This document shows positions 1-64,000 of a DNA stretch of 64,000 nt, one piece after another. The translations under genes and the position numbers were made by a program. The notes under the pieces are model-generated. The model saw nothing but the letters and a program-made list of their open reading frames with translations. It searched no databases and had not been told where the DNA came from. The stretch comes from Allobaculum mucilyticum. GTDB lineage: Bacteria; Bacillota_I; Bacilli_A; Erysipelotrichales; Erysipelotrichaceae. The stretch lies in assembly GCF_022701195.1 (NCBI RefSeq), contig NZ_CP078089.1:2542001-2606000 (forward strand), read 5' to 3'. How positions within the stretch are numbered: position 1 is the first letter of the stretch; every line of letters begins with the position of its first letter.

Positions 1-2363
<2,363 letters not shown>

Positions 2364-2414
2364 CAGCAGTTTCAAAACGGATTCAAAACACTGATCCGGA
2401 CATCTGAATAAATC

Positions 2415-2468
2415 AGGTCCCCATAAGCAGTGCATTCACATCAAAGTGAAGGCCTCTTATGGGGACCT
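2415..2468. repeat. Perfect 13-bp inverted repeat downstream of the GH63 gene
   Basis: AGGTCCCCATAAG (2415-2427) is perfectly repeated in inverted orientation at 2456-2468, separated by 28 nt. There is no T-run directly after it, so it is not a textbook terminator. It may act as an RNA-stabilising 3' hairpin. Confidence 0.6.
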
Positions 2469-2516
2469 CTTAATATATAAGGAAAGAACAGTCCGGCTTT
2501 AGACTGTGAATCCGTC

Positions 2517-2558
2517 AAAAAAAGCTCAGCTTCCACGTTAAGGATGCTGAGCTTTTTC
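2517..2558. terminator. Bidirectional intrinsic terminator between the convergent GH63 and TIR genes
   Basis: AGCTCAGC (2523-2530) pairs with GCTGAGCT (2545-2552), with A-run before and T-run after the stem. It can therefore terminate transcription from both sides. Confidence 0.8.
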
Positions 2559-2622
2559 TGTTCTATTGGTTCATCCCGAATTAAGCAGCCGCAAGCACCA
2601 GGCCTTCTGAAAAAAACGGGAT

Positions 2623-3648
2623 TCAGTATTCTTCAACTGGCCTGGAGAGATGGTTCCAGACAAAATCAAATTCGTGACAGTATTTACGCATGGCGATTTC
2701 GAGATTGTCGAATCGGACTCTTTCCGGAGCGGAATCGCCATAACGGTAATTCTTAACAATCAGATTTCCAACGCCGTTTCGAATCCGGATGATACAGGAC
2801 CGGTGAAAAAACAGATGATCGCTTACCCGTACCTGCAGCAGTTCAGGGAACTGGCTGCTGAACTCTTTCCATTCCAGAATGTTCTGCTGTACGCTTTTGT
2901 TCTGAAACAGTTTGATTCTCGTCGCACTCTGAATCGGATGATTCTGCGTGTAGCCGACAACGTTCTGTGCGCAGTCGGCAGAATTGATCAGAATCCGGAC
3001 AGGAATATTGTTTTCCAGCAGATAGGCGAGAAATTCCAGTTTCTGGGAACTTCGAATCCAGCGGCTGCCCGTATGGAACATCAGGTCAAACGATTCTACA
3101 GACTGTACATCCTGAAAAGAATTGTACAGATAATCGACTGTGGCGTCTCCCGGTGAAATCTCGGAGAGTTCTGACTTTGCAGCACCATTCATAAAAGAAA
3201 TAAGCTTTGAAATCGCCGCATCAAAATAGTCAGAAGTCATCGCCACAGAATCCGTCATTTCCAGTTCCCGGATACTTTCGGGCAGTTCATGCTCAAGATG
3301 AGCTGGCCAGATGAAATCATCGAACCGGACAGGAATGATGATTTTGTCATTGTCCAGTGCGATTTCGACTTCCTTTGTAATCCAGTCCTGTTCATCGATG
3401 CATTCATCGAGCGAACCTTTGGTCAGTACAAGAATGAAGCATTTGCACTGACGAATCGCATCAAGCAGACGGATGTTAAACTTGCCGGCTGAAGATTCAT
3501 CCAGATCGAGAAAACACGAAATGCCAAGCTGATTCAGACGATCACGAATCATTTTTGCAGGAAAGAAGCCAGTACTTCTTCGATACGAGATGAAACAGTC
3601 ATAGCTTCTCTGGTTAAACCAGGAATCTGAATCTGGTCGATCGGTCAT
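2623..3648 (-). CDS. TIR-domain protein with an unidentified C-terminal domain
   Basis: 341 aa. Residues ~14-140 form a TIR domain: YDCFISYRR for strand A, FLDLDES in the BB-loop region, and DWITKEVEIAL, where W89 and E93 fit the W-x-x-x-E pattern around the catalytic Glu of NAD-cleaving TIRs. Residues ~170-341 are a separate alpha/beta domain (VRILIN, EFDFVWNHLSR). It faintly resembles DUF5919/PLD-like ligand-sensing domains, but I cannot name it with confidence. The start is supported by AAAGGAG 10 nt upstream. The gene is monocistronic, convergent with the GH63 gene and divergent from the rRNA operon. A plausible role is a nucleotide-metabolising conflict effector. It lies ~6 kb from the larger conflict island, across the rRNA operon. 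Confidence 0.85.
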   Translation of the reverse strand: MTDRPDSDSWFNQRSYDCFISYRRSTGFFPAKMIRDRLNQLGISCFLDLDESSAGKFNIRLLDAIRQCKCFILVLTKGSLDECIDEQDWITKEVEIALDNDKIIIPVRFDDFIWPAHLEHELPESIRELEMTDSVAMTSDYFDAAISKLISFMNGAAKSELSEISPGDATVDYLYNSFQDVQSVESFDLMFHTGSRWIRSSQKLEFLAYLLENNIPVRILINSADCAQNVVGYTQNHPIQSATRIKLFQNKSVQQNILEWKEFSSQFPELLQVRVSDHLFFHRSCIIRIRNGVGNLIVKNYRYGDSAPERVRFDNLEIAMRKYCHEFDFVWNHLSRPVEEY

Positions 3649-3713
3649 AAGCGTCTGCTCCTTTCTGTATCCAGTCTGGCATGATTGGAAATTATTGGCC
3701 TGCCATTATTTTA

Positions 3714-3719
3714 ATTATA
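3714..3719 (-). promoter_or_regulatory. Possible -10 box of the TIR gene
   Basis: TATAAT on the minus strand about 65 nt upstream of the TIR start codon. No convincing -35 is seen at 16-18 nt, so this is tentative. Confidence 0.35.
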
Positions 3720-3956
3720 GCGAGTGCAGAGTTTTCGAATAGTATCCTATTTGAACTGTTCCTTCAATGCGCAAAAAGTAAACCTGAATTGCCTGGAGCG
3801 CTGAGTGGTTTTATCCTGCGAGCAGGAGAGGGAGTCAGCTTGAGGATATACCAGAAGGCAAAGGTACAATTATTTGACAGCGCATTTGCTTCTGCTGTAT
3901 ATTTCAAAAGCTGACATTTCTGATCGCAGATCTGAAATTGCCAGCAAACTCAAGTC

Positions 3957-4017
3957 GTGAAATTCTTAAAGAAAATCACAAATAATGCTTGCATCTGTTA
4001 TAGAGCGGTGTTATTAT
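3957..4017 (+). promoter_or_regulatory. rRNA operon promoter P1 with upstream 23-bp element
   Basis: TTGCAT (3989-3994), a 17-bp spacer and TATTAT (4012-4017). Nine bases before the -35 lies a 23-bp A/T-rich element (3957-3979) bounded by GTGA and TCAC. It recurs upstream of P2 at the same distance. It could be an UP element or an operator. Confidence 0.75.
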
Positions 4018-4088
4018 AGTTGAGCGCTGAGGGAAATCGCTTCTCTCAGCTATCGAATCATCTTTATTTATCGCACAAAACACCGATT

Positions 4089-4149
4089 GTGAAATCATTA
4101 AAGAAATTCACATAAAAGTGTTGACGGCTGATAAGCTTGATGATATGAT
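4089..4149 (+). promoter_or_regulatory. rRNA operon promoter P2 with upstream 23-bp element
   Basis: TTGACG (4121-4126), a 17-bp spacer and TATGAT (4144-4149), close to the housekeeping sigma consensus. The 23-bp element at 4089-4111 matches the P1 copy at 20 of 23 positions and sits 9 nt from the -35, as in P1. Confidence 0.85.
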
Positions 4150-4191
4150 AAACAAGCCTTGTGAGTCACATCGAGCGATTCACAAACGATG

Positions 4192-4205
4192 GCTCTTTGA
4201 AAACT
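4192..4205 (+). promoter_or_regulatory. boxA-like antitermination site in the 16S leader
   Basis: GCTCTTTGAAAACT matches the Firmicute rRNA boxA (NusB/NusE recognition). It overlaps the left arm of the 16S processing stem. Confidence 0.7.
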
Positions 4206-4217
4206 TTACAGACAGAC
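4200..4217 (+). other. 16S pre-rRNA processing stem, left arm (pairs with 5911-5928)
   Basis: The 18 bases around ACAGACAGAC pair with GTCTGTCTGT and its flanks at 5911-5928, allowing G-U pairs. The helix encloses the 16S, as expected for an RNase III processing stem. Confidence 0.75.
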
Positions 4218-4313
4218 AAAGAAATTCGAATATACATTCAAACGTCGATTCTTAAAATCACTGAAAGTACTCGAACAATCATAATCACAAAACGCAATAG
4301 CGTTGAGTCAATA

Positions 4314-5842
<1,529 letters not shown>

Positions 5843-6113
5843 TAAGGAGAAAGTACAAGGAAGCCCAGAGATGAGAAAACTTATTTCTGGCAAATGAGTA
5901 TTGAAGTGAAGTCTGTCTGTGAGGTTTTGGAAGAGCGATCTTCCAGAAGAATGGATCTTTGAAAAACGAGCATCAGTAAGAAGACATAACAGTAAGGTCT
6001 GACGAAAAGTTGTAAAGATAACCGAAAGTCAAACGAAACAGTTAGAAAACAGTTCTTACGTAAATAAATATCTCGAAACAAGCATAACTAGTAACCATAA
6101 GTTATAGAGAACT
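5843..6113 (+). other. 16S-23S internal transcribed spacer without tRNA genes
   Basis: 271 bases. No tRNA cloverleaf or CCA-type end is seen. The spacer holds the right arm of the 16S processing stem (5911-5928), the left arm of the 23S stem (5949-5977) and a second boxA-like GATCTTTGAAAAAC (5954-5967) lying inside that arm. Confidence 0.8.
5949..5977 (+). other. 23S pre-rRNA processing stem, left arm (pairs with 9055-9083)
   Basis: 29 bases that pair almost perfectly with 9055-9083 (one mismatch and two G-U pairs), enclosing the whole 23S gene. This is a strong RNase III-type processing stem. It includes the boxA-like motif. Confidence 0.85.
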
Positions 6114-8990
<2,877 letters not shown>

Positions 8991-9094
8991 AAGATTCGAG
9001 AGAAAGCAGCGTAAGCGAAGTTGAATAACTGTAAGCCTGAAGAAGTGTTGGAAGACTGATGTTTGTTTTTGAAAGATCCATTCAATCAACTAAA

Positions 9095-9202
9095 GTGCAG
9101 TGGCGATAGCGAGCAGGATATACCTGTAACATCCCGAACACAGCAGTCAAGCTGCTCAACGCCGACGATAGCCACAAGGCAAAAATAGGAAGCTGCTGAA
9201 CA
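9095..9202 (+). rRNA. rrf: 5S ribosomal RNA (somewhat divergent)
   Basis: About 108 nt with the conserved GTGGCGATAGCGAG start, CCGAACACAGCAGTCAAGC and CGCCGACGATAG cores. The terminal helix CAGTGGC (9099-9105) pairs with GCTGCTG (9192-9198). The 3' loop-E side (AAAAATAGGA) departs from the usual GAGAGTAGGA form. Ends are approximate. Confidence 0.88.
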
Positions 9203-9206
9203 GATA

Positions 9207-9252
9207 AGCCCGATGTCAGAGAAGAGATTCTCAAAGACATCGGGCTTTTTTC
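9207..9252 (+). terminator. rRNA operon intrinsic terminator
   Basis: AGCCCGATGTC (9207-9217) pairs with GACATCGGGCT (9236-9246), followed by TTTTTTC. It ends the rRNA operon directly before the accessory island. Confidence 0.93.
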
Positions 9253-9650
9253 TATTTTTCGGGGCGCCGCTGAAAACGAACTTCTGCAAGTTTCATAGTT
9301 TTCAGAAATTTACATCTCCTGGCGATTTTTTTGAGGCTCGCGCGTTGGGTAGATTGAGAATTTCAGATCGGTGCAGGAATGAATGGAAAATGGAAGAAAT
9401 AATGTTCGGACAAAGAGCTGTTCAGCCATTAAAACTGTGCTGGAATCTTTATTTTCAGCCCGGATGCTGACTTGTTTTTTACAGCTTTTCAGAAATGTTT
9501 GCTCAATGGGAACAAAACTCGATATGATTTAGTAATGGAATCATCCGTGCAAGTGGATGGTCAGAATCAGAAAATATTACCGCCATCAGAAGGCGGAAAA
9601 CATACAAGGTATACTGATCTACAGATCAGAAACCTGAAGGAGTTTCTATC
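9253..9650 (+). other. Intergenic region before the conflict island
   Basis: No convincing gene. A possible promoter is TTGCTC (9499-9504), 18 bp, TATGAT (9523-9528). A small hairpin CCGCC/GGCGG lies at about 9581-9597, and a palindrome CTGATCTACAGATCAG near 9616. All are tentative. Confidence 0.4.
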
Positions 9651-11411
9651 ATGGCGCACCAGAGAACCAATACCCGAAGACTGGAATTCTCCCTGAATTC
9701 GCTTGAAAAAGAGTTTCGAGGCCTCTGCAGCAAAGACGCTCTCCGTCATCGGAAGAACGCCCTGAAGAGGGCAAAAGGATCCCAGCATCCGTCCAAACTG
9801 AAAAAACTGCTCGATGTCTATGACCTGCTCGGCATTCCCTATGAAATGGGGCAGAGTGACGAGTACTATCTGCGGCTGTCGGACGGGTATTTTTTCGATT
9901 CGGGGCAGGAACTGGAAGCAAAAATGCTGAAAGCTCTCTATAAACGCTTTGAAGTCTATCCGCCAAGTTCGTTCTATCTGCAGCGTACGGTAAACGACCT
10001 GCGCGAAGAAGAAGACGCTTCATGGGCGGATCAGCCTTTACGCGTACAGATCCTTCGTCAGTTTGTTAAATACGGAGACTGTCTGCGGGCTGCCGGCTAT
10101 GGCGGCAAGCGGTATCTGACGACGTATGTCAGAACAAAGAGCGGTCAGAAGACGCTGGCTTTAAAGAATGGCATCGACTATATCGATGATGCTGTATTTG
10201 CTCCGCTGGCTGATGCGAAAAGCTCGGAACTTAAGCCGCGCGGCTGCTATGGACTGCTGCGTGCGGTCGATGATCTGGCAAGAGCACGTTTCCGTGCGCA
10301 GGGGGTTACCCGAAGAACGCTGTATTACTTTGCGATTGTCAATAACATGACCTACTACACGCATGATGATGCAGCCTATGAAATGCGGGATGACAAGTCA
10401 GACATTGAGACCAATCTGTTTCAGGATTACTACGAAAACAACCTGATGCGTTTTCTCTGCGATCCGGAAGTCCGTAATGACGGCGGACTGAAGATTGTTC
10501 CTTCCGGACGGGGCATCAACTATAAAAACTTCGCAGAAATGGTCTACCTGTACTACATCCATCTGGATGCGCTGACCCGTCCTGAAAAGATCGAACGGGC
10601 TGAAGCGATGATTGAGCGCATTCGAACAGAGTGCCGGTCAAAAGGACCGTCTGAAAATGTCCCGGATCTGAACACGCAGATCTATAAGGGCTACTTCAAC
10701 AGAGAACAGGGTCGCATCCTCTATCTCGAAGATGCGCTGTCTCTGAATGAAGCGGAGTTTGAAGAATTTCTCAAAGACAACTACAACTGCGATATCGATA
10801 CAGTAAGCAATACCGCCAGAACGCCTTCTGTCATGGAACTTGGCATTGAACAGAACAGTGCAGCCAGGGTCTATCAGAAGATCTTGCTTGAACTGGATGA
10901 ACGCGGGATGCGTGCGCAGGACTGCCGGAGCGGTCTGTGGTTTGCGGATGTCGACTTTCTGGATCAGGCAGGAACGGAATATCTGATGGAGATTGTCGGC
11001 GGTACAAAAGAACAGACAGAGCAGTTCCGTATGCTTCTGCACAACATGAATGACCTTGTGCGTCATTCTGTACTCAACTGTCCGGTTCAGCTCGAAAATG
11101 AGAATGCACCATACAGAGAGGAGATTCCTGCTGGAACAGATGACAGTGAAGATGAGTATACCGAAAGTCTGTTTGTCGATCCCTCGAAAGAAATGTCGAG
11201 AACGACACTGCTGGTTGCTGTGTACTATCTCTTCAATGAACGCCATGCGATGGACCCAAAAGATCAGTGGGTCAGCTTTGGCGAACTGTTTGCGGCTTTC
11301 AAACAGGAAGCGGATGTCTTCCTGACTGAAGCCGGCTATCAGCATCTGAGCGGAAGAAGTCAGTTTGATGTCCTTCTGGCATTCTCTGCCTACGCAGTAC
11401 TCAACCTGTAA
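9651..11411 (+). CDS. Conserved-looking hypothetical protein of the conflict island, 586 aa
   Basis: I do not recognise a family. The start is firm: GAAGGAG lies 8 nt before the ATG. The protein is soluble, with no signal peptide or membrane segment. The N-terminus is basic (RRLEFSLNSLEKEFRG... KALRRAKG-like). The middle has a short Tyr-rich patch (NMTYYTHDDAAYEMRDD, about residues 227-243). An acidic stretch (GTDDSEDEYTE) near 495 separates a C-terminal helical region. Codon use matches the neighbours. It is followed 74 nt later by a PP2C phosphatase and then the kinase. The most likely reading is the first gene of a kinase/phosphatase unit, either its regulated target or its scaffold (inference from position only). 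Confidence 0.8.
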   Translation: MAHQRTNTRRLEFSLNSLEKEFRGLCSKDALRHRKNALKRAKGSQHPSKLKKLLDVYDLLGIPYEMGQSDEYYLRLSDGYFFDSGQELEAKMLKALYKRFEVYPPSSFYLQRTVNDLREEEDASWADQPLRVQILRQFVKYGDCLRAAGYGGKRYLTTYVRTKSGQKTLALKNGIDYIDDAVFAPLADAKSSELKPRGCYGLLRAVDDLARARFRAQGVTRRTLYYFAIVNNMTYYTHDDAAYEMRDDKSDIETNLFQDYYENNLMRFLCDPEVRNDGGLKIVPSGRGINYKNFAEMVYLYYIHLDALTRPEKIERAEAMIERIRTECRSKGPSENVPDLNTQIYKGYFNREQGRILYLEDALSLNEAEFEEFLKDNYNCDIDTVSNTARTPSVMELGIEQNSAARVYQKILLELDERGMRAQDCRSGLWFADVDFLDQAGTEYLMEIVGGTKEQTEQFRMLLHNMNDLVRHSVLNCPVQLENENAPYREEIPAGTDDSEDEYTESLFVDPSKEMSRTTLLVAVYYLFNERHAMDPKDQWVSFGELFAAFKQEADVFLTEAGYQHLSGRSQFDVLLAFSAYAVLNL

Positions 11412-11485
11412 TACCTTATGTCTCCTCAGCATTGAAAGAGGGAAGGCGTTTTACAGATGTCCGAATCATCGGGCAGGGAGGATGA

Positions 11486-12289
11486 ATGGTTTATTTTTAT
11501 TCGGATCCGGGGCAGGATCACATGCGCAGCCGGATCGAAAATCAGGATTGCTGTCTCTGGTCAGAGACAGCCAACTGCACGGCCATCGTCCTGACTGACG
11601 GGGCCGGAACCTGCCAGTATGCAGCAGAAGGAGCACAATGTGCTGCAAATGCACTGCTTTCGCTTCTGCTTGAACAGAGCGAACACTGTTTCCTCGCTGA
11701 TGAGAAAGAACTGACTTCGATGATTTTTGAATCTGTCCTTGATGCACAGAAGCAGCTCGCTTCATCGATGAAAACTGATCTGACTGAGCTTTCGAGTACG
11801 TATGCGGCTCTGCTCTATGATCAGTCACGTCAGCAGGTGATGTGTATTTCGCTGGGCGATTCGATCATTTTGCAGACAGGTACAAACCGGAGCCGGGGGA
11901 TCATCTCTGCACCGTCAAGTTCACGCTATGGAACACCGGTTTCTACAACAGAGCAGGGCTTCCAGGATATTTCCATCGAGCGTTTTAACGTACGCGGTGA
12001 TGAATCATTTGCGATCTGCTCAGACGGTGCCTGGTCGATGATGTATTCGAGAAACCGGATGAAAGCAGAATTCCGTGCCAGCCTGGAAAACGACGACTTT
12101 GCAGGTCTTCATGAACGTTTACAGAATGAAAGACCGGAAGATGACTGTTCTTTTATCGCTATCTCTTTAAAGGATCTGCAGAAGTCTGGTCTGTCCAGGA
12201 ACTCTCTAAAAAGACAGGATAAAGACTCGCTGGTCAGTCTGCTTGTGATGAATCAGGTGCGCCAGCGTATAGAGCACTGTCTGGATTAA
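11486..12289 (+). CDS. PP2C-family (PPM) serine/threonine phosphatase
   Basis: 267 aa. The metal-binding acidic motifs of PPM phosphatases are all present: RIENQDCC (D21), VLTDGAG (D38), SLGDS near 127, FAICSDGAW near 180 and the final EDDCSFIAI near 218. The enzyme is therefore probably active and dephosphorylates Ser/Thr with Mn/Mg. It is short, with no membrane segment, unlike SpoIIE or RsbU proteins with sensor domains. The C-terminal ~45 residues are basic and unassigned. It lies between the 586-aa protein and the kinase, so it probably reverses that kinase's phosphorylations. GGGAGGATGA gives a Shine-Dalgarno just before the start. Confidence 0.88.
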   Translation: MVYFYSDPGQDHMRSRIENQDCCLWSETANCTAIVLTDGAGTCQYAAEGAQCAANALLSLLLEQSEHCFLADEKELTSMIFESVLDAQKQLASSMKTDLTELSSTYAALLYDQSRQQVMCISLGDSIILQTGTNRSRGIISAPSSSRYGTPVSTTEQGFQDISIERFNVRGDESFAICSDGAWSMMYSRNRMKAEFRASLENDDFAGLHERLQNERPEDDCSFIAISLKDLQKSGLSRNSLKRQDKDSLVSLLVMNQVRQRIEHCLD

Positions 12290-12371
12290 TTGATTAATAC
12301 AATGTGTTCTGTCTGCTGACTGTATAAAAAATTCAGCCGGAAAACAGCTGAACAGAGTAAACAGAAAAGCG

Positions 12372-12404
12372 ATGAGCACGGTTTTGCGTGCTCATTGTTG
12401 CTTT
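12372..12404 (+). terminator. Hairpin between the PP2C and kinase genes (weak terminator or attenuator)
   Basis: ATGAGCACG (12372-12380) pairs with CGTGCTCAT (12387-12395), followed by TGTTGCTTTTC. The T-run is interrupted, so termination may be partial, which would set the phosphatase-to-kinase ratio. Confidence 0.5.
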
Positions 12405-12490
12405 TCAGACGTCTTCTCTGTCTCATCGGTCGAATAGAGAAGAATACCAGGAAGAAACTGGATTGAAGGATAAGAAAGGAGGACCGGTAA

Positions 12491-15400
12491 ATGAGCAGAA
12501 ATGATTCCATGCAGCTGCCGTGTACAAAAAGCCTGGTCCTCCGTTCGCAGGATGCGCAGGGATCAAAGGCGCAGCTTTGCCGGACCTTCTATCTGATCCG
12601 GCTTGTCGGAACAGGCGGCAGCGGTCAGGCGTTTGAAGCCTATCATGATGAAAGTCCGCGCGGCATTCTCAAACAGTACCGTCCATCGACTCTTCAGGGT
12701 ACGGGAGGCCGTTCTGAAGATTCGATCGAACAGCTTCTGCGTCCTTATGAACTCCTGTTAGAGGTTCGCCAGCATACGGAAGATCAGACGCTTGCCGGCT
12801 TTCTTCCGCTGTATGAAATGTATGAAGATGCACCGGATGAATCTTCACAATCGGCTGAAAACTGCGGCTCCATTTATGTATGGATGCCGGCATCCCGGGT
12901 GATTTCTTTTGAAGATATCTGCAGACAGATCCGTACGGAAGAAGCCGTTCGCCCGGAACAGGCGCTGGTTCTGATTCTGCGCTCAGTTGCCGCTCTTCTT
13001 CGCGGTGTGATTGCTCTGCATGAAAACGGACTGGTTCACCGTGATCTCAAACCGGATAATTTTGGTCTGCGCGAACAGACCGGTACTCTGCTGCCAGATC
13101 TGGTATGTCTGTATGATGTTGAATCATTCTGTTCGATCTTTGCGGTGCCTCCTGAAACAACCGGTACGCCAGGCTATTGCGAACCGGAAGCCGGCTATCT
13201 GGAGCCGGACAATCAGACCGATCTGTATTCAATCGGTGCAATTCTTTACCATGCCCTGATATTCCATCCGGACACAGTCGAGGAAGGCGAAACGCCGGAA
13301 GTCATGACGAAAAAAGCGCTGGAAAAACAGGTGCGCACATCAGTTCTTCATCTGTCCAGGATCAGCTGGACGCTTGAACGCTTCTGGACTGTCATTCTGC
13401 GCATCTTTGAACGTTCAATCTGCCAGAGAGCTCTGCGCTATGGCAGTGCAGAAGTCATGCTGGAAGATGTCATGGATGCGCTCAGCTATCTGACACCTTC
13501 TCTGGATCCGCGGAATACGGAAACCGGACTGTCTTTGAAGAATGTACACAAACAGCCAACAGAAAAAGAAAAAAAGCGTCTGCTGCTTTCCTTTGGCGCT
13601 CATCTGTATCTCCATCCTCTGAAAACGTGTTCTTCTCTTCATACGAAGAAAGAATCTGCACCTGCGAGAAGCAGGGAGCGCATTGTGCTGTTTGGTTTTG
13701 GCCTGTATGGCCAGATGCTCTGCGATCTGCTCACCCAGATGGTTCAGCTGCCTGGTCAGAAGCGGGAAATCGTAATCATCAGTGAAGATATTCATGACTT
13801 CTACGAATATCTAAGTGACCGGCCGGGTCTGGCTTCCTGTTTTTCCATCAATGGGCAGCCTGTTGATCCCGCGTTCTGTGTGGCACCGTTTGGTTCCATT
13901 CGCTTTGTACAGATTCATGTCGACTTCGTCGGCTCGCGGCCGGATTTTGTTCCGCGCGAGTTCTATCTGCAGACTGATCGGGCTGATACCGTCTTTCTGA
14001 CGCTTTCCAAGTCTTCAAGATCGTATCAGCTGGCCCGTCTGCTTGTGTCCAGACGGAAGAAAAAGCGGATGAACCAGCAGATTCGGTGGGTACTCGAACA
14101 GAGTGAACTGCTGGATGCAGAAGAGCTGCCGGATGTAGAAGCAGCAGACCTTCGTTCTCATCCATGTGCTCAGGTTGTTCAGGCACAGAAGGCACTGGAG
14201 AGAATGGCGTTCAATGCACATCTGCTCTGGCAAAGACAGTCGATCATTGATCTGTCGCAGGCAAGATCCGACTTTGCACAGCTGTATTCTTATTCCTCTT
14301 CACTTTGCGCGGCACTGTCCGTTCCGGCAAAGCTCTCCGGACTGGATATTTCCTATAATCCGCACAATCCCTCTGCTGTACTCAGCCAGCTGCAGGAACG
14401 AATGAACGATGCAGACTATTCTGCGCTTAGAGAACAGCTGATTGATGCTGAACATCATCGCTGGGTTGCTGAAAAACTCTGCGATGGCTGGCAGAGTCTC
14501 GATGATTTTTCTGCCTGTATTCCCGGCAAGCTTTACGATGCGAAAAAGCGGCATCTTTGTCTGGTGGACAGCCGGCCAGGATGCGCACTGACCCGCTCTC
14601 CGTATCATTCAAAGACCTGGCAGGATCTGGCCAGCGAAGATGACCTTTCAAAGCTTGATCTGCTCGACAGTCTTTCCATCCGGCTGCATCAGGATATGCA
14701 GAACCGGGCCAGACAGCTTCGCATCAGTACTGATCCAGAAAGCCTTGGCATTGATGAACTTGGCCGCCTGTGTTCAAGAGACAAAGATCTGTGGGCCGCT
14801 TTTGCTTCCTGGCAGATCTGCGTAGAAGAAATCTGGAATGAAGATGCCGACCGAAGCGGTCTGTATCGCCGGCTTACAGCTTCTTTAAAAGAGAAAATTT
14901 CTATCCTCAATCCCCGTGATGCCCAGCAGGCAAGCGAGATTCTCCGTCTGTTTGACCGTACCTTCTGGCCAATGGCTTCCAGCCGTCAGTACCGGGATCT
15001 CAAACAGAGCGACGCGGTACTGGTGGATGAAATTCCGTTTCTGCTTGACTGCCGCCCGGAGAGAACACTGGTTCTGTTCTGGAATCCGGATCGCATGAAG
15101 ATTCTGATGAAAACCGTTCTGCAGTTCTGCCCGGCAAGAGTCGTGTTTTACGTCCGTCCTGAAGATCTGCAGGACAGAAACAGACTTTCCTGGTTTATCG
15201 ACAGAAGCCGCATGCTTATGGATCTGCGGCATGCAGACTGTCGAATGGAACTGCAGGCCTGGAGCAATACAGATCTGTCGTCCGTTTCTTTTGAGGAAGG
15301 AACTGTCTTTCTGGAAGACAATCTGCGCTGGAAAGGAGAAACCGACCAGATGGTCTGGCAGCCTGGAATCCGGGTTCTGCATCCGGATGATCCAGCAAGT

Positions 15401-16522
15401 CATTCAATGATGATCAGCCCATCTCCTGCGTTTTCGATCGCAGAGAGCATGCAGATTCTTGGACTGAAACCCCAGGCTTCATCTCCAGTTCATGCAGAAG
15501 GTGAAACCTGCATGTTCGCTCTACGTTCTGCTTCGCCAGAATTCTGGAATGATCTGAGCAGCCTGCTCTGTGAAGCCTCTCAGACTGTCTCCCCCATTCT
15601 TTTCTGCAAAGACAGAATGGCGGATGATCGTGGATCGATCCGTGAAATCCGGTTTTACCTTCCTGGCTTTGCTCTGAGTTCGCTGCGCAGGTTAATGGAT
15701 GCTCTTCGTTCCTGCCATCTGATTGAACCGTCCAGCCAGGCCATGATCCGCTCTACACAGACGCTGGAAGTCCATATCTTCAGCCGCTATGCCCTGTCGG
15801 ATTCCTTTTCCAGACTGCTGCAGGATCCAGTCCTGCTTGCAGACAGCCAGGCACTGGAGATTGTCAGTGTTGATGAAGAGATGGTCCTGGTGACTCTCGA
15901 TGATCTGCGCTGTCGAAGTCTTTCTTTATCTGGTGTAAATGATCAGATGGAGAGGGCATGGATGAAAGAAACGCTGGGAATTCTGAGTCACGAAGGTCTG
16001 ATCTTCATGCCGGATTTCCGAACAGAGACAGGACAGCTGAGTCTGACATTTTCCTCGCATGCCGTAAAAGCGATGCTTCTTTCACCCCTTCGCCTGCTCA
16101 GCAGCCGGATCGGTGCCTATCTTTCCAGGTCGCCATTTTTTGACGATTTTGCTCTGAACATCCGACTTGATCTGCAGGAAAGCGAACAGCTGATTCAGGG
16201 AAAATCGATTGTATCTGTAGAACGCCCAATGGAAGCAGCTGCTCTGTTAACAATAGGACTGCAGAGCGCAGCAGTGGTTCTGATCGAAAGCCGGGATACG
16301 CTTGGCGACTGTCTGGATCAGGCAAGAGTGTGGACCGCCCGTTCCTGCGGATTTGTTGCGCTGGTATTCGCACTGGCAGATGAGCTGCTTGAACCTGGCG
16401 AATGTATCCGGGAAACCTTTGGCGGCGGTGTTGAGCTGCTTGCTTTTGGAGCCGATGCTTCGGATCAGACTCTTGAGCATTTTGAAGCCCAGCTGGTTTC
16501 CTGCATTCCGACCGGTTCGTGA
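12491..16522 (+). CDS. Multidomain Ser/Thr protein kinase fused to TrkA-N-like Rossmann and RyR-like domains, 1343 aa
   Basis: Residues ~34-330 are a Hanks-type kinase: glycine loop GTGGSGQAFEA, candidate Lys K61 in ILKQY, HRDLKPDNF (183-191), GTPGYCEPE in place of APE, and DLYSIGAILYHAL. The DFG motif reads DVE (209-211): the metal-binding Asp is kept but Gly is lost, so altered activity is possible. Residues ~395-540 look like a TrkA-N/Rossmann module (VLFGFGLYGQML, 399-410). Residues ~654-667 read EHHRWVAEKLCDGW, the hallmark of bacterial RyR domains. The remaining ~650 residues contain at least one more alpha/beta domain (TLVLFWNPDR; VVLIESRDTLGDCLDQARVW) that I cannot assign. AGAAAGGAGG precedes the start. 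The protein is cytosolic. It is probably the sensing/switching hub of the island, opposed by the upstream PP2C. Confidence 0.88.
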   Translation: MSRNDSMQLPCTKSLVLRSQDAQGSKAQLCRTFYLIRLVGTGGSGQAFEAYHDESPRGILKQYRPSTLQGTGGRSEDSIEQLLRPYELLLEVRQHTEDQTLAGFLPLYEMYEDAPDESSQSAENCGSIYVWMPASRVISFEDICRQIRTEEAVRPEQALVLILRSVAALLRGVIALHENGLVHRDLKPDNFGLREQTGTLLPDLVCLYDVESFCSIFAVPPETTGTPGYCEPEAGYLEPDNQTDLYSIGAILYHALIFHPDTVEEGETPEVMTKKALEKQVRTSVLHLSRISWTLERFWTVILRIFERSICQRALRYGSAEVMLEDVMDALSYLTPSLDPRNTETGLSLKNVHKQPTEKEKKRLLLSFGAHLYLHPLKTCSSLHTKKESAPARSRERIVLFGFGLYGQMLCDLLTQMVQLPGQKREIVIISEDIHDFYEYLSDRPGLASCFSINGQPVDPAFCVAPFGSIRFVQIHVDFVGSRPDFVPREFYLQTDRADTVFLTLSKSSRSYQLARLLVSRRKKKRMNQQIRWVLEQSELLDAEELPDVEAADLRSHPCAQVVQAQKALERMAFNAHLLWQRQSIIDLSQARSDFAQLYSYSSSLCAALSVPAKLSGLDISYNPHNPSAVLSQLQERMNDADYSALREQLIDAEHHRWVAEKLCDGWQSLDDFSACIPGKLYDAKKRHLCLVDSRPGCALTRSPYHSKTWQDLASEDDLSKLDLLDSLSIRLHQDMQNRARQLRISTDPESLGIDELGRLCSRDKDLWAAFASWQICVEEIWNEDADRSGLYRRLTASLKEKISILNPRDAQQASEILRLFDRTFWPMASSRQYRDLKQSDAVLVDEIPFLLDCRPERTLVLFWNPDRMKILMKTVLQFCPARVVFYVRPEDLQDRNRLSWFIDRSRMLMDLRHADCRMELQAWSNTDLSSVSFEEGTVFLEDNLRWKGETDQMVWQPGIRVLHPDDPASHSMMISPSPAFSIAESMQILGLKPQASSPVHAEGETCMFALRSASPEFWNDLSSLLCEASQTVSPILFCKDRMADDRGSIREIRFYLPGFALSSLRRLMDALRSCHLIEPSSQAMIRSTQTLEVHIFSRYALSDSFSRLLQDPVLLADSQALEIVSVDEEMVLVTLDDLRCRSLSLSGVNDQMERAWMKETLGILSHEGLIFMPDFRTETGQLSLTFSSHAVKAMLLSPLRLLSSRIGAYLSRSPFFDDFALNIRLDLQESEQLIQGKSIVSVERPMEAAALLTIGLQSAAVVLIESRDTLGDCLDQARVWTARSCGFVALVFALADELLEPGECIRETFGGGVELLAFGADASDQTLEHFEAQLVSCIPTGS

Positions 16523-16558
16523 ACCGACCTGAATAAACTGCATATGAATAAAAAGACC

Positions 16559-16592
16559 GCCGAATGACTTCTTCTGAGTGAAGCCATTCGGC
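16559..16592. terminator. Terminator between the convergent kinase and TIR-NACHT genes
   Basis: GCCGAATG (16559-16566) pairs with CATTCGGC (16585-16592). On the minus strand it is followed by GGTCTTTTTATT, and on the plus strand by a T/G-rich tail. A smaller CGGTTC/GAACCG hairpin sits at 16513-16526 next to the kinase stop. Confidence 0.75.
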
Positions 16593-16625
16593 AGTTTGTT
16601 GTTTGCAAAGATTTCTGTGTCGGTC

Positions 16626-19600
16626 TCAGAGCATCTGTTCAAGAGTACTGCGAAGCGGATGTCTGCCCTGCAGTCTCTGAGCAATCAGAGAAAGAGCCTG
16701 ATCGATATCTGCACGCCGTTCCTCTTCACTCTGACCTGGCAGAGAGGCACGGTTTTTGAGAGCGATCACCATATAGTAGAGACGATCCTGCTCTTCAAAG
16801 ACTTCAAGCTGTTCGTCACAGATGTCTCTGGCTTCTTCATAGCGGCTTTGCAGGGTAAGGAAGTTTCCATAAGCAAGAAGTGCAAGTCCATAGCGGAAAC
16901 GGGCCTGTTCGCTATCGAGAGAATCGAGCCGTTCGAGCAGATCAAGGAACATCGTATCAAATGCCTGTCGCTCTTCCGCATTCAGCGCGCGTCCTTCAGC
17001 TTCAATGCGGGCCAGTCCGGTTTTGATCAGGTTGAGATTGGAAATGCATGTCAGTAAGTGCCTGTTTCCATACGCCCTGCGGCGAATCTCGTAACTTCGT
17101 CGGATGATTGGAACTGCCTTGGCGGGCTGTCTGATCTTGAGCAGACAGTCGCCAAGCAGATTCAGTCCATCGCAGAGATTCACTGAATCCTTGCCGTCGT
17201 CCGCTGCAATATGTTCGCATGAGCGCTGGAGATAAGGAATTGCCGACCTGGGCTGACCGCTTTCGTAATGCAGAAGGGCAACCGAGTATTCGAGCAGACC
17301 TTTTTCATGATTGCTGAGCGTCTGCGGGAAAAGTTCCATCAGCTCATCTGCCCGAAGCATTAAAGGCCTCGCAGCCGCAAGATCATGCCGTTCAGTCAGA
17401 TGGGCACGACCAAGAGTCTGCAGTACATGAATGAGCAGTGCCGGACGGTCTTCATCCCGGTAGTTCTGTGCATAAAGAGACAGAGACTGTTCGAGGTAGT
17501 CGAAGGTTTTGTCACTGTGAAGGAAGCGGGCATTTTCTCCGCGTGCCCGTAGCGTTTCGATGACCAGATCGATATCGCCGGCTTCTTCAAAGAGCTCCTG
17601 CGCTTTCTGATACATCGAATCGGCAAGTTCATAATCGCTTCGCCGGAAAATATTGTAGGTTGCCTGCAGTGTCAGAATACCGCCGCTTCGAAGTGCAGCC
17701 GGTGTGCCGATTGCTCTGGCTGCTTCAATTCCGGCATCGCAGATTGAACCGATTTCCTGGAAGAGAACAAGCATATAAGCCAGATCACACAGATCGCAGG
17801 CCAGCTCGAGAACTTCATGACTTTTGCCATTGGCGCGGTAAATATCCATGGCTGATTTTTTGAGCAGATAGACATCGTGATGTTTCGCTTTGCGGCCAAG
17901 TTTTCGGGCAAGTTTGAGCTGCTTGCGGGCGAATGTTTCATCACCAAGGATAATGGCAAGATCTTCGCTTTTTGCCTGTTCGAGCGCCTGAACAAGATAC
18001 AGCCGTTCAAATTCATTCATCTGTTCAATGCCGCTTCGATAGCTTTCCATAAGCATCGAAGCTAATGCCGACCAGCCCGTCTGTTCCGAAACGCCATACA
18101 GATCGTTATCCCAGGAAAGCAGCCAGTCAGCCAGCGATTTGTGGAAGAGACGGAGTGCTCCGTCTTCCTGTGTCAGGCAGGAAGAGAAACGTTCAATGAC
18201 CGAGCGGGCCAGATTTTCGCTGTTCTGCTGCGGTGAAGCACTGATGCGCAGGAAGGTTTCCTTGGGCAGCGGGGCTGGAGCAATGGCTAAAGCGCCAAGC
18301 AGGGCCAGTTCCCGACGATCCGCTCTGCCGCCTTCAAGTGCTCTGGCAAAGCAGTTTGAATACAGATCGGAAATCGACAAGGAAGCGGACAGGTTTTCCA
18401 TGCACAGCGTGCCTTTTTTCAGCTCATCGCAGATCATCTGTGCAAGCAGGAAGTTTTCCTGGCAATGGGAAGAAATTTCTTCTGTATTTGCGGCATATGC
18501 GGTGCGTGCAAGCGTGAGGGCAACCAGTGCATTAACATCGGCACACGCATTCGGGCATGAAAGATCAATGATCTTTGCGCTGCCAAAAGCAGAGCGCAGC
18601 TGAGCACCAGGACGGGAAGTCAGCAGGAAACGCACCCAGGAAGGAAAGCGGGAAATGACTTTCTGCAGCAGGTGAATCAGCGGATTCAGGCCGTTTTCAT
18701 CTGCCGCAATTTCATCGATACCGTCAATAATGATCAGCGTTTCCGGACGGTTTCCGTCGATCAGCTTGGAGAGCGGTTCAATGAGCAGCTCGCTGATCAT
18801 GTCATCTGTACTTGTAAAGAGCGGCGGCATTTCCGGATCGGTCTGCAGCTCACGAATCAGATGCAGCAGCAAAGCCCTATAGTCATCCTGCGTACTGGCC
18901 AGCTGAAAGATGATTGAGCGGAAGACCGCATTGACAGTGTTATGCGTCTGGGAAGCCCAGTCACAGAAGACAGCAGCCGGGGAAGAGGCAAATTCCAGAT
19001 AGGTATTGGCAACAAACAGCGACTTTCCGGTACCCGGGCCGCCCTGAATGATCATAAGAGGAGAATCCGGTTCTTCGCGTACCCAGTCCCGGACGCTCTG
19101 CAAAAGCCAGGGACGTTCAAAGTAATCCTGGCGCAGAAGCAGATTCTTTTTCAGACAGCTCAGATCCGGCTGAAGCAGAGAAGCAAGCTCATCAATTTCT
19201 CTTGCATAGTTTCGAATCGGATCGCTGTTGAGAAAATCGATCAGCGCATCCCGTTTTTCTTCGTACCAGGCCTGATAAACTTCTTCGCCCTTTGCCTTCA
19301 TTTCTTTCCAGTCGGAAAAATCAAAAAACTGACGCCGGCTGATGGCAGCAGGCGGCTCCACTTTCTCGAGCAGAATGCTCTGAATGAGCGAACCGCGCAC
19401 ACTGACCGCAATAGTCAGCTCATCCAGGCAGACACCCGGTCGCCGGATCGAGTGCTGGCTTGCAAACGCAATCGTCAGATCGCAGCCCAGAATATCCTGG
19501 GAGATTTTGCGTCTCCAGTCATCGCCGCCTTTAATTTCATATTTGTCGACCCAGACCTCATGGCCAAGCGCACTCAGATCGTCGCGCAGTGCCCTGACGA

Positions 19601-19643
19601 TCGGCTCGTTTTCATCGTGCCCGTAACTGAAAAATAGTCGCAT
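16626..19643 (-). CDS. TIR-NACHT-TPR STAND protein, 1005 aa
   Basis: Residues 1-~110 are a TIR domain opening MRLFFSYGHDENE. The C-x-x-E pattern at C72-E75 in GVCLDEL places a catalytic Glu as in NADase TIRs. Residues ~170-400 are a NACHT-type P-loop ATPase: Walker A GGPGTGKS (201-208), Walker B LIIIDGIDE (303-311) and SRPG (343-346). The C-terminal ~500 residues are helical TPR-like repeats, the usual ligand-sensing part of STAND proteins. This architecture matches known bacterial NLR-like/antiphage families in outline. The 428-aa TPR gene lies upstream on the same strand, 119 nt away, so the two are probably co-transcribed. Expected action: sensing by the TPRs, ATP-driven oligomerisation, then TIR cleavage of NAD (inference). 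Confidence 0.92.
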   Translation of the reverse strand: MRLFFSYGHDENEPIVRALRDDLSALGHEVWVDKYEIKGGDDWRRKISQDILGCDLTIAFASQHSIRRPGVCLDELTIAVSVRGSLIQSILLEKVEPPAAISRRQFFDFSDWKEMKAKGEEVYQAWYEEKRDALIDFLNSDPIRNYAREIDELASLLQPDLSCLKKNLLLRQDYFERPWLLQSVRDWVREEPDSPLMIIQGGPGTGKSLFVANTYLEFASSPAAVFCDWASQTHNTVNAVFRSIIFQLASTQDDYRALLLHLIRELQTDPEMPPLFTSTDDMISELLIEPLSKLIDGNRPETLIIIDGIDEIAADENGLNPLIHLLQKVISRFPSWVRFLLTSRPGAQLRSAFGSAKIIDLSCPNACADVNALVALTLARTAYAANTEEISSHCQENFLLAQMICDELKKGTLCMENLSASLSISDLYSNCFARALEGGRADRRELALLGALAIAPAPLPKETFLRISASPQQNSENLARSVIERFSSCLTQEDGALRLFHKSLADWLLSWDNDLYGVSEQTGWSALASMLMESYRSGIEQMNEFERLYLVQALEQAKSEDLAIILGDETFARKQLKLARKLGRKAKHHDVYLLKKSAMDIYRANGKSHEVLELACDLCDLAYMLVLFQEIGSICDAGIEAARAIGTPAALRSGGILTLQATYNIFRRSDYELADSMYQKAQELFEEAGDIDLVIETLRARGENARFLHSDKTFDYLEQSLSLYAQNYRDEDRPALLIHVLQTLGRAHLTERHDLAAARPLMLRADELMELFPQTLSNHEKGLLEYSVALLHYESGQPRSAIPYLQRSCEHIAADDGKDSVNLCDGLNLLGDCLLKIRQPAKAVPIIRRSYEIRRRAYGNRHLLTCISNLNLIKTGLARIEAEGRALNAEERQAFDTMFLDLLERLDSLDSEQARFRYGLALLAYGNFLTLQSRYEEARDICDEQLEVFEEQDRLYYMVIALKNRASLPGQSEEERRADIDQALSLIAQRLQGRHPLRSTLEQML

Positions 19644-19762
19644 ACCCGTTTCTCATACTTTCTTTTTTCTCTTGTCAGACGCCTGCAATTGCGGACGTCT
19701 GTTTTTCGCATTGTATCCGAATCAGATCAGCAGCCATTCTGGCGGGTGAATCTTTCCTGTCA

Positions 19763-21049
19763 TCAGCGGCCTGAGTTATAACGGCGGACGGCTGGATGAG
19801 AGGTAAAGGCAGGATCCTTTGTGATCGCTTCAAAACGCGAACGCACGCAGGCAAGATTCTTATTCGTTTCTGCAGACAAAGGTGTCGCCATCTGTTCAAG
19901 CGCGATCTGCTTCTCAAGGACGTAGAGCAGATAGTAGGAATCATTGAGCTGGGAGAAAACATGATCAGCTTCAACAAGCGCCTTCCTTGCAGACTCGAGC
20001 TGTTTTTCATTGAGCAGAGCCTGACTGAGATCAAGCAGTGCACGCCCATACCAGGCTTCATCCTGATGAGAGCAGAGCTTTTTTCTCATTTTTGCATTGG
20101 CCTTCAGCCCATCCAGCCATTCCTCGCAGCTGATCGGGCAGGGATAGTCGTGATCGAGAAGTGCCCCGGCACACTGAAGCAGGTTTCCATAGGAGATGGA
20201 TGTGAGCAGATTCTCATCGCCATAAAAGCGGCGGCGGATCGACCATGCAGAAGATGCAGCAGAAAAAGCCTCAGAAAGGCGGTTTTGTTTTTTGTACAGC
20301 AGGCTGAGCTGATTGAATGCATTGACCTGCTGGACTGGGGCATCGTCTTCAAACAGGGCAATGGCCGACTTCAGATGCTCTTCGGCTTTATCAGGCTGGT
20401 TGAGTTTCATCTCCAGCAGTCCGCAAGCGTATTCAAATTCGCCTCTGTCGCTGCAGGGGAAAGAGGGAATTGAAGCAGCAGAAGACTCAGAGTTGTCCTG
20501 CCCGGTTTCTATCATGGACGATTCCATCAGCGCTTCAGCTTTCTGTCTGTACTCTTCCGCTGCACTCAGGTCGTTTTCCAGAAGAGCAAGGCGCATGGAA
20601 ACGATCAGATATTCAAAAGTCAGAATGCGGCGTTCGTGCTCTTTTTCAGGAGCATCATTTTCCAGGCTGAGCAGGTATCCGGCAAGATCAAGTGCATCGT
20701 GCGCTGTCTGGCGCAGAGCACAGAAGGAAGCAATAACCGCTTTTAAAAGCAGAGAGCGGATGGTTGTGTTCTGCTCTTTTGCATTCTGTGCAGACTGAAA
20801 GGCAATGACGCAGCAGTTCAGCGCTTCTTCGCTGCGTCCAAGCCGGTAGAGCGAATAGGCCAGGTAATTGGCACTCTGCGACAGAAGCAGAGATTCTTCA
20901 GGATCAGGCTGGGTAAAGAACAGTTTCTGAAGTCTGTCATACAGACCTGAAACAGCTTCATGGTCTTCGAGCATTGTATAGATCGTTTCAGCGCGCTCAA
21001 GCAGAGCTTCTGCGCTAAGCGGCAGATCGTTCATAGGCAGATCAGTCAC
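19763..21049 (-). CDS. TPR-repeat protein, partner of the TIR-NACHT protein
   Basis: 428 aa, almost entirely helical hairpins of TPR type (for example NYLAYSLYRLGRSEEALNC and FEYACGLLEMKLNQPDKAEEHL). There is no catalytic or membrane domain. The start is GTG, 6 nt after AAGGA; the ATG five codons later has no better site. Parts resemble the TPR section of the neighbouring TIR-NACHT protein (SIRRRFYGDENLLTSISYGNLLQ versus a similar YEIRRRAYGNRHLLTCISNLNL segment there). The two probably arose by duplication. It may be an adaptor, decoy or alternative sensor for that protein. Confidence 0.82.
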   Translation of the reverse strand: MTDLPMNDLPLSAEALLERAETIYTMLEDHEAVSGLYDRLQKLFFTQPDPEESLLLSQSANYLAYSLYRLGRSEEALNCCVIAFQSAQNAKEQNTTIRSLLLKAVIASFCALRQTAHDALDLAGYLLSLENDAPEKEHERRILTFEYLIVSMRLALLENDLSAAEEYRQKAEALMESSMIETGQDNSESSAASIPSFPCSDRGEFEYACGLLEMKLNQPDKAEEHLKSAIALFEDDAPVQQVNAFNQLSLLYKKQNRLSEAFSAASSAWSIRRRFYGDENLLTSISYGNLLQCAGALLDHDYPCPISCEEWLDGLKANAKMRKKLCSHQDEAWYGRALLDLSQALLNEKQLESARKALVEADHVFSQLNDSYYLLYVLEKQIALEQMATPLSAETNKNLACVRSRFEAITKDPAFTSHPAVRRYNSGR

Positions 21050-21515
21050 AGAGATTCCTTCTTTCTATAGATGAATAAAGAGGAGACAGATCCGTTCCTC
21101 TTTTTATATGTTTTCTGTCTTGCATCTTGTTCTGCTCTGGATGCAGAACTGTTGATGAATCCTGTCTGGATCAGATAAAAACTGATCATATGTTTAATCG
21201 TCATGGATCTGGATCAGGATTCCGGCACCATCAGTTTACTTGTCCGGGACAGATTGAAACAGAGACTTTAAAAAACAGGAGCTTTCCAGTCCGGTTGTAC
21301 AGAATTTCTGCCGCTTATAACGTCGGATTTTTAACCCCCTCATATTTCACGCTATGGCCTGCAGGTATAAAGAGTATGCAAGTCAGAAAAACGCTTCTTC
21401 CAGACTGCACTGGCGAAATGGCAGCGGTTGAAGAAGCGTAAAGGCATCGATGATGAGTACATACGAACAGAAGAGAGAAAAGAAAAAGAGAAGCAGAAAC
21501 GGGGAGGGAATCACG
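21050..21515. other. Divergent intergenic region between the TPR and ClpP-like genes
   Basis: No convincing gene in 466 bases. AAAGAGGA (21079-21086) pairs with TCCTCTTT (21098-21105). This hairpin, with T-rich flanks on both strands, sits in the leader of the TPR gene about 30 nt from its start and could attenuate it. No confident promoter was found. Confidence 0.4.
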
Positions 21516-22118
21516 ATGATGGTAATGGAAAAAGGGCGAAACGGATCTTCGCCTGTACCAATTGAAGCAAGGCTGATGGACCGGCGTCGGATTATTTTAA
21601 ATGGAGAAATTAATTCGGATCTGGCCTGTCAGATTGTCAATCAGCTGCTGATCCTCAACGAGGACGATCCATTTGCACCAATTGATCTGATGATTAACTC
21701 CAATGGCGGAGAAATCGGAGCCGGTCTGCTGATCTATGATGCGATGTGCTCAAGTGCTGCACCGGTCAGAACCATCTGCATGCAGAAAGCCTATTCGATG
21801 GCAGCTGTTCTGTTTGCGGCAGGAACGAAACGGATGATGTTTCCCAACAGCCGGCTGATGATTCATGAACCCATTGTCATGTCTCAGTTTGTCGGCAACA
21901 ATGAATCGCTCAAAGAAGTCATGACAACTCTTGGAGAAAACAGCCAGACACTGCATGCCATTCTGATGAAGCTGACCGGTCGAAGCGAGAGTGAAATTGA
22001 GGAAGCCTGCTCGAAAGACCGTTACTTCACCCTGGAAGAAGCAATCGAATTCGGTCTTTGTGACTGCAAAGCGAGTCTTGCAAGACTGGCAGAAGGCGAG
22101 GTGGAGGACGATGTCTGA
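21516..22118 (+). CDS. ClpP-like (S14) serine peptidase of the conflict island
   Basis: 200 aa from the ATG at 21516, chosen because GGGGAGG lies just upstream; the frame is open to an ATG at 21450 with no good site. The fold matches ClpP: INSNGGEIGAGLLIYDAM, the serine motif AYSMAAVLFAAG with S94, PNSRLMIHEP with H117, and KDRYFTLEEAIEFGLCD with D168. Ser-His-Asp spacing matches ClpP, so it is probably active. It differs from housekeeping ClpP in its N-terminus (no recognisable axial-loop sequence) and in Tyr-Ser where ClpP has Ala-Ser. No ClpX, ClpC or ClpA lies nearby. Its stop overlaps the start of the VirD4-like ATPase by 8 bases, indicating translational coupling. Alternative: a phage prohead-type S14 protease, but no phage genes are present. 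Confidence 0.85.
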   Translation: MMVMEKGRNGSSPVPIEARLMDRRRIILNGEINSDLACQIVNQLLILNEDDPFAPIDLMINSNGGEIGAGLLIYDAMCSSAAPVRTICMQKAYSMAAVLFAAGTKRMMFPNSRLMIHEPIVMSQFVGNNESLKEVMTTLGENSQTLHAILMKLTGRSESEIEEACSKDRYFTLEEAIEFGLCDCKASLARLAEGEVEDDV

Positions 22119-23529
22119 CCGGATCATAGTCGGTGAACGGGCAGTCTATTCAAGAGACTGTGCAAAAACCGGACTCAACAATAATATTCTGGTCTGCGGA
22201 TTTTCCGGATGCGGAAAAACGATGTCGATTACAGAGCCAAGACTTTTAGAAGCCGATGGAACGTCGATGATCGTAACGCTGACTAAACGGCGTGTGGTTC
22301 ATCAGTACACGCCTCTGCTCGAGAGGCGCGGTTATCGTGTGTATGATCTCGACTTTACAAATCCCGCTTCCTGCAGACTGCGCTTTGACCCGATGGATTA
22401 TGTCAGTACCGATTCGGATGTCGCCTTTCTGGCAAGAGCGATCGTTGCCGGAAGCGGTCAGGAACAGAGCGCATTCCATGATCCGTACTGGGAAGAATCT
22501 GCTGTTTCACTGCTCAGTGCTCTGATTGCCTATGTCCGACGGACAAGACCTTACGGCGGTCTGATTGATGTCCTTGAACTGCATGACAGACTGAGTCTCA
22601 CTGGCGGCAAAGACGGCGTAGAGACGACTCTGGACGGGAAATTCAGGGAGCTCGCACTGCGCGAGCCGGATTCCTTTGCGGTTTCTTGCTGGAAGACCTT
22701 CAGCGCAACGCCTCGCTCGACTGCCGGATGCATTTACAGTGCTCTCAATACAACGCTTGATACGCTTTTCTCTCAGGAGATGCGTGAAATGCTGAGAGCG
22801 CCTGAAAGCCTCGATCTTGAAGAACTGCTCGAACACAGAAGCGTTCTGTTTGTGAGTACATCAAGCGTTCAGCCGGGAATGCAGAAATTCATCAGCGTCT
22901 TCTACTCCATGATTTTCAAGAGTCTTTTTGAGTACGCCGATCTTCAGCCGGATGGTCGTCTGCCCATTCCTTTAGAGCTTGTCTGTGATGATTTCGCTTC
23001 TGGCGGACGGATCGTAAACTTCCCGGATCTGATCAGCGTACTTCGCGAACGCAATATGTCTGTCACCCTTCTGCTGCAGTCTGAAACGCAGCTGGCGTCC
23101 ATGTATGGAGCCAATCAGGCAGCGACGATCATTAACAACTGCAATACCTATGTTTATATGGGCGGCATGGATCTTAAAACCGCTATGAATATCAGCACCC
23201 GTGCCAATCTCCCCCTTGAAGATGTCCTCGCACTGCCGGTCGGAGCGGAAATCGTCTGCCGCATCGGCCGCCGTCCATTAAAAACAAAACGCTATCCGAT
23301 TCTGGAAAGCCCCATCTATCAGGAAACGCTGGAAGACTATTCCATCTATCTGCAGAAAGATCATTCACCGGTTTCAAAACGAAACGAGCAGGCTGCACCG
23401 GCAATTGATTTTATGACCTTTGCGGCACTTTCAAGATCTGAGCCGTATCTGATCGATCAGGAAGAAGAAATGCTGCACAGACTCGAAGAAGCAGGCATTG
23501 ATGCCTGCGGCTCAATGCCATTCATCTAG
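22111..23529 (+). CDS. VirD4/TraG-like ATPase without membrane anchor
   Basis: 472 aa from the ATG at 22111, which has GTGGAGG upstream and overlaps the ClpP-like stop. Walker A GFSGCGKT is at 30-37. A Walker B-like LELVCDDFASGG lies near 290 (Asp where most P-loop ATPases have Glu). The downstream segment ISVLRERNMSVTLLLQSETQLASMYG followed by INNCNTYVYMGG is characteristic of type IV coupling proteins. The usual N-terminal transmembrane helices are absent, so it is probably cytosolic. No relaxase, MPF or other conjugation gene is nearby. Co-translation with a ClpP-like peptidase suggests a working pair, perhaps a translocase or unfoldase feeding a protease (inference). Confidence 0.87.
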   Translation: MSDRIIVGERAVYSRDCAKTGLNNNILVCGFSGCGKTMSITEPRLLEADGTSMIVTLTKRRVVHQYTPLLERRGYRVYDLDFTNPASCRLRFDPMDYVSTDSDVAFLARAIVAGSGQEQSAFHDPYWEESAVSLLSALIAYVRRTRPYGGLIDVLELHDRLSLTGGKDGVETTLDGKFRELALREPDSFAVSCWKTFSATPRSTAGCIYSALNTTLDTLFSQEMREMLRAPESLDLEELLEHRSVLFVSTSSVQPGMQKFISVFYSMIFKSLFEYADLQPDGRLPIPLELVCDDFASGGRIVNFPDLISVLRERNMSVTLLLQSETQLASMYGANQAATIINNCNTYVYMGGMDLKTAMNISTRANLPLEDVLALPVGAEIVCRIGRRPLKTKRYPILESPIYQETLEDYSIYLQKDHSPVSKRNEQAAPAIDFMTFAALSRSEPYLIDQEEEMLHRLEEAGIDACGSMPFI

Positions 23530-23670
23530 AGTGCAGGGCATGATGATCGATTGTTATAATTCTGTTTTCTACGATAAAGATACAGGACGGCATGCATCTG
23601 CCAGACCAGTCGGATGGGGCAGAGGCATGAACCGTCATAGCGAAAATAAAGCACGAAATGAGGTGAGCCG

Positions 23671-24084
23671 ATGGGTGAAACGCGTCTTCTGTATCTGAGC
23701 AGATCAGAAAGTCGGGAAGGCAGTCTGTGGATGGATCGCTGCTGGGTTCCGGATCCCGTCAATACCGCATCGATTCCTCTGAGCGAGGATCTGCAGATGC
23801 TTCAGGAACGGCTGGCAAAAAACGTTCACAGCGTCTGGGCGCAGAAGCGCATCCGAGAGGGCTGGACATATGGTCCAGTGAAAGACGCCCAGCGTAAAAA
23901 AACGCCGTTTCTTGTTCCATATGCGGAACTGCCTGAATCCGAAAAAGAATACGACCGGGCAACTGCCCTTGAAACGCTTCGTCTGATTCTTCGCCTGGGT
24001 TACCGGATTGAAAAAGACGGAAAGCCTTCTGACGAAGCAGTCACCCAGCTGCTTCTGGAAGAGAATGAAAAGCAGAAACTGTAA
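23671..24084 (+). CDS. Stand-alone RyR-domain protein
   Basis: 137 aa. Residues ~45-115 match the ryanodine-receptor repeat domain (RyR, PF02026): NVHSVWAQKRIREGWTYGP, then TPFLVPYAELPESEKEYDR and ETLRLILRLGYRI. All positions I know as conserved (W, GW, YG, PY, EK, DR, GY) are kept. The N-terminal 40 residues are unassigned. AATGAGGTGAG precedes the ATG. It lies 141 nt after the VirD4-like gene on the same strand and before a strong terminator, so it probably closes that operon. Prokaryotic RyR domains are thought to bind small ligands, possibly nucleotide-derived; the ligand here is unknown. Confidence 0.92.
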   Translation: MGETRLLYLSRSESREGSLWMDRCWVPDPVNTASIPLSEDLQMLQERLAKNVHSVWAQKRIREGWTYGPVKDAQRKKTPFLVPYAELPESEKEYDRATALETLRLILRLGYRIEKDGKPSDEAVTQLLLEENEKQKL

Positions 24085-24107
24085 AAAATATCTGTATAAG
24101 CGAAAAG

Positions 24108-24162
24108 CGGTCCCTGCAAAGACGTTCACTTGAAGCGAATGTCCTGCAGGGACCGTTTTATT
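24108..24162 (+). terminator. Terminator after the RyR gene
   Basis: CGGTCCCTGCA (24108-24118) pairs with TGCAGGGACCG (24145-24155), with further pairing inside, followed by TTTTATT. It separates the island from the convergent lysozyme gene. Confidence 0.85.
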
Positions 24163-24205
24163 CGTTACAGAATTCTATAATTATCCGTTAATGACCAAGT
24201 CTGCT

Positions 24206-27200
24206 TTACTGTGCCAGTCCGTACCAGCCGATTCCTTCTTCATGCCATCCGACAGATTTGAGGTAATCGTTTTCCTTCTTGCTGGTGGTGTAGTTATGAC
24301 TTCCAGCCTGCGCATTGGGATTGTACTGACGATAGAGCGGTACGCCAGATTCAGAAGCGGAATACCAGCCGGTACCTTCATCTTTCCATCCAAGTCCGAT
24401 CAGAACTTCACGCTCTCTGGCATTCAGTGTGTAATGATGATCGCCCGCATTAGCGTTATACAGACGGTAAACCGGTGCATTGCTGGTTTTCGGAGCAATC
24501 CAGGCGACTCCTTCATCCTTCCATCCGCATTTCACCAGATACTCTTTCTCATTCAGGTTTGCGGTATAGAAATGTTCTCCTGAGTTGGGATTGTAAAGAC
24601 GGTGCATGGTAATCGTTTCGGCTGTATCAGGTTTTTCTTCCTGCGGCATGTAGATTGAGAATGTACCTGTGCAGATTCCCGAATAGGATCCAATTCCGTT
24701 AACAGTCAGCTGCGCATTGCCAGGATCCACATTCTGGGTAAATGACCAGGTGTAATCCTGAGCAGGAATCAGCGTCCTGCTATCCATAATTACTGAAAAA
24801 TGAGGGGTGATCGGCTTTCCTGTCCATTCAAATCGATCGGCATCAAAGACGATCTGTGCATGATCGATACTTTTTTTAGCAGGAAGCTGAGGAATGGGTT
24901 CCTGTCGAATGGAGTGGCAGGTCTGGCACTCATACTCTTTCACGCCGGCATGTTCCGCTGTCGGCTCGAGTATAATTCGACCTTCATTCCAGGAGTGGTC
25001 GCCATGCTTTGCATGATCCACTCTGTAGACATTCCGTGTTTCTACCTGAAGCTTATTCGAAGCCTTAGCAGGGGCGGTGGTCCATTCGCTCCAGTCGTCT
25101 TCCCAGAACGTATAACGGTATTTCTGTACAGCTGTTCTTGTCCGGCTTCGATAACCGGTACGAATGACGATCGCATCGCTTCCTGCATCCTTTGTTCCAA
25201 TGGCGTTGTCATTGAGATTGCCTGAGGAAAAATTCCAGCGTTGACCATCTCCAAGCGACTCCGTATATTTCTTTGCGGTGGTGTAGCTGTAGTTCTGCGG
25301 ATTGGAATTCACATAGGCGACAGGGAACCAGCCTTCATGTGCATCTGCCTGAGAGAGAGAATACTGATGGCAGTCGCTTGTTCCGGTTAACGGCTCATGA
25401 CCGCCGCAGACTGGACAGTAGAAATAATAGTACCGGTACAGCGCAGTGGTTTCGACCTCGCGAAGATCATTTGCACCGACCGGATCCAGACTCCAGTCGC
25501 TCCATCCGGACCAGCCGCTGCAGGCGATAAATGGTTCTCTGGAAATATAACCGGTAAGATTCGCCTCCTCGGTTTCCACTGTTCGAACACCTTTGGTTCG
25601 ATACTGAATGGCGGTTTCGACCTGGTTCTTCATACCGTTCAGATCTTCACCGGGTTCTCCGATCATCCATTCGCTCCAGTCCGGATCCGTTTCAGTGACT
25701 TCTTCCAGTCCGCACTTTGTACATGTCTTTCTGGTTTTTGTCCGTTCAAGACAGTTTGCAGTAATCTGTTCGGTCACGAAGTCATGCTCACACATACCCT
25801 CAATCTCGAGAATGAATGCAAGACGTACGTTGGAGTTATCATCCCATTTTCCGCTTTGACTGATTGCAACTCCGTCCTGAGAACCCAGATAGTTATTTGG
25901 TTCACCTTCTGACCAGTTGGAATACGAGGATGTTTCGCCATTCTCCAGAATAAAGTGGCCTTCGTTTCCAAAGTCGTTCAGACCAATCCAGCCAGATGGT
26001 TCGCTGGCCTGAGACAGAAGTTCAGCAATTTTTCTGTTTTCTTCAGGCGAAGTAACGGTTGCAAGATAACCGCCAAGACTCTGACAACAGGTGGAAGCTT
26101 CCATCCAGTTCAGTCCCTGTGAATCATGGATACAGGGTTTGAGTACCATATATCGATGGCCGTTCCAGTCCATCTGTGCGAGCGGTTCTGTACCGATTTC
26201 TGACTTCGAATCCGTGTTCCGAATATAGATCAGCGAAGTCCAGGTTTCATGATTGCCGGTCTCATCATAAGCGTAAATATCGGTCACATAGTATCCCCGC
26301 TCAGAATTGTGATCACCTGTATTCACGCGAAACGACCAGCGATTTCCATTTTTGGTTCCGCTGGAAAACGACGATCCAGTCCAGTTCTGGTCAAGATCAT
26401 CCTGCCCGTTTGCGACCGTCCAGGTTGGAAACTGAACTCGATCTACACCTGTATTATCAACAACAGTGCAGCTGATCGTGTAGCCGCTTTGTGAAACATC
26501 GGTGACTTTAACATCCGAAATTACAGGCGGAATCTGATCCTGCGGTGCAGCCGGAGCATACGCAGTCCAGTAACTGTTTCTGGCCAGATTCATACGGGGC
26601 TCATATCGGGAAGCAGCGCATCCTTCATAGAAGACAGACCAGAGTCGCGACGCCTGGGCTGCACCCTCTGCGGTATCAGGAATCTGAGTTTTCAGCGTCG
26701 AATACCGGTAATAGCTGTTGCTTTCCAGTTCGTGCTTCATGAAATTCAGCTGGCCGGTCAGTGAAGTATAGCTGTAACCGTTGGCAGAGCACCAGCTCTG
26801 CAGCTGTCCGTATCGATTACCTGCGCCCGCACCGCTGTTCCACTGACAGAGTCCGTAGCTCTGGGTACCTCCAGTATCATTTCGATTGAGAGCCTGCGGA
26901 TTAAATCCGGACTCATCATGAATATTGGCCATAACTCCGCATGCTGCAGCTGTATTCAGACCCAGTGTATTGCGCAGAAAGTTGAAAACAGTCTGCTCAT
27001 TTGCATTAGAGGTAACGGACGCAGGTGAACTCCATGTTCCAGCATCGGCTGAAGGTTCCATGAAAGAGCGAACAGTGACTGCGACGTAAGGCAGGTTATC
27101 CGCGTTTTCGTCGAATCGGTATCCTTCTTCAGGAACGGGATCGAACTGATAGTAATACCCTTCGCTCTCTCCCATTTCTTCATGACATTCCCAGGTAACT

Positions 27201-27505
27201 GAAACGCTTCGTACTGTACCTCTTTCGTCTGTGACCTCCAGAGACGCTGGCATCTGTTCTGTGATGTTTTGCAGCTGTTCAAAGTCACGGTTTCTGATTG
27301 TTATTGCCTGAATCTGCCCGTTTGTTCTGGGAAAAACTGTGATGGATTCTGCGTTGGTTTCCATTTCTGCCATCTGATGCGTATCTTCAGATACGGTATT
27401 CTGAAAATCCCTGGCGAAAACAGGAACAGTTGAGAATGACGCAGCGGCCATGCTGATACTGAGCAGAGCGGCAAGAATTCCTGGACGCTTTTTAAATTGT
27501 TTCAT
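24206..27505 (-). CDS. Secreted phage-type lysozyme / C-type lectin surface protein with DUF5648 repeats, 1099 aa
   Basis: The start is the ATG at 27505, with GGAGGAGAGAAAGG directly upstream; the frame extends 12 codons further but without a site. A signal peptide follows (KKRPGILAALLSISMAAASF, cleavage near VFA). Approximate domains: phage-tail-type lysozyme at 170-310 (ACGVMANIHDESGFNP with a candidate catalytic Glu; YGLCQWNSG), a GBS Bsp-like Ig fold at 320-435, a C-type lectin domain at 445-570 (GWIGLNDFG...WSEGEPNNY...WDD), three WSxW...VETxxxYR repeats at 610-835, an Ig-like domain at 870-950 and three DUF5648-like repeats to the end (WYGLAQ). Expected role: peptidoglycan cleavage combined with sugar binding at the surface. 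No sortase motif. Confidence 0.9.
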   Translation of the reverse strand: MKQFKKRPGILAALLSISMAAASFSTVPVFARDFQNTVSEDTHQMAEMETNAESITVFPRTNGQIQAITIRNRDFEQLQNITEQMPASLEVTDERGTVRSVSVTWECHEEMGESEGYYYQFDPVPEEGYRFDENADNLPYVAVTVRSFMEPSADAGTWSSPASVTSNANEQTVFNFLRNTLGLNTAAACGVMANIHDESGFNPQALNRNDTGGTQSYGLCQWNSGAGAGNRYGQLQSWCSANGYSYTSLTGQLNFMKHELESNSYYRYSTLKTQIPDTAEGAAQASRLWSVFYEGCAASRYEPRMNLARNSYWTAYAPAAPQDQIPPVISDVKVTDVSQSGYTISCTVVDNTGVDRVQFPTWTVANGQDDLDQNWTGSSFSSGTKNGNRWSFRVNTGDHNSERGYYVTDIYAYDETGNHETWTSLIYIRNTDSKSEIGTEPLAQMDWNGHRYMVLKPCIHDSQGLNWMEASTCCQSLGGYLATVTSPEENRKIAELLSQASEPSGWIGLNDFGNEGHFILENGETSSYSNWSEGEPNNYLGSQDGVAISQSGKWDDNSNVRLAFILEIEGMCEHDFVTEQITANCLERTKTRKTCTKCGLEEVTETDPDWSEWMIGEPGEDLNGMKNQVETAIQYRTKGVRTVETEEANLTGYISREPFIACSGWSGWSDWSLDPVGANDLREVETTALYRYYYFYCPVCGGHEPLTGTSDCHQYSLSQADAHEGWFPVAYVNSNPQNYSYTTAKKYTESLGDGQRWNFSSGNLNDNAIGTKDAGSDAIVIRTGYRSRTRTAVQKYRYTFWEDDWSEWTTAPAKASNKLQVETRNVYRVDHAKHGDHSWNEGRIILEPTAEHAGVKEYECQTCHSIRQEPIPQLPAKKSIDHAQIVFDADRFEWTGKPITPHFSVIMDSRTLIPAQDYTWSFTQNVDPGNAQLTVNGIGSYSGICTGTFSIYMPQEEKPDTAETITMHRLYNPNSGEHFYTANLNEKEYLVKCGWKDEGVAWIAPKTSNAPVYRLYNANAGDHHYTLNAREREVLIGLGWKDEGTGWYSASESGVPLYRQYNPNAQAGSHNYTTSKKENDYLKSVGWHEEGIGWYGLAQ

Positions 27506-27844
27506 CCTTTCTCTCCTCCGGTGTAAATCCGGTTCTGGCATGGCTTTTGCATCAGCGAAGATCCCCGTCGGTTTCCTGATTTACCCGGGAGCTGCTGTTT
27601 CTTTCCATGCACACTGAAATGATCAGCCTCCTGACTCATTCAGATGAAATGAGCGGGAGGCTTTTTGAGCAGCAGATATTGCATGGCAGCTTTGCCAGAG
27701 TTGTCTGCTGCTGAATGTATATATCAATTTCATTATAGGTTTTTAACGGCGCTGCAATATATGACTAGATAAATATTTACTTTACTTTAAGTATTTCCGG
27801 ATGCTGGCAAAGACAAACCTCCAGGGGGCTGCGTCTGGAATATG
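27506..27844 (-). promoter_or_regulatory. Long 5' leader and -10 box of the lysozyme/lectin gene
   Basis: On the minus strand TATAAT lies at 27737-27732, with a poor TATTGC 16 nt upstream. This predicts a leader of about 220 nt. The leader contains an imperfect hairpin (GCCTCC...GGAGGC, 27627-27662) and a G/C-rich segment near 27530-27600 that could fold. It does not match the c-di-GMP or c-di-AMP riboswitch cores as I know them, so no class is assigned. Confidence 0.4.
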
Positions 27845-27887
27845 AAAAAGGGCTGCAGCAAATTTATACATTTGTTACAGCCCTTGC
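27845..27887 (-). terminator. Terminator downstream of the C39/DUF285 pseudogene
   Basis: On the minus strand AGGGCTG...CAGCCCT forms a long stem extended by ACAAAT/ATTTG pairing, followed by TTTTTC. Confidence 0.8.
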
Positions 27888-27922
27888 ATGTCAGAAAAAT
27901 TCAGTCCGGTTTGCCTGGTACT

Positions 27923-30804
27923 CTATTTCAATCCATACCAGGCAATGCCTTCTTCTTTCCATCCATTCGCAGCGAGGAAGTCATTCTCCTTTTTGTTTGT
28001 TGTGTAATTGTGGCTTCCGGCTCTGGCGTTGGGGTTGTACTGCCGGTAGAGCGGAACGCCTTTGGCATCATCGGAATACCAGCCGATTCCTTCATCTTTC
28101 CAGCCAACCGAGATCAGATATTCCTTTTCCGTGGCACTGGTCGTGTAATAGTGGTCACCAGCATTCTGGTTGTACAGGCGGTAAACCGGCGATGAGGAGG
28201 ATGCCGGGGCATTCCAGCCTTCTCCTTCACTTTTCCATCCGCTTGAAACAAGGAAATCTCTTTCCCGGTCTGAACCCGTATAGAAGTGCTCTCCGGAATT
28301 CGGATTATACAGACGATGCATCGCAACTGCCTGCGCAGGAGAATCATCATCTGTTTTATTGCCTTCAATGATAAATGATTTTGTCATCGAACCAGTGAAG
28401 CTGCCGATTCCGCGAATCGTCATTGTTGCGGTACCCGGGTTGATGTTGTTCGAGTACGAAAGGGTATAGTCCCTTCCTTTGACCAGAAGCTGACTGCCGA
28501 TCATCACGACAGGCTCAGGCAGAATTGCGCTTCCGGTGTACGGGTAGGAAGGCTGAATTCCAGTGACCGAGGCTTCGTAAATCGAGACAGGATCATCAGT
28601 TAAGGTCAGCAAAGCGGTCGTACTTAACGGAATCTCTGGCAGTTCAGAAATCGAATAAGGTCCAGACTTCTCCTGCATCCATCCTGACTGTCTTGGAAGG
28701 AGTGCTAAAAGATTCAAGGCGTTCTGAGAGTAGCGAATCGAAGACAGGGAGGACAGTTATAGAAAGCCTGTTCCATCGAAGAAGCCAAAGATGTATCCCA
28801 GAAACCAATATCCAGTGACTGCAGAGAAGGACAGTCACTGAACACACCCGTGAGGTTTTCTAATTCGGGTGTATCCCATGTTCCGACATTCAGAGATGTC
28901 AGAGAAGTGCAGGAGCCGAACATATACTCGATCTCTTTGAGCTGTGAGGTCTCCCATGAATGAAGATCAAGATTGATCAGTGAAGAACAGCCCCAGAACA
29001 TGAGAGCAGCAAATTCCAGCGAAGAGGTATCCAGGTGAATAAGCTCTAAGGCATGAATGCTTCTGCAGTTCTGCAGCATGGCAGACATATCACGAACACT
29101 GGAAGTATCCCAGTAAGTTATGGGAACGTATTCCAGAGAGGTGCAGTCTTTGAACATAGCTGCCATGGATTGAACAGATGAAGTGTTCCAGCCATCCAGA
29201 TTCAGCTCTGTCAGTGCACTCTGGCCTTCAAACATGGAACTCAGATCTGTTGTTTCTGATGTATCCCAGCCAGAGAGATCGATGGAATAAAGGACAGGTG
29301 CTGACTGATCTGCATCGACCTTGAAAGCAGAAGACCAGTCTCCTTTTGCCTGGAAAGATGCTGTTCCATCTACACGGGTAACATTGTTTATATATTCAGT
29401 CCATGGCCATGAGTAATTGTGGTCTTCATTTGCGAACTCACCTTCCAGAATGGCCAGCACGCCATCGTTGTCAATGGTCCACCAGGCGGTACCGATTTTT
29501 CTATAATGGGTATATGAACCTGGCGGAGGCCCAATCTGATCATCCATATTTACACCGATGCGGCTGAATGACACGTTGCCATAGATATCGTAAGCGTAAA
29601 TGTCAGTGACGTATTGTCCATATTCTCCAAAATGATCGGCAATATTTACCCGGAAGGAAACAGTGTTTCCGGACAGAGTTCCTTTCAAAGAGGAGTTGTT
29701 CACCCAGTCAGGAGCCAGATCATCCTGTCCGTTGTTCAGTGTCCAGGTTCGAAACAGGACTCTGTCTATGCCGGATTCGTCGCTTACGCGGCACGTTACG
29801 GTATAGCCGTCCTGATCTTTTGTGGCTTTGATATCTGTGAGTACTGGAGGAGTTGTATCGCTCTTGGGGTTGATGTGAATGGTTCTGTTCGGCGATGTGA
29901 GGTTTGTGCCGCCGGCTGTATCAATTGCTGCACCCCAGAAGATGACATCACCGGTTTTATCCGTATTGATCCAGCCGGAAAAACCATGATTCGGGCCTGG
30001 GTTTATGGAAGCATGAGCATTTTCAACATCCTGTCTGGACTGATCGGCTTTGAGGGCGTGACGAACGCCTCCGATATAAAAGTGAACATCCAGGGCCGTT
30101 CTGGGAGAATCTGGATCGATCGCCCAGCCCGAAACATAGACCCGGCCGTTTGCTGCCCGTACGGTATCCAGAGCACCAACTGGTGTCTGGTTTGTTGGAG
30201 CCGGAGTTCCGGAGGTTTTGTAATAGATGATCTCCTTGCCTCCGCCATAGTAACTGAGATTGGTTGCACCGCTTCCCGGATCCATAATCAGGATGTTTCC
30301 GTGGTTTGAGGCATCCCTGATAGCAACATAATGACTGTTCCTGTTCTGTGCTTTGACGATGCTGGCGTAACCCTGGTTGTACAGACTGCTGAGCTGAGAA
30401 GCAGAATAGGCAGTGATTCCCTGAAATACAAAGCCAGGATAAAGTTTTGTGACAGCTGCGTAATACATATTTGCAGCAGATGTGAATCCGTTGACCTGCT
30501 TGAGTCTTTCGTTGAAGATCCAGGGGTTAAAGGAATTTACATTACTGTCTGTGACAGCTCCATAATGGCGGAGCAGCATGGCTAGAGATGTTACAAGACA
30601 TCCGCTTTGACACATCATTGAATAAGTAGCGTCAGGAAACTGGGACTTAGGCCACGCCTCCTGCTGATTCTATTCTGGATCGCTCTGCTTCCATTGCGTA
30701 TAGTCATTGACTGCTGCAGCCTGAATCTGCAGCGGACCAAGGGCGGTGAAGGAAATTGCAGCTAAGATCAGAAATTCAAATAACTTTTTAAACCGGTTTT
30801 TCAT
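27923..30804 (-). pseudogene. Broken secreted C39-like peptidase / GBS Bsp-like / DUF285 / DUF5648 protein
   Basis: One gene split by two lesions. The original start is the ATG at 30804, 10 nt after AGAAAGGA, with a signal peptide (FEFLILAAISFTALGPLQIQA). Codon 45 (30672-30670) is TAG where the context WKQSDPE-stop-NQQEAW suggests a lost Trp. The frame continues with a C39-like domain (CQSGCLVTSLAMLL, candidate Cys; SHYVAI, candidate His), GBS Bsp-like Ig folds and DUF285 repeats (LSGWDTS...MFxxC). Near 28756 a one-base deletion shifts the frame. The remaining frame (from about 28750 down to 27923) encodes an Ig-like domain and three DUF5648 repeats ending AWYGLK. The intact reading through the junction would be YNCPSLSSIRYSQNALNLL. 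Either lesion alone truncates the protein. Confidence 0.85.
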
Positions 30805-31374
30805 TGCTTTTCATCCTTTCTTTTGAGCTGTTGAATCAAAATATGCCCGGATTGTCTGGATCAATATTCTTATGTCTGCTTTGATCTATGCTCAGCTGAG
30901 CCGTCTGTCAGAAATGGATGGATGGTTATTCTGATTCGGGAGTAATGAGCAAAGCATGCTGAATACAGAATGAAGATCGCAGACTGGTTTTAACAGGCAG
31001 TTTTCACCTTCTTCCTTTTTTTCAGGAACAGATCTGCTTCAGGTCTGTTCCTGCATAACAGAGCGAAATTCTTCATAGACAGATAAAATTAAATCTTTGA
31101 ATCAGACAGCCAGGTATTGATAAAAGTACAGATTCTGGCTGTGATTCTTCAGAAGACGAATGCGAATATAATATTCAAAAATACTTTATCTATAGAAGAT
31201 AATATCATTTGAAAGTATCGCAGCATGGTGCGGGTAAACAAATACTATCGCTGGTGATTAATGCATATCGCCTGTCAGGGATTAATATTCAGTTCGTTTT
31301 ACCGCCGGATAACGATGAGCTCTGGCAATTCTGATTCTGGTCTCAGGCTGGTTCAGTGATGCAGATACAGAAAA
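30805..31374. other. Intergenic region upstream of the C39/DUF285 pseudogene
   Basis: 570 A/T-rich bases without a convincing gene. CAGGAACAGA (31023-31032) and TCTGTTCCTG (31044-31053) form a strong hairpin with no T-run on the exit side of either strand, so it is not a standard terminator. No confident promoter was picked. Confidence 0.4.
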
Positions 31375-31412
31375 AGGGGCAGTAACGAATATTCGAATTC
31401 GTTACTGCCCCT
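31375..31412 (-). terminator. Terminator of the small membrane protein gene
   Basis: A 16-bp perfect inverted repeat (31375-31390 with 31397-31412) with a 6-nt loop. On the minus strand it is followed by TTTTT. Confidence 0.85.
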
Positions 31413-31456
31413 GATTTTGAAAAACAGATCAGCAGATTATCTGCAGCGATGAAGGA

Positions 31457-31684
31457 CTAATCTTTGCTGTCCGGGTAGACTTTGCTGAAGCGCCTGCCGT
31501 ACGAGCTGAAGTTGTAATTGATGCCTGTAAGCAGCACAGCAGCAATTACGCCGGTTGCACCAAGAATGGCATAAGCCAATGATGGATGGATTGCCGATGT
31601 CATCAAGGCGACAAAGCAGATCACTGTGACAGCCGCTGCTGCAGCAATAATGATGAAATTCAGGATCCAGCGTTTCTTTGACAT
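31457..31684 (-). CDS. Small two-helix membrane protein, 75 aa
   Basis: The start is the ATG at 31684, with TAAGGAGAG 5-6 nt upstream, giving MSKKRWILNF. The frame is open for nine more codons but without a site. Two hydrophobic helices (residues ~7-30 and ~36-56) are joined by a short loop, with a basic N-terminus and a polar C-tail (SSYGRRFSKVYPDSKD). Family unknown. It is transcribed alone and ends at a strong terminator. Confidence 0.75.
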   Translation of the reverse strand: MSKKRWILNFIIIAAAAAVTVICFVALMTSAIHPSLAYAILGATGVIAAVLLTGINYNFSSYGRRFSKVYPDSKD

Positions 31685-31803
31685 ATCTTCTCTCCTTAGA
31701 ATCAAAAACATTCTTGTGCTTTTATTTTAAGTCACGAACGTTAAAAGACGAATCGTTTTGTTCTGATTGAAAAGAAATGTCCATGAGATGTTATTTAAAC
31801 GGC

Positions 31804-32070
31804 TCAGTCGGTCTGCGAAAGATACAGACGCGTACTGCGCGGAAATTCACGGCTGAAGGCTTCTTTGAGAAGCTTTTTATCTTTTGAACCGTCGAGTTCG
31901 ATGTCCTGATGAATGTAGCCATTCTCGTGCAGAATAAGCTTTCCTTCTTTCTGTTCAAGACTGACACTTCGGTCTTTTTTAAACGTATACAGGGTCAGGG
32001 AAGTGAACGGTTTTGCCCGGAGGGCGTTCATCCACATCGTCTGTGCCTGGCGCAATGGAATAAGTTTCAT
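31804..32070 (-). CDS. Small protein paired with a RelE-like gene, 88 aa
   Basis: Not recognised. It starts 14 nt after the stop of the 117-aa gene on the same strand, with GGGAGGG just before the ATG, so the two form an operon. The sequence is beta-rich in the middle (TSLTLYTFKKDRSVSLEQKEGKLILHEN is split by Lys/Glu turns) and shows no helix-turn-helix. If the first gene is a toxin, this could be a non-canonical antitoxin; otherwise it is simply a co-transcribed small protein. Confidence 0.65.
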   Translation of the reverse strand: MKLIPLRQAQTMWMNALRAKPFTSLTLYTFKKDRSVSLEQKEGKLILHENGYIHQDIELDGSKDKKLLKEAFSREFPRSTRLYLSQTD

Positions 32071-32084
32071 ACAATCCCTCCCGT

Positions 32085-32438
32085 TCAGGATCCTGACTTC
32101 AGAAACGAGTCAATTTCTCTGGAAAACTCATTTTTCTGAATTGAAGTCGAAATAAAGAGTACATGAATGCTGGATCCCTGTGCGGTAAAAGCAACCCGGA
32201 CGGCTTTGACAGAAGGGTCATTCACACGGATTTCATAGACAGTCAGTCCGTTCCATTTCAGGCGGGATGCGGCTTTGGTCCGGGTAAATCCCTGAGAGAT
32301 CTGCCGGCGAAGCGTATCCCGGATCCGCTCTTCAAGTGAAGGATTTCGCTGCAGAATTTTGCGGCAGCCCCGGCTTTCAAAGTCGATGGTACAGGCAGGA
32401 TCATCTGCTGCTGTCTTCCGACGGGTGATTTCGCTCAT
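32085..32438 (-). CDS. RelE/HigB-like small protein, 117 aa (tentative)
   Basis: The start is placed at the ATG at 32438, 6 nt after AAGGG; an ATG two codons upstream abuts the site and is less likely. The C-terminal half (LKWNGLTVYEIRVND, VRVAFTAQG, IHVLFISTSIQKNEF) has the strand order and the L-x-G-x-x-x-YEIR pattern of RelE/ParE/Gp49-type ribonuclease or gyrase toxins. The N-terminal 30 residues are extra. Similarity is by eye and weak. It lies directly before the 88-aa gene. Confidence 0.6.
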   Translation of the reverse strand: MSEITRRKTAADDPACTIDFESRGCRKILQRNPSLEERIRDTLRRQISQGFTRTKAASRLKWNGLTVYEIRVNDPSVKAVRVAFTAQGSSIHVLFISTSIQKNEFSREIDSFLKSGS

Positions 32439-32573
32439 GTTCATCCCTTCTTTCTTTTCGATGCATTCTGCCCTTATTATCCTCTGCAAAACCTGGCGAG
32501 TCTGTGTGCATGACCGCAGCGGAATCTGGTGCGCTCTTTCAATCAGGATTGAAGAAGAACGGAAGAAGAACGA

Positions 32574-32626
32574 AAAGGTTCTGATCACTGACACAGTTTA
32601 GTTTGTGTCAGAAGATCAGAACCTTT
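32574..32626. terminator. Long hairpin upstream of the RelE-like operon
   Basis: AAAGGTTCTGATC (32574-32586) pairs with GATCAGAACCTTT (32614-32626), with an inner TGACACA/TGTGTCA stem. It was probably the downstream terminator of the sialidase gene before the IS inserted. Confidence 0.6.
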
Positions 32627-32805
32627 CTTATTGAGTGAATGCTGGCAGACCATCTCTGATCGCTCAGCTGATTCGTTTAACCGTTCAGCCGTTTAACCAT
32701 TTATTCGTTTATCCGGAGATACATCCTGGACAGAGCGGACGGATGAGCGGTCTTTGCAAATCTGAAAATCAGCAGGACAGATTCAGATTACTGAAGAGAA
32801 TCAAG

Positions 32806-34612
32806 TAGAACTTTCCCAATGAGCTTAACTATACAAATCGCTCGTTTTTGAAATTTCATCCCATCAGAGAGCCTTTTCCCGAGGCTCTCTTTTTAATTTT
32901 CCCCTGGCTCAATGACCATAACTACGATTAACGAGCTTTATTAAGCAAAATTATAAATCAATTCGATTTTGAGAAATTTCATTTTGAATATAAAAATCCT
33001 CCCTGTATAGATCAATTAATGGTATAATAATGATATAAATACACTATATAAAAAAGGAGCCGAAAATGTCCGTCCCAGCTGATATCCGGGCCGTCGCCCG
33101 TCCCAAAAATACGATTGTTTACGCTTATGGAAAAAACAAAGATCGATACGCTGTCAAACAGCGAGTCGGCTGTGTTCGCAAGAATGGCCATTGTTATCCA
33201 GTCGATGGTCCTACTATCGGCCACATCATTAATGGCAAATTCGTACCTCTTGAAGAACCGACTTCTCCAGCGGTTCATACATCTAAGACAGTTCTTAAGG
33301 ACTGGGCCAATGTTGAGCTCTGTTACAGGCAGTCCGCTGAATTGATGGAAGAACTGCTTCAGGTCTATAACCGTCAGGACGCCGATAAGATTCTGTGCAT
33401 GGCCATTCTTCGCGTCTGCTATCCGCATATCAAAGACTGCGAACTCAAAGAGAGTTACGATGAGTCGTTTCTGACGGAGCTGATGCCAGAAACCGCGATG
33501 AGCAAGAATACGATCAGTACATTTCAAAAAGATCTTGGTAAAACATGCAACCGAATTCTGAAGTTCATGAAAAACCGGGCAGCCAAAGTTGGGATTGATG
33601 ATCATCTTCTGATCGATGGAACACTGAAGTCGAACGACTCCAGACAAAACACGCTCTCGGAGTTTTCCAGAAAGGCCAGACTGAAAGGAAGACGGGATAT
33701 TTCCGTACTTTATGCATTTGATCTGGAAAAAATGGAGCCCATCTGTTCGCAGTGCTTTCCCGGCAATATGCTCGATCTGACATCCTATGACAGTTTTGTG
33801 AAACAGAACGGTATTCAAAGCGGAATTATGGTTGGTGATAAAGGGTTTCCCGTCAAATCGATCGAAGAAGTCCTTAAAGACTGCCCGCAGCTTCATTACT
33901 TCAACCCGCTTCATCGGAATGCCAAGCTTGCCTTCGATCATGAGATGTATAACTTCGAGGGCGTGATCGAAGGCTGCTGCGGCTTTCTTGGGCAGATGGA
34001 ACCGATTCAGTTTAAGAAAGAGAAGCTGTCTAATAAGGAAAAATGGCTCTACAGTTTCCGTGATCCGAGAAGAGCGGCTCAGGAGGAGACGGACTGGCTG
34101 GATAAGCATCGTAAAGATAAGTACGATTTCGAAGAATACGAAAAGAAAAAGCGTACATTTGGAACAGTGGTCTTTGAATCAGATGTCGATCTGTCTCCGG
34201 AAGATGCCTGGAAGACCTATAGTTATCGCTGGCAAATCGAGATCGTTATGCGGTACTACAAGAACGCCCTCGGCTTTGATGTAACCAGAGTCCATGATGA
34301 CTACTCAGTGATCGGCAGCGAATTCATTGATTTTCTGTCGACCGTCATCACGTTCAGACTTTTGAACCTGTTCGACGAAAAAGGCCTCCTTGAGGACATG
34401 AGCTATAAGAAAATCATGCATATCCTGCAAAGAGGCAAAAGAATAAAAAATGATAATGAGTGGGAACTGATCAAGATGAATCCTGGTCAGATAGAAATTC
34501 TTCAAAAACTGGATCTGATTCCACGACCAGATCCAGTAGACCAGCCCAAAAGGAAACGTGGTCGTCCACGCAAAAATCCGACCGTATAGTTTAGCTGATT
34601 GGGAAAGTTCTA
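32806..34612 (+). mobile_element. Complete IS4/IS1634-like insertion sequence
   Basis: 1807 bp. The 28-bp terminal inverted repeats at 32806-32833 and 34585-34612 agree at 26 positions (TAGAACTTTCCCAAT start). They are flanked by the 6-bp direct repeat ATCAAG (32800-32805 and 34613-34618), a target duplication. It carries one intact transposase. The element sits in the last codons of the sialidase gene. Confidence 0.92.
33066..34589 (+). CDS. DDE transposase of the IS4 superfamily (IS1634-like)
   Basis: 507 aa, full length. Candidate catalytic residues: the Asp of LLIDGTLKS (near 183), the Asp of MVGDKGFP (near 257), and the Glu of YRWQIEIVMRYYK (near 391), which carries the Y-R-x-x-W-x-I-E context typical of IS4-type transposases. 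A basic tail (KRKRGRPRKNP) may bind DNA. AAAAAAGGAG lies upstream of the ATG, and TATAAT at 33022-33027 may be its -10. Nothing indicates inactivation. Confidence 0.92.
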   Translation: MSVPADIRAVARPKNTIVYAYGKNKDRYAVKQRVGCVRKNGHCYPVDGPTIGHIINGKFVPLEEPTSPAVHTSKTVLKDWANVELCYRQSAELMEELLQVYNRQDADKILCMAILRVCYPHIKDCELKESYDESFLTELMPETAMSKNTISTFQKDLGKTCNRILKFMKNRAAKVGIDDHLLIDGTLKSNDSRQNTLSEFSRKARLKGRRDISVLYAFDLEKMEPICSQCFPGNMLDLTSYDSFVKQNGIQSGIMVGDKGFPVKSIEEVLKDCPQLHYFNPLHRNAKLAFDHEMYNFEGVIEGCCGFLGQMEPIQFKKEKLSNKEKWLYSFRDPRRAAQEETDWLDKHRKDKYDFEEYEKKKRTFGTVVFESDVDLSPEDAWKTYSYRWQIEIVMRYYKNALGFDVTRVHDDYSVIGSEFIDFLSTVITFRLLNLFDEKGLLEDMSYKKIMHILQRGKRIKNDNEWELIKMNPGQIEILQKLDLIPRPDPVDQPKRKRGRPRKNPTV

Positions 34613-37600
34613 ATCAAGAAGAGCAGAATTTGCTTTCAGACGCAGAGCCAGCATAGCCTGGTTGAGAGCAGCGGCTTTTGCATCGACGGATGCCTGTGTA
34701 ACAGGAGCAGCGAGCTCAGTATCTGCAGCTGCTTTAGCGGTGCTGAATGCATCTTTGCCAGTATCCGAGAAGAATGCCAGATCGAGCGTTCCGGCTTTGC
34801 GGCAGACTTCTGCAAGAACAGATGTATCAATCTGAGCTTCGCCAGCCGGTACAAGAGCGGCCTGAGCTGCTGCTAATGCGGTACGTGCATCGTTGAGGTT
34901 GTCAGCGGTAGCGTATTTCGCATTCATGGCTTTGGCAGCATCTCTTGCATCTTTGAATGCAGCCCAGCTGTCAGCTGTGTAGTCAGCTTCGTTGTATGCA
35001 TCTGCTGCAGAGATTGCGGAATTGAGCTGAGTTCTGGAATCGCCCAGACCCGGATATTCAATCCAGAGCAGAACGTCTTCGTCTGTAACTGTCGAATTGC
35101 CGGCAGCAAGTGCTGCAAGTTCAGCAGAGCTCAGAGCATCTTTGATGATCTTGACGTTCGAGAATTTGACATCAGATTTACGTGTGCTGATGTGCGAGTT
35201 CATATAGCCGATTTCAAGAGCGATAGTCGATGCCGAAGGCTTATTCACATCGGTGAGTTTGCCGATGGATGCGCTGTCCATGAAGACTTCAAGAGTTTTG
35301 GCTTCTGCATCGTATACGGTGGAAACTTCATGCCACTTGTCAAACTGGCTGGAAGCGATGGCAGAAGAGTTGATGGTCTTCCATCCTTCGCTTTCCGGTT
35401 TTGTCCAGCTCTGCATGATTGTCTGGGTACCGTTGCAGTTGAAGCGGGTAGCGAAGCTGTTATCGCCGATGGACAGAAGCATGTTCATCTTTTCGCCTGT
35501 TTCAAGAGAGCCTTCTGTGGAGTTGACAGAAGCTGGCAGATAAATGCGCATGCTTGTCGTAAAGCTGCCGCCGCTGGTCAGGTAATTGGTCACGGTCAGA
35601 TCCGGATCAGTCAGAGACATGTAGCCGGACATGACGGTCTTGCCGTCAACTTCAGTCAGCTGGGCAGTTTCTGGCAGTGCCACGTTGAATGTGTTCGGGC
35701 TGAGTTCTTCTGGTCCAGTTTCTGTGTGCGACTGTGCATGGACAGTCACTGCTTTTTCTGCTGCAACGTCAGTTCCGTTGATGGCAGATACCTTAACGGT
35801 AATGGCTGTGCCATCAGCAACACTGTCTGCTACAGTCAGCACTGCTTTAGCAGGATTGTCTTCGCTTTCGGCAATCGTAACGCCTTCAATTGGCTGGTTG
35901 GAAGCGTCAACAGCTGTCCAAGTGGCAGAAGTGATGGCGACATCAGCCGGGGATGGTGTAACAGTCAGTTCAAGGGTTGCGCCTGCATTGACGGATGCTG
36001 CACCTGTGATTGCTGCGCTGGTAATAACTGGAGCTGCTTCTTCAAGAGCTGAAGCAAGATAGTTCAGACGCATGATGGCATTTGTCACTGCACGCTGTGT
36101 CGGGTATGTTTTGTAGTTCTCTTTGACATCTGTAAGAGCGGTCTGGAATGCAGTCCATTTTGTTGTGTCGTAATCTTCTGCATTCAGTTTTTCGTATTCG
36201 CTAAGATCTTTTACAAGTTCTGTCTTGTCTGCAACTTCACGTGCGGCATCGCGCAGCGTGTTGGCTTCTGCATCGACCTGCATCTGCCATGCATTTGGAT
36301 CATCGAGAATTGCTTTGGCGTGAGCGAGAGCGGTCTGGAATGCTGTCCAGGATGTTGTTGTATAGGCATCAGCAGTTTTCTTGCTTACATCATCGTAAAC
36401 GCTCTGCAGATCAGTCTTGTCTGCACTGCGGGTAACGCCTTCAGCTGCCAGGTTGAAGCTCAGTTCTGCAATGGCTGCCCACTTGCTGCCGCTGTGTACG
36501 CTGTCAACAGAGAAGCGGACATAACGGACAGTCGCTTTGTTGAATGGAACAGACTGCCATTTCTGGGTAGCAGTCAGTTCAGAATCCGAAAGCGTAGTCC
36601 AGTTCGTATTATCTGTGCTTCCCTCAAGGCGGTATTCCTTGATGAGTGCGTTCGTGTTGTTCTGGCGGTTGAGCAGGTTGAACTGGTCAATCGTAACTTC
36701 CTTGCCAAAGTCGAAGGTGATGGTCTGCGGCATGACTAAGGACTGAGTGTAATGCGAATGCCAGTAGGTCTTCGGATTGCCGTCAATGATGTTTACAGCA
36801 GCACCGTCTGTATTCTCAGCTGTGGAATCGGAATACTGCGATGTATAGGAGATGACCGAAGTCGGGTAGATCACGGTCAGATCCAGCAGATCCTGAGCGG
36901 CAACATTTTCAGCTGCAACGCCGTTGCGGCTGGTCAGAGAACCATTTGTCGTATTGAGCCCAGTGGCTTTGATCACGCCTAAGCTGTTTTCAGGCATAGC
37001 GGTTTCGAAGACAACCGTGGATTCTCCGGATCCGGAAACCATCGGTACTTCAAGGGTCTGATCGTTCAGTTTTACGCTCAGCGAAACCGGACCAGCCTGG
37101 AAGACGCGCTGATTCATCGTTGCACTGACGCGCAGTTTGCCGTCAACCTGTTCTGCTTCAAGGTTTTCAAATACAGGAGCTGTATTTTCGATTGCGGTAT
37201 TCTCAGCTTTCAGGTAGTTTTCATCGAACTCGACATACTCCATGGAGATTGGATCGTTGTTCAGTTCGTAGAAGTTGGCAAAACGTTTTGTTCCATCTTC
37301 TGCAGGAGCAATTTCGGTCAGGCAGGAATAAGCATAACCGGTCGGCTCGAAGAGTTTCTGGGTATCCATCTCCCAGGTAATGGAACCGTCTGCGTTGACC
37401 AGACCGCGGGTAATGCGGCCGTTTTCGCGGTTTGGTCCGCTCGGAGCTGCGACGATGACATATTCTTTATCGTCTTTGTCTACGTAGCTGATTGCAGAGT
37501 ACTGGCAATAGACAGCAGGAATGTCGGTTGTGACGATTTCGCTCCAGGAATCGCCGTTGTCTTTGGATACAGCGTATTTTACTTTTCCGGAGTTCGTGCG

Positions 37601-39898
37601 CATGAACAGAAGCAGATCGCCATTGCGCAGAGCAACTGGCTGGCACTCTGTTGTCAGTGTTCCGCTCGAGTCAGTTTCCGGATCGATACCGAGCAGTCTG
37701 CATGGGAAATCTTTGAGCTGCCAGGTTTCGCCAAAGTCATCGGAAGTAACGATAGCTGAAGTCTGCAGCGATAAGCCGGAAGCGTTTGTCGTGTAGATTG
37801 GCATGACAAGGCGTCCGTTTTCGAGCTGTACGCCGCGTCCTGGACCGGTTCCGCAGAAACGCATCCAGTCTTTTTTGATCTGCGGGGTAATGTTGGTCGG
37901 TTCAGACCAGGTCTTGCCGTCATCATCCGAGTAGAAGTGCCAGATGGACATGACTTTCTTCATATGAAGTTCGCCCTTGTCTGCGCACTCTTCATTCAGG
38001 AAGATGTTTCCTTTGTATTCGCCGCTCTTATACAGGTTGCCCATCTGGGTATATGGAGCAGGTGCATGGAGAACAACAGTGTAATCCGTCTTTGTACCAA
38101 GCGTCGTTGTACCGTTTTCGGTGACTGTGGTGTAGACAACACCGACACCGTCTTCTTCAACAACCGCATAAGGCTGTGCTTCATTGTCTTTATAGACTTT
38201 GCGATAAGCTTCGTCGCCGATATGCAGATATTCGTCGCCCAGTGCCTGGTTGCCAAGTTCCATGGCTGCATTGGACTGAGTGAACATGTCAACAAAGGCA
38301 TGGATTCGGCCTTTATGTGTTGAATTTGCGTTTGTATCCTGCAGCAGGATCGAGTCGATCATGACTGCTGATTTTTTGCCGGCACCGCCGTCAAGCATAT
38401 CGCATACAACAATCGGCTCACTGAAGTCTTCACTGCCTGCTTCTTTGCGTTTGACCACAAAGTCAATGTTGCCCTGGTCCGCAAAGCCGTCCTGACGTTT
38501 GTCGATACCGACTAATACAGTTCCGTCCGTTGTCGTAATCATGGATGGGATTCGATAGGCTGCAGAGTTGTCATAGCCGACTTCAAAGAGCGTGTTCTTA
38601 TCCGACAGGTAAGCATTGCTCAGATCAGTTACTTCTACGCCGGAATCTGCAATGGTACTGGATGCCAGTTTCATCTCGCCGGAATTCAGTTTTGCGCCAT
38701 AGACGGTTACGCCTGCGATTGAGCCGTTGGTCGGGTTTTCAAATGTTTCCTCCAGACGGTCTGCAAATCCAATGCCAATCGCCTTTGGATTGGTGATTTT
38801 ATTGAACATGCCAGCTTCCGTGCTTGTGGCTTCACCGGCTTTTTCACCATCCAGGTAGAATGTCCATTTTGTACCTTCACGGACTGCACCAAAATCGTGC
38901 CAGTGACCGTCTTTCAGATCGACATTGTCCGCAAGATCTGTGTAGCCTCCAATATTTTTATCCGGAGCATCCACGCCAAGACGCCATTTGGCTCCGTTTT
39001 TCTTTGCATACAGAGCTATAAAATCATTTTTCACTGTATTGTCGGAGAGCGCTGCAAGATAGTTCAGGTTCGGAGCTGAATCATTGAGACGGAAACGAAC
39101 GTTCCATGAGCCTTCTGTAAGATCTTTGATTTTCTCAATCGAAGCAGTGTCTGTAATCGTTCCTGTTTTATCAGCACCGTTCTTTACCGAACCGGTTGTC
39201 AGCAGTGAATTGGCCAGATTGCCAAACTGGTCGTTTTTGATCTGTTCTGCCGTTCTGGCGGTACTGAAGATACGGATATCGCTGATGGTACCGGTCATCG
39301 GATAGTTATTGCCGTTGTTTGCACGGCTGCCCATACCAAAGCCTACATAGTCGACATCGGTCAGTACGCCGTTGACGAATGAAGTGGACATTGAAGCTTC
39401 ATGAACTTTCTGTCCGTCAACGTAGAAGACCACTTTTGACGATCCTTCAAAGGAAACGGCAACAAGGTGTTCCTTCGTCCAGTCTACGTTTGGAAGGGCG
39501 ACAGAAGTCGAGTATACAGTCCGGTTGGATGTGCCTTTTTTATCGAGGCACTCAATGCCCAGTTTATTTCCTAAAACGTAAATGTTAGCGTAATGTGCGG
39601 CTTCCGAAGAATCGCCGATAAACAGAAGCGTATTTACGCCAGTTCCTGTAACAGTAACGTTTGCTTCAAATGTAACGTTTGAGAGCGTTGTAAAGGCAGC
39701 GCGCTCTGCTTCGTTTAATACAAGTGCTCCGTTTCCACCGCTTACGGTTACGGTTTCGGGATGACTGTAAATCGGCGTATCGCTTTCTGCTTCCTTCGCA
39801 GTGACTTCTTCAGCCATCAACAGGGTTGCCTGAGCGGGTACGAACGACGACACCGCAAGCATGGAAGCAAGGAAAGCTGTATAGAATCTCTTTTTCAT
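34610..39898 (-). CDS. Large secreted exo-alpha-sialidase with LamG, CBM32 and FIVAR modules, 1762 aa
   Basis: The start is the ATG at 39898 (AAAGGA upstream), followed by a signal peptide (FYTAFLASMLAVSSFVPAQA). Approximate domains: LamG-like at 50-235 and 245-425; six-bladed sialidase at 445-930 with the YRIP arginine motif and Asp boxes SDDDGKTW, SDDFGETW and SKDNGDSW; F5/8C (CBM32) at 1020-1150; two FIVAR-like repeats at 1160-1285; an Ig-like domain to 1380; LamG-like at 1400-1595; and two more FIVAR-like repeats to the end. It should release terminal sialic acid from mucin-type glycans outside the cell. The stop TAG is the first triplet of the inserted IS. Without the IS the protein would end three residues later (SLQ-stop). 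No sortase motif. Confidence 0.94.
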   Translation of the reverse strand: MKKRFYTAFLASMLAVSSFVPAQATLLMAEEVTAKEAESDTPIYSHPETVTVSGGNGALVLNEAERAAFTTLSNVTFEANVTVTGTGVNTLLFIGDSSEAAHYANIYVLGNKLGIECLDKKGTSNRTVYSTSVALPNVDWTKEHLVAVSFEGSSKVVFYVDGQKVHEASMSTSFVNGVLTDVDYVGFGMGSRANNGNNYPMTGTISDIRIFSTARTAEQIKNDQFGNLANSLLTTGSVKNGADKTGTITDTASIEKIKDLTEGSWNVRFRLNDSAPNLNYLAALSDNTVKNDFIALYAKKNGAKWRLGVDAPDKNIGGYTDLADNVDLKDGHWHDFGAVREGTKWTFYLDGEKAGEATSTEAGMFNKITNPKAIGIGFADRLEETFENPTNGSIAGVTVYGAKLNSGEMKLASSTIADSGVEVTDLSNAYLSDKNTLFEVGYDNSAAYRIPSMITTTDGTVLVGIDKRQDGFADQGNIDFVVKRKEAGSEDFSEPIVVCDMLDGGAGKKSAVMIDSILLQDTNANSTHKGRIHAFVDMFTQSNAAMELGNQALGDEYLHIGDEAYRKVYKDNEAQPYAVVEEDGVGVVYTTVTENGTTTLGTKTDYTVVLHAPAPYTQMGNLYKSGEYKGNIFLNEECADKGELHMKKVMSIWHFYSDDDGKTWSEPTNITPQIKKDWMRFCGTGPGRGVQLENGRLVMPIYTTNASGLSLQTSAIVTSDDFGETWQLKDFPCRLLGIDPETDSSGTLTTECQPVALRNGDLLLFMRTNSGKVKYAVSKDNGDSWSEIVTTDIPAVYCQYSAISYVDKDDKEYVIVAAPSGPNRENGRITRGLVNADGSITWEMDTQKLFEPTGYAYSCLTEIAPAEDGTKRFANFYELNNDPISMEYVEFDENYLKAENTAIENTAPVFENLEAEQVDGKLRVSATMNQRVFQAGPVSLSVKLNDQTLEVPMVSGSGESTVVFETAMPENSLGVIKATGLNTTNGSLTSRNGVAAENVAAQDLLDLTVIYPTSVISYTSQYSDSTAENTDGAAVNIIDGNPKTYWHSHYTQSLVMPQTITFDFGKEVTIDQFNLLNRQNNTNALIKEYRLEGSTDNTNWTTLSDSELTATQKWQSVPFNKATVRYVRFSVDSVHSGSKWAAIAELSFNLAAEGVTRSADKTDLQSVYDDVSKKTADAYTTTSWTAFQTALAHAKAILDDPNAWQMQVDAEANTLRDAAREVADKTELVKDLSEYEKLNAEDYDTTKWTAFQTALTDVKENYKTYPTQRAVTNAIMRLNYLASALEEAAPVITSAAITGAASVNAGATLELTVTPSPADVAITSATWTAVDASNQPIEGVTIAESEDNPAKAVLTVADSVADGTAITVKVSAINGTDVAAEKAVTVHAQSHTETGPEELSPNTFNVALPETAQLTEVDGKTVMSGYMSLTDPDLTVTNYLTSGGSFTTSMRIYLPASVNSTEGSLETGEKMNMLLSIGDNSFATRFNCNGTQTIMQSWTKPESEGWKTINSSAIASSQFDKWHEVSTVYDAEAKTLEVFMDSASIGKLTDVNKPSASTIALEIGYMNSHISTRKSDVKFSNVKIIKDALSSAELAALAAGNSTVTDEDVLLWIEYPGLGDSRTQLNSAISAADAYNEADYTADSWAAFKDARDAAKAMNAKYATADNLNDARTALAAAQAALVPAGEAQIDTSVLAEVCRKAGTLDLAFFSDTGKDAFSTAKAAADTELAAPVTQASVDAKAAALNQAMLALRLKANSALLD

Positions 39899-40226
39899 CA
39901 AGTCGTTCCTTTCATCTTTCACAGAACAGGAATCTTTCTGAATCATTGCGTATATGCTTCTGCCCGTGAAGTCATGCTGCTTCAGTACGGTTCATCTGTT
40001 CTGTTTCTTTCTCTGCAGTCACGTTTATGGAAGAAATCGAAGACTGTTTTCTTTGATTGACCTTGTGCTCTCCAGGCTGAGACCGCTGCTTCCTCTCTTC
40101 TGCTTGCCCGAATGAAGAAAGAAGGCTTGGCATGCTGCATGCAGAACGATCTGCCCATAAGACCGGAGACGTAATCTGGCAAAACTGCCGGAATGAGTCG
40201 GTCATAAGTCTGTCTGTCGAATTCTT

Positions 40227-40240
40227 TTAAAACGCTTACA
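40227..40240. promoter_or_regulatory. Candidate CcpA (cre) site upstream of the sialidase gene
   Basis: On the minus strand TGTAAGCGTTTTAA matches the cre consensus TGWNANCGNTNWCA at all but one position. It lies about 330 bp upstream of the sialidase start and would fit catabolite control. Confidence 0.5.
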
Positions 40241-40614
40241 AAAGAAAAGTTGTACACTTTATGGTACTTTGATCAATCGCTTAGGACTATATGTTTCTCA
40301 ATTTGCAATCATCATTTCCCGGTTAGTACAAAACGAGATGCTAATTTGACGGCTTTAACAAAGGGTTGCTGGAATATACATCAGTCTGAAGTCTGTGAGA
40401 ATGTTTGCCACAAAAGAAGAAAACAGACAGTCAGGATCGCACTCAGAACGGACTGACTCAGCCAGTGTGCTGGTCCAGATTTCACCTGCAGCATTCATCT
40501 GAAAGAACAGAAATCAGGCCGGAAATTCGAACGGAAATAATTGAGTGCAAATAATATGGATAAGAACAGAAGTCTTCGAAAGAAAAACCTCACAAAAAGA
40601 GAACCTGGAAAGGG

Positions 40615-40670
40615 AACAGAGACGCACGTCTTAGCAGCGAACTGTCAGCCGTCTGCGTTTCTGTTCTTTT
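40615..40670 (+). terminator. Hairpin upstream of the pyrH promoter
   Basis: AACAGAGACGCA (40615-40626) pairs with TGCGTTTCTGTT (40654-40665) with one G-U pair, followed by CTTTT. It may insulate pyrH from upstream transcription. The rest of 39899-40614 holds no recognisable gene. Confidence 0.55.
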
Positions 40671-40674
40671 GAAA

Positions 40675-40697
40675 ACGCCTCATGTATAATGAGGCGT
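40675..40697 (+). promoter_or_regulatory. pyrH -10 box embedded in an inverted repeat
   Basis: TATAAT at 40685-40690 lies within a 9-bp inverted repeat (ACGCCTCAT, 40675-40683, and ATGAGGCGT, 40689-40697). The -35 is weak. The repeat could be an operator or a leader hairpin. Confidence 0.5.
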
Positions 40698-40721
40698 AGA
40701 ACGAAAAGGACCGATCATACA

Positions 40722-41510
40722 ATGTATAAACGTGTTTTGTTAAAGCTCAGCGGAGAAGCCCTGTCCTCCAAAGAGATCAATCTTGATCCCGCAATTCTGA
40801 AATCTCTTGCCAAAGAACTGAAGAAGGTCAAAGAGACCGGTGTTGAACTCGCCATCGTTGTTGGCGGCGGCAACTTCATCCGCGGCAAACAGATTCAGGA
40901 TATGGGAATGAACAGAGCGCAGGCAGATTACATGGGCATGCTTGGCACTGTCATCAATGCTCTTGCAGTACAGAACGCCCTCGAAAATGAAGGCGTTGAT
41001 ACCCGCGTTCAGACAGCGGTAGAGATGCAGAAAGTTGCAGAACCATTCATTCTGCGCCGTGCGCTGCGTCATCTTGAAAAAGGCCGCGTTGTCATTTTTG
41101 GTGCCGGAACCGGCTCGCCGTATTTCTCAACCGATACAACGGCAGCTCTGCGTGCCAGCGAAATTGATGCCGATGTCATCCTGATGGCTAAAAACGGTGT
41201 CGACGGTGTTTACGACAGCGATCCGAAAACCAATCCGGATGCAAAACGCTTTGATCATCTGACGTATATGGATCTTCTCAGCAAAGACCTCAAAGTCATG
41301 GATTCGACCGCGATTTCCATGTGCATGGACAATGACATTGACCTGGTCGTCTTCAACATGAACCAGCCTGGCAACATTGAAAAAGCCGTACTGGGCGAAG
41401 TAGACGGAACCACAATCACAAAGGATCCTCATCTTTACGACCGTCTGAAAGAAGAAACGGACAAAGTTCTGGCTGAGGATAAAAAAGAAGCCGAACGGGC
41501 TGCAGAATAA
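40722..41510 (+). CDS. pyrH: UMP kinase
   Basis: 262 aa from the ATG at 40722 ([14 protein letters not shown]), preferred over an in-frame ATG at 40689 that overlaps the promoter. AAAAGGA lies 12 nt upstream, slightly far. It phosphorylates UMP to UDP in pyrimidine synthesis. The amino-acid-kinase fold is clear: [28 protein letters not shown] and the [14 protein letters not shown] nucleotide-binding segment. A charged C-terminal tail of about 20 residues is longer than usual. frr follows 37 nt later, the standard Firmicute order. rpsB and tsf, often upstream, are not here. Confidence 0.96.
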
Positions 41511-41547
41511 AACAGGCAGCCGCTCAGAAAGAGAGACAGACTGAATT

Positions 41548-42093
41548 ATGGATAACGAATATCTTGAACTTGCCGAGATGGAGATGGACGAAGTCATTGA
41601 AAACTTCGAAAACAACCTGAAAACCATTCGTACCGGACGCGCTTCCGCAAGCATGCTCGATCGCGTTCGCGTTGACTACTATGGAGAAATGACCCCGATC
41701 AACCAGATGGCCAAAATCTCCGTTCTTGAAGGAACACAGCTTGTCATCAAACCGTATGACCGTTCAACCGTCAAGAGCATCAACCATGCGATTGCAGCCG
41801 CTAACCTTGGCGTTACTCCTCAGGCTGAAGCAGACCTGATCCGCATCAACGTACCGCCACTGACAACCGACCGCCGCAAACAGCTCGCTAAAGAAGCAAA
41901 AAAATATGCAGACGAAGCCAAAGTCAACCTGCGCAATATCCGTCGCAACACCAACGACAAGATCAAAAAGGACAAAGAGATTCCTGAGGATATGAGCAAA
42001 GAATGGCTCGATGACTGCCAGAAACTGACGGACAAATACGTCAAGAAAGTTGATACCCTCGAGGCTGCTAAAGAAAGCGACCTGCTTGGTTAA
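41548..42093 (+). CDS. frr: Ribosome recycling factor
   Basis: 181 aa, normal size. RRF splits post-termination ribosomes with EF-G. Typical features: the KTIRTGRASASMLDRVRVDYYG segment, the domain II strand GTQLVIKPYD, INVPPLTTDRRKQLAKEAKK, and the NLRNIRRNTNDKIKK helix. It shares a transcript with pyrH and ends at a strong terminator. Confidence 0.97.
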   Translation: MDNEYLELAEMEMDEVIENFENNLKTIRTGRASASMLDRVRVDYYGEMTPINQMAKISVLEGTQLVIKPYDRSTVKSINHAIAAANLGVTPQAEADLIRINVPPLTTDRRKQLAKEAKKYADEAKVNLRNIRRNTNDKIKKDKEIPEDMSKEWLDDCQKLTDKYVKKVDTLEAAKESDLLG

Positions 42094-42104
42094 TCACTGA
42101 TTCG

Positions 42105-42131
42105 CAAAAAAAGCCCGTGAAGGGCTTTTTT
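42105..42131 (+). terminator. Terminator after frr
   Basis: AAGCCC/GGGCTT stem with a GTGA loop, A-run before and T6 after. It lies only 20 nt before uppS, so the uppS transcript depends on readthrough or a cryptic promoter. Confidence 0.88.
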
Positions 42132-42150
42132 CATGAAAGGAGAAATTCTG

Positions 42151-42855
42151 ATGGAGCACACCCCGAAAACAGTGGCCATCATCATGGACGGCAACGGCCG
42201 CTGGGCCAAAGCAAAAGGTCTGCCCCGTACCGCCGGTCATAAAAAAGGCGCCGATCAGGTCAGAGACGTTGCCCTGGAAGCCAACCGGCGCGGCATTCAG
42301 AAACTGATCCTCTATGCGTTCTCAACTGAAAACTGGAAACGTCCGGAAGATGAAGTTTCATATCTGTGCAAGCTTCCGGGAATGTTTTTTAACAAGTTCA
42401 TCCAGGAGCTGATGGACAACAATATCCGCGTGACCTTTGCCGGCGAGCTGGAACGCTTTCCGGAATCGACCGCAAAAGTCATTCGCAGAGCGGTCGACCA
42501 GACCTCTCATAACACAGGCATGGAACTCTGCCTGGCCATCAATTACGGCAGCCGCAGAGAAATCCTTCTTGGCATGCAGAAGTATGCAGATGAAGTCGCT
42601 TCCGGCGCACGGAAGAATGATCTGAGTGAAGAAGAGTTTTCAAACTATCTCTTTGTACCGGAAGAAATCGATCTGCTCATCCGAACAAGCGGAGAAGTCC
42701 GGATTTCCAACTTCCTGCTCTGGCAGATTGCCTATGCTGAGATGATCTTTACAGAACGGCCATGGCCGGAATTTGATGAACAGGCTCTTGATGAGTGCCT
42801 GGAAGAGTATTCGCATCGTCACCGCCGTTTTGGAGGACTGGACGATGAAAACTAG
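42151..42855 (+). CDS. uppS: Undecaprenyl (isoprenyl) diphosphate synthase
   Basis: 234 aa from the ATG at 42151, which follows AAAGGAG; the ATG at 42133 lies in the terminator tail. It condenses isopentenyl diphosphate onto farnesyl diphosphate to make the wall-carrier lipid precursor. Signatures: AIIMDGNGRWAK (catalytic Asp), the FSTENWKRP substrate loop, and RTSGEVRISNFLLWQIAYAE with TERPWPEF. Its end overlaps cdsA by 11 bases. Confidence 0.96.
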   Translation: MEHTPKTVAIIMDGNGRWAKAKGLPRTAGHKKGADQVRDVALEANRRGIQKLILYAFSTENWKRPEDEVSYLCKLPGMFFNKFIQELMDNNIRVTFAGELERFPESTAKVIRRAVDQTSHNTGMELCLAINYGSRREILLGMQKYADEVASGARKNDLSEEEFSNYLFVPEEIDLLIRTSGEVRISNFLLWQIAYAEMIFTERPWPEFDEQALDECLEEYSHRHRRFGGLDDEN

Positions 42856-43624
42856 GATTCTGACTGCGATTGTCATTATTGCAGCGGTTCTTGCACCGAT
42901 TCTGTGCGGCGGGTGGCTGCTTGAGGCGCTTGGCGTATTCATCGTCATTGCCGGCGCGTACGAATGGCTGCACTGGCTGCCTGATTATAAGAAATGGGGC
43001 GCACCGGTCACTGTGCTGGTCGTCGCCTGGATTCTTGGCCTGCCTGCCATGAACAATCTTCTTGGTACGCGCACACTGATGCTGTATGTACTGCCGGCTG
43101 TCGTTGTGATCTGGGCGCTGCCTGTTTTCATTTCTTCCTATAAAGAAGAAGCGTGTTTTGGAACACTTTCATTTATGGTCATTTTTGGCCTGGCGTTTCT
43201 TTGCATGCAGATCTTCTGCTTTCAGGAAAACCGCTACCTCTGGACGCTTGTCCTTGCCACATACGGCAGCGATACCGGCGCGTATTTTGCCGGCCGCTTC
43301 TTTGGAAAACACAAAATGATCGAACGCGTTTCGCCCAAGAAAACCTGGGAAGGCTTCTTTGGCGGCTGGGCATTAGGATTCCTGCTTTCCTGGGGAATGA
43401 GCTTTCTCTATGCAGGTTCGCTCAATCCAACGCTCAATCTTCTGGTCTGCCTGCTTGCTCCGGTCTTTGCCGAGCTTGGCGATCTCTGCTTTTCCGTTTT
43501 CAAGCGAAACTATGGCGTCAAAGATTTTTCCGCACTGCTTCCAGGACATGGAGGCGTGCTGGACCGCGTAGATTCGCTGCTGATGAACTTCCTGCTTTTT
43601 GGCATTCTGTTTACTGCGCTTTAA
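42845..43624 (+). CDS. cdsA: Phosphatidate cytidylyltransferase
   Basis: 259 aa from the ATG at 42845, with GGAGG upstream, overlapping uppS by 11 bases (translational coupling). It is an integral membrane enzyme making CDP-diacylglycerol from phosphatidate and CTP. Several hydrophobic helices are seen, plus the family signature SVFKRNYGVKDFSALLPGHG followed by GVLDRVDSLL, and SDTGAYFAGRFFGKHKM with SPKKTWEG. In most Firmicutes dxr follows; here rseP comes next. Confidence 0.96.
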   Translation: MKTRILTAIVIIAAVLAPILCGGWLLEALGVFIVIAGAYEWLHWLPDYKKWGAPVTVLVVAWILGLPAMNNLLGTRTLMLYVLPAVVVIWALPVFISSYKEEACFGTLSFMVIFGLAFLCMQIFCFQENRYLWTLVLATYGSDTGAYFAGRFFGKHKMIERVSPKKTWEGFFGGWALGFLLSWGMSFLYAGSLNPTLNLLVCLLAPVFAELGDLCFSVFKRNYGVKDFSALLPGHGGVLDRVDSLLMNFLLFGILFTAL

Positions 43625-43808
43625 AACAGAATCCTGTATTCTTTTTTACACAGACTAAGAACGGATGATACGATTCATCCGTTCGTTCTGTTTTACGTGT
43701 TTTAAGCCCGTTTTAACGGAAAAATGAGAAACTCATTCAATTCTGAAATGATGACTGATCCCCAAAGAGATCAGATTCATCCATTAGAAAGGAAACGGAA
43801 ACTGTTTC

Positions 43809-44960
43809 ATGATCAATGTTCTGATTGGTCTGCTGGCCTTTGTGTTCATGCTCAGTGCAATCGTCGTGATCCACGAACTCGGCCACTATCTGACGGCTCG
43901 AATGTTCGGCGTTCATGCGCATGAGTTTTCGATCGGCATGGGACCGGCACTGTATCAAAAACAGGGAAAGAATACACTGTTCTCCATCCGTGCAATCCCG
44001 CTTGGCGGCTACGTCATGCTGGCAGGAGAAGACGGCGATCCGATTGATGAAGAGGATGACGCTGCAGAGAGCACGGCGGATGGACAGACAGAATCTGCAC
44101 AGAATGGCGAAGCGCAGATTGATGAAGACGACTGGCTCTCGCGCGTTCCGGATGATCAGAAGCTCTGCAACAAACCGGCCTGGCAGCAGATTATCGTGCT
44201 GGGTGCCGGCGTATTTATGAATCTCGTTCTGGCGCTTGCGCTGATGACGACAGTCTTTGCGATCCGCGGCTATGTCTCGCTGCCAGCACTACCGATTGTC
44301 GAATCGGTTTATGAAGACTCGGCGGCAGCCGAAGGCGGCCTGCAGCCAGGCGACAGAATTGTCAAAATTGTCGCGCAGGATGGAACCACATCGTATCCAG
44401 AAACACTGAACGATGTCTCCGAATTCTGTGTCTACAACCATGGCGAATCTGTCTTTACTGTTGAACGCGACGGCAGTGAAGTAGAACTGAAAATGACGCC
44501 CCGCTATGACGAGGAATCACAGGTTTATCTGCTTGGCTTTACCGCGCAATCCAATGTAAAGAAAATCAACGCACTTGAAGCAGTCAAGTACGGCTGGGAA
44601 GGCATGTGGTCGGATCTTGGCATGATGGCAAGATCACTTGGCAATCTGTTCCGGGGCAAAGGCGTCGATCAGATGTCCGGACCGGTCGGCATTTACAAGA
44701 TGACCGACCAGATTGTCAGCTATGGCTGGCTCTCCTATCTGAGCTTTATCGCTCTGATTTCACTGAACATCGGCCTGTTCAACCTGCTGCCGGTGCCGGC
44801 ACTCGATGGAGGACGGATCTTCATGGTTCTCTGGGAAAAGCTGTTCCGACGCAAGATTCCGCAGAAGGTTGTTACCGGTCTGATCCTGGGAAGCTATGTC
44901 CTTGTGTTCGGACTGCTGATCTTTGCTACATGGAATGACCTGGTTCGCTACTTTTTCTGA
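43809..44960 (+). CDS. rseP: RseP/RasP-type site-2 membrane metalloprotease
   Basis: 383 aa. It cleaves membrane-embedded substrates such as anti-sigma factors and signal-peptide remnants. The zinc motif HELGH is at 22-26 in the first membrane segment, a PDZ domain lies at about 180-260, and the LNIGLFNLLPVPALDGGRI motif near 330 supplies the third zinc ligand. An acidic insert (EEDDAAESTADG) precedes residue 110. AAGGA lies 14 nt before the ATG, long unless the GAAAC/GTTTC mini-hairpin between them shortens it. Confidence 0.95.
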   Translation: MINVLIGLLAFVFMLSAIVVIHELGHYLTARMFGVHAHEFSIGMGPALYQKQGKNTLFSIRAIPLGGYVMLAGEDGDPIDEEDDAAESTADGQTESAQNGEAQIDEDDWLSRVPDDQKLCNKPAWQQIIVLGAGVFMNLVLALALMTTVFAIRGYVSLPALPIVESVYEDSAAAEGGLQPGDRIVKIVAQDGTTSYPETLNDVSEFCVYNHGESVFTVERDGSEVELKMTPRYDEESQVYLLGFTAQSNVKKINALEAVKYGWEGMWSDLGMMARSLGNLFRGKGVDQMSGPVGIYKMTDQIVSYGWLSYLSFIALISLNIGLFNLLPVPALDGGRIFMVLWEKLFRRKIPQKVVTGLILGSYVLVFGLLIFATWNDLVRYFF

Positions 44961-44980
44961 TTGAATGTTCTGACCTGAAT

Positions 44981-45010
44981 AAACCGCTTCGGCGGTTTTT
45001 TTTTGTTTTT
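44981..45010 (+). terminator. Terminator after rseP
   Basis: AACCGC/GCGGTT stem with a TTCG tetraloop-type turn, followed by nine T residues. Confidence 0.93.
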
Positions 45011-45013
45011 GGT

Positions 45014-45027
45014 CCCCCCCCCCGGGG
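45014..45027 (+). repeat. Homopolymer tract C10G4
   Basis: Ten C followed by four G between the rseP terminator and the SseB-like gene. Such runs are prone to length change or to sequencing error. No open reading frame depends on it. Confidence 0.8.
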
Positions 45028-45178
45028 AGAATATGAAGAATCGAAAAAATGCCCTGATCGAAACAGGACATTCTTTTAAAATGAAATTCAAATTTGATGA
45101 AACACCGCCTGAACCGGCAGCTTCAGTTTAAGTGAGAAGAAGCATTCAGAACAGATCTGGTTAATATGGGATACCGGT

Positions 45179-45937
45179 TTATGCCTGCGGGGCTTTGCGG
45201 GTATAGACGGGTTCGAAATGATCGACGATACCTGCTGCAGCTTCTGTATCTGAGAAAGCTGCACGGGCTGCGCGACGGTGTTCAGCTTTGAGAAAGCTCT
45301 GAAGAACAGGCGTATAGCGCTGGAGATCCTGTTCGCTGCATTCAAAGACGAAGAAGAGAACTGGCTGATCAACCGTGGCATCATTCTGCTCCGCAATCCA
45401 GATCCGGCTGATTTCTGGGAATTCTGCAGCGGCAGCCTGCAAAGCGGCAATGCCTTTTTTGCAGGTGCTGGCAGGCACGGAAGTGAAATTGAGCATATCG
45501 CCTTTTTCAAATTCCTCTCTGGCGATTTTTACCCTGGCTTCTTTTGATCCGAAGCTGTCCAGGAAAGAGGAACGGTCAAAGGAGATGGCGTGGTTATCCG
45601 GGTTGAGCAGCAGATAGCTGATATCCGGGCGCTCTTCAAGCAGCCGGTAAAGCTGCGGCATTGTCAGTTCGACAAAGGAAGGCGCGCTGTGGTAATTACG
45701 CATGAACGGAGCATCGGTGAATACCGGAAGAACCATGAAGCGTTCTTTAAGAGGGATCAGCTGCAGCTCGAGTCCGGAAAGATCATCCGGTGAAACGACT
45801 TCAGACTCTCCGCGAAGCAGAGGAACAAAATAGCTGGTCTGTGAAAGACGTTCGTGCAGTGCAACGGCGTTTTTTTCGTTTTTATTGTTGAGAAAATTGG
45901 CAATCAGCCGGTCGGTGGTCAGTTTAAAATCAGGCAT
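45179..45937 (-). CDS. SseB-family protein
   Basis: 252 aa with two segments. The N-terminal part (residues ~10-130; FVPLLRGES, FTDAPFMRNYH, LLLNPDNHAISFDRSSF) matches the SseB domain. The rest (DMLNFTSVPAST, ISRIWIAEQND, VLFFVFECSEQD) matches SseB C-terminal regions. SseB proteins have no established biochemical activity; the name comes from a serine-sensitivity phenotype in E. coli. AAAGG lies 9 nt before the ATG. Monocistronic. Confidence 0.85.
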   Translation of the reverse strand: MPDFKLTTDRLIANFLNNKNEKNAVALHERLSQTSYFVPLLRGESEVVSPDDLSGLELQLIPLKERFMVLPVFTDAPFMRNYHSAPSFVELTMPQLYRLLEERPDISYLLLNPDNHAISFDRSSFLDSFGSKEARVKIAREEFEKGDMLNFTSVPASTCKKGIAALQAAAAEFPEISRIWIAEQNDATVDQPVLFFVFECSEQDLQRYTPVLQSFLKAEHRRAARAAFSDTEAAAGIVDHFEPVYTRKAPQA

Positions 45938-46072
45938 GCAGAAACCTTTCTAGAATTCAGATCCAAAAGAAAAGGATCTTTCGTCCGGACCGATGGACAC
46001 CATGCAGACTCGAAAATAATGGGAGTCTCCGTATGAGAAATCCATGCGGACATCAGAGTCGTTCCCATAAAA

Positions 46073-46101
46073 AAACAGGGAATGACATGCACTCCCTATT
46101 T
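46073..46101 (-). terminator. Terminator after the hemolysin III gene
   Basis: On the minus strand AGGGA...TCCCT is followed by TGTTTTTTTA. Confidence 0.65.
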
Positions 46102-46157
46102 TGACATGATGCAGGACAACTGTCACGCTTCCATCAGTTCTGGTAGAAAAATAAATA

Positions 46158-46880
46158 CTAGATGTAAATCATGATCGCGCACAGATGAAGAATAGCGGCT
46201 GCCGCAATCATCAGATGCCAGACGAAATGGCAGTACGGTTTTTTACGCGCATAGAAGATTGCACCGATCGTATAGAAAAGACCGCCGCCGGCAATCATGG
46301 CGACAAAACCAGGACCTGGATTTTTCCAGATGACAGGAAGGATGAAGATCGCCAGCCAGCCCATGAGCATATAGAGGACCATGGAAATGACCGGATGCGA
46401 ATAGCGGGAAACGCTTTTAAGAATGATGCCGGTAATCGCAAGGATCCATTCAATCGCAAGAACGCTATAGCCGACAATACCAGGCATCATAATCAGGCAG
46501 ATTGGCGTATAGGTTCCGGCAATGGCCAGAAGAATCGAGATATGGTCCAGCTTGCGGAAGACAGTTTTCCAGGCCGTATCGTAAGGCATGATGTGATACA
46601 GACAGCTGCCGCCAAACATGAAGATCATGCAGATGAGATAGATGCCAACACCGATGCAGCCGGCCCACCCGGCTTTCTGCCAGGCAATGACAGATAAAGG
46701 CGGAAGTGCAAAAAGAAGAAGAAGCATCATGACGCCATGGGAGACGGCGTTGCCGATTTCTTCGCCAAAGCTCAGATGAAAAGTGCTGCTCATCAGCTTT
46801 TTGCCGGATTTGGGTTTGCGGGAATTCCCCGGTTCAGGGCAGACCCCAAGCAGGTCTGCAGAAGATGCTGCTGCGTTCAT
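46158..46880 (-). CDS. Hemolysin III / PAQR-family membrane protein
   Basis: 240 aa with a ~30-residue polar N-terminus and seven predicted membrane helices. Conserved residues of the HlyIII/YqfA family are present: the EEIGNAVSHG start, SCLYH and RKLDHISI in the early helices, and HFVWHLMI at the end. These give the metal-site His/Asp set. Despite the name, a housekeeping role in membrane homeostasis is more usual than haemolysis. AAGGAGA lies 6 nt before the ATG. It is divergent from smc. Confidence 0.93.
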   Translation of the reverse strand: MNAAASSADLLGVCPEPGNSRKPKSGKKLMSSTFHLSFGEEIGNAVSHGVMMLLLLFALPPLSVIAWQKAGWAGCIGVGIYLICMIFMFGGSCLYHIMPYDTAWKTVFRKLDHISILLAIAGTYTPICLIMMPGIVGYSVLAIEWILAITGIILKSVSRYSHPVISMVLYMLMGWLAIFILPVIWKNPGPGFVAMIAGGGLFYTIGAIFYARKKPYCHFVWHLMIAAAAILHLCAIMIYI

Positions 46881-47157
46881 GGAAGTCTCCTTTCTGCCGC
46901 CTTTGCGGCTGAACGTTCTATATGATTCTCATTCTAACGTAATCTAGATATGAAAACTAGATAAGTGAATTTCTCTTGTCTGTAAGGCTGAACAAAGAAG
47001 TCAGAACGTATCAGAATGCCAGGAAGAAGAGAACAGATGCCGGAATTCCGGGCTGAACGCAGGCCATGCGAAAAGGCCGGAGATTTCCAGTCTGTTGAAA
47101 AGCAGGCAGACTAATGAGAAAATAGGACGTCAGAAAATACAGAAGAGGGGGATTGGC

Positions 47158-50103
47158 ATGTTTTTGAAACGGATTGAACTGAACGGCTTTAAAAGCTTTG
47201 CAAACCGGACAATTCTGCAGTTTGATCAGCCGCTGACAGGCATCGTCGGTCCGAACGGCTGCGGCAAGTCGAACATTACCGATGCGATCCGTTTTGTTCT
47301 TGGCGAACAGTCGGCTAAATCGCTGCGTTCCGGCTCTTCACTCAATGAGCTGATCTTTGCGGGAAGTGAAACCCGCAAGCCGGTTAACTTGGCCAAAGTT
47401 ACGCTGGTCTTTGACAACTCGCAGAAGATTTTCGACTCCCCCTATGATGAAATTGAGATTTCCAGAACAATCACCCGGGGTTCGTCGGATATTGTCAACA
47501 CCATCAACAAGACGAACTGCCGTCTGAAAGACATTCAGGATCTGGTCATGGATACAGGTCTTGGCCGGGATTCTCTGTCCATTATTTCCCAGGGCAATAT
47601 TTCCTCGTTTGCGGATGCCCGACCTGAAGAGCGCCGGCTTCTTTTTGAAGAAGCAGCTGGTGTAGCCAAATATAAAAAGAGAAAGAAAATCTCTTTAGGC
47701 AAGCTCGAAAACGTCAAAGCCAATCTTGACCGGGCTGCAGATCTGCTTGAGAACTCCGAAAAACAGCTGGCGGTTCTCGAAAAGCAGGCCGCAAAAGCCA
47801 AGGAATACTTCAAGGCAAAAGAAGAACTCTCTGCTATTGAGATTTCGGTTCTTGCCACGCAGGTCCGGGAAAACAAAACAAAAGAAGACGGACTGAAAGA
47901 GCGTCTGAATGAAAAGAAAACAGAAGAGCTCAGACAGTCTGCCGAAGGTTCAAAAGCAGATGAAAGACTGAATACTCTGCAGGAAGAACTGCTGCAGTGC
48001 GATGCGCTGCTTTCTTCTTTACAGTCGGATCTTTCTAAAGCAATGGAACAGTCTGTTTCTTTGCAGAAACAGAAAGCGATCCTGGATGAGCGCCGCAAAA
48101 TCGCGCTGGATTCAGAAGATCAAGACGAGCGCCGTCAGTCGCTGCTTGAACTGTTCTCTGAGGCCCGGTTTGAATACGAAGACCGCCGCAAGCGTTTAGG
48201 TGCAGCAACTGTAGAAACCCGCAACCTGGAAAGCCAGCTCGATGGCCAGCGTTCTGCAATTCTCAGCCTGCAGCGTACGCTTGAGCAGGAAACAGCTTCA
48301 CTGCATTCCCTGGAAAACCGTCTGGCCGGCGTTGAATCCCGCCTGGCTCATCCGCCTTACCGAAACCAGGGCGTTCAGGCAGTTATGCGCCAGCGACAGC
48401 GGCTTCATGGAATCTGCGGTCTGGTCAGCGACCTGCTTGAATGCGAAGACGAATACATGCCGGCTATTTCTACTGCACTGGCTTCTGCAGCAGAGCAGAT
48501 TGTTGTGGAACGGGAAGAAGATGCCAGACGTGCCATTGGCTGGCTGAAGAAAACCGGCGCAGGCCGGGCAACCTTCCTGCCGTTAAGTGTATGCCGGCCT
48601 CGTTCACTTGCAGACTGGCAGAAAAAAGCGGCTTTTGGAGTCTCCGGTATTCTGGGTACGGCCGATCAGTTCGTTCAGTGCGAACCGCGATTTGATGCCC
48701 TGAGAAGCCGCCTGCTGGAAGGCATTCTGGTCGCTTCTGATCTTGAAGCGGCCAATACGGCCGCCAGAGCATTGAAGCAGTCGGTAAAAATTGTGACGCT
48801 TGGCGGAGATGTCGTTCATGCCGGCGGTGCAATGACTGGCGGAAGCTTCCGTCAGCAGACCAACCCGATCCCGGCTCTGCGCAAGGAAAAAGCGCAGCTG
48901 CTTGAAGATATTGAATCGCGCCAGCAGCGCATCGGGGATCTGAGAGAACGTCTGTCGGTTATGATGCGGGATAACGATCAGAATGAACGTCGTCTGCTGC
49001 AGATGAAAATCGACCAGGAAAAGCTTTCCGGCTTTGTTTCGCTCAAACAGGAAAAACTCGCTTCGCTTCAGTCGCAGATTGCAGCACTCGATCTGCAGAG
49101 CGAGGCCAGAGAGCACGAGGGAAAAGCCGGCGATGAAGAACTCGTCAGCGCTATCAGTGCTCTGCATGAAAAAACAGATACGCTGCGCTCCTCCATTCAG
49201 GTGGAACAGGAGAAAAAAGCAGCTCTTCAGAATGAGATTTCCGATCTCAATACAACACTGCGCATCAGCCGGCGTGAGATTTCATCGCTTACTGCTGAAA
49301 TTGCCCGTCTTGAACAGGATCTGATCCGCATTCAGACTCTGCTTGAGCAGGATCTGCTGCGCCTGTCGCAGGACTATTCGCTCACTTACGAAGCAGCGGT
49401 TGAGCGCATGCATGAAGTGGATTTGAAAAGCGCACGTTCGGAAGTTACCACACTGCGCAAGAAGATCTCGTCACTTGGCAGCGTGAACCTGGAAGCGCCC
49501 GAACAGCTCAAGGAAGCCAAAGAGCAGTATGAATTCCTGAGCGGTCAGGTCAAAGAACTCGAAGATGCTTCAAAGCAGATTCTTACGGCAGTCGATGAGA
49601 TGGATCAGACGATGATCGAGAAGTTCACCGACATGTTTGGCAAGATCAACGATGCGCTTGATGAAGTCTTTGTCGCCATGTTTGGAGGCGGACATGCGAA
49701 GCTTTCGCTGACCGATCCGGACAATCTGTTAGAAAGCGGCGTTGAAGTCGACGTTCAGCCGCCAGGAAAATCCGTCAAGAACATGCAGACGTTCTCCGGC
49801 GGTGAAAAAGCGCTGATTGCGATCTCTGTCCTGTTTGCGATTCTAAAAGCACGGACAGTTCCGCTCTGCATTTTTGATGAAGTGGAAGCGGCGCTTGACC
49901 AGGCGAATGTTGAACGCTTTGCCCGCTATCTCTCCCGGTTCAAGGACCAGTCGCAGTTCATTGCGGTTACCCACCGTCCGGGAACGATGGAACAGTGCGA
50001 TACGCTCTTTGGAATTACAATGCAGAAAGACGGCGTTTCTCAGGTTCTGAAAGTCGAACTCAAAGACGCCAAAGAAGCATTTGGAACAAAAACAGCAGAC
50101 TGA
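47158..50103 (+). CDS. smc: Chromosome segregation ATPase Smc (short form)
   Basis: 981 aa from the ATG at 47158 (GAGGGGG upstream); the frame is open to 47095 but that end is non-homologous. It condenses and organises DNA with ScpA/ScpB. Features: Walker A VGPNGCGKSN, long coiled coils, a hinge around residues 400-560 (MRQRQRLHGICGLVSDLL to GGDVVHAGGAMTGG), the ABC signature TFSGGEKALIAISVLFAIL and Walker B CIFDEVEAALD. Most Firmicute Smc proteins are ~1180 aa, but this length matches the Mollicutes P115 form. The coiled coils appear shortened rather than the heads. rnc, usually just upstream, is absent. Confidence 0.96.
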   Translation: MFLKRIELNGFKSFANRTILQFDQPLTGIVGPNGCGKSNITDAIRFVLGEQSAKSLRSGSSLNELIFAGSETRKPVNLAKVTLVFDNSQKIFDSPYDEIEISRTITRGSSDIVNTINKTNCRLKDIQDLVMDTGLGRDSLSIISQGNISSFADARPEERRLLFEEAAGVAKYKKRKKISLGKLENVKANLDRAADLLENSEKQLAVLEKQAAKAKEYFKAKEELSAIEISVLATQVRENKTKEDGLKERLNEKKTEELRQSAEGSKADERLNTLQEELLQCDALLSSLQSDLSKAMEQSVSLQKQKAILDERRKIALDSEDQDERRQSLLELFSEARFEYEDRRKRLGAATVETRNLESQLDGQRSAILSLQRTLEQETASLHSLENRLAGVESRLAHPPYRNQGVQAVMRQRQRLHGICGLVSDLLECEDEYMPAISTALASAAEQIVVEREEDARRAIGWLKKTGAGRATFLPLSVCRPRSLADWQKKAAFGVSGILGTADQFVQCEPRFDALRSRLLEGILVASDLEAANTAARALKQSVKIVTLGGDVVHAGGAMTGGSFRQQTNPIPALRKEKAQLLEDIESRQQRIGDLRERLSVMMRDNDQNERRLLQMKIDQEKLSGFVSLKQEKLASLQSQIAALDLQSEAREHEGKAGDEELVSAISALHEKTDTLRSSIQVEQEKKAALQNEISDLNTTLRISRREISSLTAEIARLEQDLIRIQTLLEQDLLRLSQDYSLTYEAAVERMHEVDLKSARSEVTTLRKKISSLGSVNLEAPEQLKEAKEQYEFLSGQVKELEDASKQILTAVDEMDQTMIEKFTDMFGKINDALDEVFVAMFGGGHAKLSLTDPDNLLESGVEVDVQPPGKSVKNMQTFSGGEKALIAISVLFAILKARTVPLCIFDEVEAALDQANVERFARYLSRFKDQSQFIAVTHRPGTMEQCDTLFGITMQKDGVSQVLKVELKDAKEAFGTKTAD

Positions 50104-50126
50104 GTCCGTACGGATTCAGTCTTTCT
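50098..50126 (+). terminator. Terminator overlapping the smc stop codon
   Basis: GACTGAGTCCG pairs with CGGATTCAGTC (one G-U pair), followed by TTTCTG. The smc TGA lies within the left arm. Confidence 0.7.
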
Positions 50127-50351
50127 GTATACAGAGTCGAATAAACATTGATGCCAACCCATGTCATGGAGCCGTTCGGCAGGTAAACTATACGTGTTCA
50201 AAAAACACGATGAATTCCTGCCGGTTCTGATATCTGGGCTGGCAGACAGAAGAAGAAAGAAATGAAACCGAAAACCTGATCAGAATCTCAATTGGTAATC
50301 TGAGCAGGGAATGAAAACAAAAAGAAAAAAGAAAAAGAGGGAGGAGCTGCT

Positions 50352-51311
50352 ATGGCCTTTTTTGAAAAACTGAAATCCAAATTCGTCCGCAGCAAGGACA
50401 AAGACAAGTACCTTTCCGGACTTTCTAGAAGCCGCAAAAGCTTTGGCGACCGCATCCGTGCGCTCTCTAACAGCTTCCATGGCATCAATGATGAACTGCT
50501 TGAAGAAATCATGATCATTCTTCTGGAAAGCGATATGGGTATCCATACTGCACAGAAGATCGTCGATGAATTTGAAAGCCGCTCAAAAGAAATCAAAAAC
50601 TACGATTCGATGGAAGACTATCTGATCTCCATCCTGTACGAATTCTATGATCCGGATAAAGACAGCGAATGGTCGCTCAACGAAAACGGTCCGACGGTCA
50701 TCATGATGGTCGGTGTCAACGGTTCGGGCAAAACAACCACAACCGCCAAGCTGATCAACTATTTCCAGGAATCCGGAAAATCCGTTGCCGCAGCTGCAGC
50801 CGATACATTCCGTGCCGGCGCAGTTGAGCAGATTGAAATCTGGGCTGAGCGTCTTGGCGCGCCATGCATTGCCGGAAAAGAGAAGCAGGACCCGGCCTCT
50901 GTCATCGTCGATGCCTGCCGCTATGTCAAAGAGCACAATACGGAAGTTCTGATCTGCGATACGGCTGGCCGTCTGCAGAACAAGACGAACCTGATGCGCG
51001 AGCTTGAAAAGATGGGCCGTGTCGCCGGCCGTGAAATTGAAGGCGCACCGCATGAAACCTGGCTGGTTCTTGATGCGACAACCGGACAGAATGGCATTTC
51101 CCAGGCCCGCGAGTTCATGGAAGTGACTCCGGTCAACGGCATTATCCTCACGAAGATGGACGGTACCGCAAAAGGCGGCATTGTCATGGCAATCCGCGAT
51201 CAGCTCGGTCTGCCGGTGCGTTTCCTGGGTCTTGGCGAGAAGCCGGAAGATCTGCGTCCGTTTGATCTGTCGAGCTATCTGGTCGGCATCACCAAGGGCC
51301 TTGAAGAATGA
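50352..51311 (+). CDS. ftsY: Signal recognition particle receptor FtsY
   Basis: 319 aa. This SRP GTPase docks ribosome-SRP complexes at the membrane for co-translational insertion. It has a short basic N-terminus and an N domain (~25-110). The G domain shows GVNGSGKTTTTAKL (P-loop), AADTFRAGAVEQ, CDTAGRLQNKTNLM, LTKMDGTAKGG and GLGEKPEDLRPF. GGGAGGAG lies 7 nt before the ATG. Its stop overlaps the ylxM start by 4 bases. Confidence 0.97.
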   Translation: MAFFEKLKSKFVRSKDKDKYLSGLSRSRKSFGDRIRALSNSFHGINDELLEEIMIILLESDMGIHTAQKIVDEFESRSKEIKNYDSMEDYLISILYEFYDPDKDSEWSLNENGPTVIMMVGVNGSGKTTTTAKLINYFQESGKSVAAAAADTFRAGAVEQIEIWAERLGAPCIAGKEKQDPASVIVDACRYVKEHNTEVLICDTAGRLQNKTNLMRELEKMGRVAGREIEGAPHETWLVLDATTGQNGISQAREFMEVTPVNGIILTKMDGTAKGGIVMAIRDQLGLPVRFLGLGEKPEDLRPFDLSSYLVGITKGLEE

Positions 51312-51628
51312 TGGATCATCTGCTGGCCAACGAGCTCTTTGATCTCTACGGGCCGCTGCTTTCTACCCGCCAGCAGGAAGTGCTGGAGCTGTACTTCCAG
51401 GACGATCTCTCGCTTTCGGAAATCCGGGAAAACCTCGACATCTCCAAAGCGGCTGTCTATGACGCTCTGAATAAAGGAACAGCTGCCATGGACAGCTACG
51501 AGCAGAAGCTTCATCTGTACAAAAAGAAGCAGGTGCTTCTGGCTTATCTGCAGAAGCATCCTGAAGCAGCTGAGCTTGCTATTCTGTTTGAAGATCCCTC
51601 TTCGATGGATCAGACAGAGGAAAGCTGA
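51308..51628 (+). CDS. ylxM: YlxM/p13-like DNA-binding protein of the SRP locus
   Basis: 106 aa. The sigma-70 region-4-like helix-turn-helix is recognisable: LSTRQQEVLELYFQDDLSLS followed by EIRENLDISKAAVYDALNKG. YlxM proteins sit beside ftsY/ffh in Firmicutes and modulate SRP. It is coupled to ftsY by an ATGA overlap. ffh, normally next, is missing and ackA follows after a terminator. Confidence 0.93.
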   Translation: MMDHLLANELFDLYGPLLSTRQQEVLELYFQDDLSLSEIRENLDISKAAVYDALNKGTAAMDSYEQKLHLYKKKQVLLAYLQKHPEAAELAILFEDPSSMDQTEES

Positions 51629-51650
51629 AAAACTGAAGAATGAAGAACTT

Positions 51651-51693
51651 GCTGAAGAAGGTGGCAGAAGACTGTGCGCGCTTCAGCTTTTTG
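51651..51693 (+). terminator. Terminator after ylxM
   Basis: GCTGAAG (51651-51657) pairs with CTTCAGC (51681-51687), followed by TTTTTG. The remaining 280 bases up to ackA are A/T-rich, with repeated CAAATTG and GGGAAC motifs but no clear promoter or cre site. Confidence 0.6.
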
Positions 51694-51973
51694 CGTCTTT
51701 CCGGCCCTGAAATCAGGCGCTGACGGGAGTGCTGAAGATTGTTCCGGAATGTGGCCCGGAACTCTGTACCGGCTTAAATACAGGCTATCTGGGTACTTCA
51801 AATTGTTTTCTTTTTCACAAATTGTGCGAATATGGGAACTTTTGGGAACCTTTTCAAAAATTGAACGAAAATCTGGTTGAAAAGGGGAAGTTTTTTTAAA
51901 AAACGGTAAAAGGTTGTAGACTGAAAGCATCGCTGTATACAGACAGGTTTAAAAGAAAAGGAGATCTTAACCA

Positions 51974-53173
51974 ATGGCAATTGTCATGTCAGTTAATGCC
52001 GGAAGCTCGTCCCTGAAATTTCAGGTGTATGAAATGCCGGAAGAAAAAGTCCTCGCCAAAGGGCTTGTTGAACGAATCGGACTCAACGACGGAGTCTTCA
52101 CCATCACTGTAGATGGACAGAAATACACAACGACCCAGGATATCCCCAACCACGAAGTTGCTGTAAAACTTCTCGTTGATGCGCTGATCGAGCATCATGT
52201 CGTTAACGACCTTTCTGAAATTAAAGCAGTCGGACACCGCATCGTACACGGCGGCGAATTCTATTCCGATTCTGTTGAAGCATCCGATGATGCAGTTGAA
52301 AAAGTCGAAGAGTGCGTCCCCCTCGCTCCTCTGCACAACCCTGCAGGTCTCGTCGGCTATACCTCTTTCAAAAAACTTCTCCCAGAGGCAAGCCAGACAT
52401 TTGTTTTCGATACCGCATTCCACCAGACTATGCCGGCTGAAAACTTCATCTACCCGATTCCTTACGAATACTATGAAAACGACAAAATCCGTCGTTATGG
52501 TTTCCACGGAACAAGCCACAAATATCTGACCGAGCGTTTTGCTGAAATCACCGGCAAAAAACCGGAAGAAGTCAACATCATCACCTGCCACCTTGGCAAC
52601 GGCGGATCGATCACGGCTGTCAAAGGCGGAAAATCCTTCAAGACATCCATGGGTCTTACACCGCTTGCAGGTATTGAAATGGGAACACGTTCCGGTGATA
52701 TCGACCCGGCTATCCCAGGCGTACTGATGGAGCGTCATAACCTGAGCGCTAAAGAAGTCGACAACATTCTGAACAAACAGTCCGGTCTGCTTGGCGTTTC
52801 CGGTATTTCTTCTGACAGCCGCGATATCGAAAAAGCAGCTGAAGAAGGCAACGAACGTGCAAAACTCGCGAAGAAAATCTTTGATGACCGCGTAATCGAA
52901 ACTGTCGGCGGCTACTATGCTCTGATGGGCGGTGCCGATGCGATCGTATTCGCAGGCGGTATCGGAGAAAACGCTATCGATACACGTAAAGAAATCATCA
53001 ACGGACTTGCAGCTCTTGGCGTAAAACTCGATGAAGAAGCCAACAACTGCCGCGGCAAAGAAGTGAAGATCTCTGCTCCTGAATCTTCGATGGAAGTTTA
53101 TGTACTCCCGACAGACGAAGAAGTCATGATCGCACGCGACGCTTACGCAAATCTTGAAAAGCATCAGGCTTAA
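51974..53173 (+). CDS. ackA: Acetate kinase
   Basis: 399 aa, normal length. It converts acetyl phosphate and ADP to acetate and ATP, the main substrate-level ATP step of mixed-acid fermenters. Signatures: VMSVNAGSSSLKFQVY at the N-terminus, GHRIVHGGE, FDTAFHQTMP, YGFHGTSHKYLTE, THLGNGGS-type CHLGNGGSITAV, and FAGGIGENA. AAAGGAGAT precedes the ATG. pta is not adjacent. Codon use is strongly biased, as in highly expressed genes. Confidence 0.98.
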   Translation: MAIVMSVNAGSSSLKFQVYEMPEEKVLAKGLVERIGLNDGVFTITVDGQKYTTTQDIPNHEVAVKLLVDALIEHHVVNDLSEIKAVGHRIVHGGEFYSDSVEASDDAVEKVEECVPLAPLHNPAGLVGYTSFKKLLPEASQTFVFDTAFHQTMPAENFIYPIPYEYYENDKIRRYGFHGTSHKYLTERFAEITGKKPEEVNIITCHLGNGGSITAVKGGKSFKTSMGLTPLAGIEMGTRSGDIDPAIPGVLMERHNLSAKEVDNILNKQSGLLGVSGISSDSRDIEKAAEEGNERAKLAKKIFDDRVIETVGGYYALMGGADAIVFAGGIGENAIDTRKEIINGLAALGVKLDEEANNCRGKEVKISAPESSMEVYVLPTDEEVMIARDAYANLEKHQA

Positions 53174-53218
53174 GTCTGAAACAGACAGTCATTTAAAATA
53201 AGAAGCAAACAGAAGTCC

Positions 53219-53243
53219 GCCTGCCTGGCTTATGCCGGCAGGC
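53219..53243 (+). terminator. Hairpin between ackA and the NrnA-like gene
   Basis: GCCTGCC (53219-53225) pairs with GGCAGGC (53237-53243). The following sequence is only weakly T-rich, so termination is uncertain. Confidence 0.45.
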
Positions 53244-53272
53244 TGATTCTGTTTAAAAAGGAGGTCCGTTTT

Positions 53273-54217
53273 ATGAATCCAGATATCCGCCCACTGTTTG
53301 AAGCTTTTGAACAGTCTGACCCGATCGTGGTTTTCCATCACATTTCCCCCGATCCCGATGCGCTTGGAACGCAGTTTGGCATGGTGGAATTCCTGAAGGA
53401 AAAATACCCGAAGAAAACGATTCTTGCTGCCGGTTCCCAGCCGGAAATGGATGAAGTCAGCGACGAACAGATTCAAAACGGCATGGCTCTTGTCGTCGAT
53501 ACCTCAACAAGAGAGCGTGTTGATGATCAGCGCTATTCCATGGCAAAGACGATTGCCCGCATTGACCACCATCTGCTCTGCGATGATTTTGGAGAACTTG
53601 ACTATACGGACGAAAAAGCAGCTGCAGCAGCCCAGACCGCTGTCTCGCTGCTTAAAGCGCATGGAGAAACCATTCCTGAAAAAAGCGCCCAGCATCTTCT
53701 GGAAGCACTGATTTCCGATACGCAGAAATTCATGCTGCAGACTGTAACGCCGGAAACCTTTGAAGCTGCTGCCTGGCTGCTCAAAATGGGTGCAGATCCT
53801 GCTAAAGCACAGGTCAACCTGTATTCGAGAGACAGAGTCGTGTTTGCCTTCCGCGCAAAGCTCATGAACAAAGCCCGGATCCTCGACAATCTGATGTTTT
53901 CCGTGGTGAGCGCCGAAGATTATCTTTCCTGCGGCTGTCCGTTTGAAGATGCAAAATCTTCCGTCAATACATTAGGCTCTGTAAAAGGAATTGAAATCTG
54001 GGCACAGTTTACCCAGAACCCGGACGGCGCCCATTACAACGGTTCGCTGCGCTCTGCACGGATTCCGCTGATCGAGCTGGCTGGACGTTTTGGCGGCGGC
54101 GGTCATACATGTGCCTGCGGCGTCAAAAACCTGACGATCGGTCAGGTAGATGAACTGATTCAGGGGCTACGTGAGCTTTCCGTAACCGGTCTGAACGATC
54201 TGGAAGAATCTGAATAG
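53273..54217 (+). CDS. nrnA: DHH-family NrnA-like nanoRNase / pAp phosphatase
   Basis: 314 aa. NrnA-type enzymes degrade 2-5-nt RNAs and 3'-phosphoadenosine-5'-phosphate, and some hydrolyse linear dinucleotides. Metal-binding motifs: HHISPDPDALG, VVDTS, ARIDHHLLCDD, and the substrate-binding DHHA1 motif GRFGGGGHTCACG. AAAGGAGG lies 7 nt before the ATG. A GdpP-type sensor part is absent, so a c-di-AMP phosphodiesterase is less likely, though cyclic-dinucleotide products remain possible substrates. Confidence 0.92.
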   Translation: MNPDIRPLFEAFEQSDPIVVFHHISPDPDALGTQFGMVEFLKEKYPKKTILAAGSQPEMDEVSDEQIQNGMALVVDTSTRERVDDQRYSMAKTIARIDHHLLCDDFGELDYTDEKAAAAAQTAVSLLKAHGETIPEKSAQHLLEALISDTQKFMLQTVTPETFEAAAWLLKMGADPAKAQVNLYSRDRVVFAFRAKLMNKARILDNLMFSVVSAEDYLSCGCPFEDAKSSVNTLGSVKGIEIWAQFTQNPDGAHYNGSLRSARIPLIELAGRFGGGGHTCACGVKNLTIGQVDELIQGLRELSVTGLNDLEESE

Positions 54218-54278
54218 CCAAGATTAAAAGCCGGAAATGATCCGGAATAAAACGCCGAACAAAACAGAAATAAAGATC

Positions 54279-54320
54279 AGAAGACAGTTTTCCTCACGGT
54301 GGCTGTCTTCTTTTTTCTTT
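54279..54320 (+). terminator. Terminator after the NrnA-like gene
   Basis: AGAAGACAG (54279-54287) pairs with CTGTCTTCT (54303-54311), followed by TTTTTCTTT. Confidence 0.88.
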
Positions 54321-54418
54321 ACCGGCTGAGCAGGGAATTGCTCGTCCTTGCAGGCTCTGTCGGTGCCTCAGAAAGGAAACAGTCCTTCGCCCATAGTCTG
54401 GAATGATAGAATAAGCGC

Positions 54419-57400
54419 ATGATCCATCTGCATACGCGTTCACGCTATTCGCTTCTTGAAGCTGTACACGACCCGGCTGATATCATCCGTCTTGCTTTGG
54501 AAAACGGACAGAACGCAGCCGTTTTAAGCGATCACCGCTCGATGTTTGCGGTAATGCCTTTTCTGCATGCCGCAAAAGAAGCTGGAATCAAGCCGATCAT
54601 TGGTCTGGAATTTGAGATTCTGTTTGAAGAGAGCCCGTTTTCGATGCTCATGCTGGCAAAGAACAGTAAAGGACTCGAAAATCTGTACCGTCTTTCAACG
54701 CGCCTCATGTCGGATAATAATCCGCTTCCGGCAAGTGAGCTCCATGAATATGTCGAAGGCAATTTCGTGCTGAATGCCGGCGGCGATGAAGTGCTTAAAG
54801 ATCTTGCGCTCTCCGGACGGATTGCGGAACTTGACCGGTTTCTGTTTATGCTCGCCCAGGAAAGCCAGACATCTGCAGGATTATATATTGCAATGTCTTT
54901 GCATGATTCGCCGGTTTTCCGCAAAGCAGATGAAATCCTGCGCCAGAGTGCAAACCAGCTGAATATCCCTGTTACTGCAATCAGCCGGATTGATTATGAA
55001 AATCCGGAAGAAGAACGGACTGCCCGCCTTCTTGCCGCAATCGGCGCTTCAAAGAATATTGACGATCCATCTCTTCCGGTCCGTTCGGGACGATGGTGGA
55101 GAAGTCAGGAAGAGATGGAACAGCTGTATGATCCGCAGGATCTGGCTATGACGGACCAGATTGCTGAGCAGGTCGAAGAATATGACCTTCCTAAAGCTCA
55201 GCTGCCTGTCTTTAAGAACAAAGCCGGTGTTTCGAGCGAGGAGTATCTTCGAAAACTGTGCATCGCGGGTCTGCGCAAACGGCTGAATGGTCATGTACCG
55301 GAGGTTTATGCACATCGTTTAGAGCACGAGCTGCAGATCATTCTGTCGATGGGATTTGCGGATTACTTCCTGATCGTTTATGACTTCATCCGCGAAGCCC
55401 GTTCAAGAGGCATACTGGCAGGTCCTGGTCGAGGCAGTGCAGCCGGATCTCTTGTTGCCTGGGTGCTTGGCATCAGCCATGTCGATCCGGTCGCAAACGG
55501 CCTGCTGTTCGAGCGCTTCCTGAACCCGGAACGTATTTCTATGCCGGATATTGACTCGGACTTTCCGGATAACCGGCGTGATGAAATCATTGAATATGTG
55601 CAGGATACATACGGAAAATACCATGCCGCTCACATCGTGACCTTTTCGCGTCTGAAGGCAAAAGCGGCTCTGCGCGATTGTGCGAGGGCACTGAATGTGC
55701 CGATCCGTGAAGTCGACCGGCTCAGCCGTCATATTCCTTCGGGTCCAACAGCACCGACTCTTGAAGGTGCAATGCAGACCAATGCCGCCTTTGCTTCGGA
55801 GATCAACAATAACCGCGACCTGCAAAGGGTGTATGAAGCCGCAAAGTCGATTGAAAACTTCCCGCGCCATACATCCATTCATGCCGGCGGTATCGTTCTT
55901 GCCAGAGATCCGATCTTCCATCAGGCACCGCTGATGGAAGGGGGCAGTGCGCTGCCTGTCGTTCAGTTTACGATGGAGTATCTGGAAGAAATCGGTCTGA
56001 TCAAGTTTGACTTTCTTGGCCTGCGCAACCTGAGCATGCTGGATGCCATGGTTCATGAAGTCAGAGAACAGACCGGACATGATATTGATCTGCTCAAGCT
56101 GCCTCTTGATGATCCGGCTGTCTATAAGCTGCTGAGCCGGGCAGAAACGTTAGGTGTCTTTCAGCTGGAAAGCGACGGTATCCGAAAGCTGCTTGTCCGT
56201 TTCCGGCCAGAACGCTTTGAAGATATTGCAGCGGTTCTGGCTCTGTACCGTCCAGGACCAATGAAGAGCATCAACACGTATCTGAATGCCCGGTTTCACC
56301 CGGAAACGCGTAAATCGATTCACCCGCTCATTGACCCGCTTCTTGCACCGACTGGAGGCATCTTCCTGTATCAGGAGCAGATCATGGAAGCCGCCCGGAT
56401 TCTTGGCGGATTCTCCCTGGCACAGGCAGACATTCTGCGAAAAGCCATGTCCAAGAAAAAACGTTCGGTCATGGAAGAGTGGAAGGCGAAATTTGTTGCG
56501 GGAGCCAGAGAACGGGGAGTCGGCGAAGAAGAAGCCGGACGGATTTTTGAAATCATGGAAGAGTTTGCGGACTATGGCTTCAACAAGTCGCATTCGTATG
56601 CCTATTCTCTTATCGTTTATGAAATGGCATGGATGAAAGCCCGTTTTCCGCTGCAGTTCTATCAGGTCCTTTTGTCTCAGACGAGCGGATCAGGCGTAAA
56701 AACAGGCGCCATCATGCGCGAAGCCGCAAGCAGGGGCGTTCGCGTCCTGCCGATTTCACTCAACCGGTCGACGCATGCTTACAGCGTTGAAAACGGAGCG
56801 CTTCGCATGCCGCTGACGCTTGTAAAAACGTTTGGTCAGGCTTCGGTCATCAAGATCGAACAGGAAAGGGAAACCCATGGACCTTTTGATGATCCGGTCA
56901 TGGCAGTGCTCCGTCTGTCCCATCTTGGCTTTTCAAGTGATCAGATCCGCATGCTTGTGCAGATCGGCGCTTTTGAAGAAACCGGTCTTCCGCGCGAAAG
57001 CCTGGATGCAGCGCTGGATGAAATTCTTCGTCTGAGCGATCTGGCTGTTCTGGATGAAAAGAGCAGCACATGGCGCCTTGCCGGTGTTTCTTCACCGGTT
57101 ATTGCACCTGTTCAGCCAAGTCCAGCTGGACGGATCCTCAAAGAAATTGAAATTCTTGGCTTTTCGCTCAGTCCCCATCCGGCTATACGGGCAAGATCAG
57201 TCGACCGCAGCCTTCGTCCGGTCAGCTCCATCGCATCGCTTCCGGCAAGATCATCCATCCGGACAGTCGGTCTGCTTGGACGCGTCAGAACCAGACAGAC
57301 AAAAAAAGGCCAGACAATGGCGTATTCAAGTCTGTCGGATGAAACCGGAACGATTCAGCTGGCTATCATGCCTAAAGCGTACTCGCAGGCACAGGCGGCT

Positions 57401-57493
57401 GTCGTTGAAGGCTCGTTTGTGATGATTGAAGGAAGGACCGATGAATCGGGATCTGTCGCTGTCTTTTATGTTCAGCGCATGCCGATGCAGTAA
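54419..57493 (+). CDS. dnaE: DNA polymerase III alpha subunit, DnaE type
   Basis: 1024 aa. Replicative polymerase of family C. N-terminal PHP domain (MIHLHTRSRYSLLEAVHDP; SDHRSMFAV), polymerase core with GPGRGSAAGSLVAW and MPDIDSDFPDNRRDEI carrying the catalytic acids, FNKSHSYAYSLI, then helix-hairpin-helix and OB-fold regions near the C-terminus (TVGLLGRVRTRQTKKGQTMA). The PHP residues are partly changed (HLHT and SDHR instead of the full metal site). The start is fixed by in-frame stops just upstream and by family alignment, yet no Shine-Dalgarno is present. PolC is not in this window. Confidence 0.96.
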   Translation: MIHLHTRSRYSLLEAVHDPADIIRLALENGQNAAVLSDHRSMFAVMPFLHAAKEAGIKPIIGLEFEILFEESPFSMLMLAKNSKGLENLYRLSTRLMSDNNPLPASELHEYVEGNFVLNAGGDEVLKDLALSGRIAELDRFLFMLAQESQTSAGLYIAMSLHDSPVFRKADEILRQSANQLNIPVTAISRIDYENPEEERTARLLAAIGASKNIDDPSLPVRSGRWWRSQEEMEQLYDPQDLAMTDQIAEQVEEYDLPKAQLPVFKNKAGVSSEEYLRKLCIAGLRKRLNGHVPEVYAHRLEHELQIILSMGFADYFLIVYDFIREARSRGILAGPGRGSAAGSLVAWVLGISHVDPVANGLLFERFLNPERISMPDIDSDFPDNRRDEIIEYVQDTYGKYHAAHIVTFSRLKAKAALRDCARALNVPIREVDRLSRHIPSGPTAPTLEGAMQTNAAFASEINNNRDLQRVYEAAKSIENFPRHTSIHAGGIVLARDPIFHQAPLMEGGSALPVVQFTMEYLEEIGLIKFDFLGLRNLSMLDAMVHEVREQTGHDIDLLKLPLDDPAVYKLLSRAETLGVFQLESDGIRKLLVRFRPERFEDIAAVLALYRPGPMKSINTYLNARFHPETRKSIHPLIDPLLAPTGGIFLYQEQIMEAARILGGFSLAQADILRKAMSKKKRSVMEEWKAKFVAGARERGVGEEEAGRIFEIMEEFADYGFNKSHSYAYSLIVYEMAWMKARFPLQFYQVLLSQTSGSGVKTGAIMREAASRGVRVLPISLNRSTHAYSVENGALRMPLTLVKTFGQASVIKIEQERETHGPFDDPVMAVLRLSHLGFSSDQIRMLVQIGAFEETGLPRESLDAALDEILRLSDLAVLDEKSSTWRLAGVSSPVIAPVQPSPAGRILKEIEILGFSLSPHPAIRARSVDRSLRPVSSIASLPARSSIRTVGLLGRVRTRQTKKGQTMAYSSLSDETGTIQLAIMPKAYSQAQAAVVEGSFVMIEGRTDESGSVAVFYVQRMPMQ

Positions 57494-57572
57494 TTTATTT
57501 AAAATCGGGCTGGTCTGATGACTGCAGGCCAAAAAAATTCTTTACAAAAAGCGCTTGCAGATTATGGAATGG

Positions 57573-57704
57573 TTGACGGGAAGACAGGGTCTGATTAGAA
57601 TATCCCTGTTGCAGTCTTCACGGCTTGCAACCGCACAGAAAAGGCTCAAGAGGCATTCGCCCGCCTTCATGGCGAGTATCAAGAATCGGAAAGGAGACCA
57701 TACA
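57573..57704 (+). promoter_or_regulatory. rplU promoter and probable L21 leader
   Basis: TTGACG (57573-57578), 17 bp and TAGAAT (57596-57601) form a good promoter, predicting a leader of ~97 nt. Its pairing elements (GCCGCC-like, CGCCTTCATGGCGA near 57662) and position fit the Firmicute L21-leader class that autoregulates rplU. The class call is from position, not alignment. Confidence 0.6.
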
Positions 57705-58007
57705 ATGTACGCAATTATCGAAACCGGCGGAAAACAGATCAAAGTCGAAGACGGATCTGTGATCTGGGTTGAAAAGCTCGACGCCCAGGAAGGTGAAACA
57801 GTCACATTCGACAAGGTTCTTTTTGCAGATGGCAAAATCGGCAAACCTTATGTTGAAGGTGCAACTGTAACCGGCGTTGTTGAAAAACAGGGCAAAGGCA
57901 AGAAAATCACGATCGTGAAATATCGCCCGAAAAAATCGTCTACCCGCAGAAAACAGGGTCACAGACAGCCTTATACCCGCGTTAAAATCGAATCCATCAC
58001 TGCTTAA
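57705..58007 (+). CDS. rplU: 50S ribosomal protein L21
   Basis: 100 aa from the ATG at 57705 (AAAGGAG upstream). It binds 23S rRNA and L20. The N-terminal [17 protein letters not shown] and the basic [20 protein letters not shown] loop are diagnostic. The stop shares a base with the prp start (TAATG), so the two are coupled. Confidence 0.98.
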
Positions 58008-58324
58008 TGATTCGAATTACTGTAGACCTGAATCAGAGAAATGATATCGTTTCTCTGCAGATTACCGGCCATGCAGATTCCGCTCCTTATGGAAAGGATC
58101 TTGTCTGTGCAGGAGTCAGTGCTGTCGCAATTACAGGTCTGAACGCGATTGATGAGCTGTTTCCAGATGCCTGCGATCTTGAGTGCTCGAACAACCGGAT
58201 TCGTGCTGCAGTCAGAAAGCCAAATGCAGAATTGCAGACGGCGCTTCTCATGCTTGCCACTCAGCTTCGCAATCTTGCAGAGGATTCTGCAGAATACGTT
58301 ACTATGGAAACACGACAGCTTTAA
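58007..58324 (+). CDS. prp: Ribosomal-processing cysteine protease Prp
   Basis: 105 aa. Prp cleaves the N-terminal extension from L27 in Firmicutes. The catalytic pair is seen as [20 protein letters not shown]: His in GHA and Cys in VCAG. It lies between rplU and rpmA, as in Bacillus (ysxB) and Staphylococcus, with a one-base overlap with rplU. Confidence 0.95.
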
Positions 58325-58359
58325 AACTACCGGTCAACCGAAGAGAAAGAGGTATAATC

Positions 58360-58644
58360 ATGCGTTTTAATTTGGACCTTCAGTTCTTCGCTTCGAAAAA
58401 AGGTGTAGGCTCGACTAAGAACGGCCGTGATTCGCACTCCAAACGTCTTGGTGCGAAACTTGCGGACGGACAGAAATGTCTTGCTGGTTCCATCATCTAC
58501 CGTCAGCGCGGAACAAAAATTCATCCCGGAACAAACGTTGGCAGAGGCGGCGACGATACGCTGTTCGCTACTGTTGACGGTGTAGTCAAATACGAAAGAC
58601 TCGGAAGAAACAGAACAAAAGTTTCTGTTTATCCGGCTGAATAA
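58360..58644 (+). CDS. rpmA: 50S ribosomal protein L27 with Prp-cleavable N-terminus
   Basis: 94 aa from the ATG at 58360 (AAAGAGG upstream). The body ([20 protein letters not shown]) is canonical L27. It is preceded by [11 protein letters not shown], the extension cut by Prp before the mature Ser/Ala. Mature L27 reaches the peptidyl-transferase centre, so cleavage is essential in organisms tested. It ends before an intrinsic terminator. Confidence 0.97.
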
Positions 58645-58651
58645 TCAAACT

Positions 58652-58675
58652 GAGCCTGAACAAGGCTCTTTTTTC
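58652..58675 (+). terminator. Terminator after rpmA
   Basis: GAGCCT/AGGCTC stem followed by TTTTTTCTT. Confidence 0.88.
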
Positions 58676-58715
58676 TTGTTCGATTTAATATGAACAGAAG
58701 AGTGAGGTAGTTTAT

Positions 58716-59999
58716 ATGTTTGTGGATCAGGTCAAAGTACACGTCAAAGCCGGCAAAGGCGGCGACGGACTGGTTTCGTTTAAACACGAGAAATATGTCG
58801 CCAACGGCGGTCCGTTCGGCGGAGACGGCGGAAATGGCGGAAGCGTCATTTTCCAGGCGGATCCGGGAATGGTCACGCTGCTTGATCTCCGGTTCAACCG
58901 GATCATCCGTGCCCAGGAAGGCGAAAAGGGCAAAAACAAAAACATGCATGGCGCCAATGCGGCAGACCGCGTGGTCAAAGTACCGCTTGGAACCATCGTC
59001 AAACGGGCAGACACCGGACAGATTCTTGCGGATCTGACGGGGCCCAATCAGAAACAGGTTGTTGCCCAGGGCGGCAAAGGAGGCCGCGGCAACTCCCGCT
59101 TTAAATCAGCCCGCAACGTTGCACCGCGCTATTCCGAGCCTGGCAAGGAAGGCGAAGAGTTCGATGTTATTGTCGAACTGCGTACCCTTGCGGACGTTGG
59201 CCTGGTCGGCTATCCGTCTGTCGGCAAATCGACATTCCTCGATGCTGTCAGCCGTGCACGTCCGGAAATCGGCGATTATCCGTTTACAACCATTTCGCCA
59301 AATGTCGGTGTCGTTCAGACTGGTGACGGCCGAAGCTTTGTCATGGCTGACCTGCCGGGTCTGATTGATGGAGCAAGCGAAGGAAAGGGTCTTGGACACC
59401 AGTTCCTGCGCCATATTGAGAGATGCCGCGTTATTATCCATGTCATCGATATGGGCGGCGAAGAAGGCCGTGATCCGGTGCAGGATTACGCCAACATCAA
59501 CAAAGAGCTTGAAAACTATCATCTGCGTCTGCTTGAGCGTCCGCAGATTGTTGTCGCCAACAAAATGGATGAAGAACATGCCCAGGAGAACCTGAAGCGC
59601 TTTAAAGAAGCCTATCCGGATCTGGAAGTGTTCGAGACGATGACGCTGATTCACGAAGGTCTTGATCCTGTTCTGCGCAAGGCAGCCGATCTGCTGGCAA
59701 CAACGCCAGCATTCCCGGTTCTCGACGAGAACGAGCAGGACGAGGGCGTTACATATACATTTACCGAGAAGGAAAAACCGTATACGATCGAAGAAGTTCA
59801 GCCTGGACGCTTCAAAGTCTATGGACCGCTCATCCGCAAGAACTTCAACCTGGATAAGCTCAACACGGATGAAGACTTCTATAACTTCGCCAACCAGATG
59901 CGCTTCCTTGGCATCGATAAGCACCTGCGTGAAGCCGGAGCAGAAGACGGCGATATTGTCGAACTTGAAGGATACGAATTCGAGTTCATCGAACGATAA
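58716..59999 (+). CDS. obg: GTPase Obg
   Basis: 427 aa. Ribosome-assembly GTPase linked to growth control. Three domains: the glycine-rich Obg fold (1-~158; GGDGGNGGSVIF), the G domain with GYPSVGKST (near 166), PFTTISPNVG, ADLPGLIDGA and NKMDEEH, and a C-terminal OCT domain (~345-427; RFKVYGPLIRKNF). AGTGAGG lies 9 nt before the ATG. It follows rpmA in the standard order but after a terminator. Confidence 0.97.
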   Translation: MFVDQVKVHVKAGKGGDGLVSFKHEKYVANGGPFGGDGGNGGSVIFQADPGMVTLLDLRFNRIIRAQEGEKGKNKNMHGANAADRVVKVPLGTIVKRADTGQILADLTGPNQKQVVAQGGKGGRGNSRFKSARNVAPRYSEPGKEGEEFDVIVELRTLADVGLVGYPSVGKSTFLDAVSRARPEIGDYPFTTISPNVGVVQTGDGRSFVMADLPGLIDGASEGKGLGHQFLRHIERCRVIIHVIDMGGEEGRDPVQDYANINKELENYHLRLLERPQIVVANKMDEEHAQENLKRFKEAYPDLEVFETMTLIHEGLDPVLRKAADLLATTPAFPVLDENEQDEGVTYTFTEKEKPYTIEEVQPGRFKVYGPLIRKNFNLDKLNTDEDFYNFANQMRFLGIDKHLREAGAEDGDIVELEGYEFEFIER

Positions 60000-60194
60000 G
60001 TTCTTCACACTGATCCTTTCTCTGGAAAGGTCAGGAACAGTATCATTTGCATATCAGAACGGACAGCCGGATCGTTGCCCGTTCTTTTTTTTTGTTTATT
60101 TCTATATCCGGTGCTCAGCCGGCTTTCTGGAAGAAGGGAAAAACGAAGTGAAGCGGTATGCGGAAACTGATATACTGATCACAGGTAACTCATT

Positions 60195-61259
60195 ATGTCA
60201 AAATTATGTATTGTAATTCCATGCTATAACGAGCAGGAAATGATTCCGCTCCTTTACTCAACACTCGTCCAGACAGCAGACACCCTGCCGGACCATGAAC
60301 TTGAATTCCTTCTGATCAATGATGGATCGAAGGACCGCACTCTTGAAGAGATCCGCAAGATCGCTGAAAAAGACAGCCGTGTGCGCTATATCTCTTTTTC
60401 GCGGAACTTCGGCAAGGAAAGTGCCATTTATGCCGGTCTGGAAAACTCCGATGGAGATCTGACGGTCATTATGGACGCCGACCTCCAGGATCCGCCTGCG
60501 CTTCTTCCGGAAATGATCCGTGCCATTGAAGAAGAAGGCTATGATTCGGTCGCTACCCGTCGTGTAACACGAAAAGGCGAACCGCCAATCCGTTCTTTCT
60601 TTGCCCGGATGTTCTACAGACTCATGAACCGCATGAGCGACGTCGATCTAGTTGACGGTGCGCGCGACTACCGGATGATGAACCGGGAAATGGTCAATGC
60701 GATCCTTGATCTGAAAGAATACAATCGCTTTTCCAAAGGAATCTTCGGCTGGGTGGGCTTCAAAACCCGCTGGCTTGAATATGAGAATATTGAACGTGCT
60801 GCAGGCGAGACCAAATGGTCATTCTGGAAACTGTTCAAATATGCCATCAGCGGCATCGTTTCCTTTTCGACAGCGCCGCTTCAGATTTCCTCATTCTTTG
60901 GCGTTCTGTTCTCGCTGATCGCTTTTGTCATGATCATCGTGATCGCAGTGCGCAGACTGGCTTTTGGCGATCCTGTACAGGGCTGGGCTTCGACAATCTG
61001 CGTGATTATGCTGATTGGCGGCATTCAGCTGATGTCAATCGGTGTATTAAGCCAGTACTTATCCAAGATGTATCTGGAAATCAAAGACCGTCCGATTTAT
61101 CTTTGCGCAGAAACAAATCTTTCCGAAGATGCACCTGCCGCAAGTCTTTTCCATCCTGCTTCCTGGACCTATGCAGGCGGTCCCCGTTCGCATGCAGGCC
61201 ATTATGCCAAGAGTTTGGATGCACGCCGGGACCATGATGTCCGCAAGGACAGAGAATAG
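60195..61259 (+). CDS. Polyprenyl-phosphate glycosyltransferase, GT2 family (GtrB/YkcC-like)
   Basis: 354 aa. It transfers a sugar from a nucleotide donor to undecaprenyl phosphate at the inner membrane face. GT2 domain 1-~230: VIPCYNEQEMI, FLLINDGSKDRT, VIMDADLQDPP (D-x-D metal site), LVDGARDYRMMNR and KGIFGWVGF. Two membrane helices at ~235-260 and ~270-295, then a cytoplasmic tail of about 50 residues rich in His/Arg. The Shine-Dalgarno is weak (ACAGGTAA). Alone, with no flippase or acceptor transferase beside it. Confidence 0.92.
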   Translation: MSKLCIVIPCYNEQEMIPLLYSTLVQTADTLPDHELEFLLINDGSKDRTLEEIRKIAEKDSRVRYISFSRNFGKESAIYAGLENSDGDLTVIMDADLQDPPALLPEMIRAIEEEGYDSVATRRVTRKGEPPIRSFFARMFYRLMNRMSDVDLVDGARDYRMMNREMVNAILDLKEYNRFSKGIFGWVGFKTRWLEYENIERAAGETKWSFWKLFKYAISGIVSFSTAPLQISSFFGVLFSLIAFVMIIVIAVRRLAFGDPVQGWASTICVIMLIGGIQLMSIGVLSQYLSKMYLEIKDRPIYLCAETNLSEDAPAASLFHPASWTYAGGPRSHAGHYAKSLDARRDHDVRKDRE

Positions 61260-61310
61260 AAGCACGAAAAGGCGTGCTGAAGCAAAATCGTTTCATCATG
61301 AAAGAAAAGA

Positions 61311-61331
61311 CAGCCGGTCACTGACCGGCTG
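61311..61331 (+). terminator. Hairpin between the glycosyltransferase and exonuclease genes
   Basis: CAGCCGGTC (61311-61319) pairs with GACCGGCTG (61323-61331). There is no T-run, and the xth Shine-Dalgarno follows 8 nt later, so it may modulate xth translation. Confidence 0.5.
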
Positions 61332-61349
61332 TTGATGTAAGGAGGAGCT

Positions 61350-62111
61350 ATGCGACTGCTGACCTGGAATGTAAATGGAATCCGAGCACTGGCTAAAAAA
61401 GGCCTTGAGCAGATTCTTGATTATCTGGGAGCTGATATTGTCTGCTTCCAGGAGACAAAAGCAACTGAAGATCAGATCGAACTCAACGAAGATCTGTATC
61501 CGTACCAGTACGCTTTTTCGGCCCAGAAAAAGGGCTATTCAGGCGTCATGATCGCCTCACAGTATGGAGCGACCCGTGTCGTCAAAGGAATTGGTATTGA
61601 AGAATTCGATGCAGAAGGCCGTGTCATTACCGCCTATTTTGGAAACTTTGCGGTTGTCTGCGTCTATGTGCCAAACAGCCAGGACGGACTGAAACGAATC
61701 GATTACCGCATGCGTTTTGACGAAGCCTTTGGCGAGTATCTGCGTTCGATCGATGTTCCGGTCCTTGTCTGCGGCGATTTCAACGTTGCCCGGACGGCAC
61801 AGGATATCTGGGATGAAGCTGATGGAATCGGTTCAGCCGGCTATTCCGAACAGGAAAAGAACAGCTTTGAGAAAAACTATCTCTCAACTTTTGAAGATGT
61901 CTACCGAAAACTCAAACCGGAAGGCCATGACTACTCATGGTGGTCCTATAAATCGAGGGGGAGAGCAAGAAACGAAGGCTGGCGCATTGATTACTGGCTG
62001 GTTTCAAAAGACCTGCTCGACAAGGTACAGGATATTAAAATTCTTGGCGATGTCTTTGGCAGCGACCACTGCCCGGTTATGCTCAATATCCGTCTCAAAC
62101 CTGAATCTTAA
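61350..62111 (+). CDS. xth: Exodeoxyribonuclease III (AP endonuclease)
   Basis: 253 aa, full length. It cleaves at abasic sites and degrades DNA 3'-5' in base-excision repair. Catalytic motifs of the ExoIII/APE fold: LLTWNVNGIR, FQETKA (metal Glu), CVYVPNSQ, GDFNVA, RIDYWLVS and GSDHCPV (final Asp-His). AAGGAGGAG lies 4 nt before the ATG. Confidence 0.97.
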   Translation: MRLLTWNVNGIRALAKKGLEQILDYLGADIVCFQETKATEDQIELNEDLYPYQYAFSAQKKGYSGVMIASQYGATRVVKGIGIEEFDAEGRVITAYFGNFAVVCVYVPNSQDGLKRIDYRMRFDEAFGEYLRSIDVPVLVCGDFNVARTAQDIWDEADGIGSAGYSEQEKNSFEKNYLSTFEDVYRKLKPEGHDYSWWSYKSRGRARNEGWRIDYWLVSKDLLDKVQDIKILGDVFGSDHCPVMLNIRLKPES

Positions 62112-62197
62112 AACTGAAAGAGCGTTCTGTCTGCTCAAGTCTTGCAGAACGTTCAGAAATGACAGACTGCCCAGAATACAAACGCAAAACAGAATAA

Positions 62198-62237
62198 GAC
62201 CTGGAAGCCGATGCTGACGGCAGCTTCCAGGTCTTTT
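62198..62237 (+). terminator. Terminator after xth
   Basis: GACCTGGAAGC (62198-62208) pairs with GCTTCCAGGTC (62223-62233), followed by TTTTG. The rest of 62112-62336 holds nothing recognisable. Confidence 0.88.
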
Positions 62238-62336
62238 GTTTGGGGGTGGTAAGAGATGTGATTGAGGATAACAATGATTCAGATATCAGCAGGGATATCT
62301 GTGAAACTGGCAATGATGTAAATAAGTTTCGCAGTT

Positions 62337-63557
62337 TCAGTGAAGACGTTTGCCTTCAAGATAGAAGCGCTTTTCCTGGGCGTGGCCCATCGAGAAGGTT
62401 TTTCTTGGCAGAGAACCGTCTGCTTCAATTGCGGTAAACAGAGAATCTTTTTCAATCTTTGGCAGGAAGAAGCCGATGGAGCCGTCGATCTGTGCAAGGT
62501 CTTCCAGGTCTTTTTCACCATGGATGTAATCGATGACGCCTTCGTTTGTTTCGAGCCACTCGTCAAGGTGTTTCTGCAGAACGGCAAGAGGGAGAGGAGA
62601 AAGGGAGGAATCAAGTCGGACAGTTCCGTGTTCGCCGTTTGCGACCCAATCGATCGTATAGCCGCCTTCTGACGGTTCGTGGGAGGAAAGATAGGTCAGA
62701 AGGGCTGCCGGGTCGGTTTTCTTGATGATGCGGTGAATCGGTTCGAATTTCTGTGCTTCATCCTGAAGATTTTCAAGTTCGGCTAAAGCAAAACGGGCGG
62801 GGTGATTTTTCCGTTCTTCTTCTGTAAGGCCGGACTTGATTTCATCCCAGATCGTTTTGGCAGCTGCCAGCGAATGGTTTCCATCGCCGACTGCATAAAC
62901 GAGGGGATTAGTCTGGTCAGAAGCGTTTTCGTAGTCTTCCAGCCAGGCAAGAACGAGGTTTTTATTGTCGCCCTGAATGAGGCGGCCGGTAATATGACCG
63001 CCCTCTTTCATCAGGTCGAAATCGTAGAGAACAGGCAGCAGGTGCGAAATGGCAGTCAGCTGCGTAAAGAGAGAATCCTGTGCATCATTCTGCAGCAGCA
63101 GGATGTGCGGGAATTCAAGAATGGCATCGCGGCGGATCTGTGCGCGCGGCGGAATGCGATCCAGAATCGTTGCTTCCGTTGCCCGGACTGGAGAATCGGA
63201 AGGGCAGTGGAAGTCATAAGTTTCCAGATCAAGTGCACCGACCAGGCCTTTGCGGATGGATCCGTCTGTAAGCGTGCGCTCAACATAGATCAGCGCATCG
63301 GGAATTTCACGAAGAACGTTCTGTTCCAGATAGGCGCTCATATTGCCGGAAATGCGGCTCTGGTGAGCTGCACCTTTTTCTGTATCGAGCCAGGCTTCCG
63401 GAAGAATCAGATGGAGCGTGCTTGGTTTATCGGCGACTTTTGCTTCAATGGAGTTCCAGTACTCCGGATTGCTGGAATACTGATCGCAGGCGACAACCGC
63501 CCAGTCTTCAAAGTTTCCGTCAGCGGGTACAAGAATATCAGCGCTGGTAAAGATCAT
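62337..63557 (-). CDS. DUF1015-family protein
   Basis: 406 aa. The family is marked by the VACDQYSSNPEYW segment near 25 and the YAVGDGNHSLAAAKTIW motif near 220, both present. No biochemical function is established. In many Firmicutes it lies next to serA/serC. Here it begins 3 nt after serA on the same strand, so the two are co-transcribed and it may act in serine or phosphoserine metabolism (inference). Confidence 0.92.
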   Translation of the reverse strand: MIFTSADILVPADGNFEDWAVVACDQYSSNPEYWNSIEAKVADKPSTLHLILPEAWLDTEKGAAHQSRISGNMSAYLEQNVLREIPDALIYVERTLTDGSIRKGLVGALDLETYDFHCPSDSPVRATEATILDRIPPRAQIRRDAILEFPHILLLQNDAQDSLFTQLTAISHLLPVLYDFDLMKEGGHITGRLIQGDNKNLVLAWLEDYENASDQTNPLVYAVGDGNHSLAAAKTIWDEIKSGLTEEERKNHPARFALAELENLQDEAQKFEPIHRIIKKTDPAALLTYLSSHEPSEGGYTIDWVANGEHGTVRLDSSLSPLPLAVLQKHLDEWLETNEGVIDYIHGEKDLEDLAQIDGSIGFFLPKIEKDSLFTAIEADGSLPRKTFSMGHAQEKRFYLEGKRLH

Positions 63558-63560
63558 CGG

Positions 63561-64000
63561 CTACGCTTCCTTTTCGAAGAGGTTGACGCGGATGACTTCC
63601 GGGATGGCCTCAATTGCAGCAATTGCTTCGTCGCTTGGACGCTCTTCCAAATCGAAGATGGAATAGGAAATGTCGCCTCTCGATTTGTTGAGCAGGTTTT
63701 CGATGTTTGCGCCGTTGGCGGAAATGATATCGGAACTTCTCGAAAGAACTTTCGGTTTGTTTTCGTGAATGACGCCAAGACGGTACGGAGTTTTCAGTTC
63801 AAGAGAAACGTTTGGCAGGTTGACCGAGTTGATGATCGAACCTTCTTCAAGGTAGCTGCGCAGCTCTTTAGCAGCCTGTACAGCGCAGTTTTCTTCGGAT
63901 TCAGCCGAGCTTGCTCCAAGGTGGGGCAGACCGATGACATGCGGATGACCGGCAAGCTTGCCGTCCGGGAAGTCGGTCACATACAGGGCAACTTTGCCCG
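63561..64000 (-). CDS. serA: D-3-phosphoglycerate dehydrogenase, C-terminal part (runs off the window)
   Basis: 146 residues to the window edge; the N-terminus lies beyond base 64000. The visible part holds the end of the NAD-binding domain (VIGLPHLGASSAESEENCA, with the His of the catalytic loop) and an ACT-type regulatory domain (YRLGVIHENKPKVLSRSSDI...VIRVNLFE). It makes the first step of serine synthesis from 3-phosphoglycerate; the ACT domain usually gives serine feedback. It lies directly upstream of the DUF1015 gene. Confidence 0.9.
   Translation of the reverse strand, partial: GKVALYVTDFPDGKLAGHPHVIGLPHLGASSAESEENCAVQAAKELRSYLEEGSIINSVNLPNVSLELKTPYRLGVIHENKPKVLSRSSDIISANGANIENLLNKSRGDISYSIFDLEERPSDEAIAAIEAIPEVIRVNLFEKEA

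Follow-up and report, generated by a model that had tools for sequence, protein, structure and literature searches.

Background

A 2015 survey of nucleotide-centred systems reportedly described RyR domains together with TrkA-N domains. In phages, RyR-domain proteins bind or cleave the 2'/3'cADPR made by TIR enzymes, acting as enzymes or as sponges, and the paper that reports this covers phage evasion proteins and animal channels (PMC13232231). Gene groups of vWA, PP2C, and kinase genes, with the PP2C and kinase genes adjacent, appear in another study (eLife 2020, PMC7159879). Here, we describe an island of eight genes in a 64,000-nt stretch of DNA from Allobaculum mucilyticum (contig NZ_CP078089.1), referred to below as the window. 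An earlier note on this DNA had put the combination forward as a candidate undescribed system, and no described system of this composition was found in the libraries and literature searched. For the literature, in which few subscription papers were covered, the absence of a description was judged mostly by titles and the starts of abstracts among the matches listed.

The Island and Its Gene Models

The eight genes of the earlier note are real and largely as it described them: all eight ORFs are open, and the Pfam domains agree. As had also been noted, an rRNA operon (4315 to 9201) lies just upstream. The genes are as follows:

9651 to 11411, plus strand: 586-aa protein without a named family (no database match; described below from its loci and family alignment)
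11486 to 12289, plus strand: PP2C-type phosphatase (PF13672, PP2C_2, 2.3e-21)
12491 to 16522, plus strand: 1343-aa kinase protein (Pkinase, 2.2e-10)
16626 to 19643, minus strand: TIR-NACHT-TPR protein, candidate sensor and NADase (TIR_2, 6.8e-18; NPHP3_N/NACHT; TPR)
19763 to 21049, minus strand: TPR protein, putative partner of the TIR-NACHT protein (Pfam TPR; sequence similar to the TIR-NACHT protein)
21516 to 22118 (listed ORF from 21450), plus strand: ClpP-family serine peptidase (PF00574, CLP_protease, 1.3e-42)
22111 to 23529, plus strand: anchorless VirD4/T4CP-like ATPase (T4SS-DNA_transf, 3.2e-29)
23671 to 24084, plus strand: stand-alone RyR-domain protein (PF02026, 9.1e-33, 112.8 bits)

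Two of the listed starts, however, have been moved downstream. The VirD4-like gene most likely begins at 22111, overlapping clpP by 8 bp, instead of at the GTG at 21991, and ClpP probably begins at 21516, the same start as in its homologue from Allobaculum sp. Allo2. Promoter-like sites in the island are at chance level (10 vs. 11.1), and terminator-like sites are above it (23 vs. 13.8) without a clear pattern.

The 586-aa Protein, the Phosphatase, and the Kinase

The 586-aa protein, which had been called unrecognized, indeed belongs to no Pfam family; searches of NCBIfam, PADLOC, and PHROGs also gave no match, and PDB profiles gave nothing (best E 0.15). Its family was found in 14 loci, each of which adjoins kinase/PP2C or ClpP-VirD4 genes, and in 12 of these, the 586-family and kinase genes are neighbors, either directly or across the PP2C gene. 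Because several loci come from near-identical relatives, such counts are not independent events. A single-sequence search of 392 genomes of the phylum with the window's 586-aa protein returned only its own genome; when 299 genomes were searched for 586 without bias, two new loci emerged, one of which also has ClpP-VirD4 in the cluster. Given the recurrent 586-kinase and ClpP-VirD4 neighborhoods, including those of the unbiased search, the idea that the genes are chance neighbors has been rejected. The metal-binding motifs of the PP2C are present by eye.

The distribution of the island is patchy (two of five genomes of the genus and two of 298 others), and by eye its flanks differ between the two Allobaculum genomes. 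No match was found for the window's 586-aa protein in plasmids or, by a pattern scan, for its L101 relative in viral contigs. These absences, and the fact that PP2C-kinase pairs are common in ordinary signaling, favor a non-immune role, with the island controlling development or a stress response in gut Firmicutes. We consider this improbable, as the joint presence of TIR, NACHT-type STAND, RyR, and Card1-type domains, the patchy occurrence, and the differing flanks would fit conflict systems better.

The third gene had been described as a kinase fused to TrkA-N-like and RyR-like domains. The Ser/Thr kinase (residues ~20-335) is supported by Pfam and the RyR domain (~640-735) by profile comparison and ligand residues; the TrkA-N-like part, a Rossmann-like region at ~395-435, is a GxGxxG motif seen only by eye. 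What that description overlooked is a C-terminal half related to Card1/Can2, with a CARF-like region (~870-1000, suggestive) followed by a Card1-like nuclease region (~1150-1320). Profile comparison of this half with six CARF-nuclease proteins gave 99.2% over 347 columns. The nuclease region alone gave 98.6%; the CARF region gave 54-69% alone and 99.1% in order with the nuclease, values suggestive of a CARF-like domain. Pfam finds the Card1-type nuclease region (PF09002) in relatives of the kinase (L101, 1.3e-9; L067, 2.9e-8) and gave no match to this region in the window kinase itself. The nuclease motif, D and (E/S)xK, is intact in nine of 11 aligned rows and lost in the window, which reads IESR, and in L071; it is lost in the Allo2 kinase too. 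The L164 protein (391 aa) is confined to the kinase part and has no RyR region. Neither the window kinase scanned against genome contigs nor the kinase C-terminus searched in plasmids gave a match, and with the L101 kinase, the best five of five rows in phages and the best 10 of 147 in plasmids match around the kinase part only, at <30% identity.

RyR Domains and TIR Proteins

Although Pfam did not detect the RyR domain of the window kinase, a profile of 11 kinase rows, when compared with nine non-kinase RyR domains, gave 78.6% (E 1.7e-5), and six control profiles gave at most 0.3%. The RyR ligand residues are retained in all 11 kinase rows, that of the window included. In the stand-alone RyR protein, HxxW and D are retained and the second ligand His is replaced by Thr; the phosphate-contacting His is lost in eight of the nine non-kinase RyR domains. 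The His/Asp dyad that is catalytic in the phage glycosidase is retained in the kinase and in other RyR domains. This dyad, and the enzyme or sponge function given for phage RyR proteins (PMC13232231), would be expected if RyR were an off-switch that hydrolyzes or soaks up the TIR signal, with the kinase being triggered instead by the CARF-like region or the 586-aa protein. We regard such an off-switch as rather unlikely, since placement within a kinase and fusion to TIR-NACHT would more typically mark a ligand-binding domain with a regulatory role, and the missing phosphate-contacting His also argues against it.

By eye, the TIR-NACHT-TPR protein has Walker A and B motifs and the TIR motif CLDEL, whose Glu we take to be the catalytic residue. 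TIR genes lie no more than three genes from the 586-kinase genes in four of the 14 loci, and the tails of their products differ: TIR-NACHT-TPR, TIR-NACHT-TPR-RyR, TIR with weak WD40-like matches, and TIR-LRR. The TIR-NACHT-TPR-RyR fusion, which lies beside 586-kinase genes in L165, links the TIR-NACHT gene of the window to its RyR genes and thus argues that the minus-strand TIR-NACHT gene is part of the same theme. In plasmids, the best eight of 37 rows for this fusion match its TPR part. Allo2 has no Pfam-detectable RyR and, by eye, carries an IS66-like insertion where the window has the TIR-NACHT pair.

The ClpP-VirD4 Pair

A ClpP gene lies beside the VirD4-like gene in 78 of 87 loci. In a separate search, of which 30 of 39 matches were covered, ClpP flanks all 12 VirD4 genes whose Walker B is DD and none of the 18 others; half of these 12 loci (six) come from genomes not chosen for the system, and among the same 30 of 39 matches, DD-type VirD4 genes occur in five of 60 such genomes. 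The distance matrices of the two proteins correlate at 0.90, compared with ≤0.16 in 300 permutations. Judged from sequence, the ClpP-VirD4 pairing is recurrent and the DD-type VirD4 is strictly linked to clpP.

The catalytic triad of the pair ClpP is preserved (S in 80/80, H in 80/80, and D in 78/80). Its partner, a VirD4-type ATPase and so presumably of the FtsK/HerA class, has a DD Walker B in 88/88 pair members vs. DE in 5/5 conjugative relatives, forms a separate clade, and in the sample has 29-51 residues before Walker A vs. 93-152 in the conjugative relatives. Against the CD1115 family (NF045973), the window protein scores 227.6 bits, below the cut-off of 250. Homology to T4CPs, as in this score, and to ClpP-type proteases, including phage ones, could suggest a conjugative-element or prophage remnant, with a coupling protein and a head-maturation protease. 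This explanation is very improbable indeed and has been rejected on the Walker B, the short N-terminus, the separate clade, the CD1115 score, the absence of ClpP from the 18 non-DD loci, and a midpoint-rooted tree in which phage-type ClpPs fall outside the pair ClpPs. In that tree, housekeeping ClpPs fall inside the span of the pair ClpPs. The VirD4-like protein has one match in viral contigs (L272), with ClpP.

In the window's own genome, no ClpX, ClpC, HslU, or housekeeping ClpP was found, which leaves the pair ClpP with no usual unfoldase in view. The PF07724 matches there are, by eye, ClpB-like and Lon-like proteins, together with one weak match of 518 aa; the same search recovered ClpX-size proteins adjoining clpP in G634, G635, and G636. 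One aromatic position of the docking pocket, whose residues we assigned from general knowledge, is altered in the pair ClpP. Within Allobaculum, the pair ClpP is the only ClpP found besides 245-aa phage-type ones (one of four of these examined).

Linkage of the Two Modules

The 586/kinase genes (module A) and ClpP-VirD4 (module B) occur in a common cluster in nine of the 14 586 loci, a count that takes L071/L160 as one locus over two contigs of genome G639 and includes the window and Allo2 although other genes intervene there. When neighborhood conservation was checked, as the earlier note had proposed, the order 586-PP2C-kinase...ClpP-VirD4 was found to be common to Allo2, L067, and L075; L101 and L164 keep 586-kinase-ClpP-VirD4 without the PP2C. 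The two modules are codirectional in seven genomes (window, Allo2, L067, L075, L101, L071/L160, and L164), and in L099 and L120 the 586 gene is divergent and adjoins ClpP-VirD4.

It had been suggested that the plus-strand genes form one system into which the minus-strand pair was inserted or recruited. The recurrence of the neighborhood and of the RyR theme, as well as the L165 fusion, speak for this, but not for indivisibility. ClpP-VirD4 occurs mostly without module A; among 78 loci outside the module-A set, the flanks covered contain RyR in one and TIR in five, and the L080 flank has a kinase-less RyR/Card1-type relative. The kinase module likewise occurs without ClpP-VirD4 beside it (L156-L159 and L163), and in G904, which carries 586-PP2C-kinase-RyR, no VirD4-like match reached E ≤ 1e-60. 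With TIR near only four of 14 loci and Allo2 lacking a Pfam RyR, a single indivisible system is not upheld.

Such separate occurrences would be expected of two independent systems clustered in the manner of an island, namely TIR/RyR/kinase signaling and a self-sufficient ClpP-VirD4 protease with another task, such as protein quality control or some distinct stress response. The status of the pair ClpP as the only one found in Allobaculum besides the phage type also fits, as does its position in L060, L064, L065, L066, and L105, where ClpP-VirD4 comes after proteins of another cluster. Among the scanned loci, that cluster is WYL-type in L064 and L105; ATPase_2-like proteins are present in three of the five, below the Pfam cut-off in the two scanned. 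We take two systems to be a serious possibility but lean against it, given the codirectional cluster in seven genomes, the divergent adjoining genes in L099 and L120, and the occurrence of DD-type VirD4 in just five of the 60 genomes that had been selected irrespective of the system.

Proposed Working

The reading that we prefer, tentatively and with somewhat less than even confidence, is that the island couples signaling to proteolysis through two conserved modules, a TIR signal acting on the RyR-kinase and ClpP-VirD4 being the output. The architecture is well supported by what can be read from the DNA: gene content, homologies, neighborhoods, the L165 fusion, ligand and catalytic residues, and the DD-VirD4-clpP link. 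The biochemical steps, the signaling order, the physical association of ClpP with VirD4, and a role in immunity are what we infer. In this two-module pathway, the TIR-NACHT-TPR protein and its TPR partner would sense an invader or damage, and the TIR domain would convert NAD+ to a cyclic ADP-ribose-type signal. Binding of this signal by the kinase protein's RyR domain would turn the kinase on, the PP2C would hold the switch off at rest, and the 586-aa protein may be an adaptor or a phosphorylated partner. As output, the VirD4-type ring ATPase would thread proteins into the chamber of ClpP; in relatives whose motif is intact, the Card1-like nuclease might additionally cut nucleic acid. The stand-alone RyR protein could buffer, remove, or relay the signal.

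Several findings count against this pathway: most ClpP-VirD4 loci lack module A, and G904 lacks the VirD4-like match; the window's TIR-NACHT pair runs opposite to the other genes, with the IS66-like insertion at its place in Allo2; TIR is near few 586 loci, and the L164 kinase lacks the RyR region; housekeeping ClpPs lie within the pair-ClpP span; and the CARF part, taken by itself, is no more than suggestive. A bolder version, which we hold to be doubtful, is that ClpP-VirD4 represents a new class of energy-dependent protease, with ClpP driven by a T4CP-related ring ATPase of the FtsK/HerA class in place of an AAA+ Clp protein, and that in this island it is the executioner of a TIR-cyclic-ADPR-RyR-kinase immunity in which RyR is the bacterial receptor of the TIR signal and the counterpart of the RyR repeats of the animal ryanodine receptor. 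If true, this would give the RyR domain a cellular receptor use downstream of TIR enzymes, and a ClpP protease powered by a conjugation-type motor would widen the definition of a Clp protease. Allobaculum, with no ClpX, ClpC, or housekeeping ClpP found, would provide a clean setting for testing ClpP-VirD4.

Comparison with Described Systems

As in Thoeris, a TIR domain, here with the CLDEL Glu (TIR_2, 6.8e-18), is encoded near a protein whose domain family is known to bind cyclic ADPR isomers. Unlike in Thoeris, the candidate sensor combines a kinase with RyR and Card1-type parts, and the TIR domain belongs to a NACHT-TPR, WD40-like, or LRR protein. None of the eight genes matched ThsA or another described Thoeris effector in PADLOC or NCBIfam, and the TIR protein matched Thoeris profiles only weakly (ThsB, 8.8e-4; ThcB4, 0.0047). 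The TIR protein resembles Avs/STAND NLR-like proteins in its N-terminal effector domain, NACHT-type ATPase, and TPR sensor tail and differs in sharing its locus with genes for RyR, kinase, and protease proteins; PADLOC Avs profiles gave no match to the window protein and a weak one to L165 (Avs1b, 6e-5).

The C-terminal half of the kinase is homologous to the CARF nucleases Card1/Can2 of type III CRISPR, but it is fused to a kinase and RyR, its nuclease motif is lost in the window, Allo2, and L071, and no Cas protein was matched among the eight genes. The adjacent PP2C and kinase genes are like those of the vWA-PP2C-kinase groups, which we take to be TerY-P; here, the 586-aa family stands in place of vWA (no TerY-type vWA match by Pfam among the eight genes), and the kinase has its RyR and Card1-type extension. 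With phage RyDEP/RyR (PF02026), the island shares a domain family with conserved HxxW and D; its RyR domains, however, are cellular, are embedded in a kinase, fused to TIR-NACHT, or stand alone, and lack the second ligand His in eight of nine non-kinase forms.

Like ClpXP and ClpCP, the pair joins a ClpP-family peptidase with a full triad to an adjoining ATPase gene, but this ATPase is of the VirD4 class rather than an AAA+ Clp, the docking-pocket aromatic is changed, and no AAA+ Clp partner was found in the own genome. Finally, the pair ATPase belongs by sequence to the same superfamily as the VirD4-like CD1115 conjugal transfer protein, from which it is set apart by a score below the family cut-off, the lack of an anchor region, a DD Walker B, and a ClpP partner.

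Composition of the island

All eight genes that an earlier note had placed in the island (those for a 586-aa protein, a PP2C phosphatase, a RyR-bearing kinase, a TIR-NACHT-TPR protein and its TPR partner, a ClpP-like peptidase, an anchorless VirD4-like ATPase and a stand-alone RyR protein) are present as described, and the family names given there are correct wherever Pfam detects a family. The genome is a single contig of 3.14 Mb. Gene starts and flanking genes in the window are as follows:

21516: start of clpP (probable)
22111: start of the VirD4-like gene (most likely), with an 8-bp overlap with clpP
2623-3648, minus strand: a further TIR protein of 341 aa (PF13676, 5.8e-13), separated from the island by the rRNA operon
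393-2363 and 24206-30618: flanking proteins, of which four were scanned; three contain DUF5648 (in one case together with C-type lectin, Bsp-like and phage-lysozyme-like parts), and the remaining one has Bsp-like and DUF285 parts

In Allobaculum sp. Allo2 (L033, 10408-12726), IS66-like transposase genes, recognized by eye, separate the kinase gene from clpP, at the site that the TIR-NACHT pair occupies in the window.

The ClpP-VirD4 pair

A search with an alignment of VirD4-like proteins gave 79 loci, from the best 80 of 100 matches, mainly in Lachnospiraceae and other Clostridia as judged from record titles. With eight further loci added, ClpP adjoins the VirD4-like gene in 78 of 87 (74 upstream, 4 downstream), a count that includes some near-identical relatives; two of the other nine loci begin at a contig edge, where the upstream gene is unseen. 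The gap from ClpP to VirD4 is 10 bases or less in 39 of 57 listed cases, as judged from machine-picked ORF starts. A later search covered 67 genomes and gave 39 matches, for which 30 loci were fetched; among these, ClpP flanks all 12 genes with DD at Walker B (11 assigned by pattern and one, L247, which is L101's own gene, from the alignment) and none of the 18 others (15 with DEF, 3 missed by the pattern). Half of the DD-type genes (6/12) lie in genomes not selected for the system. Across the alignment, Walker B reads DD in 88/88 proteins as against DE in 5/5 conjugative relatives, from which the DD-type proteins, with their short N-terminus, form a separate clade. ClpP and VirD4 distances correlate at 0.90, a value explicable by shared descent alone. 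A pair of ClpP and DD-type VirD4-like genes was also seen on a contig classed as viral (L272, IMGVR_UViG_2889778758_000005), and a family of ~195-250-aa proteins lies immediately upstream of clpP in L079, L080, L064 and L066, the L064 member having no Pfam match.

The pair ClpPs keep the catalytic triad; a midpoint-rooted tree places the housekeeping ClpPs within the range that the pair ClpPs cover and the phage-type ClpPs beyond it. At the pocket position equivalent to E. coli F82, the pair ClpPs lack the aromatic residue (S, A or G in 62/80), and all seven housekeeping ClpPs have Y or F. In the window's genome, a PF00574 search detected the pair ClpP and four 245-aa ClpPs, the one examined of these four lying amid portal-like and capsid-like genes (by eye), and found no housekeeping ClpP; PF07724 matched a ClpB-like protein, a Lon-like protein and, weakly, a 518-aa protein. 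Because no ClpX, ClpC or HslU was found with PF07724 in this genome, whose completeness is put at 92.5%, no conventional unfoldase is apparent for its pair ClpP. The same searches detected adjoining clpP and ClpX-size proteins in three other genomes (G634, G635, G636).

Association with the 586-kinase module

The 586 family has 14 loci: the window, L082/L034 (Allo2), L067, L075, L101, L099, L120, L071/L160 (counted as a single locus of genome G639 that is split), L156, L157, L158, L159, L163 and L164. The kinase gene adjoins the 586 gene, directly or across PP2C, in 12 (exceptions L099 and L120), and PP2C is present in six. ClpP-VirD4 shares the cluster in 9/14 (exceptions L156-L159 and L163), most of the loci having been found via VirD4 or in genomes chosen for it. 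The unbiased part of the search, 299 genomes of L101's family with L101's own among them, gave two new matches: L164, which reads 586-kinase-ClpP-VirD4, and L163, which reads 586-PP2C-kinase-RyR, in a genome with no VirD4-like match at 1e-60. Module A (586, PP2C and kinase) is rare; as a single query, 586 matched 0/391 other genomes of the phylum, and the kinase tail matched in two of five genomes of the genus.

In a rival reading, module A and ClpP-VirD4 are independent systems that happen to cluster; we regard this as less likely than not, but it keeps some weight because the majority of ClpP-VirD4 pairs occur without module A. ClpP-VirD4 would suit the role of an output module common to different sensors, since it is also seen after another cluster, WYL-type in the loci scanned. 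This arrangement, with the pair after another protein cluster, is found in L060, L064, L065, L066 and L105; WYL was matched in L064 and L105, those scanned, and ATPase_2-like proteins lie upstream of the pair in L060, L064 and L065. The upstream module of L064 also includes an HD protein, a relative of which is present in L065.

Domains of the kinase protein

The kinase domain has HRD, lysine and DVE motifs, and a GxGxxG Rossmann-like segment lies beyond it (both by eye). The protein also contains RyR and Card1-type parts; that of L164, with 391 aa, is the kinase part alone. Card1_endonuc exceeds the Pfam cut-off in relatives from L101 (1.3e-9) and L067 (2.9e-8) and falls below it in L075 (6.8e-6), L080 (2.8e-5) and L163 (1.5e-4), and PADLOC CARF4--CARF_PDDEXK matches L101 (3.6e-14) and L163 (1.2e-10). 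Profile comparison with six Card1/Can2-like proteins gave 99.2% across 347 columns, 98.6% for the nuclease part on its own and 54-69% for the CARF part, with control profiles (586, VirD4, PP2C, Rossmann/RyR part) all at 0.8% or less. Of 11 aligned rows, nine retain an intact catalytic motif (NE-x-D...ExK or SxK), which the window and L071 have lost. The motif lysine is likewise lost in the Allo2 piece; because of these losses in the window and Allo2, the Allobaculum domain is probably no longer able to cut.

All four ligand residues of RyR (HxxW, H, D) are kept in 11/11 kinase rows; among nine RyR domains from elsewhere, HxxW and D are kept in 9/9 and the second His in only 1/9 (both by eye on the alignment). 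These are the residues reported for the phage protein RyDEP with bound ligand, in a preprint which shows that phage RyR-domain proteins bind or cleave 2'cADPR and 3'cADPR, the signals of Thoeris systems, and in which a term search found no mention of kinases (PMC13232231). Across 11 genomes, PF02026 gave eight above-cut-off matches, seven at the 586-kinase/ClpP-VirD4 locus and the eighth at G641:C233, and no match in four genomes, including Allo2. The stand-alone RyR protein closely resembles the RyR repeats of animals, each of which it matches at about 1e-30.

TIR genes beside the modules

A TIR protein lies within three genes of 586-kinase in 4/14 loci, the window included. The L075 locus, from an Oscillospiraceae MAG, encodes immediately upstream of 586-PP2C-kinase-ClpP-VirD4 one 1146-aa protein that joins TIR, NACHT, TPR and RyR (L165:11309-14749), a fusion that, by its predicted domains, ties the TIR-NACHT and RyR themes. 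Within the same distance L157 has a TIR protein with weak WD40-like matches, and L164 a TIR-LRR protein; L157 also has a second TIR gene and L164 a 522-aa RyR protein; in L163 the TIR gene is about 11 kb off. Of the 78 ClpP-VirD4 loci that do not belong to the module-A set, five have a TIR gene in the fetched flank, which varies in length, and in one (L118) a TIR gene adjoins the pair. The L118 pair is followed directly by a TIR-Sel1 protein and by one that matches NACHT and TPR weakly.

Comparison with known systems

For the 586 family, the models of PADLOC, NCBIfam, Pfam and PHROGs gave no match; the system is named in none of these, and no description was among the papers listed in literature searches. 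Taken as an island for TIR signalling, the system is a variant of a kind already known; a VirD4-driven ClpP, if proven, would be categorically new.
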